DNA from: Alphaproteobacteria bacterium
GTDB lineage: Bacteria > Pseudomonadota > Alphaproteobacteria > Rhizobiales > JAKIUO01
DNA length: 51,001 nucleotides
Assembly (NCBI GenBank): GCA_024279115.1
Contig: JAJRRW010000116.1
Coordinates: 1-51,001, forward strand
Direction: 5' to 3'
Shown: positions 1 through 51,001 of the stretch, piece by piece
How the letters are laid out: each line of letters opens with the position of its first letter
Position numbering within the stretch: the first letter of the stretch is position 1
Position numbers and translations under genes: made by a program
The notes under the pieces: model-generated
What the model was told of the DNA's origin: nothing
Seen by the model: only the letters and a program-made list of their open reading frames with translations
Databases searched by the model: none

Positions 1-2
1 CC

Positions 3-809
3 TCCTGGACCATTGTTCGCCCCATCTATAGCTTGATTGAGCGCACCAAGAAAATCTCCGCAGGCGACAAGCAGGCGCTGGAGCCTGTCGATCTGCCAGG
101 CACCAAAGAGATGGCCTTATTGACGCGCAGTTTTTCAGATACTGCGCGCTCCTTGCACGAGCGCTCGAACTATATCAAGAATTTTGCCACTCATGTCTCA
201 CACGAATTAAAGACCCCGCTGACCTCGATCCGTGGCGCGGCGGAGCTTTTGGGAGAGCATTTTGAGGAGATGAGCAAAGAAGAGCGCGCGCGTTTCTTGA
301 CCAATATACAAGATGATAGTGATCGGCTGAAAACCCTGGTGTCGCGTCTGCTGGAGCTGGCGCAGGCCGATGGTTTTACCCCCAGTGCAAAAACCAGCCA
401 ACTGTTGGAGACCTTACGCGCCTTGCTCAAAAACCAGCTATCAAATGAGTTGAAAATCGACGTGCCTGACGGTCCCGATTACCTTGTCAAAATGTCAGGC
501 GAAGTCGTGGAGATGATTTTCATGAACCTGCTGGACAATGCTCAAAAGCATGGAGCCAGTGAGATCATTGTTGAACTGGAACGCCGAGGCGAGCAGGTTG
601 CGGTGATCTTCGCGGATGATGGCACCGGTGTCTCCAAAGCCAATGCGCGGAAAATATTTGATCCGTTTTTTACGACGCGAAGAGACAGTGGCGGCACTGG
701 TATCGGCCTTGGCATTGTCAAATCATTGCTTGAAAATCATCATGGCTCCATCGAGCTGGAGGACAGCGCCAAGGGAGCGCGTTTCAAGATGTTGCTGCCG
801 TTGGCATAA
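3..809 (+). CDS. Sensor histidine kinase, C-terminal part (5' end outside window)
   Basis: The reading frame is open from the first bases, so the gene begins upstream of the window. What is visible is the cytoplasmic half of a membrane-bound two-component kinase. A HAMP-like linker (RPIYSLIERTKKISAGD) is followed by a HisKA dimerisation domain with the phospho-accepting H box 'HVSHELKTPLTSIRGAAELL'. The ATP-binding domain has an N box (NLLDNAQKHGA), G1 (DDGTGV), F box (FDPFFTT) and G2 (GGTGIGLGIV). All catalytic boxes are intact, so an active kinase is expected. The H-box neighbourhood resembles CreC-type kinases, but the sensor domain and any partner regulator are not in view, so the signal cannot be named. 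The gene downstream is on the opposite strand. Confidence 0.9.
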   Translation, partial: SWTIVRPIYSLIERTKKISAGDKQALEPVDLPGTKEMALLTRSFSDTARSLHERSNYIKNFATHVSHELKTPLTSIRGAAELLGEHFEEMSKEERARFLTNIQDDSDRLKTLVSRLLELAQADGFTPSAKTSQLLETLRALLKNQLSNELKIDVPDGPDYLVKMSGEVVEMIFMNLLDNAQKHGASEIIVELERRGEQVAVIFADDGTGVSKANARKIFDPFFTTRRDSGGTGIGLGIVKSLLENHHGSIELEDSAKGARFKMLLPLA

Positions 810-869
810 GCGCTCGCCAAGAACAGCACCAGGCGGGGCGGCTTATCCCATGTTTGCCAGTCCATAAAT

Positions 870-1358
870 CTACCAGTCTGTGGCTTCTGCAACAATGTCT
901 TTGAGGAGCTGAACAATTTTACCAACCACTATTTCAGATCCCTTATTGGCTGTGGGGATGCGGTAGGTCAGGTGAACATTTTCGGGGTCATCGGTGAGCA
1001 CGTAAACGCTGATCGTAAACGGGCACAAGACGATATTTGCGGGATCTATGGCGACCAGTTCGTGAGATATTTTAGCACTGCAAAATTCGACAATGTCCGC
1101 ATTGAGAAAGACATTCTTTTTGATATTGAATGTGGGGGCGGTTCGATTGAGCATTTTGGCGGAGCCAAGCGTGTGAGCGATATTGATCCCCTTGCCGATG
1201 ATCACATCTTTTACCCCGGCAAAAATCTCCGCGAAATCCCCCTTCACAGATTTGCTGACAAACGGCCCCTCATTTGCAAAAACGTGTCGTTGCGTTGGCG
1301 CAAGCAATACCATCAGGGCAATGAGAAAAAGGAGGGTCGAGGATTTGGATTTAAACAT
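870..1358 (-). CDS. Secreted DUF302 domain protein
   Basis: This is a 162-residue protein. The N-terminal signal peptide has basic residues followed by the hydrophobic run LLFLIALMVLLA, and cleavage is likely after HVFA. The mature part carries DUF302 features: an amphipathic 'GVKDVIIGKGINIAHTLGSAKML' segment split by family-typical glycines, and a C-terminal beta strand pair around 'ISVYVLTDDPENVHLTYRIP'. DUF302 proteins are small alpha/beta-fold proteins of unknown biochemical role, often exported. The gene is convergent with the histidine kinase gene, with about 60 bases between them. No operon partner is apparent. Confidence 0.75.
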   Translation of the reverse strand: MFKSKSSTLLFLIALMVLLAPTQRHVFANEGPFVSKSVKGDFAEIFAGVKDVIIGKGINIAHTLGSAKMLNRTAPTFNIKKNVFLNADIVEFCSAKISHELVAIDPANIVLCPFTISVYVLTDDPENVHLTYRIPTANKGSEIVVGKIVQLLKDIVAEATDW

Positions 1359-1695
1359 AGAGGCTCTCTTGACTGCGGATTTGGGTTGGTCGGAAAAATG
1401 GCCGACAAGCTCTCATATCATACTGTTGTTGTTTGCAAAGCAAGCTGTAAGCATAACAGCGCATAATAGTATTAAATGACACGTGGTGCTCGTAGAAACG
1501 GCGATCCGTGTCGCAGACGCGTTGCAAAGGCGGCAGGGCCTTGTTAAGAACCGCGAGATATGGAAATAGAACCATTAGCCCTGTATTACGGATCGCTGCC
1601 GCTTGAGGAATAGATTGATGCTATAAGGTGGGAAGCTGGGCATTGGCGCGGGCGCGTTCAGCATCTTTATCAATTCAATTGAGCGGACCTTTAAA
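1359..1695. other. Intergenic stretch between divergent genes
   Basis: These 337 bases separate the divergent DUF302 gene and pxpB, so they should carry both promoters. No convincing sigma70 pair, hairpin terminator or small gene was seen. Short open frames here lack ribosome binding sites and recognisable sequence. Confidence 0.5.
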
Positions 1696-2448
1696 ATGCA
1701 ATCTGCCGGGGCGTATGAACTGCCAAGATTATCGATGGTCGGCGAAGCTTTGCTGGTCGTTGAATTTGGTGCCGGCCTGTCTCCTCAAATCAATGATATT
1801 GTCATCGCTTTTGATCGCTTTATGCAGGACAATCCTTTGAACGGCTTGCTCGAAAGCGCCCCTATGAGCAAATCAGTCGTGCTGCGTTTTGATCCTTTGC
1901 TGGTATCACCAGAGCAGTTTGGGGCCAGTGTCAAAGATGTTTTTACGCCCTTTTATGTAGCCACCAACACCTCAATCTTGCCGCCAAAGCGCTGGCGCTT
2001 TCCGGTCTGTTATGGCGGCGAGACGGGGCCTGATCTGGCAAAAATTGCTGCGCGGACCTCATTGTCGCAAGAGGAGGTGATTGCGGCTCACCAATCGATG
2101 GTTCAGCGCGTCTTGATGATCGGCTTTGCGCCAGGGTTTTTGTATACAGGTATGCTGCCCGATCTGTTTGAGCTACCCAGATTGCCGCAGATCAAGCCGA
2201 TGGTCGCCGCTGGTTCCGTTTGCGTAGCGATTGGCCAAACCGTCATCTCGGCGACCCCCAACCCAACGGGATGGCATGTGATTGGCCGCACGCCGTTTCG
2301 CAATTTTGACCCCGCGCGCGACCCGCCTGTGGTGATTGGCGCTGGCGACGAGCTGGCGTTTTATGCGATTGATCAGCAGCAATATGCCGATTTGCGCGAG
2401 AGCGCCAAAATGGGAGTTGAGCAGACTGGGCGCGAGGCCAAGACATGA
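1696..2448 (+). CDS. pxpB: 5-oxoprolinase subunit PxpB (KipI / allophanate hydrolase subunit 1 family)
   Basis: This 250-residue protein belongs to the KipI/AHS1 family. It is one of three subunits of the ATP-dependent 5-oxoprolinase (PxpABC) that opens the pyroglutamate ring to give glutamate, a cytoplasmic damage-repair and salvage reaction. Family features are the central 'RFPVCYGGETGPDLAKIAARTSLS' region and the signature 'MIGFAPGFLYTGMLP' followed by 'GSVCVAIGQTVISATPNPTGWHVIGRTP' (quoted here as a family landmark in two pieces: GSVCVAIGQT and NPTGWHVIGRTP). The ATG used has only a weak upstream purine stretch (gagcgg). The stop overlaps the pxpC start by four bases (ATGA), which implies translational coupling. 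The length is typical of the family. Confidence 0.9.
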   Translation: MQSAGAYELPRLSMVGEALLVVEFGAGLSPQINDIVIAFDRFMQDNPLNGLLESAPMSKSVVLRFDPLLVSPEQFGASVKDVFTPFYVATNTSILPPKRWRFPVCYGGETGPDLAKIAARTSLSQEEVIAAHQSMVQRVLMIGFAPGFLYTGMLPDLFELPRLPQIKPMVAAGSVCVAIGQTVISATPNPTGWHVIGRTPFRNFDPARDPPVVIGAGDELAFYAIDQQQYADLRESAKMGVEQTGREAKT

Positions 2449-3491
2449 GCCGCGCCCTGAAAGTTTTGCAAGCTGGTCCCTATATTTCCGTGCAGGATGA
2501 AGGGCGTCCGGGATGGCTGCGCTCTGGTATTGCCATGGGCGGGGCGATGGATGCACGCGCGTTGGAAGAGGGGCGATTGCTGGTGGGCAATGAGCGCGGT
2601 CTTGCGGCCCTTGAAATGCTGGGTCTTGGGGGGCGTTTTGAAGCGGTTGGCGGGCCGTTGACCCTGGCGCTGAGCGGGGCCGATTTCGCGGCGCAAATAG
2701 ACGATAATCCTGTACAGCCCTATCACAGTTTTACGCTTCAACCAGGACAGGTGCTGGATATTGGGGCGGCTAAAAACGGCAATTATGGATTGCTTTCCAT
2801 TGCGGGGGGTATTGATGTCAAACCGGTTCTGGGCTCGAGATCAACCCATATCAGAGCTGGCTTTGGCGGCTTTGGCGGGCGCCCCTTGCAACAAGGTGAT
2901 GTGCTGCCGGTTGGCAAAGCGGGGGAGCAGGCAAGCGACTGGTCATTGGTGTCAAACACCTCGCAAAGCGATGAGAAAATACGGATGATATGGGGGGTGC
3001 AAGCCTCCTTGTTTGGCGAGGAGGAGCGACAACGTTTTATCGAGACACGGTTTCTCGTCACCCATGAGCTAGACCGGATGGGGGCGCGCCTGGCAACCGA
3101 TGCCGCGCCCATTCGCTCCAAAAAAGCGCTGGTGGCCCTGTCGGGAGCCATCGCCCTTGGCGATATTCAGGTGATCGGCAGTGGTCGCCCCGTTGTTTTG
3201 CTGGCTGATCGCCAGCCAACCGGTGGCTATCCGCGCATCGGCACCATCATCGCCGCAGATCTCGTCAATTTTATTCAAAGACCAGCGGGCGCGGGGGTGC
3301 GTTTTATGCCGGTGTCACAAGAGCAGGCCCTTAAAGCCTATCGTCAAATGCACGCCAGACGGGCTGAACTGCCAGGCCAACTCGTCAAAACCTTTGGCGA
3401 TCCGTTTGAATCGCATAGACTATTGTCACATAATCTCATCAGCGGTGCCGTTGGCAGCGTCACAAAGACAAATGACAAGGATCGGTCTTGA
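2445..3491 (+). CDS. pxpC: 5-oxoprolinase subunit PxpC (biotin-dependent carboxyltransferase/AHS2 family)
   Basis: This 348-residue protein is of the KipA/AHS2 family. The N-terminal signature is 'LQAGPYISVQDEGRPGW' followed by 'GIAMGGAMDARALEEG'. Further in are 'GNERGLAALEMLGLGGRFE' and the C-terminal 'VIGSGRPVVLLADRQPTGGY' with 'GTIIAADL', all typical of the allophanate hydrolase subunit 2 fold. With PxpB it forms the ATP-using half of 5-oxoprolinase, working with PxpA on 5-oxoproline. The start overlaps the pxpB stop by four bases and the stop overlaps the pxpA start by one base, so the three genes are a compact operon. Length and motifs are complete. Confidence 0.9.
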   Translation: MSRALKVLQAGPYISVQDEGRPGWLRSGIAMGGAMDARALEEGRLLVGNERGLAALEMLGLGGRFEAVGGPLTLALSGADFAAQIDDNPVQPYHSFTLQPGQVLDIGAAKNGNYGLLSIAGGIDVKPVLGSRSTHIRAGFGGFGGRPLQQGDVLPVGKAGEQASDWSLVSNTSQSDEKIRMIWGVQASLFGEEERQRFIETRFLVTHELDRMGARLATDAAPIRSKKALVALSGAIALGDIQVIGSGRPVVLLADRQPTGGYPRIGTIIAADLVNFIQRPAGAGVRFMPVSQEQALKAYRQMHARRAELPGQLVKTFGDPFESHRLLSHNLISGAVGSVTKTNDKDRS

Positions 3492-4294
3492 TGACTTCAA
3501 TTGACCTGAACGCGGATCTTGGCGAAAGCTTTGGATCATTGCGTATGCGCAATGATGCGGCCATGCTGGATATTGTGACGAGTGCCAATATTGCTTGTGG
3601 ATTTCATGCTGGCGACTCATTGCAAATGAGCGAGGTCACGGAACTGGCGCTGAAAAACAATGTGGCGATTGGCGCCCATCCAGGCTTTAATGACCGGCGG
3701 GGGTTTGGGCGCCGCCGCCTCGACAATATTCCAGACAAGCAATTGTCGGCTGACCTCATCTATCAGATCGGCGCCCTGCAGGCGATTGCCCGCGCCAAAG
3801 GGGGGCAGGTCAGCCAGATAAAGCTGCATGGGGCGCTGGCCAATATGGTTTGTGAGGATTTTCAACTGGCGCAACTATGCGTGCGCGCTATCGCTGCCAT
3901 CGACAAGAGCCTTGCCATATTGGTGATGCCGGGCACGCAGCTGGAAAAAGCCGCCAGTCTAGAGGGCTGCCCCCTCATTCGCGAAATTTATGCGGACCGC
4001 GCCTATACTGAGGACGCGACCCTGGTCTCGCGCACCGACACCGGCTCCATGATTGACAATCCGCAACTGGCAGCAGATCGCATGCTTGATGTCTTGGAAA
4101 GCGGCATGATCACCTCGGTCAGCGGCAAGCGGATTGAGGTAAGGGGGGACAGTATCTGCGTGCATGGCGACAATCCCCATGCCATAGAGATGGCGCAAAC
4201 AATCCGCGAGCGTCTGGAAAAGGCCGGTATAAGGGTGGAAAAATTCACGGCCTTAACTGAAGAGGTCCTGACCCCTGGGCGTCAGGGTTTGTGA
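3491..4294 (+). CDS. pxpA: 5-oxoprolinase subunit PxpA (LamB/YcsF family)
   Basis: This LamB/YcsF protein of 267 residues is the metal-dependent TIM-barrel-like subunit that binds 5-oxoproline. The diagnostic start 'IDLNADLGESFG' is followed by 'SANIACGFHAGD', 'VAIGAHPGFNDRRGFGRR' and 'QIKLHGALANM'. The C-terminal 'DSICVHGDNPHAIEMA' is also a family signature. The conserved acidic and histidine residues of these motifs are all present. ATG 3491 is preferred over the TTG three bases earlier, because it overlaps the pxpC stop as TGATG, a usual coupling arrangement. It is the last gene of the pxpB-pxpC-pxpA operon. The next gene begins about 80 bases downstream. Confidence 0.92.
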   Translation: MTSIDLNADLGESFGSLRMRNDAAMLDIVTSANIACGFHAGDSLQMSEVTELALKNNVAIGAHPGFNDRRGFGRRRLDNIPDKQLSADLIYQIGALQAIARAKGGQVSQIKLHGALANMVCEDFQLAQLCVRAIAAIDKSLAILVMPGTQLEKAASLEGCPLIREIYADRAYTEDATLVSRTDTGSMIDNPQLAADRMLDVLESGMITSVSGKRIEVRGDSICVHGDNPHAIEMAQTIRERLEKAGIRVEKFTALTEEVLTPGRQGL

Positions 4295-4375
4295 CAGGAC
4301 AGCTTTAATTCTAATGTTTTTTACGGCGCTGCGCATTATCTTGCAGCATAACATCATCAAAGGAATGGAAACGTC

Positions 4376-5593
4376 ATGGCAGGTGTGGTGATTGTCGGGG
4401 CCGGGCAGGCGGGGTATCAGTGCGCGGAGAGCCTGCGCCGTGAAGGCTATGAGGGAAAAATCGTGCTGGTCGGTGACGAGCCATTTATTCCCTATCAGCG
4501 GCCACCGCTTTCCAAAGATTATCTGCTGGGCAAGACGGATGCCGAGCGCATCCAATATCGCCCGCTGGCCTTTTTTGAGCAAAGCCCGGTGGAATTGCGG
4601 CTCGATACATCAGTTGTGTCGATCAATGCAGATGCCAATCGTCTCAAGCTGTCAGATGGTCAGAGCCTTTCTTATGAGGCGCTCATTCTGGCGACCGGCG
4701 CGCGGGTGCGCAAATTATCAATCAAGGGGGCCGATCTTGAGGGCGTTTGTTACCTGCGCACGCTAAAAGATGTGGATGATATTGGCGAGCGCCTTCAATC
4801 AGCGCAAAAAGTCATTGTGATTGGCGCTGGTTTCATCGGGCTGGAATTTGCCGCTGTTGCCAGCAAGCTTGGCAAAAGCGTGCAGGTATTGGAGGCGATG
4901 GATCGCGTCATGGCGCGGGTAGTTGAACCCGAGCTTTCGCAATTTTTCACACAATTGCATCAAAGCCACGGGGTTGAGATCATCTGCCATGCGCAAGCCG
5001 ATGAACTGATTGGCGAGGCGGGACATGTGAGCGGTGTTAAAACCGCTGATGGACGCATTTTAGCAGCCGATCTTGTCGTGGCGGGCATCGGTGTTTTACC
5101 AAATATGTAATTGGCCGAACAGGCGGGGCTTGCTTGCGGCAATGGCATTGTGGTCAATCAGTTTGGGCAAACCTCAACCGATAATATTTATGCCTGCGGG
5201 GATTGCGCCTCTTATAAACACCCGTTTGTCGGGGAGGCCATCCGCTTGGAATCCGTGCAAAATGCCGGGGATCAGGCGCGTGCCGTCGCCGCTAAAATCG
5301 CTGGCAAGGACAAGCCTTATGACGCCGTGCCGTGGTTCTGGTCGGATCAATATGATGTCAAACTGCAAATGGCCGGGCTGACTTTGGGCTGTGACAGGCA
5401 TGTGGTGCGCGGCGATATCAAAACGGGCCGTTTTTCGTTGCTGCATTTCAAGGGGGATCGCTTGCGCGCCGTTGAAGCCATTAATCAGCCACGTGACTAT
5501 ATTGTTGGCCGCAAATTGCTTGAAAAGGATCGCTCGCCGACCATTGAACAGGCAACTGACACTGGGTTCAATTTAAAATCCTTGCTCTCATAA
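4376..5593 (+). pseudogene. FAD/NAD(P)-dependent ferredoxin-type reductase interrupted by one TAA
   Basis: The frame encodes a rubredoxin/ferredoxin reductase-type flavoprotein of about 405 residues. It has an N-terminal FAD Rossmann motif (IVGAGQAGYQCAESLR), the family segment 'YQRPPLSKDYLLG', and 'LATGARVR'. A second NAD(P) Rossmann motif is 'VIGAGFIGLEFAA', followed by the 'IYACGDCA' FAD-binding motif and a C-terminal reductase domain (WFWSDQYDVKLQMAG). An in-frame TAA at 5108-5110 splits it after 'GIGVLPNM'. The frame is otherwise continuous and well conserved. Relatives read PN-x-E-L-A at this point, so a single G-to-T change (GAA to TAA) would explain the stop. Either it is a recent nonsense mutation or a sequence error. 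Such enzymes usually pass electrons from NAD(P)H to a ferredoxin or Rieske partner, but no partner lies nearby. Confidence 0.85.
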
Positions 5594-5713
5594 TGGGCCT
5601 TTATTGGTCATAAATTCCCCGAAATTGCGTTGATAAGATCCCTGGAAATAGCTATGGTTAAGAAAGTCTTAACCTTGTGTTTGGGCGGATTTTGTTCGGG
5701 GAGTTGTTTTGTA

Positions 5714-6610
5714 ATGGTCAAGAGTTTAAGTCGGCTGGGGCACCTGTTTGTGTTTCTTTCGGCCCTTTGGTTTATTTTGGCAACCCCCTTGCTTGCCGAA
5801 GATATTGCCCATCGACGCATTATTGGCTTTTCTCCTGACGGCACTTATTTCGCCTTTGAACAATCCGGGATCGAAAACGGTACCAAGAGAGCCTATGCAC
5901 ATATTTTTCTGATCGAAACCGGGCACAATAAATGGGTCAAGGGATCGCCGTTCCGGGCCAGCGCCACAGGGGCTGGTAAATTACGTTCGGCGCGGCGTAA
6001 GGTGCGCCGGGATGCCCGTAAACTTTTGGCTCGTTACCGCATCGGTAAAAAAGGGGTGGTGCTGGCCAGCAATCCCATTACCGAGCTGAATGCTGATCCT
6101 CACAAGGTGCGCGTGCTTACAAGACGCACTATCCGCGCGCTTGACGAGCCACTGATTTTTTCGGTCGAAGAAGTGCGGATCGCGACGCCTCGATGCCGCG
6201 CTGTCACCTCAAAGCGTATCAAGGGCATGATCATTCGGGTGCGCCGCAAGGGCGGGCGCCGACAAGTGCTGCATGAAGACAAGCGTATTCCCAAAAGTCG
6301 TGGTTGCCCCACGAGCTACGCCATTGAGGATGTTATTCGTCTCACCAAGCGAGACGGCGGCGCCGTATATGCGGTGATCTACAGTTTCATTCGCTCGGGG
6401 CTGGATGGAGAAGAGCGCCGCTTTATTGCTGGTGGCTGGCACGATGATGGTGGTGACTATCAAGAACCCGAACATTACCGCGACCTCTATGATTATTATG
6501 GGGGGCCGGACACTTCAAATCAGGGGAGGCGCGATGATCGGCGGTCGCCAGGAGATTTTGACAAGGAAGGCCAGTATGAAGAGCGTGATCGTGACAGATA
6601 TGCTCGTTAA
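5714..6610 (+). CDS. Secreted DUF2259 family protein
   Basis: A 298-residue exported protein of the DUF2259 family, which is found in alphaproteobacteria and has no known function. The chosen ATG follows a good ribosome binding site (ggggag about ten bases upstream). It gives a clean signal peptide: basic MVKSLSR, hydrophobic LFVFLSALWFILATPLL, and cleavage near LLA. Family landmarks are 'HRRIIGFSPDGTYFAFEQSG' right after the signal and 'YAHIFLIE'. A C-terminal region (from about residue 255) is rich in D, R, Y and G and looks disordered. A longer reading from a TTG near 5630 is possible but would bury the signal peptide. No operon partner is evident. Confidence 0.78.
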   Translation: MVKSLSRLGHLFVFLSALWFILATPLLAEDIAHRRIIGFSPDGTYFAFEQSGIENGTKRAYAHIFLIETGHNKWVKGSPFRASATGAGKLRSARRKVRRDARKLLARYRIGKKGVVLASNPITELNADPHKVRVLTRRTIRALDEPLIFSVEEVRIATPRCRAVTSKRIKGMIIRVRRKGGRRQVLHEDKRIPKSRGCPTSYAIEDVIRLTKRDGGAVYAVIYSFIRSGLDGEERRFIAGGWHDDGGDYQEPEHYRDLYDYYGGPDTSNQGRRDDRRSPGDFDKEGQYEERDRDRYAR

Positions 6611-6661
6611 GCTGATCTGAAGGAGCGTTTTTTTCTTGAAATATGGATGGAGGCCAGGGCG

Positions 6662-6865
6662 ATGAGTTTTGAAAGACTTCAGGCAGAAATCAGTCTGCTG
6701 CTGAGCGAAATGGAAAATCAGCCACAAGATGTGCATGAATTGCATGAGGTTTTGCGCGAGAAAATCAATGAGATGCGCGCCTTTGGACTGCCCATTCCTG
6801 CCGAATTTCTGGAACTGGAGAAAAAACTCGAAGCGGGTTTTATCAGCAATAAAGATGGCTCATGA
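6662..6865 (+). CDS. Small conserved-looking protein, function unknown
   Basis: A 67-residue acidic helical protein. 'MSFERLQAEISLLLSEMEN' is followed by 'VHELHEVLREKINEMRAFG' and 'PAEFLELEKKLEAGF'. The heptad-like leucines predict two amphipathic helices, so a coiled coil or small helical hairpin is plausible. It resembles short uncharacterised proteins found in Hyphomicrobiales, but I cannot name a family. The start at 6662 is preferred to a GTG or ATG a few codons earlier because 'ggagg' lies 12-16 bases upstream. It begins about 50 bases after the DUF2259 gene and could be co-transcribed. Confidence 0.55.
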   Translation: MSFERLQAEISLLLSEMENQPQDVHELHEVLREKINEMRAFGLPIPAEFLELEKKLEAGFISNKDGS

Positions 6866-7064
6866 GGCTTGCAGCGTTGACTGTAAAACATTCATTAACC
6901 ATGGTTTTTAGTAATAACGCTGTAAACTTCAATATTCAATCTTCTTTAAGTCCTGCCGGTGATACTCGCCATTGAAGAGTGTGAAACAGGTGTGCGGCCT
7001 GCTTTATCATCTCGTGTTGTAATCGTGTATCAAGGGGCGGTTTGGTCCCGGGGATGGTAGTGTT

Positions 7065-8288
7065 TTGCGTCAAGTTCGTTCCTTGTTGAAGAGCCTTCAG
7101 ATTGCTCATCCCTCTTTTAATGCCTGGCGTGACAACGCGCACCCCTGCAGCAAGGCGTCACTGGACAGTGGTGCCTATTTGCAAAAGATAGCCAGGCTTG
7201 GCAGCGATTTCGTTGCCATCGTTCAGCGAACCGGTGAACTGGACGATTGCACTTTCTCAAATGATAATTTTCATGGCATCGACAAGCGCGACCTGCTTGG
7301 GAAGGGCTTTTTGGGGCTTGTGCATATTGGCGATCGCCCCGCCTGCCTGGCAGCTTTTAGTGAGGCGGTTCATAGCAAACAACAAGTGCTGGTTGAGTTG
7401 CGCCTGCATTGCCATCCCACACAAGACACGTCTGGCTATTTTTGCTGGATCGAACTTGTCTGCTCACCTCTTGAAGACACCAATGACGGGCGGGTCTTGT
7501 GTCTGGCCCGCGATATTTCTCGCTGGAAAGAGCGCGAAGCCGAATTGATTAACCGCGAACAAGCAGTCCGCGAGCAAATCGAATGTAAACCCCGCTTGCT
7601 CGTCAATATGAGCCATGAACTGCGAACGCCACTGAACACAATCATCGGCTTTTCCCAAATGATGAAACTTCCAGGCATGACGTCTCACAATGAGCAGCAG
7701 ATGGTGGAATATGCCGGGATCATATTTGATAGTGGTCAAGATTTGCTAGGAGTTGTCGATGAAGTTCTTGATATGTCACAATTTGACGCCGGAGAATATG
7801 AGCTTGCCCCGGAGATATTCAGTGTGTCCGGCCTGGTCTCGGCCAGTGTGGAACTTGTCCAATCTGAAGCCCAGGAAAAAAATGTTCGCTTTGTAATCAC
7901 CGGTCATGCAGAAGAGTTGCAGATGAACGCCGACTTGGCCGCTTGCAAGCAGGCGCTTGCCGGTCTGCTGGCCGCTCAAATCAAGAGCGTTGCTGGGGGG
8001 CGGGTGCATTTGCGGGTCAGGGCTGCGCCAGGGGTGCTAAGGCTTGTCGTGAGCGCCTCAAGGTCCGATACGGACGATCAGGAGCTTGATTTTGAAGCCG
8101 GGTTACAGCTGCAAAACTTTGTTGACCTTTTGTCTGGAACCCTCAAAGTCACAGAGCACCACAATGATCGCATTGAAGTGGTCTTGAATCTCCCACAAAA
8201 TCTTGCTGTAAACAAAAATGTTAGCAATATTGTCTGCCTCGCCAAGCAGGTGGATGAGCCGCTCCCTTGCTTGCAGAAAACGGCTTAG
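7065..8288 (+). CDS. PAS-domain sensor histidine kinase with degenerate ATP-binding domain
   Basis: About 407 residues, with no membrane segment, so cytoplasmic. A PAS-like domain (roughly residues 40-155, ending in the PAC-like 'GRVLCLARDISRWKERE') leads through a coiled linker to a HisKA domain. The intact H box is 'NMSHELRTPLNTIIGFSQMM' (His near residue 184). The C-terminal region aligns with where HATPase_c should be, but the N box (expected NLLxNAxK) reads 'GLLAAQIKS'. No DxGxG (G1) or GxGLG (G2) motif can be found. The protein may thus lack autokinase activity and act as a scaffold, phosphatase or receiver of phosphate. No ATG exists in the open frame. The TTG at 7065 is used because 'ggggatgg' lies just upstream. 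Confidence 0.75.
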   Translation: MRQVRSLLKSLQIAHPSFNAWRDNAHPCSKASLDSGAYLQKIARLGSDFVAIVQRTGELDDCTFSNDNFHGIDKRDLLGKGFLGLVHIGDRPACLAAFSEAVHSKQQVLVELRLHCHPTQDTSGYFCWIELVCSPLEDTNDGRVLCLARDISRWKEREAELINREQAVREQIECKPRLLVNMSHELRTPLNTIIGFSQMMKLPGMTSHNEQQMVEYAGIIFDSGQDLLGVVDEVLDMSQFDAGEYELAPEIFSVSGLVSASVELVQSEAQEKNVRFVITGHAEELQMNADLAACKQALAGLLAAQIKSVAGGRVHLRVRAAPGVLRLVVSASRSDTDDQELDFEAGLQLQNFVDLLSGTLKVTEHHNDRIEVVLNLPQNLAVNKNVSNIVCLAKQVDEPLPCLQKTA

Positions 8289-8294
8289 CTTTGA

Positions 8295-8313
8295 ACCTGT
8301 CTATTTGACAGGT
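8295..8313. repeat. Perfect 7-bp hairpin downstream of kinase gene
   Basis: ACCTGTC and GACAGGT are separated by a five-base loop, seven bases after the stop of the PAS kinase gene. No T-run follows, so it is not a classical intrinsic terminator. It could be a processing or protein-binding site. Confidence 0.4.
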
Positions 8314-8399
8314 GCTGATCCTGGTGGGAATAATTTATCGTTGCAGATCGCTTGGTGAGATCTGTTGGTTTTTAAGCGTAGTTAGTAGTTGGTGTAAAA

Positions 8400-9041
8400 A
8401 TGGAACCTCAACAGGCTCGTTGGACATTTGCCGCCTTTTTGGCGCTATCAGGGTTTATTGTTTTTAACGCCTTGTTTATGCAAAGAGATGCTGGTTTCAC
8501 GCTGCGCGTCAACGCTGATCGAGCCGTGCCGCTGGAAAATGCGCGTCAACTGCTGCAGGTGCCAAGTAATAGTGGCTTCACCAGGCGTGACAAGCTGCAT
8601 GCCGCGATCCGGCGCGAACTCTCAGTGCTCCAGTATTTTCCCGGCAGCAATAGCAGCAGGCTTGACGGCCATCTGGATGCGATGACCATGGGAGCGATCA
8701 TGGCCTATCAATATGATCGGGGGCTGCCTGTCAGCGGTGTTGCCAGTGATGCTTTGTTGAAGGGCTTGTTATTTGGTGGCAACAAAGCGCCGGGGCAGCG
8801 GCAAGGCCCGCCCCAAATGAGTGCCGATACCCATCAGCTGGTCGCCGAAATGCAAGGGATCTTGTCTGCCAAAGGGCACTATGACGGGAAAATAGATGGC
8901 ATTTTCAAGGCCCGGACCATAGAGGCTGTGAAGCGCTTTGAGCGTCGCGCTGGACTGCCTGTCAGCGGCCGGGTTTCTGGCTTGCTGGTGCAAGAATTGA
9001 CCCGCCTGACCGGAGTGGCGTTCAGCGCCTCGCAGAAATAA
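8400..9041 (+). CDS. Membrane-anchored peptidoglycan-binding (PG_binding_1) protein
   Basis: A 213-residue protein with a single N-terminal membrane segment (TFAAFLALSGFIVFNALFM) and two copies of the PG_binding_1 three-helix fold. The first is around residues 60-120 ('LDGHLDAMTMGAIMAYQYDRG'-type repeat, ending LPVSGVASDALL). The second is around residues 140-205 ('GHYDGKIDGIFKARTIEAVK', ending LPVSGRVSGLLVQEL). Each repeat carries the family's D-G-x-x-G and x-x-F/Y-Q/E signature positions. It should sit in the inner membrane facing the periplasm and bind the cell wall, but no catalytic domain is present. The gap to the next gene is 65 bases. Confidence 0.8.
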   Translation: MEPQQARWTFAAFLALSGFIVFNALFMQRDAGFTLRVNADRAVPLENARQLLQVPSNSGFTRRDKLHAAIRRELSVLQYFPGSNSSRLDGHLDAMTMGAIMAYQYDRGLPVSGVASDALLKGLLFGGNKAPGQRQGPPQMSADTHQLVAEMQGILSAKGHYDGKIDGIFKARTIEAVKRFERRAGLPVSGRVSGLLVQELTRLTGVAFSASQK

Positions 9042-9106
9042 CTGTTTTTATTACACTTATTGCCACAAGGCGCTTGCTCGCACGGCTGCGAATCAGTCAC
9101 TGATCC

Positions 9107-9460
9107 ATGATGCGAGTGAAAACAGAAATCTGGGTAAAAGCTTATTTGCGTCGTTGTATGAGCGAGGGCTGCGGCGGCTATGTCATCGCCTCTGGTGATG
9201 AGCATGCCGGAGCGGTGTTTATTCATATCGATAATCTTGCTGGCGGACACTGGCTTTTTGGGCCAGCGCCGGCTGGCATGGCTGATACCAGTGATGAACG
9301 TCGCTGGTGTTCCTGCTTTCCCCAATCACCCGTTACCTTAGAGCAAGCCAGCAGCTACCTTGCGGATCAAAAAAAATATGATCCAGACCTTTGGATTGTT
9401 GAGCTTGAAGACAAGCTGGGACGCCATTTTCTCGACGATCAACTGGTTGACGCTTTGTGA
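9107..9460 (+). CDS. DUF1491 family protein
   Basis: A 117-residue soluble protein of the alphaproteobacterial DUF1491 family, function unknown. Family landmarks are the start 'MRVKTEIWVKAYLRRC' followed by 'GGYVIASGDEHAGAVFIHID', 'LFGPAP', and the C-terminal 'DLWIVELEDKLGRHFLDD'. Two adjacent ATGs (9107, 9110) are possible, and the second gives the usual MR start. It lies immediately after the peptidoglycan-binding gene on the same strand. In several alphaproteobacteria DUF1491 genes sit beside such genes, which supports one transcription unit (recollection, not checked). Confidence 0.85.
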   Translation: MMRVKTEIWVKAYLRRCMSEGCGGYVIASGDEHAGAVFIHIDNLAGGHWLFGPAPAGMADTSDERRWCSCFPQSPVTLEQASSYLADQKKYDPDLWIVELEDKLGRHFLDDQLVDAL

Positions 9461-9638
9461 GGGGCCGCAAGAATGGCTCCCCAAAAATCGTATTCAGGTT
9501 CCGTTCAGACTTGGTTCATTATGTATTTGTTAAGAGGCTATGGAGCTTAATAGAAAAAAGAGAGTGTTGTTGAATAGAAGACATAGCGAACCAGTTGAAG
9601 GATGTACAAGCATCGTGCAAGGTTCTGTGGAGATAAAA

Positions 9639-9782
9639 ATGGCCAATATTATTAAGTTTCCCATCAATCGGGTGAGTAGTTCAAAGAGTGTCAAAACGCT
9701 TTCAGGAGCAACAGCGGAAATTATCATTTTCCCAGGGATCCGTTTCGAACATCACGGCGTCAGTTTTGCAGTGGCAAAATAA
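9639..9782 (+). CDS. Small conserved alphaproteobacterial protein (about 47 aa)
   Basis: A 47-residue protein starting 'MANIIKFPINR' and ending with an 'AEIIIFPGIRFEHH' motif. Short proteins with an N-terminal 'xxIxxFP' and a C-terminal 'AEIIxFxGVRYER' pattern are common and uncharacterised in Hyphomicrobiales, which is the reason to accept this gene. The frame is open further upstream (from 9540), but the extra residues do not look conserved. ATG 9639 is preceded by 'gtggagataaaa', a fair ribosome binding site. No function can be proposed. Confidence 0.5.
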   Translation: MANIIKFPINRVSSSKSVKTLSGATAEIIIFPGIRFEHHGVSFAVAK

Positions 9783-10000
9783 TACTCGTGCGTTCTTGGT
9801 CGCATCCTTTGCACGATCCTCTTATCTGGATCATGCCTGTCGAGAAGAATTGAACTCGTGACCAGGTCCCGGGTTCAATTATTTTTCCAATCGTCTTTTT
9901 CTGGTATTTTGTCGTGGACGGTCAATCCGTTGCCAATGGAGTATCCTTGCAGATCGCGGATATTCAAGAGGTTGCCGTATTCCAGGAGGTTTGCCAGGGC

Positions 10001-10693
10001 GTGCAGGACAAACCAGCTACCATTTTTTCCTATTTATTATTGACCTCGATTGCCTTTGGCTTTTCTGGTTGCTCGGATCGAGGCGACTATGGGCGCCCTG
10101 ACCCCTCCTTGCTATCAAAAACCTATACCAGTTCCATCGCCTCGGCCCGTCATTATCTGGGGGAAGAGCAGGAATATGACCTGCCTTTGACCGCCAGCGA
10201 AGATGCCCTGCGCTCGCGCGCTTTGGATATGGCTTCCATTCAATATGCTGGCGTCGCGGCGCTTGTTATCCTGCCGCGAACAGGCGATGGTTTTTCGTAT
10301 GTTGCCGCTATCACCCAGGATGTGAAAGTTGATCACCAGCGGTTCTCCAGCTTTGTCGAGGCTGCCAGAAAGGTCATGCTCATTGATGAGGCGCGGGCCG
10401 ACCGGTTAATGGGCCTGGATGCTTTGACAGCCCGACGGCAAGATTTTGCGGCGACGCAGCGACGGGGTCGCAATAATCTGTTGATCCGAGAAGGGGTGCG
10501 CGCCATGCGCGAGCGCTCAGCGCAATATCGTACACTATTGGTGCAACTACCAGTGGAACGGCCCGAAGTGCCCCTTTTGGAGCTGCAAACAGCTTATGAT
10601 CGTTTCCACGAGGAGGTGGTGCTGTTTCATGGTGAAATCGATCAACGTGCCCATATGAAGCTTGGTCAAACTGGCAAAATATCGCCCTACTGA
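10001..10693 (+). CDS. Predicted lipoprotein, function unknown
   Basis: About 230 residues. Starting at GTG 10001 gives a classical lipoprotein signal: a short polar stretch with Lys, hydrophobic FSYLLLTSIAFGF and the lipobox FSGC (Cys near residue 24). An 'aggagg' Shine-Dalgarno ends 11 bases before this GTG, which supports it over the GTG at 9914. The mature protein is helical, charged and rich in Arg and Leu, for example 'SAQYRTLLVQLPVERPEVPL' and a C-terminal amphipathic helix. It likely sits on the periplasmic side of a membrane. I do not recognise a domain. It is convergent with the DUF1254-like gene, with only a few bases between stops. Confidence 0.6.
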   Translation: MQDKPATIFSYLLLTSIAFGFSGCSDRGDYGRPDPSLLSKTYTSSIASARHYLGEEQEYDLPLTASEDALRSRALDMASIQYAGVAALVILPRTGDGFSYVAAITQDVKVDHQRFSSFVEAARKVMLIDEARADRLMGLDALTARRQDFAATQRRGRNNLLIREGVRAMRERSAQYRTLLVQLPVERPEVPLLELQTAYDRFHEEVVLFHGEIDQRAHMKLGQTGKISPY

Positions 10694-10696
10694 ATG

Positions 10697-11305
10697 TTAT
10701 CTTCCCGTTGCGGCTTGTTGATCAAAGGTGACGGGACGGCAAAAAGCCTGTTTCAAAAGCGCCGAGACTTCGGCTGCAAAGGCTGGCTTGGGAACCGGGG
10801 CGCGGATCAGGATCATGCCCGTTTTAGCGGGGGCTGAAACGGTGATCTCGCGCAATTCCGTTTTACCAGCGGCTCCCAGATTTTGTTCTTCCTGCTTTTC
10901 ATTATCGATGGTTCTATCGACCACGACGAGCAGATTGACGGCCTTGCTTTGGACGTGCCGGCCACTGATCAGGTAATAGTTTTCGCCGTGCGGTGTATAA
11001 AGGGCGATGGACCACAAATCGTTTGGCAAGGGAGCGCGTAATTGCAAGGGACCATTGGAAAGATCATAGCGGCAGATCGCATAGCTCACATCTGGGGCCA
11101 TGAAGGTGAGGGGAGAAGGTCGGCCTGGCGCTTGTGTTAAAATGGCAAGTTCGTTGAGCTTGGTGCTGTCTTCAAGGCGCGACCAGGCATTGCCCTTTGA
11201 GACATGGGGCATGATTAAAATGATACAGATATGAACCGCTGCTCCAAACACGCTGATGGTTGCGATTTTGTATAGGAGCTGTGAGATGGGAATGTTTAGT
11301 GACAA
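10697..11305 (-). CDS. DUF1254-like membrane-anchored protein
   Basis: A 202-residue protein with one N-terminal membrane segment (ISVFGAAVHICIILIMPHV) and a periplasmic domain of the DUF1254 type. This domain shows 'DVSYAICRYDLSNGPLQLRAPLPNDLWSIALYTP' in family fashion (landmarks: YAICRYDLS and LWSIALYTPHGENYYLI) and 'MILIRAPVP' near the C-terminus. It overlaps by ten bases the upstream DUF1214-like gene on the same strand. This paired arrangement of two short, membrane-anchored relatives of the DUF1254/DUF1214 halves is common in Hyphomicrobiales. The function is unknown, and the pairing suggests a two-subunit envelope complex. Positions are those of the gene read on the minus strand. Confidence 0.75.
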   Translation of the reverse strand: MSLNIPISQLLYKIATISVFGAAVHICIILIMPHVSKGNAWSRLEDSTKLNELAILTQAPGRPSPLTFMAPDVSYAICRYDLSNGPLQLRAPLPNDLWSIALYTPHGENYYLISGRHVQSKAVNLLVVVDRTIDNEKQEEQNLGAAGKTELREITVSAPAKTGMILIRAPVPKPAFAAEVSALLKQAFCRPVTFDQQAATGR

Positions 11306-11940
11306 TCCTGCCTCCTGATAATGGGTAGGTTCTGTTCGATGGAATTGCTGCGCTGGGCATTTTTACTGGCGTGAATACCGTACAGGCGCAGCATCAAGGT
11401 GAGATCGTTCTCGCCGGCAATTTCAATCCAGTTTCCCGGTCGCGCCCGTCGTGCCAGATGAATGGTGTAACTACCATTTTCATAGCGCAGGGCGGAACTG
11501 CTATTGATCGAGGATCGGGCGCTGTTGTTTTTGATGTGACGGCCATCGGGCGAATAGACGGCCAGCGACCACCAGTCCGAAGCCAGCGGTTTGCCATCAA
11601 GTGCATAATCGCAGTCCGCAGCAATTTTCTCCCCTTCGCTGTCATGGGTCGCGGCAAAATAAAGCGCGTTGCTGGAGGTAATGGGCAGGCGTCCTTTGCG
11701 CGACATATGGGCAAGCGTATAGGGGTCGGCGCCGACATCACCATCATGGATCCACAATTGCCAGGATCCCGATTGAGAGGTGGTGAGAGCGGAGCCGTTT
11801 TCGATCATGTACCAGGCTGAAACCGAGCCAATCGTAATGCCGCCAAGAATGAACAGGACAATACGCCCGGCAAAGGCCAGCAGCGGAGCGTGGCGATAGC
11901 GGCGGATCCTGTTTTTTAAATATATAAACCGGCTTTTCAT
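11296..11940 (-). CDS. DUF1214 family membrane-anchored protein
   Basis: A 214-residue protein. A basic N-terminus (KNRIRRYRH) precedes a single membrane helix (IVLFILGGITIGSVSAWYMI). The periplasmic domain has DUF1214 landmarks: 'GSWQLWIHDGDVGADPYTLA', 'NALYFAATHDSEG', 'WWSLAVYSPDG', and the end 'LMLRLYGIH'. The motif order matches the C-terminal (DUF1214) half of larger DUF1254-DUF1214 proteins. The gene is the first of a two-gene unit with the DUF1254-like gene, overlapping it by ten bases, and lies downstream of the penicillin-binding protein gene on the same strand. An envelope role is inferred only from location and topology. Confidence 0.8.
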   Translation of the reverse strand: MKSRFIYLKNRIRRYRHAPLLAFAGRIVLFILGGITIGSVSAWYMIENGSALTTSQSGSWQLWIHDGDVGADPYTLAHMSRKGRLPITSSNALYFAATHDSEGEKIAADCDYALDGKPLASDWWSLAVYSPDGRHIKNNSARSSINSSSALRYENGSYTIHLARRARPGNWIEIAGENDLTLMLRLYGIHASKNAQRSNSIEQNLPIIRRQDCH

Positions 11941-12018
11941 TGCGAAGTTTCAATCACCTGTGTCATGTCATCCATGCCAGGCCTGGAAACATTTCACCGG
12001 CATGGGTCTCAAAATCAG

Positions 12019-14145
12019 TTACTGATTAGGCTTGTTCAAAGGCTCAAGTGCGGCCCTGTCTCTTCGTTTAGTGGCGGACAGAGGTTTGGCGTCTTTCATC
12101 ATTTTGGCGATGCTGTCGAGCACGGTTTCGGTTTTCTTTGGCAAGCCTCGCACAGCTCCGATCTCGCTGGACAGGTTGGGATTGGCTTTGCGCAGGGCCT
12201 TCATGCGGCGCACATTGGCAATCTGCTGTGGATGGATCGCCAGGCCGGGCAGTTTGGGGATGTCAGGATTAAGATGAGCCCTCGACATATAGTCATGCCA
12301 GGCCATGGCTGGCATGGAGCCCCCTGTGACGCGGTTGGTTTTGCGCCGATAATCATCATTTCCAAACCATACACCGGTCACATATTTGCCGGTAAATCCC
12401 ATAAACCAGGCGTCGGAAAAACTTGAGGTTGTGCCGGTTTTACCAGCGGATGTGGTAAAGTCGAGCCCGGCCCGTCGCGCTGTTCCCCCCGGCAGGACAA
12501 CCCGCCCCATCATCGAGACAAGATAGGCGACATCTTGTTCCTTATATATGCGCTTGAGGGGGTTCTTGGCCCGATCTCTGGAATAGACAACCCGGTCGGA
12601 AGAATCCATTATTTTGGTCACCCCATAGGGTTTGGCCCGCAGGCCGCCATTGGCAAAACTGGCATAACCTGCCGTGTGTTGCAGGACCGTTACGCCTTGA
12701 TCACCAAGTGACATGGAGCAGCTTGGCCTGATATGGGTGATGCCGGCTTTTTTGAGATTGTCGATGACTTTGTCGCGGACATATTTAAGGGAAATCCGCA
12801 CCGCCACGGTATTGATTGATTTTTGCAGGGCAAAGGCGAGGGGCACGCGCCCTCTATATCGGCCACCATAGTTTCTGGGATACCAGCGATTGCAATAGAT
12901 AGGGCCATCCAGAATGCGTGAATTTGGTCTCATGCCATGTTGGATGGCAGTGAGGTAGACATAGGGTTTTATGGACGAGCCTGGTTGCCGCAATGACTGG
13001 GTCGCGCGGTTGAACTGCGAGCGGCCATAATCAGTGCCCCCGACAATCGCCCGCACGGCTCCGTCCAGTTCCAGTGAGACCATGGCGCCAGCACTGATGC
13101 GTTTGGATTTTCCATAGGTACGGATAATGTTTTTGGTAATCTGCTCGGCGGTGCGCTGCAAATTTGTATCGACGGTTGTCTTGACCTTCAAGACATAGGA
13201 GTTTTTGCCTTTCATCAATCGCTTGACCTCAAGAAAGGCCCAATCGAGGAAATAGTCCGGGGTATATTGCTCGGGGCGCTCCTTGACCACCGCCGGGTTC
13301 AGGCGGGCCCCGTGAACCTGTCCCTCGGTCATAAAACCCGCTTGCACGAGATTGGTCAAAACCTCATTGGTGCGTACTTTTGATTTGCCGGGATTATTGT
13401 GCGGCGCATAGGTGGTGGGCGCTTTGAACAATCCTCCAAGCAGGGCGGCTTCGGCCAGGGTGACATCGCGAATGGATTTATCGAAATAATATTGAGCCGC
13501 CGCTTCCACGCCAAAGGTACCACCGCCCATATAGGCGCGGTCGAAATACATTTTGAGGATCTCATCCTTGGACAGGTTGGTCTCCAGCCAAATGGCCAAA
13601 AAGGCCTCCTTGATTTTGCGCTCCAGGGTTCTCTCCGAGGTCAAAAACAGGTTTTTGGCGAGCTGCTGGGTGATGGAGCTGCCGCCTTGCACCGTTTCAG
13701 AACGGATATTGCTGATAAGGGCGCGCAAGGTGCCGATCAGGTCAATGCCAAAATGCTGGTAAAAACGCCGGTCTTCAGTGGCCAGCGCCGATTTGATCAT
13801 ATGATCGGGAATTTCTGACAGGGGAACGGCATCCGAATGCAAAATACCGCGCTTGCCGATTTCATTGCCATAGCGATCAAGAAAGGTGACGGAATACTGG
13901 CCGCTGGTGCGCCAGGTTTCATTGATTTCTTCAAACGCTGGCAATGCGAACATCAACATCACCATGAAACCAGCCGTGCCCAGTGTCAAACCTTCGGAAA
14001 ACAGCTCAGCGGAGAATTTGCTAACACCCGAGACGTTAAAACGCGAAAAAAACGTCGAGTAATTACTCCAGCCGTTTTTGATCGCCGACCAGGCTCTCTC
14101 GGGCATCTGCCCAATACGTTCATCCAGCCAAACCAAGTCTATCAA
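12019..14145 (-). CDS. Bifunctional penicillin-binding protein (class A, PBP1A-type)
   Basis: A 708-residue class A PBP that polymerises and crosslinks peptidoglycan in the periplasm. A cytoplasmic tail precedes one membrane helix (GTAGFMVMLMFALPAF). The GT51 transglycosylase domain has 'EDRRFYQHFGIDLIGTLRA' and 'GGSSITQQLAKNLFL', and later 'LWLETNLSKDEIL'-type and 'GVEAAAQYYF' motifs. The transpeptidase domain has the active serine in 'RQPGSSIKPYVYL' (SxxK), 'KSINTVAV' (SxN) and 'AGKTGTTSSFSDAW' (KTG). All catalytic motifs are intact. The C-terminal tail is basic and probably disordered. The DUF1214/DUF1254 pair lies about 80 bases downstream on the same strand and may be co-transcribed, which fits an envelope role for that pair. 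Confidence 0.93.
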   Translation of the reverse strand: MIDLVWLDERIGQMPERAWSAIKNGWSNYSTFFSRFNVSGVSKFSAELFSEGLTLGTAGFMVMLMFALPAFEEINETWRTSGQYSVTFLDRYGNEIGKRGILHSDAVPLSEIPDHMIKSALATEDRRFYQHFGIDLIGTLRALISNIRSETVQGGSSITQQLAKNLFLTSERTLERKIKEAFLAIWLETNLSKDEILKMYFDRAYMGGGTFGVEAAAQYYFDKSIRDVTLAEAALLGGLFKAPTTYAPHNNPGKSKVRTNEVLTNLVQAGFMTEGQVHGARLNPAVVKERPEQYTPDYFLDWAFLEVKRLMKGKNSYVLKVKTTVDTNLQRTAEQITKNIIRTYGKSKRISAGAMVSLELDGAVRAIVGGTDYGRSQFNRATQSLRQPGSSIKPYVYLTAIQHGMRPNSRILDGPIYCNRWYPRNYGGRYRGRVPLAFALQKSINTVAVRISLKYVRDKVIDNLKKAGITHIRPSCSMSLGDQGVTVLQHTAGYASFANGGLRAKPYGVTKIMDSSDRVVYSRDRAKNPLKRIYKEQDVAYLVSMMGRVVLPGGTARRAGLDFTTSAGKTGTTSSFSDAWFMGFTGKYVTGVWFGNDDYRRKTNRVTGGSMPAMAWHDYMSRAHLNPDIPKLPGLAIHPQQIANVRRMKALRKANPNLSSEIGAVRGLPKKTETVLDSIAKMMKDAKPLSATKRRDRAALEPLNKPNQ

Positions 14146-14402
14146 GTCAGATCCCCAAATCGGTTATGGTCTGCCAAAGGCGCGGCGGACCGTTGCATGC
14201 CAACGCAAGTGACTTAACGCCTCTTCTTACCTATCACATATAGACTTATATATGGGCGGTAAGCGAATTCGTCCAAACAGTCAAGAATTGGCGATTGTCA
14301 GACAAAATATTTAGCCAAATAGCCAGAGCGCGAATATGGTTGCAAGGTGCCGATGGTAAATATTAGCGGACATCAATGTTGAGGGAAAGATAGGATTGTC
14401 AA

Positions 14403-14852
14403 ATGGCAGAATTAAGAGCAAAATTTTGGGAAAATCTGCCGCTTGCGGATCTCACTCAAGCGGAATGGGAGGCCTTGTGTGATGGTTGTGGTCTGTGCTG
14501 TCTCGTCAAGCTGGAAGATGAGTATACGCACAAGATCTATTTCACCAATCTCGTTTGCTCCTTGCTGGATATAGAGTCATGTAATTGTTCCGACTATGGA
14601 AATAGGCGTGCCGAAATGCCGGACTGTCGCCCCATTACCTTGCAGACCCTGGAAGAAATTGAATGGTTGCCGCCCAGCTGCGCCTATCGTTTGCGCCGCC
14701 AAGGCAGGCCGTTATTTGCGTGGCACCCGTTGGTCTCTGGAGATAAAGACACTGTTCACAAGGCAAATATTTCCACCCGTGGCTGGACGGTCAGCGAAAA
14801 AGGCGTGCCGATTGACGACTATGAAGACTATCTGATCAGTGATCCGTTTTAG
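14403..14852 (+). CDS. YcgN family cysteine-cluster protein
   Basis: A 149-residue protein of the YcgN/UPF0260 family. It has the metal-binding-like cysteine cluster 'CDGCGLCCLVKLEDE' near the N-terminus (C residues spaced C-x2-C-x2-CC), then 'CSLLDIESCNCSDYGNR' and 'MPDCRPI', and the family segment 'LPPSCAYRLRRQGRPLFAWH'. The function is unknown, and the cluster suggests zinc or iron-sulfur binding. It is the last ordinary chromosomal gene before the GTA-like cluster. Its stop is 38 bases before the promoter-like sequence that precedes the terminase genes. Confidence 0.9.
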   Translation: MAELRAKFWENLPLADLTQAEWEALCDGCGLCCLVKLEDEYTHKIYFTNLVCSLLDIESCNCSDYGNRRAEMPDCRPITLQTLEEIEWLPPSCAYRLRRQGRPLFAWHPLVSGDKDTVHKANISTRGWTVSEKGVPIDDYEDYLISDPF

Positions 14853-14890
14853 CAAAATAGGAATAAAAGCAAATAATAGGAAAATAATCC

Positions 14891-14919
14891 TTGACAGCGT
14901 CGCGCTGTTTGTGTAGGTT
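14891..14919 (+). promoter_or_regulatory. Sigma70-type promoter upstream of the GTA-like cluster
   Basis: TTGACA (14891-14896) and TAGGTT (14914-14919) are separated by 17 bases, an almost ideal housekeeping promoter. Transcription would begin near 14926, about 70 bases before the GTG proposed for the small terminase gene and about 170 bases before the terminator inside that gene. Confidence 0.6.
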
Positions 14920-14995
14920 CATGGTAGATCAACAAAAGTGCGCGGGGATGACGGCGCGGTTTTGTGATTGCAGGGATAATACTGGTGGTGAGTTT

Positions 14996-15379
14996 GTGTC
15001 TTTGAAATCAAAACAAAAGCCTGCAACGAACGAGCAGTTTAAAAAGCGAAAAAAAGTGAATAGCAACAGCCGGGATCGGATATCCCGGCTTTTTTTATGG
15101 CTGGATGAAACACTTGTGTTTTTAGAGCACCGTCATTTGCAAACAGATGAAGCGCTTACCTCGGCTGAACATGAAAAGGATGCGCGAACCATGATTTCCC
15201 TCATCCGGGTCTATGAAAAACTCGTGGAGATGACAGAACACCTTGATCAAAAAAAGCCGGGCGCAAGTCTCGATCTCAAGGGATATGATGCCGCCGAGAC
15301 GGAGCAAATGCGCCTCGAGATTGCGCAGCGTATTGAGCGCCTGCAACGGCAAAACGAGCAATGCGAGAGCGACGAATAA
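14996..15379 (+). CDS. GTA small terminase-like protein (g1)
   Basis: About 127 residues if GTG 14996 is used (preceded by 'ggtggtgag'). The start is uncertain: a later GTG at 15116 would give a protein of about 87 residues. The N-terminus is very basic (KKRKKVNSNSRDR). The C-terminal half is helical, with 'AEHEKDARTMISLIRVYEKL' and 'EQMRLEIAQRIERLQRQ', a pattern seen in small proteins preceding the large terminase in RcGTA-like clusters. In RcGTA the g1 protein is the small terminase that feeds DNA to the packaging motor. It overlaps g2. An intrinsic terminator hairpin lies within its 5' part, so the upstream promoter may mostly make a short RNA. Confidence 0.6.
   Translation: MSLKSKQKPATNEQFKKRKKVNSNSRDRISRLFLWLDETLVFLEHRHLQTDEALTSAEHEKDARTMISLIRVYEKLVEMTEHLDQKKPGASLDLKGYDAAETEQMRLEIAQRIERLQRQNEQCESDE
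15068..15096 (+). terminator. Intrinsic terminator inside the 5' part of g1
   Basis: A nine-base perfect stem (AGCCGGGAT at 15068-15076 with ATCCCGGCT at 15082-15090) with a five-base loop is followed directly by seven Ts. With the promoter at 14891 it would bound a transcript of about 170 bases. It lies inside the reading frame assigned to the small terminase. Confidence 0.75.
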
Positions 15380-16634
15380 TCTAAGCGATGAAGAGCTGCT
15401 GGCGATTTCTTTTGACTGGCAGCTATGGGCGCGAGAAGATCAACTGCCTCCCCTTGGTGACTGGCATACCTGGCTGGTCTTGGGGGGCAGGGGATCAGGA
15501 AAAACCCGCACCGGCGCGGAGTGGGTCCGCGGCCTCGCCCTTGGTCTGCCCGGTTTTTCCGATAAGCCGATCGCCCGCATCGCGCTGGTCGGCGAGACGC
15601 TGGAAGATGTGCGCTCCGTGATGATCGAGGGAGAATCGGGCCTGCTGGCCGTGCACCCCAAACATCAGCGCCCGCATTTTGAAAGTTCAAAACATTTGCT
15701 CACCTGGCCCAATGGCTCCATCGCGCAAATGTTTTCAGGCAATCGCCCAGATGGCTTGCGCGGTCCCCAGTTTGCCGCCGCCTGGTGCGATGAATTGTGC
15801 AAATGGCGCTATCCGCAAGAGACCTGGGACATGCTGCAATTTGCCTTGCGCCTTGGCCAGAGACCGCGCCAGATTGTCACCACGACGCCGCGCCCCATTG
15901 CTCTGTTAAAGCAATTGCTGAAAAGCGAGGGGGTCTGTATTGACCAAAGCAAGACAAGCGTCAACAAGGCTTTTTTGGCAACAGGTTTTGTGGAGCGGGT
16001 CAACAGGCAATATGGCGGCACCCGGTTGGGGCGCCAGGAACTTGACGCCGAAATTCTGGATGATCGGATTGATGCCTTGTGGCACCGCGCCCAGCTCGAC
16101 CAGTTGCGCACCAAACAAACACCAGAGCTGACGCGCATTGTCGTCGCCATTGATCCGCCCGTCACCTCGCATGCCAATTCGGATGCCTGCGGGCTGATTG
16201 TTGCGGGTTTGTGCGAGCAAGGGCACGGCTATGTGTTGTCAGATCTGACGTTACAAACAGCCTCGCCTCTGCAATGGGCGCGCGCTGCGGTCAATGCTTA
16301 TCATCGTTTTGAAGCCGACCGCATCGTCGCCGAGGTTAATCAGGGCGGCGAAATGGTCGAGACGGTGATCCGCCAGATCGACAGATCGGTGGCCATCACC
16401 TCGGTACGGGCCACACGTGGAAAATATATCAGAGCGGAACCGGTCGCGGCTCTTTATGAACAAGGCCGGGTGCACCATGTGGGCTCTTTGCCTTTATTGG
16501 AAGATGAATTATGCGATTTTGGCCCCGGCGGCCTCACAAGTGGCAAAAGCCCCGACCGGCTTGATGCGCTGGTCTGGGCGCTCACCGACCTGATGCTCAA
16601 AGGGGGCGTGGAGCCAAGGGTGCGCAATTTGTAA
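15333..16634 (+). CDS. GTA/phage large terminase (g2)
   Basis: About 433 residues. It is the packaging motor ATPase/nuclease of the GTA-like particle, homologous in order and motifs to RcGTA g2. The N-terminal 'SFDWQLWAREDQLPPLGDW' is followed by Walker A 'LGGRGSGKTRTGAEW' (near residues 50-64) and the Walker B region 'AAAWCDELCKWRYPQ'. A C-terminal RNase H-like nuclease domain has 'IVVAIDPPVTS', 'DRIVAEVNQGGEMVE' and 'KSPDRLDALVWALTDL', whose acidic residues coordinate metal. No ATG suits the start. TTG 15333 is used, overlapping g1 by 47 bases, and the exact start is uncertain. The gene is intact. In RcGTA packaging is headful-like and non-specific, which is inferred here from family only. 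Confidence 0.92.
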   Translation: MSACNGKTSNARATNNLSDEELLAISFDWQLWAREDQLPPLGDWHTWLVLGGRGSGKTRTGAEWVRGLALGLPGFSDKPIARIALVGETLEDVRSVMIEGESGLLAVHPKHQRPHFESSKHLLTWPNGSIAQMFSGNRPDGLRGPQFAAAWCDELCKWRYPQETWDMLQFALRLGQRPRQIVTTTPRPIALLKQLLKSEGVCIDQSKTSVNKAFLATGFVERVNRQYGGTRLGRQELDAEILDDRIDALWHRAQLDQLRTKQTPELTRIVVAIDPPVTSHANSDACGLIVAGLCEQGHGYVLSDLTLQTASPLQWARAAVNAYHRFEADRIVAEVNQGGEMVETVIRQIDRSVAITSVRATRGKYIRAEPVAALYEQGRVHHVGSLPLLEDELCDFGPGGLTSGKSPDRLDALVWALTDLMLKGGVEPRVRNL

Positions 16635-16637
16635 TGT

Positions 16638-16755
16638 CCTCGCCGGGGGGCAGCTTGTTCAGCTGGAACCAAAGGCGAGCCTTTGGAAACCATTTGATCA
16701 AGGGTTTGGGGACTAGTCCCCAATGCCGGCCGCACAGGCTGCCCGCCCGGCGAGG
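16638..16755. repeat. MITE-like repeat, copy A (g2/metY gap)
   Basis: A 118-base element bounded by the perfect 10-bp inverted repeat CCTCGCCGGG...CCCGGCGAGG. It contains CAGCTTGTTCAGCTG (16651-16665) near one end and the perfect 18-base palindrome TTGGGGACTAGTCCCCAA. Related copies lie at 21812-22028 and 28260-28379 in the opposite orientation. It fills the convergent gap between g2 and metY. No target-site duplication was clear. Confidence 0.7.
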
Positions 16756-16776
16756 GGCGAGCGCCGATAGGCGCTT

Positions 16777-18069
16777 TTACCCCATGGCCTGATTGAGGTC
16801 TTTGGCAATGTCGGTGGCGTCTTCGATGCCGATGGAGACGCGAATGACTTCGGGGCCAGCGCCAGCTTTGACCAGTGCTTCTTCGCTAAGTTGCGAATGG
16901 GTTGTGGAGGCCGGGTGCACGATCAGCGACCGAGTATCGCCAAGATTGGCCAGATGCGTGAACAGTTTGACATTGTTGACAAGGCTCTTGCCGGCATCAT
17001 AGCCGCCGGTCAGTCCAAAGGTGAACACGGAGCCAGCGCCTTTGGGCACATATTTTTGAGCCAGTGCATGATTGGCATGGCTTTCAAGGCCTGAATAGTT
17101 GACCCAGGCGACACGGCTGTCTTTTTCGAGCCATTTGGCAACCGCCAGGGCATTGTCGCAATGGCGCTGCATGCGCAAAGGCAGGGTCTCGATACCATTC
17201 AAGATCAAAAAGGCATTCATGGGAGCGATGCAGGGGCCAAGATCGCGCAAAGATAAAACGCGGGCCGCAATGGCAAAAGCAATATTGCCGAAGGCTTCGC
17301 CGAACACCTCTGCGAGCACCATATTATTATAGCTTTCGCAAGGCTGGCTGAGCGTTGGAAATTTATCGCTGGCCATCCAGTCGAAATTGCCGCCATCGAC
17401 GATCATGCCGCCCATGGAGTTGCCATGTCCGCCAAGGAATTTGGTCAAGGAATGAACGATGATATTGGCGCCATGTTCAAACGGGCGACACAGGTAAGGG
17501 GTGGCCATTGTATTATCGACGATCAGCGGTACACCAGCTTTTTGGGCGACAGCGGCGATGGCTTCGATATCGGTTACGAGACCGGCGGGATTGGCGATGG
17601 ATTCGATGAAAATGGCTTTGGTTTTGTCACTGACAAGGGCTTCAAAGCTGGCCGGGTCCTGAGTATCGGCCCATTGCACGCCCCAACCGAATTTTTTGAA
17701 AGACTGGGAGAATTGATTGATGGAGCCACCATAGAGCTGGCGCGCCGCGATGATTTCATCCCCTGGTTCCATGAGATTGTGAAAGACCATCAGCTGGGCA
17801 CCATGGCCAGATGCGGCGGCAACAGCGGCGGTGCCGCCTTCAAGGGCTGTGACGCGTTTTTCGAGCACATCTTGTGTGGGGTTCATGATGCGCGTGTAGA
17901 TATTGCCAAATTCTTGCAGGCCAAACAGGCGCGCCGCGTGATCTGCATCTTGAAAGGCATAAGCGGTGGTCTGGTAAATCGGCGTGGAACGCGCGCCGGT
18001 TGTTGGGTCGGGGGCAGCGCCGGCATGAATGGCGCGGGTATTGAAGGCCTGGGGAGTATCGTCTGACAT
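16777..18069 (-). CDS. metY: O-acetylhomoserine aminocarboxypropyltransferase / sulfhydrylase (MetY type)
   Basis: A 430-residue PLP enzyme of the Cys/Met metabolism family. It makes homocysteine (or methionine) from O-acetylhomoserine and sulfide or thiol. Landmarks are the start 'FNTRAIHAGAAPDPTTGAR', 'PIYQTTAYAF', 'YTRIMNPTQDVLEKRVTALE' and 'ASGHGAQ'. The PLP-binding lysine is in 'HSLTKFLGGHGNSMGG' (Lys near residue 210), and the end is 'VSIGIEDATDIAKDLNQAM'. The full length and all motifs are present, so it should be active. The start at 18069 (MSDDTPQAF) is the family start; the frame is open 21 codons further. The position is remarkable: it lies antisense between the large terminase and portal genes of the GTA-like cluster, splitting what is normally a continuous operon. 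Confidence 0.93.
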   Translation of the reverse strand: MSDDTPQAFNTRAIHAGAAPDPTTGARSTPIYQTTAYAFQDADHAARLFGLQEFGNIYTRIMNPTQDVLEKRVTALEGGTAAVAAASGHGAQLMVFHNLMEPGDEIIAARQLYGGSINQFSQSFKKFGWGVQWADTQDPASFEALVSDKTKAIFIESIANPAGLVTDIEAIAAVAQKAGVPLIVDNTMATPYLCRPFEHGANIIVHSLTKFLGGHGNSMGGMIVDGGNFDWMASDKFPTLSQPCESYNNMVLAEVFGEAFGNIAFAIAARVLSLRDLGPCIAPMNAFLILNGIETLPLRMQRHCDNALAVAKWLEKDSRVAWVNYSGLESHANHALAQKYVPKGAGSVFTFGLTGGYDAGKSLVNNVKLFTHLANLGDTRSLIVHPASTTHSQLSEEALVKAGAGPEVIRVSIGIEDATDIAKDLNQAMG

Positions 18070-18189
18070 GATGGGTGCTCTTTTGTTGTTTCTACCTCGT
18101 TTTAATCTGACGCATCTGCCAGTGCAGCGCAAATATTTTATCTGTTGAGGGTTTTCACGAGGCGTTTTTCGAATTGGAGTTCACACTTA

Positions 18190-19362
18190 ATGCCATCTTT
18201 TTTTCAAAAACTGTCCCACCTGTTTGAGCGAAAACAAAGCGCCACAGGCAGGCTGATTGCCATGCAAAGTGCGGGAGCGCCGGTTTGGACGCCGCGCGAT
18301 TATGCGGCGCTGGCCCGCGAAGGCTTTATGCAAAATGCCATATGCTATCGCTGTGTGCGCATGATTTCAGAAAGTGCCGCCTCTGTTCCTTTGAACCTGT
18401 TCGAGGGCAGGCAGTTGCTTGATGAACATGCTCTTTTGAGCTTGCTGAGACGCCCCAATAGTGTGCAATCGGGGCGCGACCTGCTGGAAGACTGGTATGG
18501 GCATTTGATGGTGGCGGGCAATGCCTATCTGGAGGCTGTCAGTCATGATCAACAGGTGATTGAGCTGCATGTGTTGCGCCCGGACCGCATGAAAGTGGTG
18601 CCAGGGACAGATGGCTGGCCCGAGTTTTACGAATATGATGTGGCGGGTCAGCAGATGCGCTTTCATCAAGGCGTTGAGGGACAAAAACCGATCCTGCATA
18701 TGTCCTTGTTCAACCCGCTCAACGATCATTATGGCATGAGCCCGATCGAAGCGGCGGCCTTTGGCATCGACATTCATAACGCGGCGGGGAGCTGGAACAA
18801 GGCGCTGCTCGACAATTCGGCAAGGCCGTCGGGAGCGCTTATTTATGATGCCAAGGATGCAAGTTTGAGTGTGGAGCAGTTTGAGCGCCTGAAAGGCGAG
18901 CTGGAAAGTGCTCATCAAGGCGCCAGCAATGCCGGTCGTCCCTTATTGCTTGAAGGAGGGCTTGACTGGAAGCCCATGGGATACTCTCCGCGCGATATGG
19001 ATTTCATCGAAGCCAAATGGGTGGCGGCAAGAGAAATTGCGCTGGCCCTTGGAGTGCCGCCCATGTTGCTTGGTATTCCAGGCGACAATACCTATTCCAA
19101 CTATGCCGAGGCCAACCGAACCTTTGGGCGACAAACAATCCTGCCGCTGGTTAATCGCACAAGTAGCGCGCTTACCAACTGGCTGGAGGAAACCTATGGG
19201 GAGGGTATTTGCCTGAAGCCGGATCTCAATAATATAGAGGCACTATCCTCCGAACGTGAGGCGCGCTGGCAACGCATCGCCAAAGCGGATTTTCTATCGA
19301 TCAACGAAAAGCGTGAAGCGCTGGGCTATGGGCCGATTGAGGGGGCCGATGCGATAGACTGA
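18190..19362 (+). CDS. GTA/HK97-type portal protein (g3)
   Basis: A 390-residue phage portal protein (HK97 family), forming the dodecameric ring through which DNA enters the head. Family landmarks are 'NAICYRCVRMISESAASVPL', 'LLRRPNSVQSGRDLLEDWYG' and 'MVAGNAYLEAV' near the start. Further on are 'HMSLFNPLNDHYGMSPIEAA', 'AARPSGALIY'-type text and 'GDNTYSNYAEANRTF'. It corresponds to RcGTA g3. ATG 18190 has 'ttggag' upstream and gives a typical start. The frame is open 15 codons further, without a better site. It is intact, but it is separated from g2 by metY and must therefore be expressed from another promoter or by a long read-through transcript. Confidence 0.92.
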   Translation: MPSFFQKLSHLFERKQSATGRLIAMQSAGAPVWTPRDYAALAREGFMQNAICYRCVRMISESAASVPLNLFEGRQLLDEHALLSLLRRPNSVQSGRDLLEDWYGHLMVAGNAYLEAVSHDQQVIELHVLRPDRMKVVPGTDGWPEFYEYDVAGQQMRFHQGVEGQKPILHMSLFNPLNDHYGMSPIEAAAFGIDIHNAAGSWNKALLDNSARPSGALIYDAKDASLSVEQFERLKGELESAHQGASNAGRPLLLEGGLDWKPMGYSPRDMDFIEAKWVAAREIALALGVPPMLLGIPGDNTYSNYAEANRTFGRQTILPLVNRTSSALTNWLEETYGEGICLKPDLNNIEALSSEREARWQRIAKADFLSINEKREALGYGPIEGADAID

Positions 19363-19363
19363 T

Positions 19364-19421
19364 AAAAAAACTTTTCGTCATCGCCGGGGCGCAAAATTGC
19401 TGATCCGGAAATGACGAAAAG
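19364..19421 (-). terminator. Intrinsic terminator for the antisense small gene
   Basis: A perfect 11-bp inverted repeat (CTTTTCGTCAT at 19371-19381 and ATGACGAAAAG at 19411-19421) with an inner CCGG pairing is followed, reading on the minus strand, by seven Ts (19364-19370). It lies 19 bases beyond the stop of the small minus-strand gene and just after the portal stop. Confidence 0.75.
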
Positions 19422-19439
19422 GAGTGGCAAAGGTCTGAC

Positions 19440-19649
19440 TTACTTTTCTTCCATCATATCAATGAATTTTTTCCAGGTGAGTCCTTTGCCGTTTGTTTTG
19501 TCTGTTTTCCCCTTGCACCATATGAGTTTTGTATTGGTTACAAAAAGTTTTCCGAGATACTTTCCTTTGGGTTCTCTAACTTCAAACTCGGTGCCGTTTG
19601 AGCCAACATTTAAATCTTTTACATTAAGCTCTTTGATACTCAGTTTCAT
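19440..19649 (-). CDS. Small protein inserted antisense between g3 and g4
   Basis: A 69-residue basic protein: 'MKLSIKELNVKDLNVGSNG', then 'FEVREPKGKYLGKLFVTNTK' and 'LIWCKGKTDKTNGKGLTWKK', ending 'FIDMMEEK'. The text resembles short uncharacterised bacterial proteins that share a 'GKLxVTxTKLIWCxGKTxxxNG' pattern (from memory). ATG 19649 is preferred; a TTG nine codons earlier is possible. The gene is visibly more AT-rich than its neighbours, is antisense to the GTA genes and carries its own terminator, so it looks like a self-contained insertion at the place where some GTA clusters have the small g3.5 gene. Its function is unknown. Confidence 0.55.
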   Translation of the reverse strand: MKLSIKELNVKDLNVGSNGTEFEVREPKGKYLGKLFVTNTKLIWCKGKTDKTNGKGLTWKKFIDMMEEK

Positions 19650-19893
19650 TTCGTATGTCCCGTTCTGTTTCGTCAAAGTTGTACAAAGTTTGTTGATTGC
19701 CCACGCACACTAGAAAAACTCTTTGTGCAAATCAATACCAGGTGAATATACAGCCACAGCCCTGTGGACTTTATCGGTTTTGCCGTTCGCAGCCAAGCGA
19801 TGCGTGGAGTTGAAATTAACGTCGAAAATGCCCGAGGCTTGAAACGCTCGCCCTTGTGACTTCATTCATTTTCTCAAGCAGTATTGGAACATC

Positions 19894-20568
19894 ATGAACG
19901 CAACTGACCAATGGTCGGTGTGCGAACGAAAGTTCGCGCCCCTTGATTTCAAAAGCATAAACCAGGATGGCAGCTTTGAAGGCTATGCCAGTCTGTTTGG
20001 GCAAAAGGATATGGGCGGTGATATCGTTGCAAAAGGAGCTTTTGCAGCGAGCCTTGAAAAACGGGGGGCTGGCGGTATTCGCATGTTGTTTCAGCATGAC
20101 CCGAGCGAACCCATCGGCGTCTGGCGTAAAATTATCGAAGATGCGCGCGGCCTGTTTGTGCGCGGCCAGCTATTGCCACAGGTCGCCAAGTCGAGAGAAA
20201 TTCTGGCACTGATGCGCGAGGGCGCGCTGGATGGTCTGTCGATCGGTTTTCGCACGGTGCGCGGCAAGTCTGACCGCAAGAACAGCACGCGCCAGCTTTT
20301 GGAAGTCGATCTGTGGGAGATCTCCATTGTGACCTTTCCCATGTTGCCACAAGCAAGGATCAGCAGCGTCAAGAGCGGGGCGTTACCTACGATGAGAGAA
20401 TTTGAGCGCTGGCTCGTGCGGGATGCCGGGTTTACGCGCTCCAATGCCAGGGCGGTGATTTGCTCTGGATTTAAAAACCTTGCCAGCAAGCGGGACGCTG
20501 CCGGTGAACAAAATGTGCAGCTGGCGAGCGCCATGCGTCGCGCAGCTAAGATGATGAAAAGGAATTGA
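19894..20568 (+). CDS. HK97-type prohead protease (GTA g4)
   Basis: A 224-residue prohead protease (HK97/U35 family) that cleaves the capsid delta domain during head maturation. The N-terminal 'FEGYASLFGQKDMGGDIVAK' is followed by 'LFQHDPSEPIG' (probable catalytic His68), 'GALDGLSIGFR' (probable Ser116) and 'LWEISIVTFPM'. The C-terminal tail (about 55 residues, 'MREFERWLVRDAGFTRSNAR') matches the scaffold-like extension seen in GTA g4 proteins. It precedes the capsid gene by one base, the usual protease-capsid pairing. It is intact. The 244 bases before it hold no recognisable gene, only a small CCACAG...CTGTGG palindrome. Confidence 0.92.
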   Translation: MNATDQWSVCERKFAPLDFKSINQDGSFEGYASLFGQKDMGGDIVAKGAFAASLEKRGAGGIRMLFQHDPSEPIGVWRKIIEDARGLFVRGQLLPQVAKSREILALMREGALDGLSIGFRTVRGKSDRKNSTRQLLEVDLWEISIVTFPMLPQARISSVKSGALPTMREFERWLVRDAGFTRSNARAVICSGFKNLASKRDAAGEQNVQLASAMRRAAKMMKRN

Positions 20569-20569
20569 A

Positions 20570-21786
20570 ATGACAGACTATGAAGACAAGGCGGCACCCG
20601 GTACGGATGTGGCGGGGGCGTTTGATGAGTTCATGCATGCTTTTGAAGAGTTTAAAAGCACCAATGATGAGCGGCTTGAACAGGTTGAAAAACGGGTCAG
20701 CGCCGATGTGGTGACCGAGGAAAAACTGGCCCGTCTCAACAAGACAATGGATCAAATCGTTGCAAAGTCGGTGCGTCCACCACTTGCCGGGGGAGCGCCA
20801 AATTCTGTTGCCGGCCTGCAGCACAAATCGGCCTTTGAAACCTATATGCGCAAGGGAGAGGCGGGCAATCTGCGCGCCCTGGAAAAAAGGCCCTGTCCGT
20901 TGGATCAGATCCAGATGGTGGCTACCTGGTGCCAAGCGAGACCGAAAATGCCGTGATGCGCTCGCTCAAGGATATTTCCCCCATTCGCGCCATTGCTGGT
21001 ATTCGCCAGGTCTCTGGCACCAGTTTCAAGAAACCGTTTTCCATCTCGGGACCAGGAACCGGCTGGGTAGGGGAAAGCGCCGCGCGCCCCGAAACCACCT
21101 CGCCAAGTCTGGCGGAGCTGACGTTTCCAACCATGGAGCTGTACGCCATGCCAGCCGCGACCTCGACCCTGCTCGATGATGCGGCGGTCAATGTGGATGA
21201 ATGGATCGCCGAAGAAGTGCGTATCGCCTTTGCCCAGCAGGAAGGCACGGCCTTTGTGTCAGGTGATGGTATCAACAAGCCAAAAGGATTTTTATCCTAT
21301 GCAAGGGTCGCCAATAGCAGTTGGACCTGGGGCAATCTTGGCTATGTGGCAACTGGTGTGAGCGGAGGCTTTGCGGCCACCGATCCGTCGGATAATCTCA
21401 TTGACCTTATATATAGTGTCAAATCCGGGTATCGCGGCAATGCTCATTGGGTGATGAACCGCTCAACCCAGGCGCAGATACGCAAAATCAAGGATGTGGA
21501 CGGCAACTATATCTGGCAACCAGGTACGCGGCTTGGCGAGGCCCCCACCTTGATGCACTTCCCGATCACCGAAAGTGAAGATATGCCAGATATCGCCGCC
21601 GACAGCGCGTCCATTGCGTTTGGTGATTTTGGCCGCGGCTATCTCATTGTCGATCGTATCGGTCTGCGGGTGCTGCGAGACCCTTACAGCTCCAAACCCT
21701 ATGTGTTGTTCTATACCACCAAGCGTGTGGGCGGCGGCGTGCAGGACTTTGAGGCGATCAAGCTGATGAAGTTCGGAATTAGTTAG
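20570..21786 (+). pseudogene. GTA major capsid protein (g5), one-base frameshift
   Basis: An HK97-fold capsid protein, RcGTA g5 type. The first frame gives the coiled delta domain ('FMHAFEEFKSTNDERLEQVE' and following) and the start of the capsid domain, up to 'GNLRALEK'. The rest ('SETENAVMRSLKDISPIRAI' to 'DFEAIKLMKFGIS') lies in the -1 frame. At the joint the sequence has six As (20883-20888). A seventh A would restore 'ALEKKALSVGSDPDGGYLVP', the expected family text, and a protein of about 405 residues. So a one-base deletion in a homopolymer is the simplest reading, either real or a sequencing slip. A programmed -1 shift is less likely, as the heptamer A AAA AGG is not a good slippery site. 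Confidence 0.88.
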
Positions 21787-21811
21787 GTTTAAGCACCTTT
21801 CAAAAGCAAGC

Positions 21812-22028
21812 CCTCGCCGGGCAGGCATCTTTGCAGATGGCATTGGGGAGCAGTCCCTACAGGCGCTAAGGTACGGCCAAACCTGCTTCGCAATCGGGGG
21901 GCTTCCCCCGAATGGGTTTGGGCAATAGCCCATTCGCGCAGCGAGGGGGCACTTAAGTTAGCGCCTATGGGGGCAGTCCCCAAATCCTGGTCTTTGCTTT
22001 CAGCTGAACAAGCTGCCGCCCGGCGAGG
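21812..22028. repeat. MITE-like repeat, copy B (g5/g6 gap)
   Basis: A 217-base element with the same perfect terminal inverted repeat as copy A (CCTCGCCGGG...CCCGGCGAGG), inverted relative to it. CAGCTGAACAAGCTG lies at 22001-22015. It is longer than copy A and holds several G/C-rich hairpins, for example GGGGGGCTTCCCCC and ATGGGGGCAGTCCCCA. It sits between capsid and adaptor genes. Confidence 0.7.
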
Positions 22029-22062
22029 GCATAGTTCCAATTACCCGCTTGCGGGTGATAAA

Positions 22063-22113
22063 GGGGAAGCGGGGGTGTTCCCTCCCTGCCACGCTCGCTT
22101 CCCCCGTTTTTTT
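22063..22113 (+). terminator. Intrinsic terminator between g5 and g6
   Basis: GGGGAAGCG (22063-22071) pairs with CGCTTCCCC (22096-22104), followed by CG and seven Ts. An alternative pairing CGGGGG/CCCCCG competes with it. It is preceded by another hairpin, ACCCGC-tt-GCGGGT. Transcription from the head genes would be expected to stop or pause here, 36 bases before g6. Confidence 0.75.
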
Positions 22114-22148
22114 GTGAAGACTTTTAAGTGAATTTGAAGGAATGTATC

Positions 22149-22727
22149 ATGGCGCTTGTTTTGGCAAATGGCCCCGCACTGGAACCTGTCTCGCTGGAGG
22201 AGGTCAAGGCGCATTTGCGGATTGATCACACGGATGAGGATGTATTGCTGGCCGCGCTTGTCACTGCGGGGCGTATTCATCTGGAAACCACGCTTGGTCT
22301 GTCATTTTTGACACAGCAATGGATACTGGTGCTGGACCAGTGGCCAGCGCAGCAAAGCGTCTCCTTGCCGCTTGGACCCGTGCAGCAAATTACCGCTATC
22401 ACTCTTTATGATGAGGATGATCAGGCCAGCGCGATTGATAGCTCCAGCTATGCCCTTGACGCGATTTCGCAGCCTTCCCGGGTGGTATGGCGCGCCAGTA
22501 TATCAAGGCCGAGGCCGGGGCGTGCTTATAATGGCATCGAGATTTCCCTGACGACGGGTTTTGGCTCAAATGCTGTTGATGTGCCGCAACCTTTGCGTCA
22601 GGCGATTTTATTATTGGTCGCTCATTGGTATGAAAACCGTGAGCCTGTTGCTCTGGCCACTGAGATCAAGGAGGTCCCGCAAATGGTTTCCATGCTTACC
22701 AATTCTTATCGGAGGGTGCGTCTATGA
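22149..22727 (+). CDS. GTA head-tail adaptor (g6)
   Basis: A 192-residue connector protein (phage gp6-like/HK97 gp6 family, TIGR02215-type). Its opening 'EPVSLEEVKAHLRIDHTDED' and 'LLAALVTAGRIHLETTLG' are typical, followed by a beta-rich middle ('LPLGPVQQITAITLYDE') and a final helix ('QAILLLVAHWYENREPVA'). It corresponds to RcGTA g6, which forms the adaptor ring below the portal. ATG 22149 follows 'gaagga'; an upstream in-frame GTG lacks support. The stop overlaps g7 by four bases (ATGA), which indicates coupling. Confidence 0.85.
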   Translation: MALVLANGPALEPVSLEEVKAHLRIDHTDEDVLLAALVTAGRIHLETTLGLSFLTQQWILVLDQWPAQQSVSLPLGPVQQITAITLYDEDDQASAIDSSSYALDAISQPSRVVWRASISRPRPGRAYNGIEISLTTGFGSNAVDVPQPLRQAILLLVAHWYENREPVALATEIKEVPQMVSMLTNSYRRVRL

Positions 22728-23053
22728 GTATGATGAACCCGGGTGCCTTGCGCCACAGGGTGGCCTTGGAAAGTGCCACCAAAACCAGCGATGGCGGGGG
22801 AGGTTCCATACTTGTCTGGGAACAAGTGGCCCTGTTGTGGGTGGCGATCAAACCGCTGTCCGGGCGAGAGCTGTTGTCTGCCGGGCAATTTGCCTCGCGC
22901 CTCACCCATCAAATAACATTGAGATACCGAACATCTGTGCTGCCCGAGATGCGCTTTCGTAAAGACAATCGTGTTTTCCAGATCAAGGCCGTCCTTGATG
23001 TGGAAGAGCGGCGGCGCTGGTTGCGCGCTCTTTGTGAAGAACGGGAGCTATAG
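22724..23053 (+). CDS. GTA head closure/stopper protein (g7)
   Basis: A 109-residue head-closure protein (SPP1 gp16-like, phage head-tail adaptor family). Landmarks are the opening 'GALRHRVALESATKTSDGGG', then 'LVWEQVALLWVAIKPLSGRE', 'SHRITLRYR'-type text here as 'LTHQITLRYR', and 'RVFQIKAVLDVEERRRWL', all typical of the beta-barrel stopper. In RcGTA g7 it closes the head after packaging and joins the tail. It starts within the g6 stop (ATGA overlap). It ends two bases before the next gene. Confidence 0.85.
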   Translation: MSMMNPGALRHRVALESATKTSDGGGGSILVWEQVALLWVAIKPLSGRELLSAGQFASRLTHQITLRYRTSVLPEMRFRKDNRVFQIKAVLDVEERRRWLRALCEEREL

Positions 23054-23055
23054 GT

Positions 23056-23448
23056 ATGAAGACATCGCCAGAATCACTCAAATCATCGCTGGAAAATAAT
23101 TTTGTGGAAAAATTCGAGCGCATTTCCTTTGATCGTGAAATGCGACTGATTGCCGAGCAATTGCGAGATCAAGCGCGCCAGGAGCTTAAGTATGATGGGT
23201 TTATGTGTGAGAATAAACAAAGGCTTATGGACTCTATCAAGGTCGTCCCCGGGTCAAAAAAAGACGAATATCTGGTGATCAGCGAGGGAGATTATGGCAA
23301 AGATTTGGAATTTGGTACGAGGAATTCCCTTGAAAAGCCTTGGTTCACCCCTGCTTTCGTCACGGTCACCAGATCAATTGGTAACTGTCTTCAAGGGGCA
23401 CTCAAACGAGCACTCCAGAAGGCAAGACGGCTTCACATTCGCAGGTGA
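23056..23448 (+). CDS. HK97 gp10-like minor head-tail protein
   Basis: A 130-residue protein. The N-terminal half is helical ('LKSSLENNFVEKFERISFDR', then 'MRLIAEQLRDQARQEL'). The C-terminal part, 'VISEGDYGKDLEFGTRNSLE' followed by 'KPWFTPAFVTVTRSI', has the 'E-x-G-T-x(n)-P-x-F-x-P-A' pattern of HK97 gp10-family (tail completion / neck) proteins. RcGTA has no such gene between g7 and g8, so this is an extra component relative to the reference cluster, at the place where true siphophages carry gp10. The gene follows g7 by two bases. The assignment rests on pattern and position. Confidence 0.65.
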   Translation: MKTSPESLKSSLENNFVEKFERISFDREMRLIAEQLRDQARQELKYDGFMCENKQRLMDSIKVVPGSKKDEYLVISEGDYGKDLEFGTRNSLEKPWFTPAFVTVTRSIGNCLQGALKRALQKARRLHIRR

Positions 23449-23603
23449 AATCAAGTCCCGCGGTCATCTGTGTTGTGTGGGCCGTCACATATAATCCGCC
23501 CCGATAGTATCAGGGGATAAGGCGTTTTGATTTGTGTCAGTTGTACCTCCCAGTTTTGTTGTTTCTATTTGTAAAGTTGCTCAATAGTTGTTGGAGTTAA
23601 GTC

Positions 23604-24017
23604 ATGAGTGAGAGTGCCAGTTGGTTGTTGCAAAAGAGTTTGGTGCAAGCGTTAAAGTCCGATGTTGCGTTGGTTGCCTTATTGAGTGGTGAAAGAGTTT
23701 ATGACAGCGTCCCCCAGCGCGCCGCCTATCCATTTGTGTCGATTGGCAATGCGGTCGATCGAGACTGGAGTACCAGTAGTGAGAGTGGTTTCGAGCATGC
23801 CCTGATCCTGCATGTCTGGTCAAAGGGCAAGGGTAAAAAGCAGTGCTTTGAGATTATGAATGCAGTTCGGCGTGTGTTGCATGATGGTGCGTTGGTTGTT
23901 GAAGGTCATGAGTTGGTAAATTTGCGTTTTGAGTTTTCAGATGCCCGTCTTGATCCAGATGGTGAGGCCTATCACGGCATCTTGCGTTTTCGAGCTGTTA
24001 CCGAAGTTGCTGCGTAG
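23604..24017 (+). CDS. GTA tail terminator (g8, DUF3168)
   Basis: A 137-residue DUF3168 protein. Landmarks are 'LQKSLVQALKSDVALVALLS', 'RVYDSVPQRAAYPFVSIGNA', 'EHALILHVWSKGKGKKQCFE' and the end 'HGILRFRAVTEV'. DUF3168 proteins form the tail terminator ring that ends tail-tube polymerisation and joins it to the head. The order matches RcGTA g8. A gap of 155 bases precedes it, with the hairpin CCCCGAT-agt-ATCaGGGG, and 'ttggagttaagtc' gives the ribosome binding site. The 5' half uses many TTG/GTT codons and looks lower in GC than neighbouring GTA genes. Confidence 0.85.
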   Translation: MSESASWLLQKSLVQALKSDVALVALLSGERVYDSVPQRAAYPFVSIGNAVDRDWSTSSESGFEHALILHVWSKGKGKKQCFEIMNAVRRVLHDGALVVEGHELVNLRFEFSDARLDPDGEAYHGILRFRAVTEVAA

Positions 24018-24363
24018 AGTTTTGTGAGTAGCGAGTAAGTATCCGAGTTGTTTGACGTGTATGCCCCCCGCGAATATAATAATTTGATCCGGGCCTGTTC
24101 TTCCTGTTCGTTCCAGATGGCAAGCTGAAGGCCCTGGTGACCTGGTAGTGCGTTGTAGCGAGTAAGAGTAAAGAGTAGTTGCAAGTTTTTGTTGTGCGTA
24201 TGAGTGAATTGAGTAGTTGCAGTTTGTTGCCGCGTTGAGTTCTCAAAAACGTTATTTTACCTCTCGTTTATGAGGGATGAAAATGTTGAGCGTTATAAAG
24301 GTTTGCGTCTTGCTTCGTATCGCTGGTTTGCGTATTGACTGAACGAAGAATTGATCTTGTGAA

Positions 24364-24385
24364 CGGGTAAAATCAACCCGGTTTT
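24364..24385 (+). terminator. Terminator-like hairpin 1 between g8 and g9
   Basis: CGGGT (24364-24368) pairs with ACCCG (24376-24380) around a seven-base loop; GTTTTT follows. The stem is short, and this is the weakest of the three hairpins. Confidence 0.45.
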
Positions 24386-24399
24386 TGAGCAGAGTTATG

Positions 24400-24427
24400 A
24401 AACGGTCCCTCAGTCAGGGGCCGTTTT
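24400..24427 (+). terminator. Terminator-like hairpin 2 between g8 and g9
   Basis: AAACGGTCCC pairs with GGGGCCGTTT (one T-G wobble) around the loop TCAGTCA; four Ts overlap and end the stem. The strength is moderate. Confidence 0.55.
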
Positions 24428-24451
24428 GTGTTTGGTGGTCTGAGTTTTTTC

Positions 24452-24477
24452 AAGGGTCCCTTTTGGGGACCCTTTTT
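24452..24477 (+). terminator. Strong intrinsic terminator 3 between g8 and g9
   Basis: A nine-base perfect stem (AAGGGTCCC with GGGACCCTT) around a five-base loop is followed by five Ts. It is the clearest of three consecutive hairpins and would separate the g1-g8 and g9-g15 transcripts. Confidence 0.75.
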
Positions 24478-24616
24478 GTTTGCAAAATATCCAAAATAGC
24501 GCTTCGGCAGGGCCGCCGAGATGATTTGGGATGGCCGCTAGACAATCGTGTGCGCTCGCGCGCTTCAAGCAATAGTATGAAGCGCCGGGCATGAGTGAAG
24601 CAAAAGGAGACGTTTG

Positions 24617-25030
24617 ATGGTTGCACAAAAGGGCAAGGATCTGTTGTTGAAGGTTGATGATGACGGGCTCGGCAGCTTTGTAACAATGGCGGGGTTGCGA
24701 GCCAAAAGCCTCTCATTCAACGCCGGTACGGTCGATATCACCCATACTGAATCGGTTGGCCAATGGCGCGAACTGCTGGCGGGAGCCGGTATCAAGAGCG
24801 CCAGGGTCACAGGTTCTGGCGTATTCAAAGATGCGGCAAGCGATGAACGGGCCCGCCAGCTGTTTTTTGATGGCATCATCACAGACTGGCAAATCATTGT
24901 TCCAGATTTTGGCACGATCTCGGGGGCCTTCCAGATTACTGCACTCGAATTCTCCGGCAATCATGACAATGAAGTGAGTTTTGAGCTGGGACTGGAATCA
25001 GCGGGCGCTCTTGCTTTCGTTGCGGTTTAA
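24617..25030 (+). CDS. GTA major tail tube protein (g9)
   Basis: A 137-residue major tail protein of the TP901-1/RcGTA g9 family. Landmarks are 'MVAQKGKDLLLKVDD' (start), 'LRAKSLSFNAGTVDITHTES', 'WRELLAGAGIKSARVTGSGV' and 'FELGLESAGAL' at the end. The protein stacks into the hexameric tail tube. 'aaaaggagacg' is a strong ribosome binding site for ATG 24617. It lies downstream of three terminator-like hairpins, so it may have its own promoter. Confidence 0.92.
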   Translation: MVAQKGKDLLLKVDDDGLGSFVTMAGLRAKSLSFNAGTVDITHTESVGQWRELLAGAGIKSARVTGSGVFKDAASDERARQLFFDGIITDWQIIVPDFGTISGAFQITALEFSGNHDNEVSFELGLESAGALAFVAV

Positions 25031-25072
25031 AAGGTTTCTCTAAAGTTCATTTAAAACCAGAAGGATAACATA

Positions 25073-25441
25073 GTGGTCAACAGGTATCGCGGTGAAATCA
25101 GTGCCGAATTTGATGGCATCAAGCAGACGCTTTGTCTGACGCTTGGGGCGCTTGCCGAACTCGAAGAAGCGTTTGGTGAGCAGGATTTATTGTCGCTTGC
25201 CGAGCGGTTTGCATCGGGGCGGATCACCTCCAGTGACGCCATGCATATTCTGGGGGCGGGGTTGCGCGGCGCTGGTCATACGATCTCTGACGAGGAGGTC
25301 GGCAAGCTGAAAGTCGATGGGGGCGCGGCTGGCTATATCTCGGTTGTGGCAAGGCTGTTGACCGCCACTTTTGGCGATGACAAGCAACAATCCGCGCAAG
25401 GAACAGATAAAAGAGGCGCGCCCAGCAAGCCGGGAAAGTAA
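25073..25441 (+). CDS. GTA tail-tube assembly chaperone (g10)
   Basis: A 122-residue GTA_gp10 family protein. Landmarks are 'NRYRGEISAEFDGIKQTLCL', 'TLGALAELEEAFGEQDLLSL', 'FASGRITSSDAMHILGAGLR' and a disordered C-terminal tail. It corresponds to RcGTA g10, a tail assembly chaperone. The GTG start has 'gaagga' upstream. The stop at 25439-25441 slightly overlaps, in another frame, the sequence encoding the N-terminal motif of g10.1. Confidence 0.88.
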   Translation: MVNRYRGEISAEFDGIKQTLCLTLGALAELEEAFGEQDLLSLAERFASGRITSSDAMHILGAGLRGAGHTISDEEVGKLKVDGGAAGYISVVARLLTATFGDDKQQSAQGTDKRGAPSKPGK

Positions 25442-25479
25442 CTGATGCCAGTGCTCCGCAACCATTTCCCTGGAAGCGC

Positions 25480-25668
25480 GTGATGTCAATCGGGCTTGGG
25501 CTGTTGCAATTTCCCCCCGAGCATTTCTGGTCGATGACCATTCCCGAGCTGCAAGCGGCGATGAGCGGCAGCTTTGGCGATGGGGCAATGGCGGCACCCC
25601 TTGCTCGCAAAGAACTTGATGAGCTGATGCGCCGTTTTCCAGATGAAGGAGAGACAATAAATGTTTGA
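25480..25668 (+). CDS. GTA tail assembly chaperone g10.1 (DUF2376/TAC type)
   Basis: About 62 residues from GTG 25480, or 61 from ATG 25483 ('ggaag' upstream). 'GLGLLQFPPEHFWSMTIPEL' and 'RKELDELMRRFPDE' match the small tail-assembly chaperone between g10 and g11 in RcGTA-like clusters. Homologues usually begin with a 'PFPW' motif. Here that motif is encoded in the same frame just upstream ('APQPFPWKRVMSIG'), but no ATG, GTG or TTG precedes it after the stop at 25408. The N-terminus is either shortened or initiated at a rare codon or by coupling with g10. Confidence 0.78.
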   Translation: MMSIGLGLLQFPPEHFWSMTIPELQAAMSGSFGDGAMAAPLARKELDELMRRFPDEGETINV

Positions 25669-26224
25669 TGAAGTTGCCGGACTGACGGTTCGGATCAATG
25701 CCGACACGTCGCAATTCAATAGCGGACTAAAGGAAGCGGCACAGTTGGGGGCGCAGTTCTCGCGCTCTATCTCGTCGGCTTTTGAGGATGCCATTTTCAA
25801 GGGCAAGGACCTGGGCGAAGTGTTTCGTTCCCTGGCACTTGATCTGTCAAAAATGGTGTTCAAATCGGCGTTCAAACCCTTGGAACAAGCGGTAGGCGGC
25901 GCTTTTACGCAACTGTTTAGCGGTTGTGGCGCTGCTGGCGGAGCCCCAAGCCTGTTTGCCAAGGGCGGCGTTGTGGCCGCGCCAACGGCGTTTTCGTTCG
26001 GCAATGGTCAAGCGGAGATTGCCGGCGAAGCGGGGCCCGAAGCAATATTGCCGCTGATGCGCGGCGCCGATGGTCGCCTTGGTGTGCGCCAGTCGGGCGG
26101 TGGGCGAAACATCACGGTCAATTTCAATGTCTCGACACCAGATGTTGACGGCTTCAAACGGTCGCAGACGCAGATCAATGCCATGCTCAACCGGGCGGTG
26201 GCGCGCGGAGAAAGGAATCTCTAG
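25661..26224 (+). CDS. GTA tail tape measure protein (g11)
   Basis: A 187-residue tape measure protein, very short compared with phage tape measures and typical of RcGTA-type particles with a short tail. Landmarks are 'LTVRINADTSQFNSGLKEAA', 'EDAIFKGKDLGEVFRSLALD' and a hydrophobic/glycine stretch. It ends with 'SLFAKGGVVAAPTAF' and 'GEAGPEAILPLMRGADGRLG', a signature found at the C-terminus of many tape measure proteins. It overlaps the g10.1 stop by eight bases and has 'gaaggagag' as ribosome binding site. Confidence 0.9.
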   Translation: MFDEVAGLTVRINADTSQFNSGLKEAAQLGAQFSRSISSAFEDAIFKGKDLGEVFRSLALDLSKMVFKSAFKPLEQAVGGAFTQLFSGCGAAGGAPSLFAKGGVVAAPTAFSFGNGQAEIAGEAGPEAILPLMRGADGRLGVRQSGGGRNITVNFNVSTPDVDGFKRSQTQINAMLNRAVARGERNL

Positions 26225-26227
26225 ATC

Positions 26228-26866
26228 ATGAATTTTCACGAGGTGCGTTTTCCCACCAGCATTTCCCATGGCTCGATGTCCGGCACGCAGCGCCGCACGC
26301 AAATTGTCGTGCTGGGTTCCGGGCGCGAAGAGCGCAATAGCAATTGGGCCGATAGTCGGCGTCTTTATAATGCGGGTTATGGCATCAAGACACTGGATGA
26401 CCTTTATGAGGTGATGGAATTTTACGAAGAGCGCCGAGGTCGTTTGCATGGGTTTCGCTGGAAAGACCGGCTCGACTACAAGAGCTGCAAACCCTCCAAG
26501 ACCCCGCAGCCGACCGATCAGGTGCTGGGCACGGGAGATGGCGCACAGGTATCGTTTCAACTTTCCAAAACCTATGGCGGCGCCTTTTCTGCGTGGCAAC
26601 GCGATATTACAAAACCCGTGACAGGAAGTGTGCGCCTTGCGGTCAATGGCATTGAACAGACCGAAATCAGTGATTTTACCGTCGATGCCTTGAGTGGAGA
26701 GGTCTTGTTTAAAAGCGGCTCGGTGCCAGCCATTGGGGCGCTCATCACGGCGGGCTTCGAGTTTGATGTGCCGGTGCGTTTTGATGAAGACACGCTGGAA
26801 ATCAATCTCGAACATTTCGACGCTGGACAGGTGCCTGGCATCGCTATCCGTGAAATCCGCGTTTAA
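26228..26866 (+). CDS. GTA distal tail protein (g12, DUF2460/TIGR02217)
   Basis: A 212-residue DUF2460 protein. Landmarks are 'FHEVRFPTSISHGSMSGTQR', 'GREERNSNWADSRRLYNAGY', 'FYEERRGRLHGFRWKDRLDY' and the C-terminal 'GFEFDVPVRFDEDTLEINLE'. It forms the distal tail ring that connects tube and baseplate (RcGTA g12). It starts three bases after g11. The gene is intact and of normal length. Confidence 0.94.
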   Translation: MNFHEVRFPTSISHGSMSGTQRRTQIVVLGSGREERNSNWADSRRLYNAGYGIKTLDDLYEVMEFYEERRGRLHGFRWKDRLDYKSCKPSKTPQPTDQVLGTGDGAQVSFQLSKTYGGAFSAWQRDITKPVTGSVRLAVNGIEQTEISDFTVDALSGEVLFKSGSVPAIGALITAGFEFDVPVRFDEDTLEINLEHFDAGQVPGIAIREIRV

Positions 26867-26880
26867 AAAGAAAGCCTTTC

Positions 26881-27780
26881 ATGAAACAATTACCTCAAGG
26901 GATGCAAGCGCATCTTGATAGCGGCGCAACAACCCTTTGCTGGTGTTGGCGTCTCACCCGTCTGGACGGGGTCAGCTATGGTTTCACCGATCACGACCGC
27001 AATCTGACATTTGACGACACGCTCTATGAAGCCGCCAGTGGATTTTCGGCCAGCGAGCTGTCCGCCGGGATTGGCCTGTCCACGGACAATCTGGAAGCGG
27101 AGGGGGCGCTTTCATCTGACAAGCTCAACGAGGACGAACTGGCGCAGGGGCGCTTTGATGACGCGCAAGTGGAAATCTTTCGCGTCAACTGGTCGGATCC
27201 GGCCCAGCGGGTACTGATGAGTTCTGGCAGTCTTGGCGAGGTCAAGCGGGGCGAGAACAGTTTTAGCGCCGAGGTGCGCGGGCTTGCTCATTACTTGCAG
27301 CAACCCAAGGGGCGGTTGGTGCAATATGGCTGTGATGCGGCGCTTGGTGATGCGCGTTGCGGCATTGATGTGGGGGGTGGCAGCTCTTTTCGCGTCAGCG
27401 GCTCGGTTGTCGATGTGCAATCAAAACATGCCTTTACGGTATCTGGTCTGGAGGGTTTTGCATCGGGCTGGTTCGCGCGTGGAAATCTCATCTGGCAAAG
27501 CGGGGCCAATGCGCCGGGCCGCATGGAGATCAAGCAGCACAGGATCCTCGAGAACGGAAATGTGTTTATTGAGCTGTGGCAGGATATGGCCTTTGCCATC
27601 ACCTCAGGCGAGACCTTTGCTGCCATCGCTGGTTGTGACAAGCAGTTTTCGAGCTGCCGGGACAAGTTTTCCAATCACGTCAATTTCAGGGGCTTTCCCC
27701 ATGTGCCCGGCAATGACTTCATCGTCTCTTATCCAGGCCGCGATGATGCCAGCAATGATGGCCAGAGTTTTAGTCAGTAG
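26881..27780 (+). CDS. GTA baseplate hub (g13, DUF2163/BR0599 type)
   Basis: A 299-residue protein, RcGTA g13 type. The N-terminal DUF2163 region has 'TLCWCWRLTRLDGVSYGFTD'-like text with 'GFTDHDRNLTFDD'. It is followed by 'LEAEGALSSDKLNEDELAQG', and the C-terminal BR0599 domain has 'DKQFSSCRDKFSNHVNFRGF' and 'PHVPGND'. Four cysteines in the pattern 'GCDAALGDARCG' and 'GCDKQFSSCRDKF' match the set that, in the RcGTA hub structure, holds an iron-sulfur cluster (from memory). A cluster is likely here too. The gene is intact. Confidence 0.93.
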   Translation: MKQLPQGMQAHLDSGATTLCWCWRLTRLDGVSYGFTDHDRNLTFDDTLYEAASGFSASELSAGIGLSTDNLEAEGALSSDKLNEDELAQGRFDDAQVEIFRVNWSDPAQRVLMSSGSLGEVKRGENSFSAEVRGLAHYLQQPKGRLVQYGCDAALGDARCGIDVGGGSSFRVSGSVVDVQSKHAFTVSGLEGFASGWFARGNLIWQSGANAPGRMEIKQHRILENGNVFIELWQDMAFAITSGETFAAIAGCDKQFSSCRDKFSNHVNFRGFPHVPGNDFIVSYPGRDDASNDGQSFSQ

Positions 27781-27807
27781 GAATTTTAGCCAATTAGAGA
27801 CCAGATC

Positions 27808-28242
27808 ATGAGTATCACACGAAAAAAAATTGTAGCGGTGGCGACAAGCTGGATCGGTACACCGTATCACCATCAGGCCAGCGTCAAGGGCATTGGTGCT
27901 GATTGCCTTGGGCTGGTGCGCGGTGTGTATCGCGAACTGTACGGGCAAGAAGCGGAAGCGCCTCCGGCCTATTCCCCGGACTGGGCGGAAGCCAGCGGGA
28001 TGGAGACCATGCTGAAGGCGGCGACCAGGCACCTTGACAGACAATCCCTTGAGAGCATGGCGTCTGGTGATGTGATTGTTTTTCGTTTACGTCCCAGCAT
28101 GGTTGCCAAGCACGCCGCGATTGTCAGCGGACCCCAGCACATGGTCCATGCCACCGAAGGAGCGCCGGTCTGTGAGGTGGTTTTGTCGGGCTGGTGGCGT
28201 CGGCATATCGCGGGCGTTTTTTCATTTCCAGGTGTTGATTAA
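27808..28242 (+). CDS. GTA NlpC/P60-type cell wall peptidase (g14)
   Basis: A 144-residue NlpC/P60 cysteine peptidase. Opening 'VATSWIGTPYHHQASVKGIG' is followed by 'ADCLGLVRGVYREL' with catalytic Cys33, 'SGDVIVFRL' and 'MVAKHAAIVS' with His102. The family domain is complete. In RcGTA the g14 protein is mounted in the baseplate and cleaves peptidoglycan of the recipient during DNA entry. It starts 27 bases after g13 and ends just before repeat copy C. Confidence 0.92.
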   Translation: MSITRKKIVAVATSWIGTPYHHQASVKGIGADCLGLVRGVYRELYGQEAEAPPAYSPDWAEASGMETMLKAATRHLDRQSLESMASGDVIVFRLRPSMVAKHAAIVSGPQHMVHATEGAPVCEVVLSGWWRRHIAGVFSFPGVD

Positions 28243-28259
28243 GCCGCTTGGAGCGGTTA

Positions 28260-28379
28260 CGCTTGCCAGATTGGCCTGCTGGGCGCGTGGTGTTGGCGAC
28301 TTGCCCCAAACCCTGGATAAAGGGGGGCGCGGGGGATCATCCCTTGGTGCCAGCTGCATAAGCTGCCACGCGGCAAGCG
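28260..28379. repeat. MITE-like repeat, copy C (g14/g15 gap)
   Basis: A 120-base element bounded by CGCTTGCC (28260-28267) and GGCAAGCG (28372-28379). It contains CAGCTGCATAAGCTG (28351-28365) and, on the minus strand, AGGGTTTGGGG, which is also found in copy A. It is a diverged member of the family at 16638 and 21812, in the same orientation as copy B. Confidence 0.6.
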
Positions 28380-28420
28380 CATTTTGGCAACGATCTTTCA
28401 AAATTTTGAGGACAGTATTT

Positions 28421-31400
28421 ATGGCGACCCTTGTTTTAGCAACGGCTGGCGCGGCGGTTGGCGGCGCTCTTTTACCCGCTGGCGTCGGCCTGCTGGGGGC
28501 GACCCTTTCTGGTGCCGTGATCGGTCGCGCCATTGGTTCGCTTGCCGGGCGCTATATCGATCAGGCTTTGTTTGGAGCCAGCGGACAGAACAAGATTGTC
28601 GAGAATACGGGCGCGCGACTTGCTGATTTACAGGTGGTCTCTTCTTCCGAAGGCTCTCCTGTTCCGCGTATTTTCGGGCGCGCCCGGCTCGGCGGTCAGG
28701 TTATCTGGGCAACGCGTTTTGAGGAGGAAGTCATTCGTGACAGCAAGACGGTCAAGTCCTCCAGCAAAGGTATTGGCGGTGGCCCGAGCCAGACGACTAT
28801 CACCACCAGCTATCAATATTACGCCAATTTCGCGATTGTGCTTTGCGAAGGTGAAATCTCGCGATTGGGACGCGTCTGGGCGGATGGCAAAGAAATCAAT
28901 CTTGCTCAATATACCTATCGGCTGTATCGCGGTGACGAAACGCAACTACCGGACAGTTTGCTGGAAGCCAAGGAGGGGGCGAACAATGCCCCGGCCTATC
29001 GCGGTCTGGCCTATATTGTGTTTGAGCGCTTGCCGCTGGACCTATTTGGCAATCGTATTCCGCAGTTCAATTTCGAAGTGTTTAAGGCCCTTGATGATGT
29101 GGAGCAAAAGATCACCGCTGTGACCATGATCCCGGCATCAGGGGAGTTTGCTTATGAAGTAGAGCCGGTGGAGCGTGATGCGGGCAAGGGGGAAACCACG
29201 TCTGAAAATACCCATCATCAGATGGGGGGGACAGACTGGTCTTTGTCGATGGATCAATTGCGCGACATGATGCCAAATTGTGGCTCCGTCTCCTTGTTCG
29301 TCAGCTGGTTTGGCAGCGATTTGCGCGCTGATCAGTGTTTTGTCAAACCCGGTGTTGAAAATCGCCAGAAGGTCACCACACCCTATAGCTGGAAAGTGGC
29401 CGGGCTTGGCCGCTTGACCGCCTATGAAATATCAAAAAATGACGAGCGGCCGGTATTTGGTGGCACGCCCGGCGACCGCTCGGTCATCGCCGCCATAACC
29501 GATCTCAAGGCGCGCGGCATGAATGTCTGTTTCAATCCGTTTCTATTGCTCGATATTCAGGGTGATAATGTGCTCCCAGATCCCTATGGCGGCCCCAATC
29601 AGCCAGCTTTCCCGTGGCGTGGACGCATTACCTGTGACCCAGCGCCAGGGCAGCTTGGCAGTCCTGATAAATCGGCGGCCGCCAGCACGCAGCTCTCAAG
29701 TTTCATTGGCACCTGCGCGGTCACTGATTTCGATATTTCGACAGGAGAAGTGGTTTATAGCGGTCCTGTTGAGTGGAGCTGGCGACGCATGATTTTGCAT
29801 TATGCGCATTTGTGCAAGCTGGCGGGGGGTGTTGATGCGTTTTTGCTGGGCTCTGAATTGCGCGGCCTGACGCAGGTGCGCGATGGCGCCTCTTCCTACC
29901 CCTTTGTCAACGCTCTCCTTCAGTTGGCAGCCGATGTCAAAGCCGTGCTTGGCGCGGCCACCAAGGTGAGTTATGCCGCTGACTGGTCTGAATATTACGG
30001 TCATCAGCCCGCGGATGGCAGCAATGATGTGTGGTTCCATCTCGACCCTTTGTGGTCGAGCCCTTACATTGATATGATCGCCATGGATTGCTATTGGCCG
30101 CTGGCCGACTGGCGCGATGAGGATACTCATCTGGATGCTGGCAATGGTACTTTATCCATTTATGATCCGGCCTATCTCAAAGGCAATATTGCTGGCGGCG
30201 AGGGCTATGACTGGTATTATGCCACGCAGGCAGACCGCGATAGCCAGACCCGCACACCGATCACCGATGGGGCGGGGAAGCCATGGGTATTTCGCTATAA
30301 AGATATTGCCAGCTGGTGGAGCCAACCGCATTTTGACCGCCCCGGCGGCGTCGAATCCTCGTCCGCGACAAGCTGGCTTCCGCAATCAAACCCTTTCTGG
30401 TTGATGGAAGTTGGTTGCCCGGCCATCGACAAGGGGGCCAATGAGCCCAATGTCTTTTACGATGGTAAAAGTTCCGAAAGCGGCTTTCCCAGATATTCCA
30501 ACGGGACCAGAGATGACACGATACAGCGGCGGTATCTACAAAGCTTCTACGAATATTATGACGAGGCGCATGAGGGTTTTAGCGAAACCGATAACCCTCA
30601 ATCCAGTGTCTATACGGGGCGTATGGTCGATGCGACAAAAATCTACGCCTATACGTGGGATGCGCGCCCCTTTCCAGCGTTTCCATTCGATTTGGAAACC
30701 TGGTCGGATGGTAAAAACTGGTTTCTGGGTCACTGGTTGAATGGCCGTATGGCTGGCGGACCATTGCAAGCTGTGGTCGAAGGGGTTTTACGCGAGTATG
30801 ATTTTGACCGCTATGACCTGACCCCCTTGGATGGCATGATGGAAGGCTATATTCTTGATGGCGTGATGTCGGCGCGCGATGCCCTGCAACCCCTTGAGAT
30901 GGCATTTTTTCTCGACAGTTTCGAAAGCGGTGGATCCATTCGTTTTTCCCATAAGGGGCAGGGCGGCGTGAGCTTGTCTGTTGCGCGCTCGCAACTTGTT
31001 GAAGCCAGTGAAAATGCGGATCTCTATAGCCTGACCCGCGCCCAAGAAACCGATTTGCCGCTGTCCGCCAAGCTCACCTATATCGACGGTGTGGTCGATT
31101 ATCGTCAGGCCGTTGTCGAGGCACGGCGGGATAATGTCGCCACCAATCGCGTCGCAACGGCGCAGCTTCCCATCGTGCTTGGGCAAGAGCAGGCGCAAGG
31201 CATCGCTGACAGTTGGTTGCACGATGTGTGGAGCGGTCGCGAGAAGGCCGTCTTTTCTTTGCCGCCCTCAAATCTTGCGGTCGAACCTGGAGATGTGCTG
31301 CGCCTTGCCATCAAGGATCGGGAGATAGATCTGCGTGTGTCGCAAACAGCAACAGCCGAAGCGCGGTCTATCGAAAGCTTGTCCCTGCAGCCGCATATTT

Positions 31401-32395
31401 ATAAAATGCCGGTGGCTCCAAGCCGTGCGGGTGTGGCGACCGGTGGCAAGATTTTTGGGCCTTCCCTCGCGGTGTTTCTCGACCTTCCCTTGTTGCGCGG
31501 CGATGAAGGGGCGTCAAACGGCTATATTGCAAGTTATCAATCGCCGTGGCCCGGAGCGGTCAGTTTTTTCTCGTCGCCAACCGGTAGCGGTTATGGGCTG
31601 GCTGCGGGCGCCAATGTTCCTGCCCTCATGGGGGAGACGGCGAGTTCTTTGGCCAGCGGACCATCGGCTCGCTGGGATTGGGGCAATAGTGTTGATGTGA
31701 TCATCTATAATGGGGAGCTCTTGTCGCGCGAGGGGGAGGATGTGCTGTCAGGTGCCAATCTGGCAGCTATCGAGCACGCGGGCGGTGAATGGGAAGTCAT
31801 GCAGTTTCAAACCGCGCAATTGATCGGCGACAAGACTTATCGCCTGAGTGGTTTGTTGCGCGGCCAGGGGGGCAGCGAGCCACATATAAGTACAGACCTT
31901 CTGGCGGGCGCGCGCTTTATTATTCTGGATGATGCCGTGACCCCTGTTGAGCTGACAGATGATCAAATCGGATTGGACTATAGCTGGAAGGTTGGTCCAG
32001 CTCCCTATGATCTGGGGCACAGATCCTACCGGACCTATCAAAAGGCCTTTGTCGGGCTTGGTCATAAACCCTTTGCGCCCGTGCATCTGCGCGCGGTGCC
32101 AGGGATAGCTGGGGACATATATCTGAGTTGGACCCGGCGGACCAGGTCGGGCGGTGATAGCTGGGCGTCGATCGAGGTGCCTCTGTTTGAAGACAGCGAA
32201 GCCTATGAGGTTGATATATTGGAGAACGGCATTGTGCGGCGCACCCTCGCCAGCTCCGGCAGTTCGATCACTTACACCAGTGCTCAGCAAACAATGGATT
32301 TTGGTCAGTTGCAAACCAGCCTTGACGTGGCGGTCTATCAAATGAGCGCGCGCACCGGGCGTGGTCATCAGGCCATGACAACGCTCCAGCTTTAA
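28421..32395 (+). CDS. GTA baseplate multidomain protein ('megatron', g15)
   Basis: A 1324-residue protein, the largest GTA component. The N-terminus is alanine/glycine-rich and hydrophobic ('ATAGAAVGGALLPAGVGLLG'). It is followed by 'SSEGSPVPRIFGRARLGGQV', a long GTA TIM-barrel-like region ('DAFLLGSELRGL', 'KVSYAADWSEYYGH', 'IAMDCYWPLADWRD', 'WLMEVGCPAIDKG') and a phage-tail-type C-terminal half ('LSKTGRGG'-like repeats are absent; 'RLSGLLRGQGGSEPH' and a fibronectin-like end are present). It forms the baseplate tip that contacts the recipient. ATG 28421 has 'gaggacag' upstream and gives the family start; the frame runs upstream into g14 and repeat C without meaning. The gene is intact. Confidence 0.95.
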   Translation: MATLVLATAGAAVGGALLPAGVGLLGATLSGAVIGRAIGSLAGRYIDQALFGASGQNKIVENTGARLADLQVVSSSEGSPVPRIFGRARLGGQVIWATRFEEEVIRDSKTVKSSSKGIGGGPSQTTITTSYQYYANFAIVLCEGEISRLGRVWADGKEINLAQYTYRLYRGDETQLPDSLLEAKEGANNAPAYRGLAYIVFERLPLDLFGNRIPQFNFEVFKALDDVEQKITAVTMIPASGEFAYEVEPVERDAGKGETTSENTHHQMGGTDWSLSMDQLRDMMPNCGSVSLFVSWFGSDLRADQCFVKPGVENRQKVTTPYSWKVAGLGRLTAYEISKNDERPVFGGTPGDRSVIAAITDLKARGMNVCFNPFLLLDIQGDNVLPDPYGGPNQPAFPWRGRITCDPAPGQLGSPDKSAAASTQLSSFIGTCAVTDFDISTGEVVYSGPVEWSWRRMILHYAHLCKLAGGVDAFLLGSELRGLTQVRDGASSYPFVNALLQLAADVKAVLGAATKVSYAADWSEYYGHQPADGSNDVWFHLDPLWSSPYIDMIAMDCYWPLADWRDEDTHLDAGNGTLSIYDPAYLKGNIAGGEGYDWYYATQADRDSQTRTPITDGAGKPWVFRYKDIASWWSQPHFDRPGGVESSSATSWLPQSNPFWLMEVGCPAIDKGANEPNVFYDGKSSESGFPRYSNGTRDDTIQRRYLQSFYEYYDEAHEGFSETDNPQSSVYTGRMVDATKIYAYTWDARPFPAFPFDLETWSDGKNWFLGHWLNGRMAGGPLQAVVEGVLREYDFDRYDLTPLDGMMEGYILDGVMSARDALQPLEMAFFLDSFESGGSIRFSHKGQGGVSLSVARSQLVEASENADLYSLTRAQETDLPLSAKLTYIDGVVDYRQAVVEARRDNVATNRVATAQLPIVLGQEQAQGIADSWLHDVWSGREKAVFSLPPSNLAVEPGDVLRLAIKDREIDLRVSQTATAEARSIESLSLQPHIYKMPVAPSRAGVATGGKIFGPSLAVFLDLPLLRGDEGASNGYIASYQSPWPGAVSFFSSPTGSGYGLAAGANVPALMGETASSLASGPSARWDWGNSVDVIIYNGELLSREGEDVLSGANLAAIEHAGGEWEVMQFQTAQLIGDKTYRLSGLLRGQGGSEPHISTDLLAGARFIILDDAVTPVELTDDQIGLDYSWKVGPAPYDLGHRSYRTYQKAFVGLGHKPFAPVHLRAVPGIAGDIYLSWTRRTRSGGDSWASIEVPLFEDSEAYEVDILENGIVRRTLASSGSSITYTSAQQTMDFGQLQTSLDVAVYQMSARTGRGHQAMTTLQL

Positions 32396-32414
32396 TCACA
32401 ACAGAAAGGAACCT

Positions 32415-32597
32415 ATGAAACACTTTTTCACGGCCCAGGAACAAGATGCAATCATTGCCGGGGGATTGATCAGCTCTCCCGCCTGGGCGAGCTGGCTGTC
32501 CGATGTCAACCTGGTGTTGACGACGATCACTTTGGTATTGGGGGCAGTTCTTGGCGCCACGAGACTTTGGCGGGCCTATATACGCAGCAAGCCCTGA
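32415..32597 (+). CDS. Small one-helix membrane protein, possible holin
   Basis: A 60-residue protein. A polar N-terminus (KHFFTAQEQDAIIAGG) precedes one hydrophobic segment (VNLVLTTITLVLGAVLGATR) and a short basic tail (RAYIRSKP). Size, topology and position immediately before the endolysin gene suggest a holin or lysis-associated membrane protein. It begins 19 bases after g15 with 'agaaaggaacct' as ribosome binding site, so it is coupled to the baseplate gene. No family can be named with certainty. Confidence 0.6.
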   Translation: MKHFFTAQEQDAIIAGGLISSPAWASWLSDVNLVLTTITLVLGAVLGATRLWRAYIRSKP

Positions 32598-32620
32598 CCC
32601 CGAATTGTGCTTTTTCAGCC

Positions 32621-32641
32621 CCGCCTTCTGGCGGTTTTTTT
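32621..32641 (+). terminator. Intrinsic terminator between the small membrane gene and the endolysin
   Basis: CCGCC-TTCT-GGCGG is followed by seven Ts, a compact strong terminator 23 bases after the stop of the 60-residue membrane protein. It lies just ahead of the endolysin ribosome binding site. Confidence 0.8.
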
Positions 32642-32661
32642 GTGTTCGAAAGGATCAGTAT

Positions 32662-33726
32662 TTGCGCGATCTGTTTTTATTGACCTATGAGGAGTTGCGC
32701 CGGCTTAGTCCTGGAGGCAAGAGTGAAATCCTCAAGGGGGTGGCGGCCCATTCCTCTATTCTGGCGGCCTATGGCATTACGGCAAACCAGCTGCGTGTGT
32801 GTCATTTTCTGGCTCAGGCTGCGCATGAGACCGGGGGCTTTCGCACCCTGGTGGAATATGGCAGTACCCGATATTTCCGGCGGCGTTATGGTCACCGGCG
32901 TGATCTGGGCAATGTCAGATTGTCAGATGGTTCGAGATATCGGGGGCGGGGCATATTTCAACTGACCGGGCGCGCCAATTACCGCCGTTTTGGACAGCTT
33001 TTGGGCGTTGATCTGGAGGCATTTCCGCTGCGCGCACAAAAGCCCGAGCTGTCTTTACGGATCGCTTGCGAATATTGGCAGCGCCATGGTCTCAACAGGT
33101 TTGCGGACCGCAATGATATCCGCGCCATCACCAAACGAATAAATGGCGGCTATAACGGCCTGCAGGACCGGCGGCGCTATTTAAGGCGCACCATGGCGAT
33201 CTGGAAGCCCCGCGCCAGGTCCGTTGTCGATCCACACTTTTTGCAATTTGGTGATCGCGGCAAGCAAGTCGCGCGCTTGCAATTGCTGTTGCGGGCCACA
33301 GGGCGGCGTATTGCCGTTGATGGACTGTTTGGTCACCAGACATTGCGGCGGCTAAAAGCTTTTCAAGCGGGACATGGCTTGCGTGCCGATGGCCTGTATG
33401 GCCGACGATCAAGGCGTGTGCTGATGCGTATCAGCTCGCAAACGAGCCAGACAAAACCACTTGATACCACGACCCCCCATTCAACCAACCCCAAGGAGAC
33501 AATAATGAATCAATGGAAAAGCTATCTTTCGAGCCGGACAATATGGGCCAATCTCATCGGCCTTGGCGCTCTGGCACTCGATGTTTTGGGTTTTAACGGC
33601 TTTAGCGCGGAGGAGAAGTCTCAACTTGTCGATCAGGTGCTCAAGTTGGTGGAAGCAGGTGGATTTATCGCTGGTGTGTTGTTTAGAGCGCTTGCCCGCA
33701 ACCGACTGGGGCCAGCAATGTTTTAG
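32662..33726 (+). CDS. GH19-type endolysin with peptidoglycan-binding domain, fused in frame to a holin-like segment
   Basis: About 354 residues from TTG 32662, with 'aaagga' upstream; no ATG fits. Residues 1-190 are a GH19 chitinase-like lysozyme domain: 'LRVCHFLAQAAHETGGFRTL' with probable catalytic Glu56, 'YRGRGIFQLTGRANYRRF', 'ACEYWQRHGLNRFAD' and 'ITKRINGGYNGLQDRRRYL'. Residues about 195-255 are a PG_binding_1 repeat ('FGDRGKQVARLQLLLRATGR', 'VDGLFGHQTLRRLKAFQAGH'). A linker rich in Thr, Ser and Pro leads, without a stop codon, into a 73-residue two-helix membrane segment that has its own Shine-Dalgarno and ATG at 33505. The endolysin stop seems to have been lost or replaced by read-through into the next gene. 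Confidence 0.8.
   Translation: MRDLFLLTYEELRRLSPGGKSEILKGVAAHSSILAAYGITANQLRVCHFLAQAAHETGGFRTLVEYGSTRYFRRRYGHRRDLGNVRLSDGSRYRGRGIFQLTGRANYRRFGQLLGVDLEAFPLRAQKPELSLRIACEYWQRHGLNRFADRNDIRAITKRINGGYNGLQDRRRYLRRTMAIWKPRARSVVDPHFLQFGDRGKQVARLQLLLRATGRRIAVDGLFGHQTLRRLKAFQAGHGLRADGLYGRRSRRVLMRISSQTSQTKPLDTTTPHSTNPKETIMNQWKSYLSSRTIWANLIGLGALALDVLGFNGFSAEEKSQLVDQVLKLVEAGGFIAGVLFRALARNRLGPAMF
33505..33726 (+). CDS. Holin-like two-helix membrane protein, nested in-frame start
   Basis: Read from ATG 33505, this is a 73-residue protein with two hydrophobic helices (TIWANLIGLGALALDVLGF and LVEAGGFIAGVLFRALA) and a polar hairpin (SAEEKSQLVDQ) between them. Small phage proteins of the same layout (start 'MxxxLSSRTIWANLIGLxALAL', end basic) sit next to endolysin genes. 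The start is backed by a near-perfect ribosome binding site, AAGGAG, six bases before the ATG. The same codons also form the C-terminus of the endolysin frame, so both a fusion and a free form can be made. Confidence 0.65.
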   Translation: MNQWKSYLSSRTIWANLIGLGALALDVLGFNGFSAEEKSQLVDQVLKLVEAGGFIAGVLFRALARNRLGPAMF

Positions 33727-34289
33727 TCACCAGGGCGCAAGGTTTGGGGCCGCGCAAGGAGACCGGCTTGCTTTTGGGGCGGGGCGCGGGACAGCTCCGC
33801 AGAACGGCTTGTTGTTTGTAGGTGTATCGCCAGGCAAAAGGCATCTGGGCTTGTCGAGTTAGGTGTAGACAATCTGCCACACCTCAAAACCTGTGAATTG
33901 GTCGTGAAATGGATTAGATCAGCCTCTAGCTTTGTGCCAGTGCGCTATTGCACGGATCTACAATTACCTAGATCGTTCAAAAAGATATTGTAAAATACAA
34001 TCAAAAGTTGTGACTATTTAAGCCAATTTATAGGCATGTGACAATTTATACGTGTTGCCAAAGTAGAGATGTGGCAAATAAGTCTAATTTTATGAAAAAC
34101 GCCAAAATTAGTTGGTAACATCATAATTCCTGTGCTAGAAGCCCGCCACTAAGCGAGGTAATTTTTATGGGCAATAAGTACCTTTTCGTTTTACCGGTTA
34201 ATAATACCTCGTGTAGTGGGATGTATTCCTTCTGACTAGTGCCGGTGAGTAGCCCGTCGAAATGAACGAAAAAAAGCAGGGAAAGTAAG
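33727..34289. other. Gene-free stretch after the lysis cassette
   Basis: These 563 bases separate the phage-derived region from the chromosomal genes to the right. The left 150 bases are GC-rich, and the rest turns sharply AT-rich (from about 33930). No gene is credible. It holds the inverted repeat at 34147-34218 and must carry the promoter and leader of the lytic transglycosylase gene. No att-like duplicated sequence was recognised. Confidence 0.5.
34147..34218. repeat. Long imperfect inverted repeat in the leader of the lytic transglycosylase gene
   Basis: CACTAAGCGAGGTA (34147-34160) matches the complement of TACCTCGTGTAGTG (34205-34218) at 12 of 14 positions. Between them, GGTA...TACC allows a competing smaller hairpin. 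It lies 72 bases upstream of the start codon and could be a transcribed leader structure or an operator. Confidence 0.4.
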
Positions 34290-35015
34290 ATGATTACAAA
34301 CAAGATGTCTGTAAGGCATAGTTGGTTGGGTGCGTGTGCGCTCGCTATTATGGCTGTTTTTGTGGGGTCACAATCAGCTGTTGCCTCCATTATGCAGCTG
34401 AATGATTCTGTCTACACCGCCAAGAGTATAGCGGTCGCTCCGGCAAAGAGAGCGGGCGTGAAGCGAGCTTTGGTCAAGAGAAAATCTTCCGCCAGGAAGG
34501 TTTACAGGAAAAAGAAATATACCAAGCGTAAAAAGCTTCGTACCTCTCGCACCTCTCGTAGAGCAGCTGGCAGCCGCAAATATACAAAACGCAGATATGC
34601 CAGAAAATCCAACAAGCGCAGAAGCAATGGTCGCAATCATGGCCGTGGTTCTTTGATGGCAACGCTTAGAAGCGTCAAGCCTGCCGGTCTGCCATTGCGC
34701 CTTGCGGCGGCTGTGGTAACGGTTGAAAGCGGCTGGCGTGTCAATGCCAGAGGCTCTTCTGGTGAACGTGGCCTGATGCAGCTTATGCCGGCAACTGCCC
34801 GCATGATGGGTGCGCGCGGCAATCTGTACAATCCCCGCATTAATATGCGTGCTGGTACAAAATACCTGAACTGGTGCTATCGCCGGGCTCGCAAAAATGT
34901 TGCTGCGACCATTGGTTGCTACAATCGTGGCCCAGGTCTGATGTGGAAGTGGAGTGGCAACCCCATTACACGTCGCTATGTCAAAAAAGTACGCAGATAT
35001 ATGGGGCGTAGTTAA
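34290..35015 (+). CDS. Secreted lytic transglycosylase (SLT domain) with polybasic region
   Basis: A 241-residue protein. A signal peptide (hydrophobic LGACALAIMAVFVGS, cleavage near AVAS) is followed by about 70 residues extremely rich in Lys and Arg (for example KRKSSARKVYRKKKYTKRKK). The C-terminal SLT transglycosylase domain has 'AAAVVTVESGWRVNARGSSG' (catalytic Glu in VESGW), 'ERGLMQLMPATARMMG', 'NPRINMRAGTKYLNW' and 'ATIGCYNRGPG', the standard motif set. It should cleave peptidoglycan glycan strands in the periplasm. The basic region could bind anionic wall or membrane polymers. It has its own terminator. Although it is next to the lysis cassette, it looks like a cellular gene. Confidence 0.88.
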   Translation: MITNKMSVRHSWLGACALAIMAVFVGSQSAVASIMQLNDSVYTAKSIAVAPAKRAGVKRALVKRKSSARKVYRKKKYTKRKKLRTSRTSRRAAGSRKYTKRRYARKSNKRRSNGRNHGRGSLMATLRSVKPAGLPLRLAAAVVTVESGWRVNARGSSGERGLMQLMPATARMMGARGNLYNPRINMRAGTKYLNWCYRRARKNVAATIGCYNRGPGLMWKWSGNPITRRYVKKVRRYMGRS

Positions 35016-35042
35016 TTTTCGACTGCGAAACGACCATTTAAG

Positions 35043-35080
35043 ATCCCGTTCTCTCTTCATCGAGGGGGCGGGGTTTTTTT
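35043..35080 (+). terminator. Intrinsic terminator of the lytic transglycosylase gene
   Basis: A 13-base stem (ATCCCGTTCTCTC with GAGGGGGCGGGGT, including several G-T wobbles) around a six-base loop ends in seven Ts, 27 bases after the stop codon. Confidence 0.75.
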
Positions 35081-35240
35081 GTCATTTAAGCTGTTGAAAT
35101 CCTGATTAAGAGATTGAATCTTATCATGTTTTTACTGTAATTTGGAATGGTTATATAGTTCATGGTAGGTTCATAATTGCTCGGATAAACTGCCTTCAGA
35201 TTGAAATTTCGTCAAAATCAGCTATTAAGCGGTTTGCAAG

Positions 35241-35654
35241 ATGCGGGAGAGTGCGACGTTGGAGAAGAGTAAATACTTCTGGGTAAGGGCCTTGACACCG
35301 GTGATTTTTGCCGTTGTGTTGCTGTATGGCGGCGAGGCGATGGCCGGTTGTGTCAAATGGTCTAATTCCCCCACTATCATCAAGAAAAACGGTTTAATGA
35401 AACCTGGTCCCGTTCGGGCGCGTGCGATACGGCGCGGCGAAGATGTGATCAGCATTGATCTTTGTCGTCGTGGCGGTAGATATATTTATCGTTTGACCGT
35501 GCTTGGTAAGAAAAAGCGGGTGCGTGATATTGTCGTTGACGCGCGTAGTGGTAAAAGAATTGGTGGTCGATCCGGCAAGCGGCAGAAACTGGAAGACCGC
35601 ATCATTAATCGGGTCAAGCGCAATCTGCGACGCCACGGGATTAATTATTACTAG
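35241..35654 (+). CDS. Secreted PepSY-like protein upstream of a two-component system
   Basis: A 137-residue protein. The N-terminal signal segment (hydrophobic LTPVIFAVVLLYGGEAMAG) is followed by a basic mature part with two cysteines (GCVKW and DLCRRGG). 'YIYRLTVLGKKKRVRDIVVD' and 'ARSGKRIGG' resemble the PepSY fold, in which a Y-x-V-x-V...G-x...V-x-V-D-A-x-T-G-x pattern is usual. Such proteins commonly precede FeuP/FeuQ- or PhoP/PhoQ-like regulators in Hyphomicrobiales and may modulate the periplasmic sensor. It ends 41 bases before the response regulator start, in the same direction, so co-transcription is likely. Confidence 0.7.
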   Translation: MRESATLEKSKYFWVRALTPVIFAVVLLYGGEAMAGCVKWSNSPTIIKKNGLMKPGPVRARAIRRGEDVISIDLCRRGGRYIYRLTVLGKKKRVRDIVVDARSGKRIGGRSGKRQKLEDRIINRVKRNLRRHGINYY

Positions 35655-35695
35655 GTCGCAAATATATTCAAGAGTTGAAACAAGGAACAGGCACG

Positions 35696-36373
35696 GTGCG
35701 GTTACTGGTTGTAGAAGATGAACCTGATCTCAATCGCCAGCTGGTTGACGCCTTGAGCGATGCCGGCTATGCGGTGGACACGGCGCTGGACGGCGAAGAA
35801 GGACATTTTCTGGGAGATACAGAGCCTTACGACACCGTTGTTCTGGATCTTGGCTTGCCGCTCATGGATGGCATCAGTGTTTTGGAGCAATGGCGACGAA
35901 ACCAACGCAATATGCCGGTTTTGATCCTGACGGCTCGCGACCGCTGGAGTGACAAGGTGGCGGGAATGGATGCGGGCGCCGATGATTATGTCGCCAAGCC
36001 GTTTCATATGGAAGAGATCCTGGCGCGTGTGAGGGCGCTTTTGCGCCGCGGGGCGGGGCACGCAAGCAGTGAAATCGAAGTCGGGCCGTTGCGGCTTGAT
36101 ACGCGCGCCTCTCGGGTTACGCTCAATGGGGCGGCCATCAAGCTGACTTCACATGAATTTCGCCTGTTGTCCTATCTGGTCCATCATGGGGGACGGGTGG
36201 TGTCTCGTACCGAGCTGATCGAGCATCTTTATGACCAGGATTTCGACCGCGATTCCAATACCGTCGAAGTGTTTATCGGTCGATTGCGCAAAAAATTGCC
36301 AGATCAGATGATCAAAACCGTGCGGGGGCTTGGCTATTGCCGCGAAGACCCGGGCGCAAAATGCGACGAATGA
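35696..36373 (+). CDS. feuP: OmpR-family response regulator (FeuP-like)
   Basis: A 225-residue regulator. The receiver domain has acidic residues E7/D8, the phospho-accepting Asp51 ('TVVLDLGLPLMDG'), 'LILTARDRWSDKVAGMDAGA' and Lys in 'DDYVAKPF'. The C-terminal winged-helix DNA-binding domain has 'LTSHEFRLLSYLVHHGGRVV', 'SRTELIEHLYDQDFDRDSNT' and 'VEVFIGRLRKKL'. GTG 35696 with 'aagga' upstream gives the family start. It overlaps the kinase gene by four bases. The sequence and its neighbour fit FeuP, which with FeuQ controls cyclic-glucan export and osmoadaptation in rhizobia. Whether that role holds here is inference. Confidence 0.85.
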   Translation: MRLLVVEDEPDLNRQLVDALSDAGYAVDTALDGEEGHFLGDTEPYDTVVLDLGLPLMDGISVLEQWRRNQRNMPVLILTARDRWSDKVAGMDAGADDYVAKPFHMEEILARVRALLRRGAGHASSEIEVGPLRLDTRASRVTLNGAAIKLTSHEFRLLSYLVHHGGRVVSRTELIEHLYDQDFDRDSNTVEVFIGRLRKKLPDQMIKTVRGLGYCREDPGAKCDE

Positions 36374-37875
36374 ATTTCATGAAACATGCTCTGCGCCCCA
36401 ATTCCCTGCGCTTTCGCCTGTTGGCTTCAACAGCTCTTCTTGTGGCTATTGTGCTGCCAATTACGGCCTTTGTCCTGACGTCTTATTATCGCATTGCCGT
36501 GGAGCAGACATTTGATCAGCGCCTGGAGGTGCATCTCGAAAATCTCGTTGCTCTTAGCGTGCGCCAGGCTCGTGATGAGGAAGGTCATGAAGAGGAGGCG
36601 GTTGCAGGCAAAGCGCTAGGCAAAGGCGCTGCGCCAGATAAAGAAGCTACCGTTCAGCGCAGAGAAATAGAGCTTGGCAACCCCTTGTTCAAGCGTCCGT
36701 GTTCAGGATGGTATTGGCAAATCAGGGCGCTTGACAGCGCTGCGAACAGTACGGTCATTTCAGACAGTTTGCTCGACCATCGGCTGGTGTCCCTGCCAGC
36801 CCCCGCCGCTCCGCAACCGGGTGAAACCTTAAAGCATGGATATATAGAGGGACCTGAGGGGCAGATCTTGCGAGCCGTCGAGGAGGTGATAATCGCCGGG
36901 GGAGAAGAGGCCGGGGAAAAAACGGAGCGCTATACCTATATTGTTGCCATCAGCTCGTCGCAGCTGGACGGGCAGGTTTCGCAGTTTCGAAATATGCTGT
37001 TTCTGGCGCTTGGAGTGCTGGGGCTTGGTCTCATCCTTGCGGGTGTCATGCAGGTTCGCTATGTCCTGGCGCCGCTCTCCGTTATTTCGCGCAAACTAAA
37101 TGACATCAGGGCCGGCAAGGCCGATCATCTGCGCGGCGAGTTTCCCGTGGAAATTGAACCGCTCCAGATTGAATTGAACGCGCTCATTCGCTCTAACAAG
37201 GATATTGTTGAGCGCGCCCGCACCCATGTCGGTAATCTCGCCCATGCCCTCAAAACCCCCCTTAGCGTTCTTGCCAATGAAATTGACAAGGCGCGCAAAG
37301 AGGACGCGAAGGGGGTTGCCGGGATTTTTGCCGGCATTATAGACAAGCAGACAAAGATTATGAATGATCAGGTGCGCCATCATCTTGATCGGGCCCGTAT
37401 GGCTGCGCAAATCAGCGTCATCGGCAGCTCCACCAGTGTGCAGCCGGTGACGCGTTCACTGTCTCGCACCTTGCAAAAGATCTACAAGGAAAAAGACATA
37501 GAACTTGAATGTCAATGTGGGGATGGTTTGTTATTTCGAGGAGAGCAGCAAGACCTTGAGGAGATGCTGGGGAACTTGCTGGACAATGCCTTTAAATGGG
37601 CGCGGGGCAAGGTTCGTTTGACCGTCGTAAAAGCCCTCGACAAGCCTGGCTATCTGACCATTAAAGTAGAGGATGATGGTCCAGGATTGTCTGGCGACAA
37701 GCGCGCGCAGGCTATGAAGCGAGGGCAAAGGCTGGATGAAAATCTGCCCGGGTCTGGCCTTGGGCTATCGATTGTTGCCGATCTGGCGCATCTCTATAAT
37801 GGTGTGTTTTTGCTCGAAGCGTCGCAGATGGGCGGGCTTTGCGCCAAATTACAGCTCCCTGTTGCGATTTCTTGA
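36370..37875 (+). CDS. feuQ: Sensor histidine kinase (FeuQ-like, PhoQ type)
   Basis: About 501 residues. It has two membrane helices (LLASTALLVAIVLPITAFVL and MLFLALGVLGLGLILAGVM) flanking a periplasmic sensor of about 165 residues with a low-complexity GKALGKGAAPDKE insert. A HAMP linker follows. The H box is 'VGNLAHALKTPLSVLANEID', the N box 'EEMLGNLLDNAFKWARG', G1 'EDDGPGLSG' and G2 'LPGSGLGLSIVADLAH'. The H box form 'LAHALKTPL' is characteristic of PhoQ/FeuQ-type kinases. ATG 36370 overlaps the regulator stop as ATGA; ATG 36361 is also possible. It pairs with the preceding response regulator. Confidence 0.87.
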   Translation: MNFMKHALRPNSLRFRLLASTALLVAIVLPITAFVLTSYYRIAVEQTFDQRLEVHLENLVALSVRQARDEEGHEEEAVAGKALGKGAAPDKEATVQRREIELGNPLFKRPCSGWYWQIRALDSAANSTVISDSLLDHRLVSLPAPAAPQPGETLKHGYIEGPEGQILRAVEEVIIAGGEEAGEKTERYTYIVAISSSQLDGQVSQFRNMLFLALGVLGLGLILAGVMQVRYVLAPLSVISRKLNDIRAGKADHLRGEFPVEIEPLQIELNALIRSNKDIVERARTHVGNLAHALKTPLSVLANEIDKARKEDAKGVAGIFAGIIDKQTKIMNDQVRHHLDRARMAAQISVIGSSTSVQPVTRSLSRTLQKIYKEKDIELECQCGDGLLFRGEQQDLEEMLGNLLDNAFKWARGKVRLTVVKALDKPGYLTIKVEDDGPGLSGDKRAQAMKRGQRLDENLPGSGLGLSIVADLAHLYNGVFLLEASQMGGLCAKLQLPVAIS

Positions 37876-38058
37876 TTGTGCGATGTCCCAATTTTGCCCG
37901 AATCTTCCAACACAGTTCTTTATTATATGGATCATTGAGTTTGTGGCTTTTGCGCGGATGTTGGTGCGTCATGATCCAAGGCGAATTTGTGAGACGATAT
38001 GGCCGCTCAATGGAGGGCTGGAGATCTCACGCAAACAACAAAAATCTGGATTTTGAAC

Positions 38059-38529
38059 ATGAAAACTCAGTCGATTTTAGCGGTGGTGTTGATCCCTTTG
38101 ACCATTGGTTTAAGTGGTTGCGGTGGCGGGCCACGTGAAGATATGGGTACTGTGGTTGGAGCGGTTGCCGGTGGCGCCATTGGTAATCAGTTTGGCAAGG
38201 GCGAGGGCCGGGTCGCGGCGACCATTGCAGGTATCTTGATTGGCGGCATTGTCGGCAGTGAGATTGGTCGCTCGTTAGATGAGAATGATCGCCGCCGCGC
38301 CTCAGCTGCCGAATATGAGGCGCTTGAAAATGGCAGCTCTGGCCAGGCGCGAGAATGGCGTAACCCCGATAGTGGTCATTATGGACGGGTTGTGCCGCAA
38401 AGGCCCTATAAGGTAGGGGCCCGTGACTGTCGCGATTATACCCACACCATTTATATTGACGGACGGCCAGAAACCATGCGCGGGCGCGCTTGTCGCAATC
38501 GGGATGGCTCCTGGAGTCGGTCTACTTAA
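38059..38529 (+). CDS. Glycine-zipper 2TM lipoprotein (17 kDa surface antigen-like)
   Basis: A 156-residue protein. A lipoprotein signal (KTQSILAVVLIPLTIGLSGC, Cys near residue 21) is followed by a glycine-zipper segment ('GTVVGAVAGGAIGNQFGKGE' and 'VAATIAGILIGGIVGSEIGR'). A C-terminal domain reads 'REWRNPDSGHYGRVVPQRPY' with 'CRDYTHTIYIDGRPETMRGR', like the rickettsial 17 kDa antigen family. It should be anchored in the outer membrane by its lipid. ATG 38059 gives the clean lipobox start. It lies between the FeuPQ-like genes and ccmI, with its own 180-base leader. Confidence 0.87.
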   Translation: MKTQSILAVVLIPLTIGLSGCGGGPREDMGTVVGAVAGGAIGNQFGKGEGRVAATIAGILIGGIVGSEIGRSLDENDRRRASAAEYEALENGSSGQAREWRNPDSGHYGRVVPQRPYKVGARDCRDYTHTIYIDGRPETMRGRACRNRDGSWSRST

Positions 38530-38751
38530 CCGTTGCATCTTGAAAGGGGATAATTCTGCATTAGATATTCAAAAATATGCTATGTAAAAGCGGGAACTTT
38601 ACCAGGTTGGCGCTTTTTTTAGTAATTCTAAAGAGAACTCTTGCAGGAAAATGCTGTATTGTGTCATTCTGTCGGTCGTATTAGGACCCGTACTGGGTTA
38701 TGGTTATTTGAATGCGACAGGTCCTGTTATCTGATAACGAATTTGTGAGGA

Positions 38752-39957
38752 ATGATGCTACTCTGGTCTTTCATTATTGTGCTGATTGTTGTGACGCTGG
38801 CTGGTCTTTTACGGCCGCTTTATCGAGGCAGTGATACGCTTTCTAACCGAGACGCGTATGACGCGAATGTTTTCAAGGATCAGCTCAAAGCCATTGATCG
38901 CGAAATGGAAGAGGGGCAGCTGGAAGAAGCAGATGCCCAGTCGGCGCGCGTCGAGATCTCCCGCAAGCTTTTGGAGGCCGCCGAAACAGCGGAAGAACAC
39001 CCCATTATGCAGGCGCGGAGCCGACAGCTAAGTCGATCGACAGCGATTGCGATCGTTTTGTTCGTGCCGTTTCTCGCTATTGGTCTTTATTTGCAGATTG
39101 GCAGCCCTACGCAAGGCGATTTGCCATTATCGGCACGTGCCCAAACAACGCCGGATGGTTCCAAACTGGCCTCTTTGATTTCTCGCGCTGAGCAGCGACT
39201 TGAGGATAATCCCGGCGATGGGAATGGCTGGGAGATCATGGCGCCGATTTATCTGCGCCACCAGATGTATGGCAAGGCGATTGCTGCCTATCAAAACTCC
39301 TTGCGGCTGCTTGGCTCCAGTGCCGAGCGCCTGAGTGGTCTGGCTGATGCCATGGTTCTGGCCAATGATAATATTGTCGATGACGCTGTGGTGCCGATCC
39401 TCAAGCGTGCCATCAAAGCTGATCCCGATCACCCCAAGCCCCTTTTCTGGATGGGGCTCTATCATGAGCAGAACAACAAGTTCAAACAGGCGGAAGAAAT
39501 TTTCACAAATTTGCTGAAAAAGGCCAGTACAAAGGCCGTCTGGCGTCCCACTGTTGTCGCGCGCCTCAATGAAGTGCGCAAAAAACAAGGCTTGCCGCCG
39601 ACCACCATCGCTGGAATGGAGCCCGTTGCGGCACCTGTGGTCAAGCTGGGAGATGCCCGCAAGCAAACCGGGGCCCCTCTCAAAGGACCAAGTGCCGATG
39701 ATGTTAAAGCGGCGGCTCAAATGAGCACCGGGGATCGTCAGGCCATGATCAACAATATGGTGGCGCGCCTTGCCCCTCGCTTGAAGGAAGAGGGCGGTGA
39801 TCTCAAGAGCTGGATGCAACTGGTCAATGTCTTGAATGTGCAAGGCAAAAAGGCAGCAGCGCGAGCGGCAGTCAAGGATGCGAAAAAGAATTTGCAAAAT
39901 GCCAACGCAGCCGCACAACTTGATGCATTGGCAAAAAAACTTCAGCTTGGCTCATAA
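38752..39957 (+). CDS. ccmI: Cytochrome c biogenesis protein CcmI (CycH)
   Basis: A 401-residue c-type cytochrome maturation factor. It has an N-terminal membrane helix (MLLWSFIIVLIVVTLAGLL), then the CcmI signature 'NRDAYDANVFKDQLKAIDRE' with 'MEEGQLEEADAQSARVEISR'. A second membrane helix (TAIAIVLFVPFLAIGLYL) and a periplasmic TPR region ('LEDNPGDGNGWEIMAPIYLR', 'GKAIAAYQNSLRLLGSSAER') follow. CcmI binds the C-terminus of apocytochrome c and hands it to CcmF/CcmH. It is the first gene of ccmI-ccmE-ccmF-ccmH, the rhizobial cycHJKL order. Confidence 0.92.
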   Translation: MMLLWSFIIVLIVVTLAGLLRPLYRGSDTLSNRDAYDANVFKDQLKAIDREMEEGQLEEADAQSARVEISRKLLEAAETAEEHPIMQARSRQLSRSTAIAIVLFVPFLAIGLYLQIGSPTQGDLPLSARAQTTPDGSKLASLISRAEQRLEDNPGDGNGWEIMAPIYLRHQMYGKAIAAYQNSLRLLGSSAERLSGLADAMVLANDNIVDDAVVPILKRAIKADPDHPKPLFWMGLYHEQNNKFKQAEEIFTNLLKKASTKAVWRPTVVARLNEVRKKQGLPPTTIAGMEPVAAPVVKLGDARKQTGAPLKGPSADDVKAAAQMSTGDRQAMINNMVARLAPRLKEEGGDLKSWMQLVNVLNVQGKKAAARAAVKDAKKNLQNANAAAQLDALAKKLQLGS

Positions 39958-39997
39958 TGGGTTTTGCTCCAGATTTATATAATAAGGAACGATTGGG

Positions 39998-40462
39998 ATG
40001 ACCAGAAAACAGCGCAGATCGGCAATGATATTCACGGGGCTTGGCGTACTTGCCGTCGCCGTTGGTCTGGTGCTGTGGGGATTGTCTGGTAATATCATGT
40101 TTTTCTACAGCCCCTCGGACCTGGTTGAAAAGCAGGTAGAGCCGGGACAGCGCTTCCGGCTTGGTGGTCTTGTTGAGGAAGGATCGGTGGTCCGCGGTCA
40201 GAGCACAAAAATCACGTTTAAGGTGACGGACAATGCCGAAAATGTGGGTGTGAGCTTTGAAGGTGTGTTGCCGGATCTGTTTCGTGAAGGACAGGGCATT
40301 GTCGCCGAGGGGGCGCTGAACACAGCTGGTATTTTCGTCGCCGATAACGTGCTTGCCAAGCATGATGAAAACTATATGCCTCCCGAAGTCGCGTCCTCGC
40401 TAAAGAAAAAAGGCGTGTGGAAGGATACTAACACCAAAGCTGCCAAAGGCACGGGGAGCTAA
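39998..40462 (+). CDS. ccmE: Heme chaperone CcmE (CycJ)
   Basis: A 154-residue membrane-anchored periplasmic heme chaperone. An N-terminal basic stretch and helix (ARSAMIF-type, here [20 protein letters not shown]) precede an OB-fold domain ('[15 protein letters not shown]', '[20 protein letters not shown]'). The heme-binding histidine is His122 in '[14 protein letters not shown]', followed by the conserved Tyr126. CcmE receives heme covalently and passes it to CcmF. It starts 40 bases after ccmI, with 'aaggaacgattggg' as ribosome binding site. It is intact. Confidence 0.95.
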
Positions 40463-40631
40463 CCGGACTATTTGGTTGTGAACGGACTGCTTTGGGATAG
40501 TCGATAACGAAAATGTGGGTTGTCGAGATAAAAGCCAGTAGGTTAAGCTGGCATCAAAATATAAAAAAACAGGATCAGAGCCCCCTAGGGTCTTCCCAAC
40601 GGGGCGTGTGGTTTTAAAGGGAGTTTGACTA

Positions 40632-42614
40632 ATGATCGTGGAGACCGGGCATTTCGCCCTCATATTGGCAGCCATCGTTGCGATGGTGCAATTTGCAGTG
40701 CCATTGTGGGGCAGTTACAAATCCGATCCGATCTTGATGCGCGTTGCCGCCCCGGCGGCTCAAGTGCAGCTCTTGCTCTTGCTGATCTCCTTTCTGGCGC
40801 TCATGTGGGCCTATATCACGTCCGATTTTTCGGTGAAGAATGTGTTTGCCAATTCACATTCGGCCAAGCCATTGTTTTTCAAGATTTCCGGCGTCTGGGC
40901 CAATCATGAAGGCTCGATGCTTTTATGGGTGCTGATCCTGGCCTTTTATGGGGCGATGGTCGCGATGTTTGGGCGTAATCTTCCCCCCAGCCTGAAAACC
41001 CATGTGTTGTCGATACAGGCCCTGGTTTCGCTGTCCTTTTTGCTGTTCCTTATCTTCACGTCCAATCCGTTTGAACGCCTTGTCAACCCGCCTCTTGATG
41101 GCAAGGGGCTCAATCCGCTTTTGCAGGATTTCGCCCTGTCCATTCATCCGCCGTTTCTCTATTTGGGATATGTGGGCTTTTCGGTTGCTTTTTCCTTCGC
41201 TGTTGCCGCTCTGATTGACGGGCGGGTCGATGCGGCCTGGGCTCGGTGGGTGCGTCCGTGGACATTGCTTGCCTGGGTCAATCTGACGATCGGTATTGCA
41301 CTTGGTTCCTGGTGGGCTTATTACGAGCTTGGTTGGGGTGGCTGGTGGTTCTGGGATCCGGTTGAAAATGCCTCCTTCATGCCGTGGCTTGCGGGCACAG
41401 CACTGCTGCATTCTGCGCTTGTTGTCGAGAAGCGCGGAGCGCTCAAGCTGTGGACGATCTTGCTGTCGATCCTGACATTTTCCCTGTCGCTGATGGGGGC
41501 TTTTCTGGTCCGTTCTGGGGTCTTGTCATCGGTGCATGCCTTTGCGGTGGATCCAGAGCGCGGTATCTTTATTCTGGGAATTCTCGCCTTCTTTACCGGG
41601 GGGGCTTTGGCCATCTTCGCGTGGCGCGCTCCTGATCTCAAGCAAGGCGGCATCTTTGCGCCTATATCGCGCGAAGGCGCGCTTGTGTTCAACAATATGA
41701 TCCTGGTCATTGCGTGCGGAACCGTGCTGATCGGCACCTTGTGGCCGCTCGTTACAGAGGCAGTTGGGTACAAAATTTCGGTTGGAGCACCCTATTTTGA
41801 ATTGACCTTTGCGCCCTTGATGATCCCGTTGCTGCTGGCCATGCCGTTTGGTCCTTTGCTGGCCTGGAAACGAGGCGATTTACGCGGCGCGGCACAGCGT
41901 CTTTATGCGGCTGTCGGCATTGCTATTCTGGTGGTGGTTTTGACCTATTCAGTGACCTCTGGTTCGTCTTTCTTCGCGCCACTATTGATTGGGCTTGGTA
42001 TTTATATCGTCGTTGGTGCCATCTCGGAAATTCTCTGGCGCGCCAAGGCCTTTCGCACCAATTGGGGCGAAGTGGGACGGCGTTTGCTGAATATGCCACG
42101 CGCCTCCTATGGCTCCATGTTCGGGCATATCGGCATCGGTATTTTTGTCATTGGTTCCGTCGCGACAAGCGTCTGGAATACTGAAAAAATCGTTGCAATG
42201 AAGCCAGGAGACAAGCAAACCATTGCCGGCTATGAAGTGCGTTTTGATGGCGTTGTCGAGGAAAGGGGGCCAAATTTCACCGAGAAGCTGGGAAACTTCA
42301 ATGTGATGAAAGACGGCAAGCAGATTGCCACCCTTCGCCCGGCCAAGCGGACCTATATCATGCGCTCGGAAATGCCGATGACGGAAACCGGCATCTATAA
42401 TGCCTGGAACGGTGATCTCTATCTGGCGATTGGTGACAAGTTACAGCAAGGGGCCTATACGGTACGGTTTTACTTCAATCCGTTTATCAGATTGATCTGG
42501 CTTGGTTGTCTGATTATGGCGCTGGGTGGTCTTGTCTCTTTGTCGGATCGGCGCTTGCGGATCGGTGCTCCCAAACGGGCAAAGGAACAGCCAGCAGCAG
42601 TTCCGGCAGAATAA
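40632..42614 (+). CDS. ccmF: Heme lyase CcmF (CycK)
   Basis: A 660-residue polytopic membrane protein. It carries the heme-handling tryptophan-rich WWD motif 'WGGWWFWDPVENASFMPWL', conserved histidines in 'LSIHPPFLYLGYVGF' and 'LAGTALLHSALVVEKRG', and about a dozen or more hydrophobic helices. The C-terminal periplasmic domain ('IAGYEVRFDGVVEERGPNF') is typical. It attaches heme from CcmE to apocytochrome c. It begins 170 bases after ccmE, with 'aaagggag' upstream. It ends 12 bases before ccmH. Confidence 0.95.
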   Translation: MIVETGHFALILAAIVAMVQFAVPLWGSYKSDPILMRVAAPAAQVQLLLLLISFLALMWAYITSDFSVKNVFANSHSAKPLFFKISGVWANHEGSMLLWVLILAFYGAMVAMFGRNLPPSLKTHVLSIQALVSLSFLLFLIFTSNPFERLVNPPLDGKGLNPLLQDFALSIHPPFLYLGYVGFSVAFSFAVAALIDGRVDAAWARWVRPWTLLAWVNLTIGIALGSWWAYYELGWGGWWFWDPVENASFMPWLAGTALLHSALVVEKRGALKLWTILLSILTFSLSLMGAFLVRSGVLSSVHAFAVDPERGIFILGILAFFTGGALAIFAWRAPDLKQGGIFAPISREGALVFNNMILVIACGTVLIGTLWPLVTEAVGYKISVGAPYFELTFAPLMIPLLLAMPFGPLLAWKRGDLRGAAQRLYAAVGIAILVVVLTYSVTSGSSFFAPLLIGLGIYIVVGAISEILWRAKAFRTNWGEVGRRLLNMPRASYGSMFGHIGIGIFVIGSVATSVWNTEKIVAMKPGDKQTIAGYEVRFDGVVEERGPNFTEKLGNFNVMKDGKQIATLRPAKRTYIMRSEMPMTETGIYNAWNGDLYLAIGDKLQQGAYTVRFYFNPFIRLIWLGCLIMALGGLVSLSDRRLRIGAPKRAKEQPAAVPAE

Positions 42615-42625
42615 GGGTCTTTTCC

Positions 42626-43120
42626 ATGAAACAGTTTGCCCTTACCACCTTGTTGATGCTTGCGGCTCTTTTGATCGCCCCATCCTTTCAGGCCGTGGCG
42701 GTTGAGCCAGGTGAAATATTGAGCGATCCAAAGCTGGAGGCGCGGGCTCGCGAATTGTCGGTCAATCTGCGCTGCCTTGTTTGTCAGAACCAGTCTATTG
42801 ATGACAGTAGCGCGGAACTTGCCAAAGATCTGCGGGTGCTGGTGCGCGAGCGGTTGACCAAAGGCGATACCAATGAGGAGGTTCTGTCCTTTATCGTTGA
42901 TCGCTATGGTGAATATGTATTGCTCAAGCCGCGCATTGCTATGCACACCCTCATCTTGTGGTTTGGCCCCTTGGCGCTTTTGCTGCTGGCGGGGGGGTAT
43001 TTCTTTATGATCTTTCGCGCCCAGCCAACAGCCAGCAATGGCGGTGTCCCGGCGCCCAAGATCAAGGCGCTTTCCAGCGATGAACAAGCGGCCTTGTCAA
43101 AATTACTGGACAAGGATTAA
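42626..43120 (+). CDS. ccmH: Cytochrome c maturation thiol protein CcmH (CycL)
   Basis: A 164-residue protein. A signal peptide (LTTLLMLAALLIAPSFQAVA) is followed by the CcmH/CycL domain with the redox motif 'LRCLVCQ' (Cys50, Cys53), 'NQSIDDSSAELAKDLRVLVR', 'FIVDRYGEYVLLKPR' and a C-terminal membrane helix (LILWFGPLALLLLAGGYFFM). It keeps apocytochrome thiols reduced and works with CcmF and CcmI. It is the last gene of the ccm cluster and is followed by a strong terminator. The typical rhizobial next gene, degP, is absent. Confidence 0.94.
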   Translation: MKQFALTTLLMLAALLIAPSFQAVAVEPGEILSDPKLEARARELSVNLRCLVCQNQSIDDSSAELAKDLRVLVRERLTKGDTNEEVLSFIVDRYGEYVLLKPRIAMHTLILWFGPLALLLLAGGYFFMIFRAQPTASNGGVPAPKIKALSSDEQAALSKLLDKD

Positions 43121-43143
43121 ATTCAAACATTTATTTGTCCCAA

Positions 43144-43178
43144 ACAGGGGAGGCTGGTTCAGCCTCCCCTGTTTTTTT
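43144..43178 (+). terminator. Strong intrinsic terminator after ccmH
   Basis: A 12-base perfect stem (ACAGGGGAGGCT with AGCCTCCCCTGT) around a five-base loop is followed by seven Ts, 23 bases after the ccmH stop. Confidence 0.92.
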
Positions 43179-43276
43179 GTCTCGTTTTAATTTTGTCTTT
43201 TACGGTGGATGCGGCGGCTCTGGCGGTTTTGCAATGTCAGGAAGATGTGAGGATCAGATAATTTGTAAAACATGCA

Positions 43277-43837
43277 TCACTTCAATGGTTTGGATGTATG
43301 TTCATTTTGAAGATGATGGGTGGGGAAATAGATGCAGACGCAGGTGCCGCCGCTTTGGTGGTTTTTAAAGACCAGGCGTGCATTATAATGCTCCAGAACT
43401 TTTGCGGCGATGGGCAGGCCAAGTCCTGTTCCTGTTTTTTGCTCGTCAAGCCGTCTGCCGCGCTTGAGCACCTTGTCGATTTTATCGTTGGGCACCCCGG
43501 GGCCGTCATCTTGCACAGACACGATGATCTGGCCTTCCATCTCCTCGCTGGATATGACAATTTTATGGGTTGCCCATTTGCGGGCATTGTCCAGCAGATT
43601 GCCAAACACCTCAAAAAAATCCTGAATATCGATGGCCACGCCAAGGCCGTCGGGGATGTTGATTTCCCAGATCAGTTCATCGCCTCTGGGCATGGTTTTC
43701 ATGGCTTTAACGATTTTCTCAAAAGCGGGTCTGGTATTTGTGAGCCAGCCAGTGCGCAAGTTTTCAGAACACCACATGATTGATGTGTGAGAAGAAATGC
43801 GCTGTAAAGTCAGTGAATTTGTAAAAAGGCCGCCCAT
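43277..43837 (-). pseudogene. Truncated histidine kinase fragment (ATP-binding domain only)
   Basis: The frame encodes 186 residues. The last 150 or so are a complete HATPase_c domain of the PhoQ/FeuQ class: N box 'EVFGNLLDNARKWATHK', G1 'VQDDGPGVPNDKI', 'KRGRRLDEQKTGTGLGLPIA'. The sensor, membrane helices and HisKA domain are missing. The first 30 or so residues look like unrelated sequence fused by chance, and no ribosome binding site is evident. No kinase-like text continues in other frames upstream. It is most likely the 3' remnant of a deleted kinase gene. A stand-alone ATPase-domain protein is possible but less likely. Confidence 0.72.
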
Positions 43838-43972
43838 CCCGCCAACTGGCGATTGAGCGGCAATTTGTGCTTGCGATCAATCATTTTTTGCGTTCAGCAA
43901 TCCAGCCGTAAGCGGTGTCAAATATTCTCGCTCGTTTAGAGAAAACAGAAATGGACATGATTAGGCGAAGTC

Positions 43973-44728
43973 CTACAACTTGGCAGGGGTGGTTGTTGCC
44001 TCATAGCCGAATGTTGCCAAATCTTCTGGGGTGTGGCCCTTACGGATTGTCCCGACCCGCGCATTCATCCAGTGACGCAGAATGTTACGGTAGAGCCAGC
44101 CTTTCAGGGGGCTGAAATTCTGCCTGTGGCGTTTGTAGAAATCATCCGGGGTATCCAAGCGACCAAAATCCTGATTAATGGCGGTATTCTGGATGTAAGT
44201 GCTTTTGCCGATCCAGTCCACATCGGGGGATTTCAGGTTGCGGGTACCCACGCCGTATCCGCTGAACTTACCTTTGCTCGGGAAACTTGCCTGCAGTTTT
44301 CCCAGATAGGCCTTGTCGAGGATGAAACCTTCCAGATTCAGCCATTCTCCATTATAATTGATCTCGACCCAGGAATGCACAATGCTTTCAGGCGCGATCG
44401 GGAAGACCAGCGGCGGTACCACTCCGCGTTGCAGGTTTTTGTGAACGGTAAAGCCGTGCAACCGGCAAGGGATACCAACCCCGCGCAGCAGTGCCATCAG
44501 GAATATGCTCTTGGTGTTGCATTGTCCGTAGCCATCTTGCAAAACCTGAGAGGCCGGGATGGCGTCATCAACATTATAGCCGAATTTGATCTCGTCACGA
44601 ACAAAGATATAAACCGCACCGATGCGGTCAAATTCGGGCAAATCACGCCAGCCACTTTTTGTGATCAGAGCGGCGAGATCCGGACTGCCATAATCCAGCA
44701 GTTCGGTTGCTTTCGTCAGCTTTTCCAT
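43973..44728 (-). CDS. Transglutaminase-like domain protein
   Basis: A 251-residue cytoplasmic protein with a transglutaminase/protease-like fold. 'IGAVYIFVRDEIKFGYN' leads to the catalytic Cys70 in 'LQDGYGQCNTKSIFLMALLR', His118 in 'ESIVHSWVEINYNGEWLNLE' and a probable acidic third residue near 133-138. These motifs match bacterial transglutaminase-like cysteine proteins of unknown substrate. It lies 36 bases downstream of the AraC-type regulator on the same strand, so the pair may form an operon. No signal peptide is seen. Confidence 0.82.
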   Translation of the reverse strand: MEKLTKATELLDYGSPDLAALITKSGWRDLPEFDRIGAVYIFVRDEIKFGYNVDDAIPASQVLQDGYGQCNTKSIFLMALLRGVGIPCRLHGFTVHKNLQRGVVPPLVFPIAPESIVHSWVEINYNGEWLNLEGFILDKAYLGKLQASFPSKGKFSGYGVGTRNLKSPDVDWIGKSTYIQNTAINQDFGRLDTPDDFYKRHRQNFSPLKGWLYRNILRHWMNARVGTIRKGHTPEDLATFGYEATTTPAKL

Positions 44729-44764
44729 GTCAATTCTCCTCTTGTTAAGAAGAAAATAGCGAGG

Positions 44765-45535
44765 CTAACGGGTGATAACTTGAATGTTCTGGCTGTTCTT
44801 CAGCAGTTTTGACGGTGAAAGGCCAAAAGTTTCGCGAAATGTACGGGAAAAATGCGAGGAGTCGGCAAAGCCCCCCATATGGGCTGCGCTGGTCAGGTCG
44901 GCACCTTGTCCTGCGGCTTCAATACTGTTGATGATCCGCCGCCAAAGGATATAGCGGCGCAGGGGCAGGCCCGTGGTTTCCTTGAACAGATGTAAAAAAC
45001 GGCTTTGGGAAAGGTTTGCTAGCTTTGCTAAAGTGGCGGCATTGGTCGGCGTGTCATCCGGTTTTTCCAGAACGGCTAAAACTCGTGCAATGCGTTTGTC
45101 AATCTGTGATGTTGTTTGTTGCGCTGTGTGTTTGGTCAGGTGCTTCAAATAGTTTTTCGCTTCATCAATCGTGGCAGGAATTTCGTTAAGGCGGTCACAG
45201 ACGGGGATGACACCTCCGGCCGCAATGGCGCGCCCAAGGTCCAAAGTGCCATCGATCAGGGCAATGGCCAATTTGCCTTGGCCCCCATCCAGCTGGTGCC
45301 GCTGATTGGGCGGGATGGTGATGATGCGTGTTTCATGCAGAACGCCGCTCATTTTTAGGTGAAACGGGCCATCCAGCCCGATGGTTATTTGTGCAGCATG
45401 ATGGCTATGTGTGGTGGTGTCACTGAGCGGACCAAAGAAAAGCACGCTACCTTCCCAAAAAAATAACCGGGCTTTGATTTCGTTGTCAGGCATGATCGAA
45501 TACACTTTATTATTAGAGTCCGATTCAAAACTCAT
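44765..45535 (-). CDS. AraC-family transcriptional regulator
   Basis: A 256-residue regulator. The N-terminal cupin-like part has 'SDTTTHSHHAAQITIGLDGP' and 'RIITIPPNQRHQLDGG'. The C-terminal double helix-turn-helix of AraC type has 'TLAKLANLSQSRFLHLFKET', 'TGLPLRRYILWRRI' and 'AAHMGGFADSSHFSRTFRET', ending 'FGLSPSKLL'. It probably activates or represses the adjacent transglutaminase-like gene, since it precedes it on the same strand. The ligand is unknown. Confidence 0.88.
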   Translation of the reverse strand: MSFESDSNNKVYSIMPDNEIKARLFFWEGSVLFFGPLSDTTTHSHHAAQITIGLDGPFHLKMSGVLHETRIITIPPNQRHQLDGGQGKLAIALIDGTLDLGRAIAAGGVIPVCDRLNEIPATIDEAKNYLKHLTKHTAQQTTSQIDKRIARVLAVLEKPDDTPTNAATLAKLANLSQSRFLHLFKETTGLPLRRYILWRRIINSIEAAGQGADLTSAAHMGGFADSSHFSRTFRETFGLSPSKLLKNSQNIQVITR

Positions 45536-46006
45536 TGCTTGATTTTATTGGTATTTTCCGGTTCAGAATCAAGCAAATTGTCGCAGAACGGGGCTGGCGT
45601 CCCTTTTAAGGCGATTTGCGCCGATAATGAGCCGTAAAAAGTCAATAAAATCAGTGAGGAGTTTTGAATTGGGCTCTTAGGCTGGGCCGGGCCGTAGCTG
45701 CGGTTTCTGAAATGTTGTAATATGTCGTATCTCAATCAAATGGCGGTATTAAAGAGTGCCCTGTGCCTAGGGATGGTCGGGAATGCCATGCCAACGTTCC
45801 GCGAACCTCCCAGCATAACAATTATCGCAACCTGGGCCAGTTTTGCGCATCCGGTTACCAGCTTCCATGTCGCATCGGTCCACTCGATTTCTGTGCCATG
45901 CTACAATCCTGTTTTTAATCAAATGCTACGACAGTGCGACGAAAAAGCGAATCCCTGTTCTCGAGGCAGATTTCGGAGCATAGAACTTTTCGGGCATACG
46001 CAGGAC
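45536..46006. other. Gene-poor stretch between regulator and small candidate gene
   Basis: About 470 bases upstream of the AraC gene should contain its promoter. Open frames run through it on the plus strand, but the encoded text has no recognisable domain and no good start signal. No clear hairpin or repeat was found. Confidence 0.4.
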
Positions 46007-46162
46007 ATGAAAAAAACACTGGCGTTGCGACCCTTTCGCCTGATCATGCACGATCCGCAACTGACCCCGCAACAGAAACAACAGGGCTTTATGGAGCAGT
46101 TGCAGGCCATAAAAAGCTGCCAGCCTCTTTTGCAGGATTTTTTGAAATTCTGGAAGAGTTGA
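46007..46162 (+). CDS. Possible 51-residue protein
   Basis: A short frame from ATG 46007: 'MKKTLALRPFRLIMHDPQLT', then 'PQQKQQGFMEQLQAIKSCQP', ending 'LLQDFLKFWKS'. It is basic and helical, with no family recognised and only a weak ribosome binding site. The open frame continues upstream to 45722 with less protein-like text, and a second frame overlaps it. It is included as a low-confidence candidate. It may be the end of a decayed gene. Confidence 0.25.
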   Translation: MKKTLALRPFRLIMHDPQLTPQQKQQGFMEQLQAIKSCQPLLQDFLKFWKS

Positions 46163-46208
46163 GCGACAATCCTATTGAGATCTGATCGATACTCGGCCCG
46201 CTTTCCGT

Positions 46209-47066
46209 TCAGGGCTTCATATCTGTTGGCAGGGGCGGGGCTTCGGACATTACAAGAATAGAGATGCGCCGGTTGGCGGCAAGGAAGGGATCTTCGGGAA
46301 ACAAGGTATCACTATCGGCTTTACCGGCAATGGTGAAAAAGCGATCATGGGGCATGCCGGCGCGGGCCATGATCTTGCGCGCTGATCTGGCCCGGTCGCT
46401 CGATAGATCCCACAAGGTATAGTCAGAGCGGGCATAGAGTTTGGTGGCATCCGTATGGCCGGTAATGGCGATACGGTTTGGCATCTTGCGCAGCACCGGC
46501 ACCATTTTGGCCAGCAGCTTGTGGGTGCGCGGATAGGGTTCGCTGGAGCCTTGGGGAAACATCGAGCGTCCATCTTGGTCGATCAGCTGAATATGCAATC
46601 CTTCTGGAGTAATCTCGATCATGATATTGTCCGAAATCTCGAGGATTTCAGGCATTTCTTCAAACGCTTGACGCAGGGAGGCAGCGGCCAGGGCAAACTG
46701 TTTTGTCTGCCTGATTTCATTGCGCTCTATATCATGTGTGTTGGCTTCAGGACCCTGCTTGGAGCGCTCATCCTGCCGGACGCTGTCATAATCGCTGTCT
46801 TTGGCTTCATCAGCAACGGCGCTGACCGATTTGACATATTCGCGAATGGGGGCGCCTTCGATTTCGATCATGCCGGCTTTACGGGCCACTTCGCGTACGC
46901 CAAATGCTTCACGCATGGAGCCAGCAACGACTTGCAGCTTTTCCTTGTCCTGGATGGAAAAAGAAATGATCAGCACGAAAAAACAGACAAGCAGCGACAT
47001 CAGGTCAGCAAATGTTACCAGCCATTCTGGCAGGCCACTGGGGCAATCACACTTCACTTTTGCCAT
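46209..47066 (-). CDS. motB: MotB/OmpA-type flagellar stator subunit B
   Basis: A 285-residue protein. A short cytoplasmic start is followed by one membrane helix (WLVTFADLMSLLVCFFVLII) carrying the ion-binding Asp21. A plug/linker region of about 100 charged residues precedes an OmpA-like peptidoglycan-binding domain ('RIAITGHTDATKLYARSDYT', 'LWDLSSDRARSARKIMARAG', 'FLAANRRISILV'). It pairs with the PomA-like gene 45 bases upstream on the same strand, forming the stator that drives flagellar rotation by ion flow. The MotB of rhizobial flagellar clusters usually has larger linkers, so this may be a second stator set. Confidence 0.9.
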   Translation of the reverse strand: MAKVKCDCPSGLPEWLVTFADLMSLLVCFFVLIISFSIQDKEKLQVVAGSMREAFGVREVARKAGMIEIEGAPIREYVKSVSAVADEAKDSDYDSVRQDERSKQGPEANTHDIERNEIRQTKQFALAAASLRQAFEEMPEILEISDNIMIEITPEGLHIQLIDQDGRSMFPQGSSEPYPRTHKLLAKMVPVLRKMPNRIAITGHTDATKLYARSDYTLWDLSSDRARSARKIMARAGMPHDRFFTIAGKADSDTLFPEDPFLAANRRISILVMSEAPPLPTDMKP

Positions 47067-47111
47067 CTACTCAACTCCATTCCACAAGCACGTGTTCGAA
47101 TTCATTGCAGC

Positions 47112-47888
47112 TTAAGCCGCCGCCATTTCCATCTCGGCAATATGGCGTTCTTTTTCAGGCAGATAGGCCAACAGCATTTCCTTGATCAGCTGGGGAGAGC
47201 GATTGGCACGCAAATGAGATACACCATCAATGGTCAGGGTCTGATTGACCTCCTCATGCTTGCTTTTGGTGGCAAGCTTGTCGGAAATCGGCAGGGCGAT
47301 GACGTTGGCGATAATCGCTCCATAGAGCGTTGTCAGCAGAGCAACCGCCATAGAGGGGCCAATCGCCGAGGGGTCATCCATGGTCGAGAGCATTTGTACC
47401 AGACCGACAAGGGTACCGATCATGCCAAAGGCCGGTGCGGCATCTCCCAATTGCTTGTAAATCTTGGAGGCTTCGCTCAGGCGATCAAGATAGAGGTCGC
47501 GTTCGCGTTCCAAAATACCGACCAGCATGTCTTCTTCATAGCCATCGGCGACCATCTGCGAGCCTTTTTTCAAGATAACGTCGCTGATTTCGGCATTTTC
47601 AAGCGCTAGCGGGCCATCTTTACGGATCAGTTCAGCCAGTTCGACAATATTGTCGATTTTGTCTTTTGGGGTTATTTTTTTGTGGGTGAAAGCTATTTTA
47701 GCTCCCATCGCCAGCGCCGAGGCGACATTTGCGAGGGGGAACCGCATGACAGTAACTGACAATCCACCGCCAACAACAATCAACATGGAGGGGACATTGA
47801 CAAAGGTTCCAAAGTCGCCGCCAAGAAAAATAGCAATAAGAATGACGATGATCCCGGCAAGGGCACCGATAATAGTAGCAAAATCCAT
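47112..47888 (-). CDS. pomA: PomA/MotA-type flagellar stator subunit A
   Basis: A 258-residue protein with four membrane helices: two near the N-terminus (ATIIGALAGIIVILIAIFLG and VPSMLIVVGGGLSVTVMRFP) and two near 150-205 ('APAFGMIGTLVGLVQMLSTM' and 'LLTTLYGAIIANVIALPISD'). It has the large cytoplasmic loop with charged residues ('ERERDLYLDRLSEASKIYKQ') that contacts the rotor. Length and motifs resemble the sodium-type PomA rather than the proton-type MotA; ion specificity is inferred. It is the first gene of the stator pair. The 263 bases before it, shared with the divergent ettA gene, hold no other gene. Confidence 0.88.
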   Translation of the reverse strand: MDFATIIGALAGIIVILIAIFLGGDFGTFVNVPSMLIVVGGGLSVTVMRFPLANVASALAMGAKIAFTHKKITPKDKIDNIVELAELIRKDGPLALENAEISDVILKKGSQMVADGYEEDMLVGILERERDLYLDRLSEASKIYKQLGDAAPAFGMIGTLVGLVQMLSTMDDPSAIGPSMAVALLTTLYGAIIANVIALPISDKLATKSKHEEVNQTLTIDGVSHLRANRSPQLIKEMLLAYLPEKERHIAEMEMAAA

Positions 47889-48151
47889 AATTCACCCAAC
47901 CCAATACAATTTTAAGCGTTACATTTCTGGTGTGTTTGAGAGTATTAAACAGCAGTAAGGTTAAATGTTCGTTGAAAAATAACGATGAAAAAGCATTAAC
48001 CCCTTAGAATAGTGATGAAATTTACCTGTTTTCTCCAAAAGGCCAGGCGCTGGGCTGCTCCGTGGATCACTTATCATTTGTCCTTATCGGCAAGAGCGGC
48101 TAAATAGTCATTTCGAAATAAATCTGTGAATGAAAGAGCGTGGCAATTTCT

Positions 48152-49807
48152 ATGGCAACTCCCCAATATGTTTATGTTCTGGATGGGCTTTCCAAAACCT
48201 ATCCCGGTGGCAAAAAAGTTCTCGACAATGTGCGGCTGTCCTTTTTGCCTGATGCCAAAATCGGCGTGGTTGGCACCAATGGTTCTGGTAAATCGACCCT
48301 TTTGAAGATCATGGCGGGCATGGACACCGAGTTTAATGGCGAAGCCTGGGCGGCCGATGGCATTAAAGTTGGCTATCTGCCTCAAGAGCCCCAGCTTGAC
48401 GAGGCGCTTGATGTGCGCGGCAATGTGATGCTCGGGGTGGCGGAAAAAAAGGCCAAACTCGACCGCTTCAATGAGCTGGCCATGAATTATAGCGATGAAA
48501 CCGCCGATGAGATGGCGCAGTTGCAAGATGAGATCGATGCTCATGATTTGTGGGATCTCGATACCCAGGTTGAGCAGGCCATGGACGCCTTGCGCTGTCC
48601 AGAGCCAGATGCGGCCGTCGACAAGCTGTCTGGTGGTGAAAAACGCCGCGTTGCCTTGTGCGCCTTGCTGTTGTCAAAACCTGATATGTTATTGCTCGAT
48701 GAACCAACCAACCATCTGGACGCCGAAACCGTGGCCTGGCTTGAGCATTTTTTACATGGCTTCAAGGGCTGTATTGTGCTGGTCACCCATGATCGCTATT
48801 TCCTCGACAATCTGACCACCTGGACATTGGAGCTGGATCGCGGCCAGGGTATTCCCTATGAGGGCAATTATTCGGCCTGGCTGGAACAAAAAGCCAAGCG
48901 CCTCGAACAAGAGAGCCGCGAAGATAAATCCAAGCAGCGCACGCTGGAGCGCGAACTTGACTGGATCAGGGCCAGCCCGAAAGCCCGTCAGGCCAAAAGT
49001 AAAGCACGTATCAATGCCTATGAGGAACTGCGTGACAAAGCGGAAATGGACAAAGTCGCTCGTATGCAGATCACCATCCCTCCTGGTCCGCGGCTTGGCG
49101 GTATTGTCGTGGAAACGCAAAACCTCAATAAGGGGTTCGAGGACAAGCTGTTGATTGGCGATCTGACCTTCAAGCTCCCGCCCGGGGGAATTGTTGGGGT
49201 TATTGGTCCCAACGGGGCGGGTAAAACCACCCTGTTTCGGATGATTACCGGTCAGGAGGAGCCTGATGGTGGCTCCATCAAGGTGGGTGACACCGTCAAG
49301 CTTGGTTATGTGGACCAGAGCCGCGATGCGCTGGATGGCAAGCTCAATGTCTGGGAAGAAATTTCGGACGGCAATGATCAGATCATGCTGGGCAAACGAG
49401 ACGTCTCCTCCAGAGCCTATGTCAGCTGGTTTAACTTCAAGGGCACTGACCAGCAAAAAAAGGTCGGGCAGTTGTCGGGCGGCGAGCGTAACCGGGTGCA
49501 TCTGGCCAAGATGCTCAAGCAGGGCGCCAATCTGTTATTGCTCGATGAACCGACCAATGATCTGGATGTGGAAACCTTGTCGGCGCTTGAGGCGGCGCTC
49601 GAAGATTTCCCCGGTTGCGCCGTTATCATCTCGCATGACCGGTTTTTCCTTGATCGCATCGCCACCCATATTCTGGCCTTTGAAGGGGATAGCCATGTGG
49701 AGTGGTTCGAGGGTAATTTTGCTGACTATGAAGAAGACAAAAAACGCCGTTTAGGCGATGATGCCGTGGAGCCACATCGCATAAAATTCAAAAAATTCGA
49801 GCGATAA
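48152..49807 (+). CDS. ettA: Energy-dependent translational throttle protein EttA (ABC-F)
   Basis: A 551-residue ABC-F ATPase that binds the ribosomal E site and gates the first elongation steps according to ATP/ADP. It has two ABC domains. The first has Walker A 'GTNGSGKSTLLKIMAG', signature 'LSGGEKRRVALCALLL', Walker B 'LLLDEPTNHLDAET' and a catalytic Glu. The arm region follows at 'YLPQEPQLDEALDVRGNVML', and the linker is 'DWIRASPKARQAKSKARINA'. The second domain has 'GPNGAGKTTLFRMITG', 'LSGGERNRVHLAKML' and 'LLLDEPTNDLDVET'. ATG 48152 gives the family start (MATPQYVYV); GTG 48140 is possible. It is followed by its own terminator. Confidence 0.95.
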   Translation: MATPQYVYVLDGLSKTYPGGKKVLDNVRLSFLPDAKIGVVGTNGSGKSTLLKIMAGMDTEFNGEAWAADGIKVGYLPQEPQLDEALDVRGNVMLGVAEKKAKLDRFNELAMNYSDETADEMAQLQDEIDAHDLWDLDTQVEQAMDALRCPEPDAAVDKLSGGEKRRVALCALLLSKPDMLLLDEPTNHLDAETVAWLEHFLHGFKGCIVLVTHDRYFLDNLTTWTLELDRGQGIPYEGNYSAWLEQKAKRLEQESREDKSKQRTLERELDWIRASPKARQAKSKARINAYEELRDKAEMDKVARMQITIPPGPRLGGIVVETQNLNKGFEDKLLIGDLTFKLPPGGIVGVIGPNGAGKTTLFRMITGQEEPDGGSIKVGDTVKLGYVDQSRDALDGKLNVWEEISDGNDQIMLGKRDVSSRAYVSWFNFKGTDQQKKVGQLSGGERNRVHLAKMLKQGANLLLLDEPTNDLDVETLSALEAALEDFPGCAVIISHDRFFLDRIATHILAFEGDSHVEWFEGNFADYEEDKKRRLGDDAVEPHRIKFKKFER

Positions 49808-49833
49808 TAGAGACATTTTGGCGATTTTAAATA

Positions 49834-49875
49834 GCCCCCGATAATGGTTGTAACAGGCCGTTATCGGGGGCTTTT
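49834..49875 (+). terminator. Intrinsic terminator of ettA
   Basis: An 11-base perfect stem (GCCCCCGATAA with TTATCGGGGGC) around a 16-base loop is followed by four Ts, 27 bases after the ettA stop. Confidence 0.8.
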
Positions 49876-50088
49876 ACGTTTGGTTTCTATTGAAAAATTT
49901 CCTTTGCCATTGGCTGCTCTGGGGCCTTTGGCGTTGTTGGGTGATTTAAGCTTCGTTAAGGAATGGCGTGCTCTAAGAAATGGTGTACTCGAATCATAGT
50001 CGCTATGGCTCGTGGCTGTTTGTCGACTGTCCCGTTGTATTTGTTGTTTGTTCATCCACGTTTAAACAATTTTTCTATGGGGTGCCTT

Positions 50089-51001
50089 ATGGCTTGCTGC
50101 AAGCGCTGGCGAACCGTCGTGTCGTTATTTTCCATTTTGCTGATATTAGGGTTGGCCGGGCAAAGCTCAAAAGCATTTGCGCAGGCAGATATTGGCCTCA
50201 CGACCTTGCAAGACAGCATGGACCCGGTACGGGGACAAGATGATTTCACCTATGGGGTACGGGTGTTCAACTATGGGGACAAGCCCGCGCAACAGGTGCG
50301 GGTAAGCCTGCCGATCCCCCAAGAGCTGACATTTATGGCGGCATCCCCGGCAAGTTTTTGTTCGCACAATCAAGCAACAAGGCGTGTCGAGTGCGATTTT
50401 GGCACGATGGCAACGGGTCTTGAAAAACCCACCGACATCCATGTGAGGGTCAAGCGCAAAGGCAGCAAGCCCGTGAGCCTTGCGCTCAAAGCCAGCGCAA
50501 CCACCACGTCGGTTGAGCTCATCACCAAAAATAATCATCAAAGCGAAACGACAACATTTATCGACAGATCGCCCAAAGGGGCTGATATTGGCATTACCCG
50601 CTTTGCCGAAGGGGCGAGTTCGAGCGACAATAAATCACGCTCATTCGACATCATCGTCAAGAATTTTGGCGCCGGGCAAGCGGCCAATGCAAAGCTCGTG
50701 GTGATGATCCCGTCATTGTTGAAGTTTCAGGCAGCCAGTCCTGCCACCAGCTGTAAATTCGAGCCGCTTAGCGGGCAATTATTGTGTGACCGTGCTGTTC
50801 TGGAGCCGCTTAGCAATGGCGGCGAAGGGATCGCTATTAAGCTGACGCTGCTGGATGAACGAAAAACCCATGGCGCGGTCAAGGTAAAGGCAATTCTGGT
50901 GGCCAGCGGGCCTGACCATGATGAGAGCAATGATCAGCTGGAGCTGGCTGTGACGCTGGGGGCTCCCAAATTCTCGCCCCTGTCAGCGCCAATCAATGCC
51001 G
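50089..51001 (+). CDS. Secreted DUF11/CARDB-like repeat protein, 5' part (runs off window)
   Basis: The frame stays open to the end of the window (about 304 residues seen). ATG 50089 follows 'atggggtgcc', a fair ribosome binding site; ATG 50077 is also possible. A signal peptide (basic CKRWRT, hydrophobic VVSLFSILLILGLAG, cleavage near KAFA) is followed by two repeats of a DUF11-like beta domain. The first is 'DFTYGVRVFNYGDKPAQQVR' and 'LTFMAASPASFCSHNQATRR'. The second, about 130 residues later, is 'RSFDIIVKNFGAGQAANAKL' and 'LKFQAASPATSCKFEPLSGQ'. Each repeat has a Cys pair. Such proteins are exported adhesin- or wall-like repeat proteins. Confidence 0.75.
   Translation, partial: MACCKRWRTVVSLFSILLILGLAGQSSKAFAQADIGLTTLQDSMDPVRGQDDFTYGVRVFNYGDKPAQQVRVSLPIPQELTFMAASPASFCSHNQATRRVECDFGTMATGLEKPTDIHVRVKRKGSKPVSLALKASATTTSVELITKNNHQSETTTFIDRSPKGADIGITRFAEGASSSDNKSRSFDIIVKNFGAGQAANAKLVVMIPSLLKFQAASPATSCKFEPLSGQLLCDRAVLEPLSNGGEGIAIKLTLLDERKTHGAVKVKAILVASGPDHDESNDQLELAVTLGAPKFSPLSAPINA

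Follow-up and report, generated by a model that had tools for sequence, protein, structure and literature searches.

Layout of the lysis locus

The window analysed here is a stretch of 51,001 nucleotides of alphaproteobacterial DNA (contig JAJRRW010000116.1, assembly GCA_024279115.1). Behind a gene transfer agent (GTA) cluster on its forward strand, a single open frame without internal stop runs from a TTG codon to the TAG at 33724-33726, and encodes an endolysin, a linker and a small membrane module in this order (Table 1).

Table 1. Coordinates of the fused gene, its parts and the neighbouring features in the window
Feature	Position	Strand	Remarks
RcGTA-like cluster	15243..32395	+	terminase, portal, prohead protease, capsid, head-tail connector, tail completion, DUF2460, hub, NlpC/P60, GTA_TIM tail protein; Pfam matches
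60-aa protein	32415..32597	+	one hydrophobic helix (residues ~28-50, hydropathy); between last tail gene and terminator
Intrinsic-terminator-like hairpin	32621..32641	+	CCGCC-TTCT-GGCGG then T7; just 5' of lysis gene
Shine-Dalgarno of enzyme start	32649..32654	+	AAAGGA; read directly
Fused lysis gene (endolysin, linker, membrane hairpin)	32662..33726	+	TTG start, 354 aa
GH19 catalytic domain	32764..33084	+	Pfam stretch, residues 35-141; PF00182, E 1.5e-7
PG_binding_1 domain	33256..33411	+	PF01471, E 5.8e-8, above Pfam curated cut-off
Linker, 27 codons	33424..33504	+	near-neutral amino acid sequence, frame kept open
Internal Shine-Dalgarno	33493..33498	+	AAGGAG, six bases 5' of ATG 33505; AGGA kept in 5/5 species
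Holin-like module, 73 aa	33505..33726	+	own ATG, residue 282 onwards; two-helix membrane hairpin, predicted N-in/C-in

The GH19 domain scored 31.9 bits with PF00182, for which the curated cut-off is 25.5, and PHROG 181 (endolysin) matched residues 18-187 of the fused product with an E-value of 2e-54. The residues H55, E56 and T57 (HET motif) and E65 of this domain were invariant in the five species of the genus. All five also carry TTG at the position of the start codon, and in-frame stops lie close upstream in two of them (TAG in L005, TGA in L006); position 32662 is therefore well founded as the start. The first-pass annotation, made from the sequence alone, had described an open frame leading from a GH19 and PG-binding endolysin into a 73-residue two-helix module, with AAGGAG six bases before the ATG at 33505. 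Frame reading, the Pfam cut-offs and hydropathy confirmed this description. An annotation naming the enzyme domain alone would overlook the membrane part of the gene.

Analysis of hydropathy revealed no N-terminal signal-arrest-release (SAR) helix in the fused product. The best 19-aa window ahead of the module had a value of 1.2 and lay at residue 23, inside the enzyme, compared with 1.6 for the module helices. The reading as a SAR endolysin was rejected because no N-terminal membrane segment precedes the module.

The hydrophobic stretches of the module cover its residues 13-30 and 45-62. The mean net charge in 61 modules was +0.9 before the first helix, -2.4 between the helices and +2.9 after them, from which, by the positive-inside rule, both termini of the hairpin are predicted to be cytoplasmic (N-in/C-in). 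These modules have the shape of class II (two-helix) holins, as they are short, with two hydrophobic helices, the predicted N-in/C-in topology and a charged C terminus. The AlphaFold model of the module alone placed helices at 11-27 and 35-68 with a mean pLDDT of 70, and those of the whole fused protein, made for five sequences, had a pLDDT of 43 and were too poor to use. The best named match of the window module was PHROG 297 (holin), a weak one with an E-value of 0.011; no Pfam family was matched, nor any Pfam holin family above its cut-off. Other members of the family matched PHROG 34682 'holin' with E-values down to 1e-12, and also PHROG 4712 and 297. Thus, 'holin-like' is a fair label for the module, and a function as holin is what we infer from weak profile hits.

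The cluster ends in the GTA_TIM tail protein, which the fused gene follows, and it contains the structural gene set of an RcGTA-like agent. This position, the main context of the gene, was not part of the first-pass annotation. The last tail gene (g15), the lysis gene, a transglycosylase, a response regulator and a kinase were found in the same order in four other species. Because this downstream flank is syntenic, the cluster is taken as a fixed chromosomal GTA and not as a passing prophage, and the fused gene is probably its lysis gene. A prophage was also rejected because the module is nearly absent from phages, with one match in 50,697 phage records (MW091529). The matching record (MW091529.1, L168, 'Bacteriophage sp. 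103231') is an 18-kb sewage contig in which efflux genes come after a gene order resembling that of GTAs; it has the look of a chromosomal GTA contig submitted under a phage name. The module is missing from the nearest phage endolysin, that of Ochrobactrum phage POA1180. A sister species carries a second GH19 endolysin (L135, G003:C92:7378-8127), which is 46% identical and has no module in the surrounding stretch that was fetched; the fusion thus goes with the GTA copy.

The 60-aa protein upstream is kept in all five species of the genus with 59-83% identity. It gave no family match at an E-value of 0.05 or better in Pfam and other profile searches, and is a possible lysis partner. The terminator-like hairpin was found at the matching place in L003-L006. 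Its outer pair in L005 is altered on both sides (ACGCC/GGCGT) and thereby compensated, and in L006 this place, between the lysis gene and the structural genes of the GTA, holds a different hairpin with a T run. Such a terminator-like element points to control of lysis by read-through or antitermination, or to a separate promoter of the lysis gene. On the 3' side, a protein encoded at 34290-35015, named lytic-transglycosylase-like from sequence reading, lies in the same gene order in all five species, and may aid wall opening or be unrelated.

Conservation of the fusion and of the inner start

Each of the five species of the genus has enzyme, linker and module in one open frame (62-79% identity), with no stop between the two parts, ahead of 33505. 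The inner AGGA and the ATG at the module were present in each species. Within the genus, dN/dS was 0.09-0.17 for the enzyme domains, 0.03-0.13 for the module and 0.4-1.3 for the linker. These values bear out the earlier impression that the linker reads like intergenic sequence. Judged by them, the choice of amino acids in the linker is of little consequence, but its reading frame stays intact throughout. Since the frame, the internal Shine-Dalgarno sequence and the ATG are all conserved, selection maintains both the fusion and the inner start. This conservation also backs the proposal of the first-pass annotation that one frame may yield an endolysin tethered to the membrane as well as a free holin-like protein.

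Relatives were gathered by a search with the module alone, i.e., without selection for fusion. A gene was called fused when an enzyme domain lay in the same frame and no stop intervened up to the module; the length of the open frame alone was not trusted in these GC-rich genomes. As a result, 61 fused species or genes from nine families were obtained, with three enzyme types. GH19 and PGBD with the module (type a) is the architecture of the window's genus, with 5/5 species fused. GH108 with the module (type b) was found in Beijerinckiaceae, where 31 genes were fused and 5 unfused (one of the latter from a viral contig), often directly after g15. GH108 with the module also occurred in 25 species of seven other families (type c); all 25 were fused, and a TIGR02594 domain was in frame as well in 23 of them. 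More telling is that all modules of these groups that have GH108 or GH19 close upstream were fused, except in one subclade. Among more distant relatives of the module, unfused copies stand behind an enzyme in, e.g., L037, L052 and L132, and free modules with their own Shine-Dalgarno sequence lie right behind g15 in other families.

The linkers of types a and b contained no in-frame stop, versus 7 and 27 stops in the other two frames (40 fused genes, four from viral contigs), and those of type c again none, versus 14 and 21 (26 loci, one genome being counted twice). The total of 69 stops in the other frames is thus set against zero in-frame, a zero that is partly given by definition because open frame-0 linkers define the fused state. 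The tree of type b requires at least 23 changes in linker length, each by a multiple of three.

The five unfused genes (L102, L109, L121, L088, L069) formed a single supported Beijerinckiaceae subclade on the tree of type b, which includes Microvirga flavescens. The fusion was lost there via a stop or a frame change with both genes retained, and the subclade serves as a natural control on what the tether does. According to the tree, the fused state is the rule in Beijerinckiaceae and was broken, or broken and regained, in this subclade. Tethering is not indispensable, because these five genes do without it. Judged by its conservation, the arrangement exceeds chance: none of the five species of the genus has lost the open frame or the inner Shine-Dalgarno/ATG, and the same layout turns up again with two further enzyme types.

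For the inner start, all 61 fused genes were scored: 48 have an in-frame ATG or GTG no more than 15 codons from the module, with a Shine-Dalgarno core (AGGA, GGAG or GAGG) 4-11 bases ahead, compared with 5.5% of equal windows inside the enzyme. The other 13 had no start with such a strict core at the module, and the inner Shine-Dalgarno sequence was weak or not strict in L097, L115, L116, L151 and L153-L155. In L119, the module codon is a TTG without Shine-Dalgarno sequence, and an ATG with AAAGGA lies 12 codons upstream. By pairing energy, binding to the anti-Shine-Dalgarno sequence was stronger here than at the controls (types a and b, p 7e-16; type c, p 2e-6; related species treated as independent). 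RNA structure around the inner start was weaker, with a mean of -9.2 versus -18.7 kcal/mol, a difference for which the AT-richer linkers account in part. Suppression of synonymous change at the inner start was borderline (p 0.05) and was not used as evidence. The inner-start statistics count related species as independent, and kinship was handled on the tree alone; the recurrence in three enzyme contexts is independent of a kinship correction. A conserved in-frame inner start with Shine-Dalgarno sequence among relatives, as in two-polypeptide endolysins, was thus found for this family.

Proposed lysis mechanism and alternative explanations

We consider it reasonably probable, from the conserved layout, that the gene gives rise to two proteins with a common C terminus, a membrane-tethered endolysin and a free holin-like hairpin; together they may also time lysis. 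Ribosomes starting at TTG 32662 would likely make the full-length endolysin, tail-anchored to the inner face of the cytoplasmic membrane; this side is predicted because the enzyme lacks an export signal and lies ahead of an N-in hairpin. Initiation at ATG 33505 would likely give the free hairpin, probably in excess, since ATG with AAGGAG should outcompete TTG with AAAGGA. With less certainty, the free hairpin would be the holin that opens the membrane, and the full-length form may enter the holin rafts through the shared hairpin and slow them like an antiholin, by analogy with the action of lambda S107 on S105. A full-length form in the raft would bring the enzyme to the site where the lesion later forms; delivery of the enzyme and opening of the membrane would then be a single event, governed by the ratio between the forms. 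More tentatively, and with more doubt than confidence, we suggest a single-gene holin/antiholin/endolysin system for GTAs, in which the enzyme itself would be the antiholin and the balance between two starts on the same mRNA would time lysis, with three enzyme types across Hyphomicrobiales.

It is rather unlikely that both products are made and the tether has no task, the endolysin carrying a harmless tail and the in-frame join reflecting gene packing or translational coupling. The near-neutral linker sequence and the subclade that lives with separate genes would agree with this, but outside that subclade no linker gained a stop or a frame shift among more than 50 species with three enzyme types, though a single mutation would suffice. 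The module could also be a membrane anchor or regulator only, with another protein as holin, e.g., the 60-aa one-helix protein, which is kept directly upstream in all five species while the module itself has weak holin matches. We regard this as unlikely, because g15 and the enzyme gene abut in L039 and leave no room for the 60-aa protein, free modules stand alone behind g15 elsewhere, and members of the family match holin PHROGs.

The inner ATG and Shine-Dalgarno sequence might be relics of a two-gene layout, and the fused protein alone might matter as a membrane-anchored wall hydrolase. The weak or non-strict inner sites listed above are in line with such relics; however, the Shine-Dalgarno sequence and start persist in 48 of 61 genes while the surrounding linker drifts, L119 offers a start with Shine-Dalgarno sequence upstream where the module codon has none, and the free module is retained in unfused species, which makes this explanation very improbable. 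A lost stop codon, which the first-pass annotation had named as its other possibility, or a sequencing error would fit a linker that resembles intergenic sequence. It was contradicted by the frame that is open in five species of the genus, from separate assemblies, and by 56 more distant fused genes, likewise with no stop ahead of the module. Since the frame was kept open in all five species despite the drift of the linker, a lost stop or assembly error is practically ruled out.

Relation to known lysis systems

Phage lambda (S105/S107) and phage 21 (S68/S71) have dual-start holin/antiholin pairs made from two in-frame starts. The two products proposed here would likewise be a short membrane protein and the same protein with an N-terminal extension, but the extension is 2-3 residues in those phages and a whole endolysin here. 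Two-polypeptide endolysins with in-frame internal starts are found in phages of Gram-positive hosts and mycobacteria (PMC9430671; CTP1L, PMC4777826; LysIME-EF1, PMC7098653). They share with the present gene, for which two products are predicted from the genes, the conserved inner Shine-Dalgarno sequence and start in one endolysin gene and the common C terminus. Their short product is, however, a wall-binding or second catalytic part, whereas here it would be a membrane hairpin, and the genes belong to GTAs of Gram-negative bacteria. The survey in PMC9430671 omitted phages of Gram-negative hosts, in which inner starts were considered improbable.

A natural holin-endolysin fusion, the TpeE family, was reported from six isolates of one species, Clostridium sporogenes (PMC9527704), and also joins holin and endolysin in one polypeptide. 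In TpeE, the holin is N-terminal, with one helix and an amphipathic helix, and was described as a fused protein only (PMC9527704), whereas here the module is C-terminal, belongs to a different family, occurs with three enzyme types and keeps an inner start. Lysis in GTA-producing alphaproteobacteria is the common ground with the RcGTA of R. capsulatus, in which holin and endolysin are separate proteins encoded outside the structural cluster (Westbye 2013, as cited in PMC6209664 and PMC13236601), in contrast to the single fused gene at the cluster end described here. The Caulobacter GTA is likewise a case of release of an RcGTA-like particle; its lysis requires LypABC, and no holin or endolysin homologue was found there (PMC13236601). 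Our literature search, with most subscription papers outside its range, found no paper describing a fused endolysin-holin gene in a GTA. The individual pieces, namely inner-start endolysins, the clostridial fusion and the lambda dual starts, are known; their combination and the link to GTAs appear to be new.

The opening of GTA-producer cells is known for very few species, with separate genes in R. capsulatus and seemingly neither in C. crescentus (PMC13236601, PMC6209664). In the gene described here, selection binds an enzyme to a holin-like protein and yet retains a separate start from which the holin-like part could be made by itself; this layout lends itself to direct testing, as the change of a single stop or start suffices. 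Being one conserved gene that closes the cluster, it offers a large bacterial order a lysis mechanism in which lysis is tied to the GTA genes.
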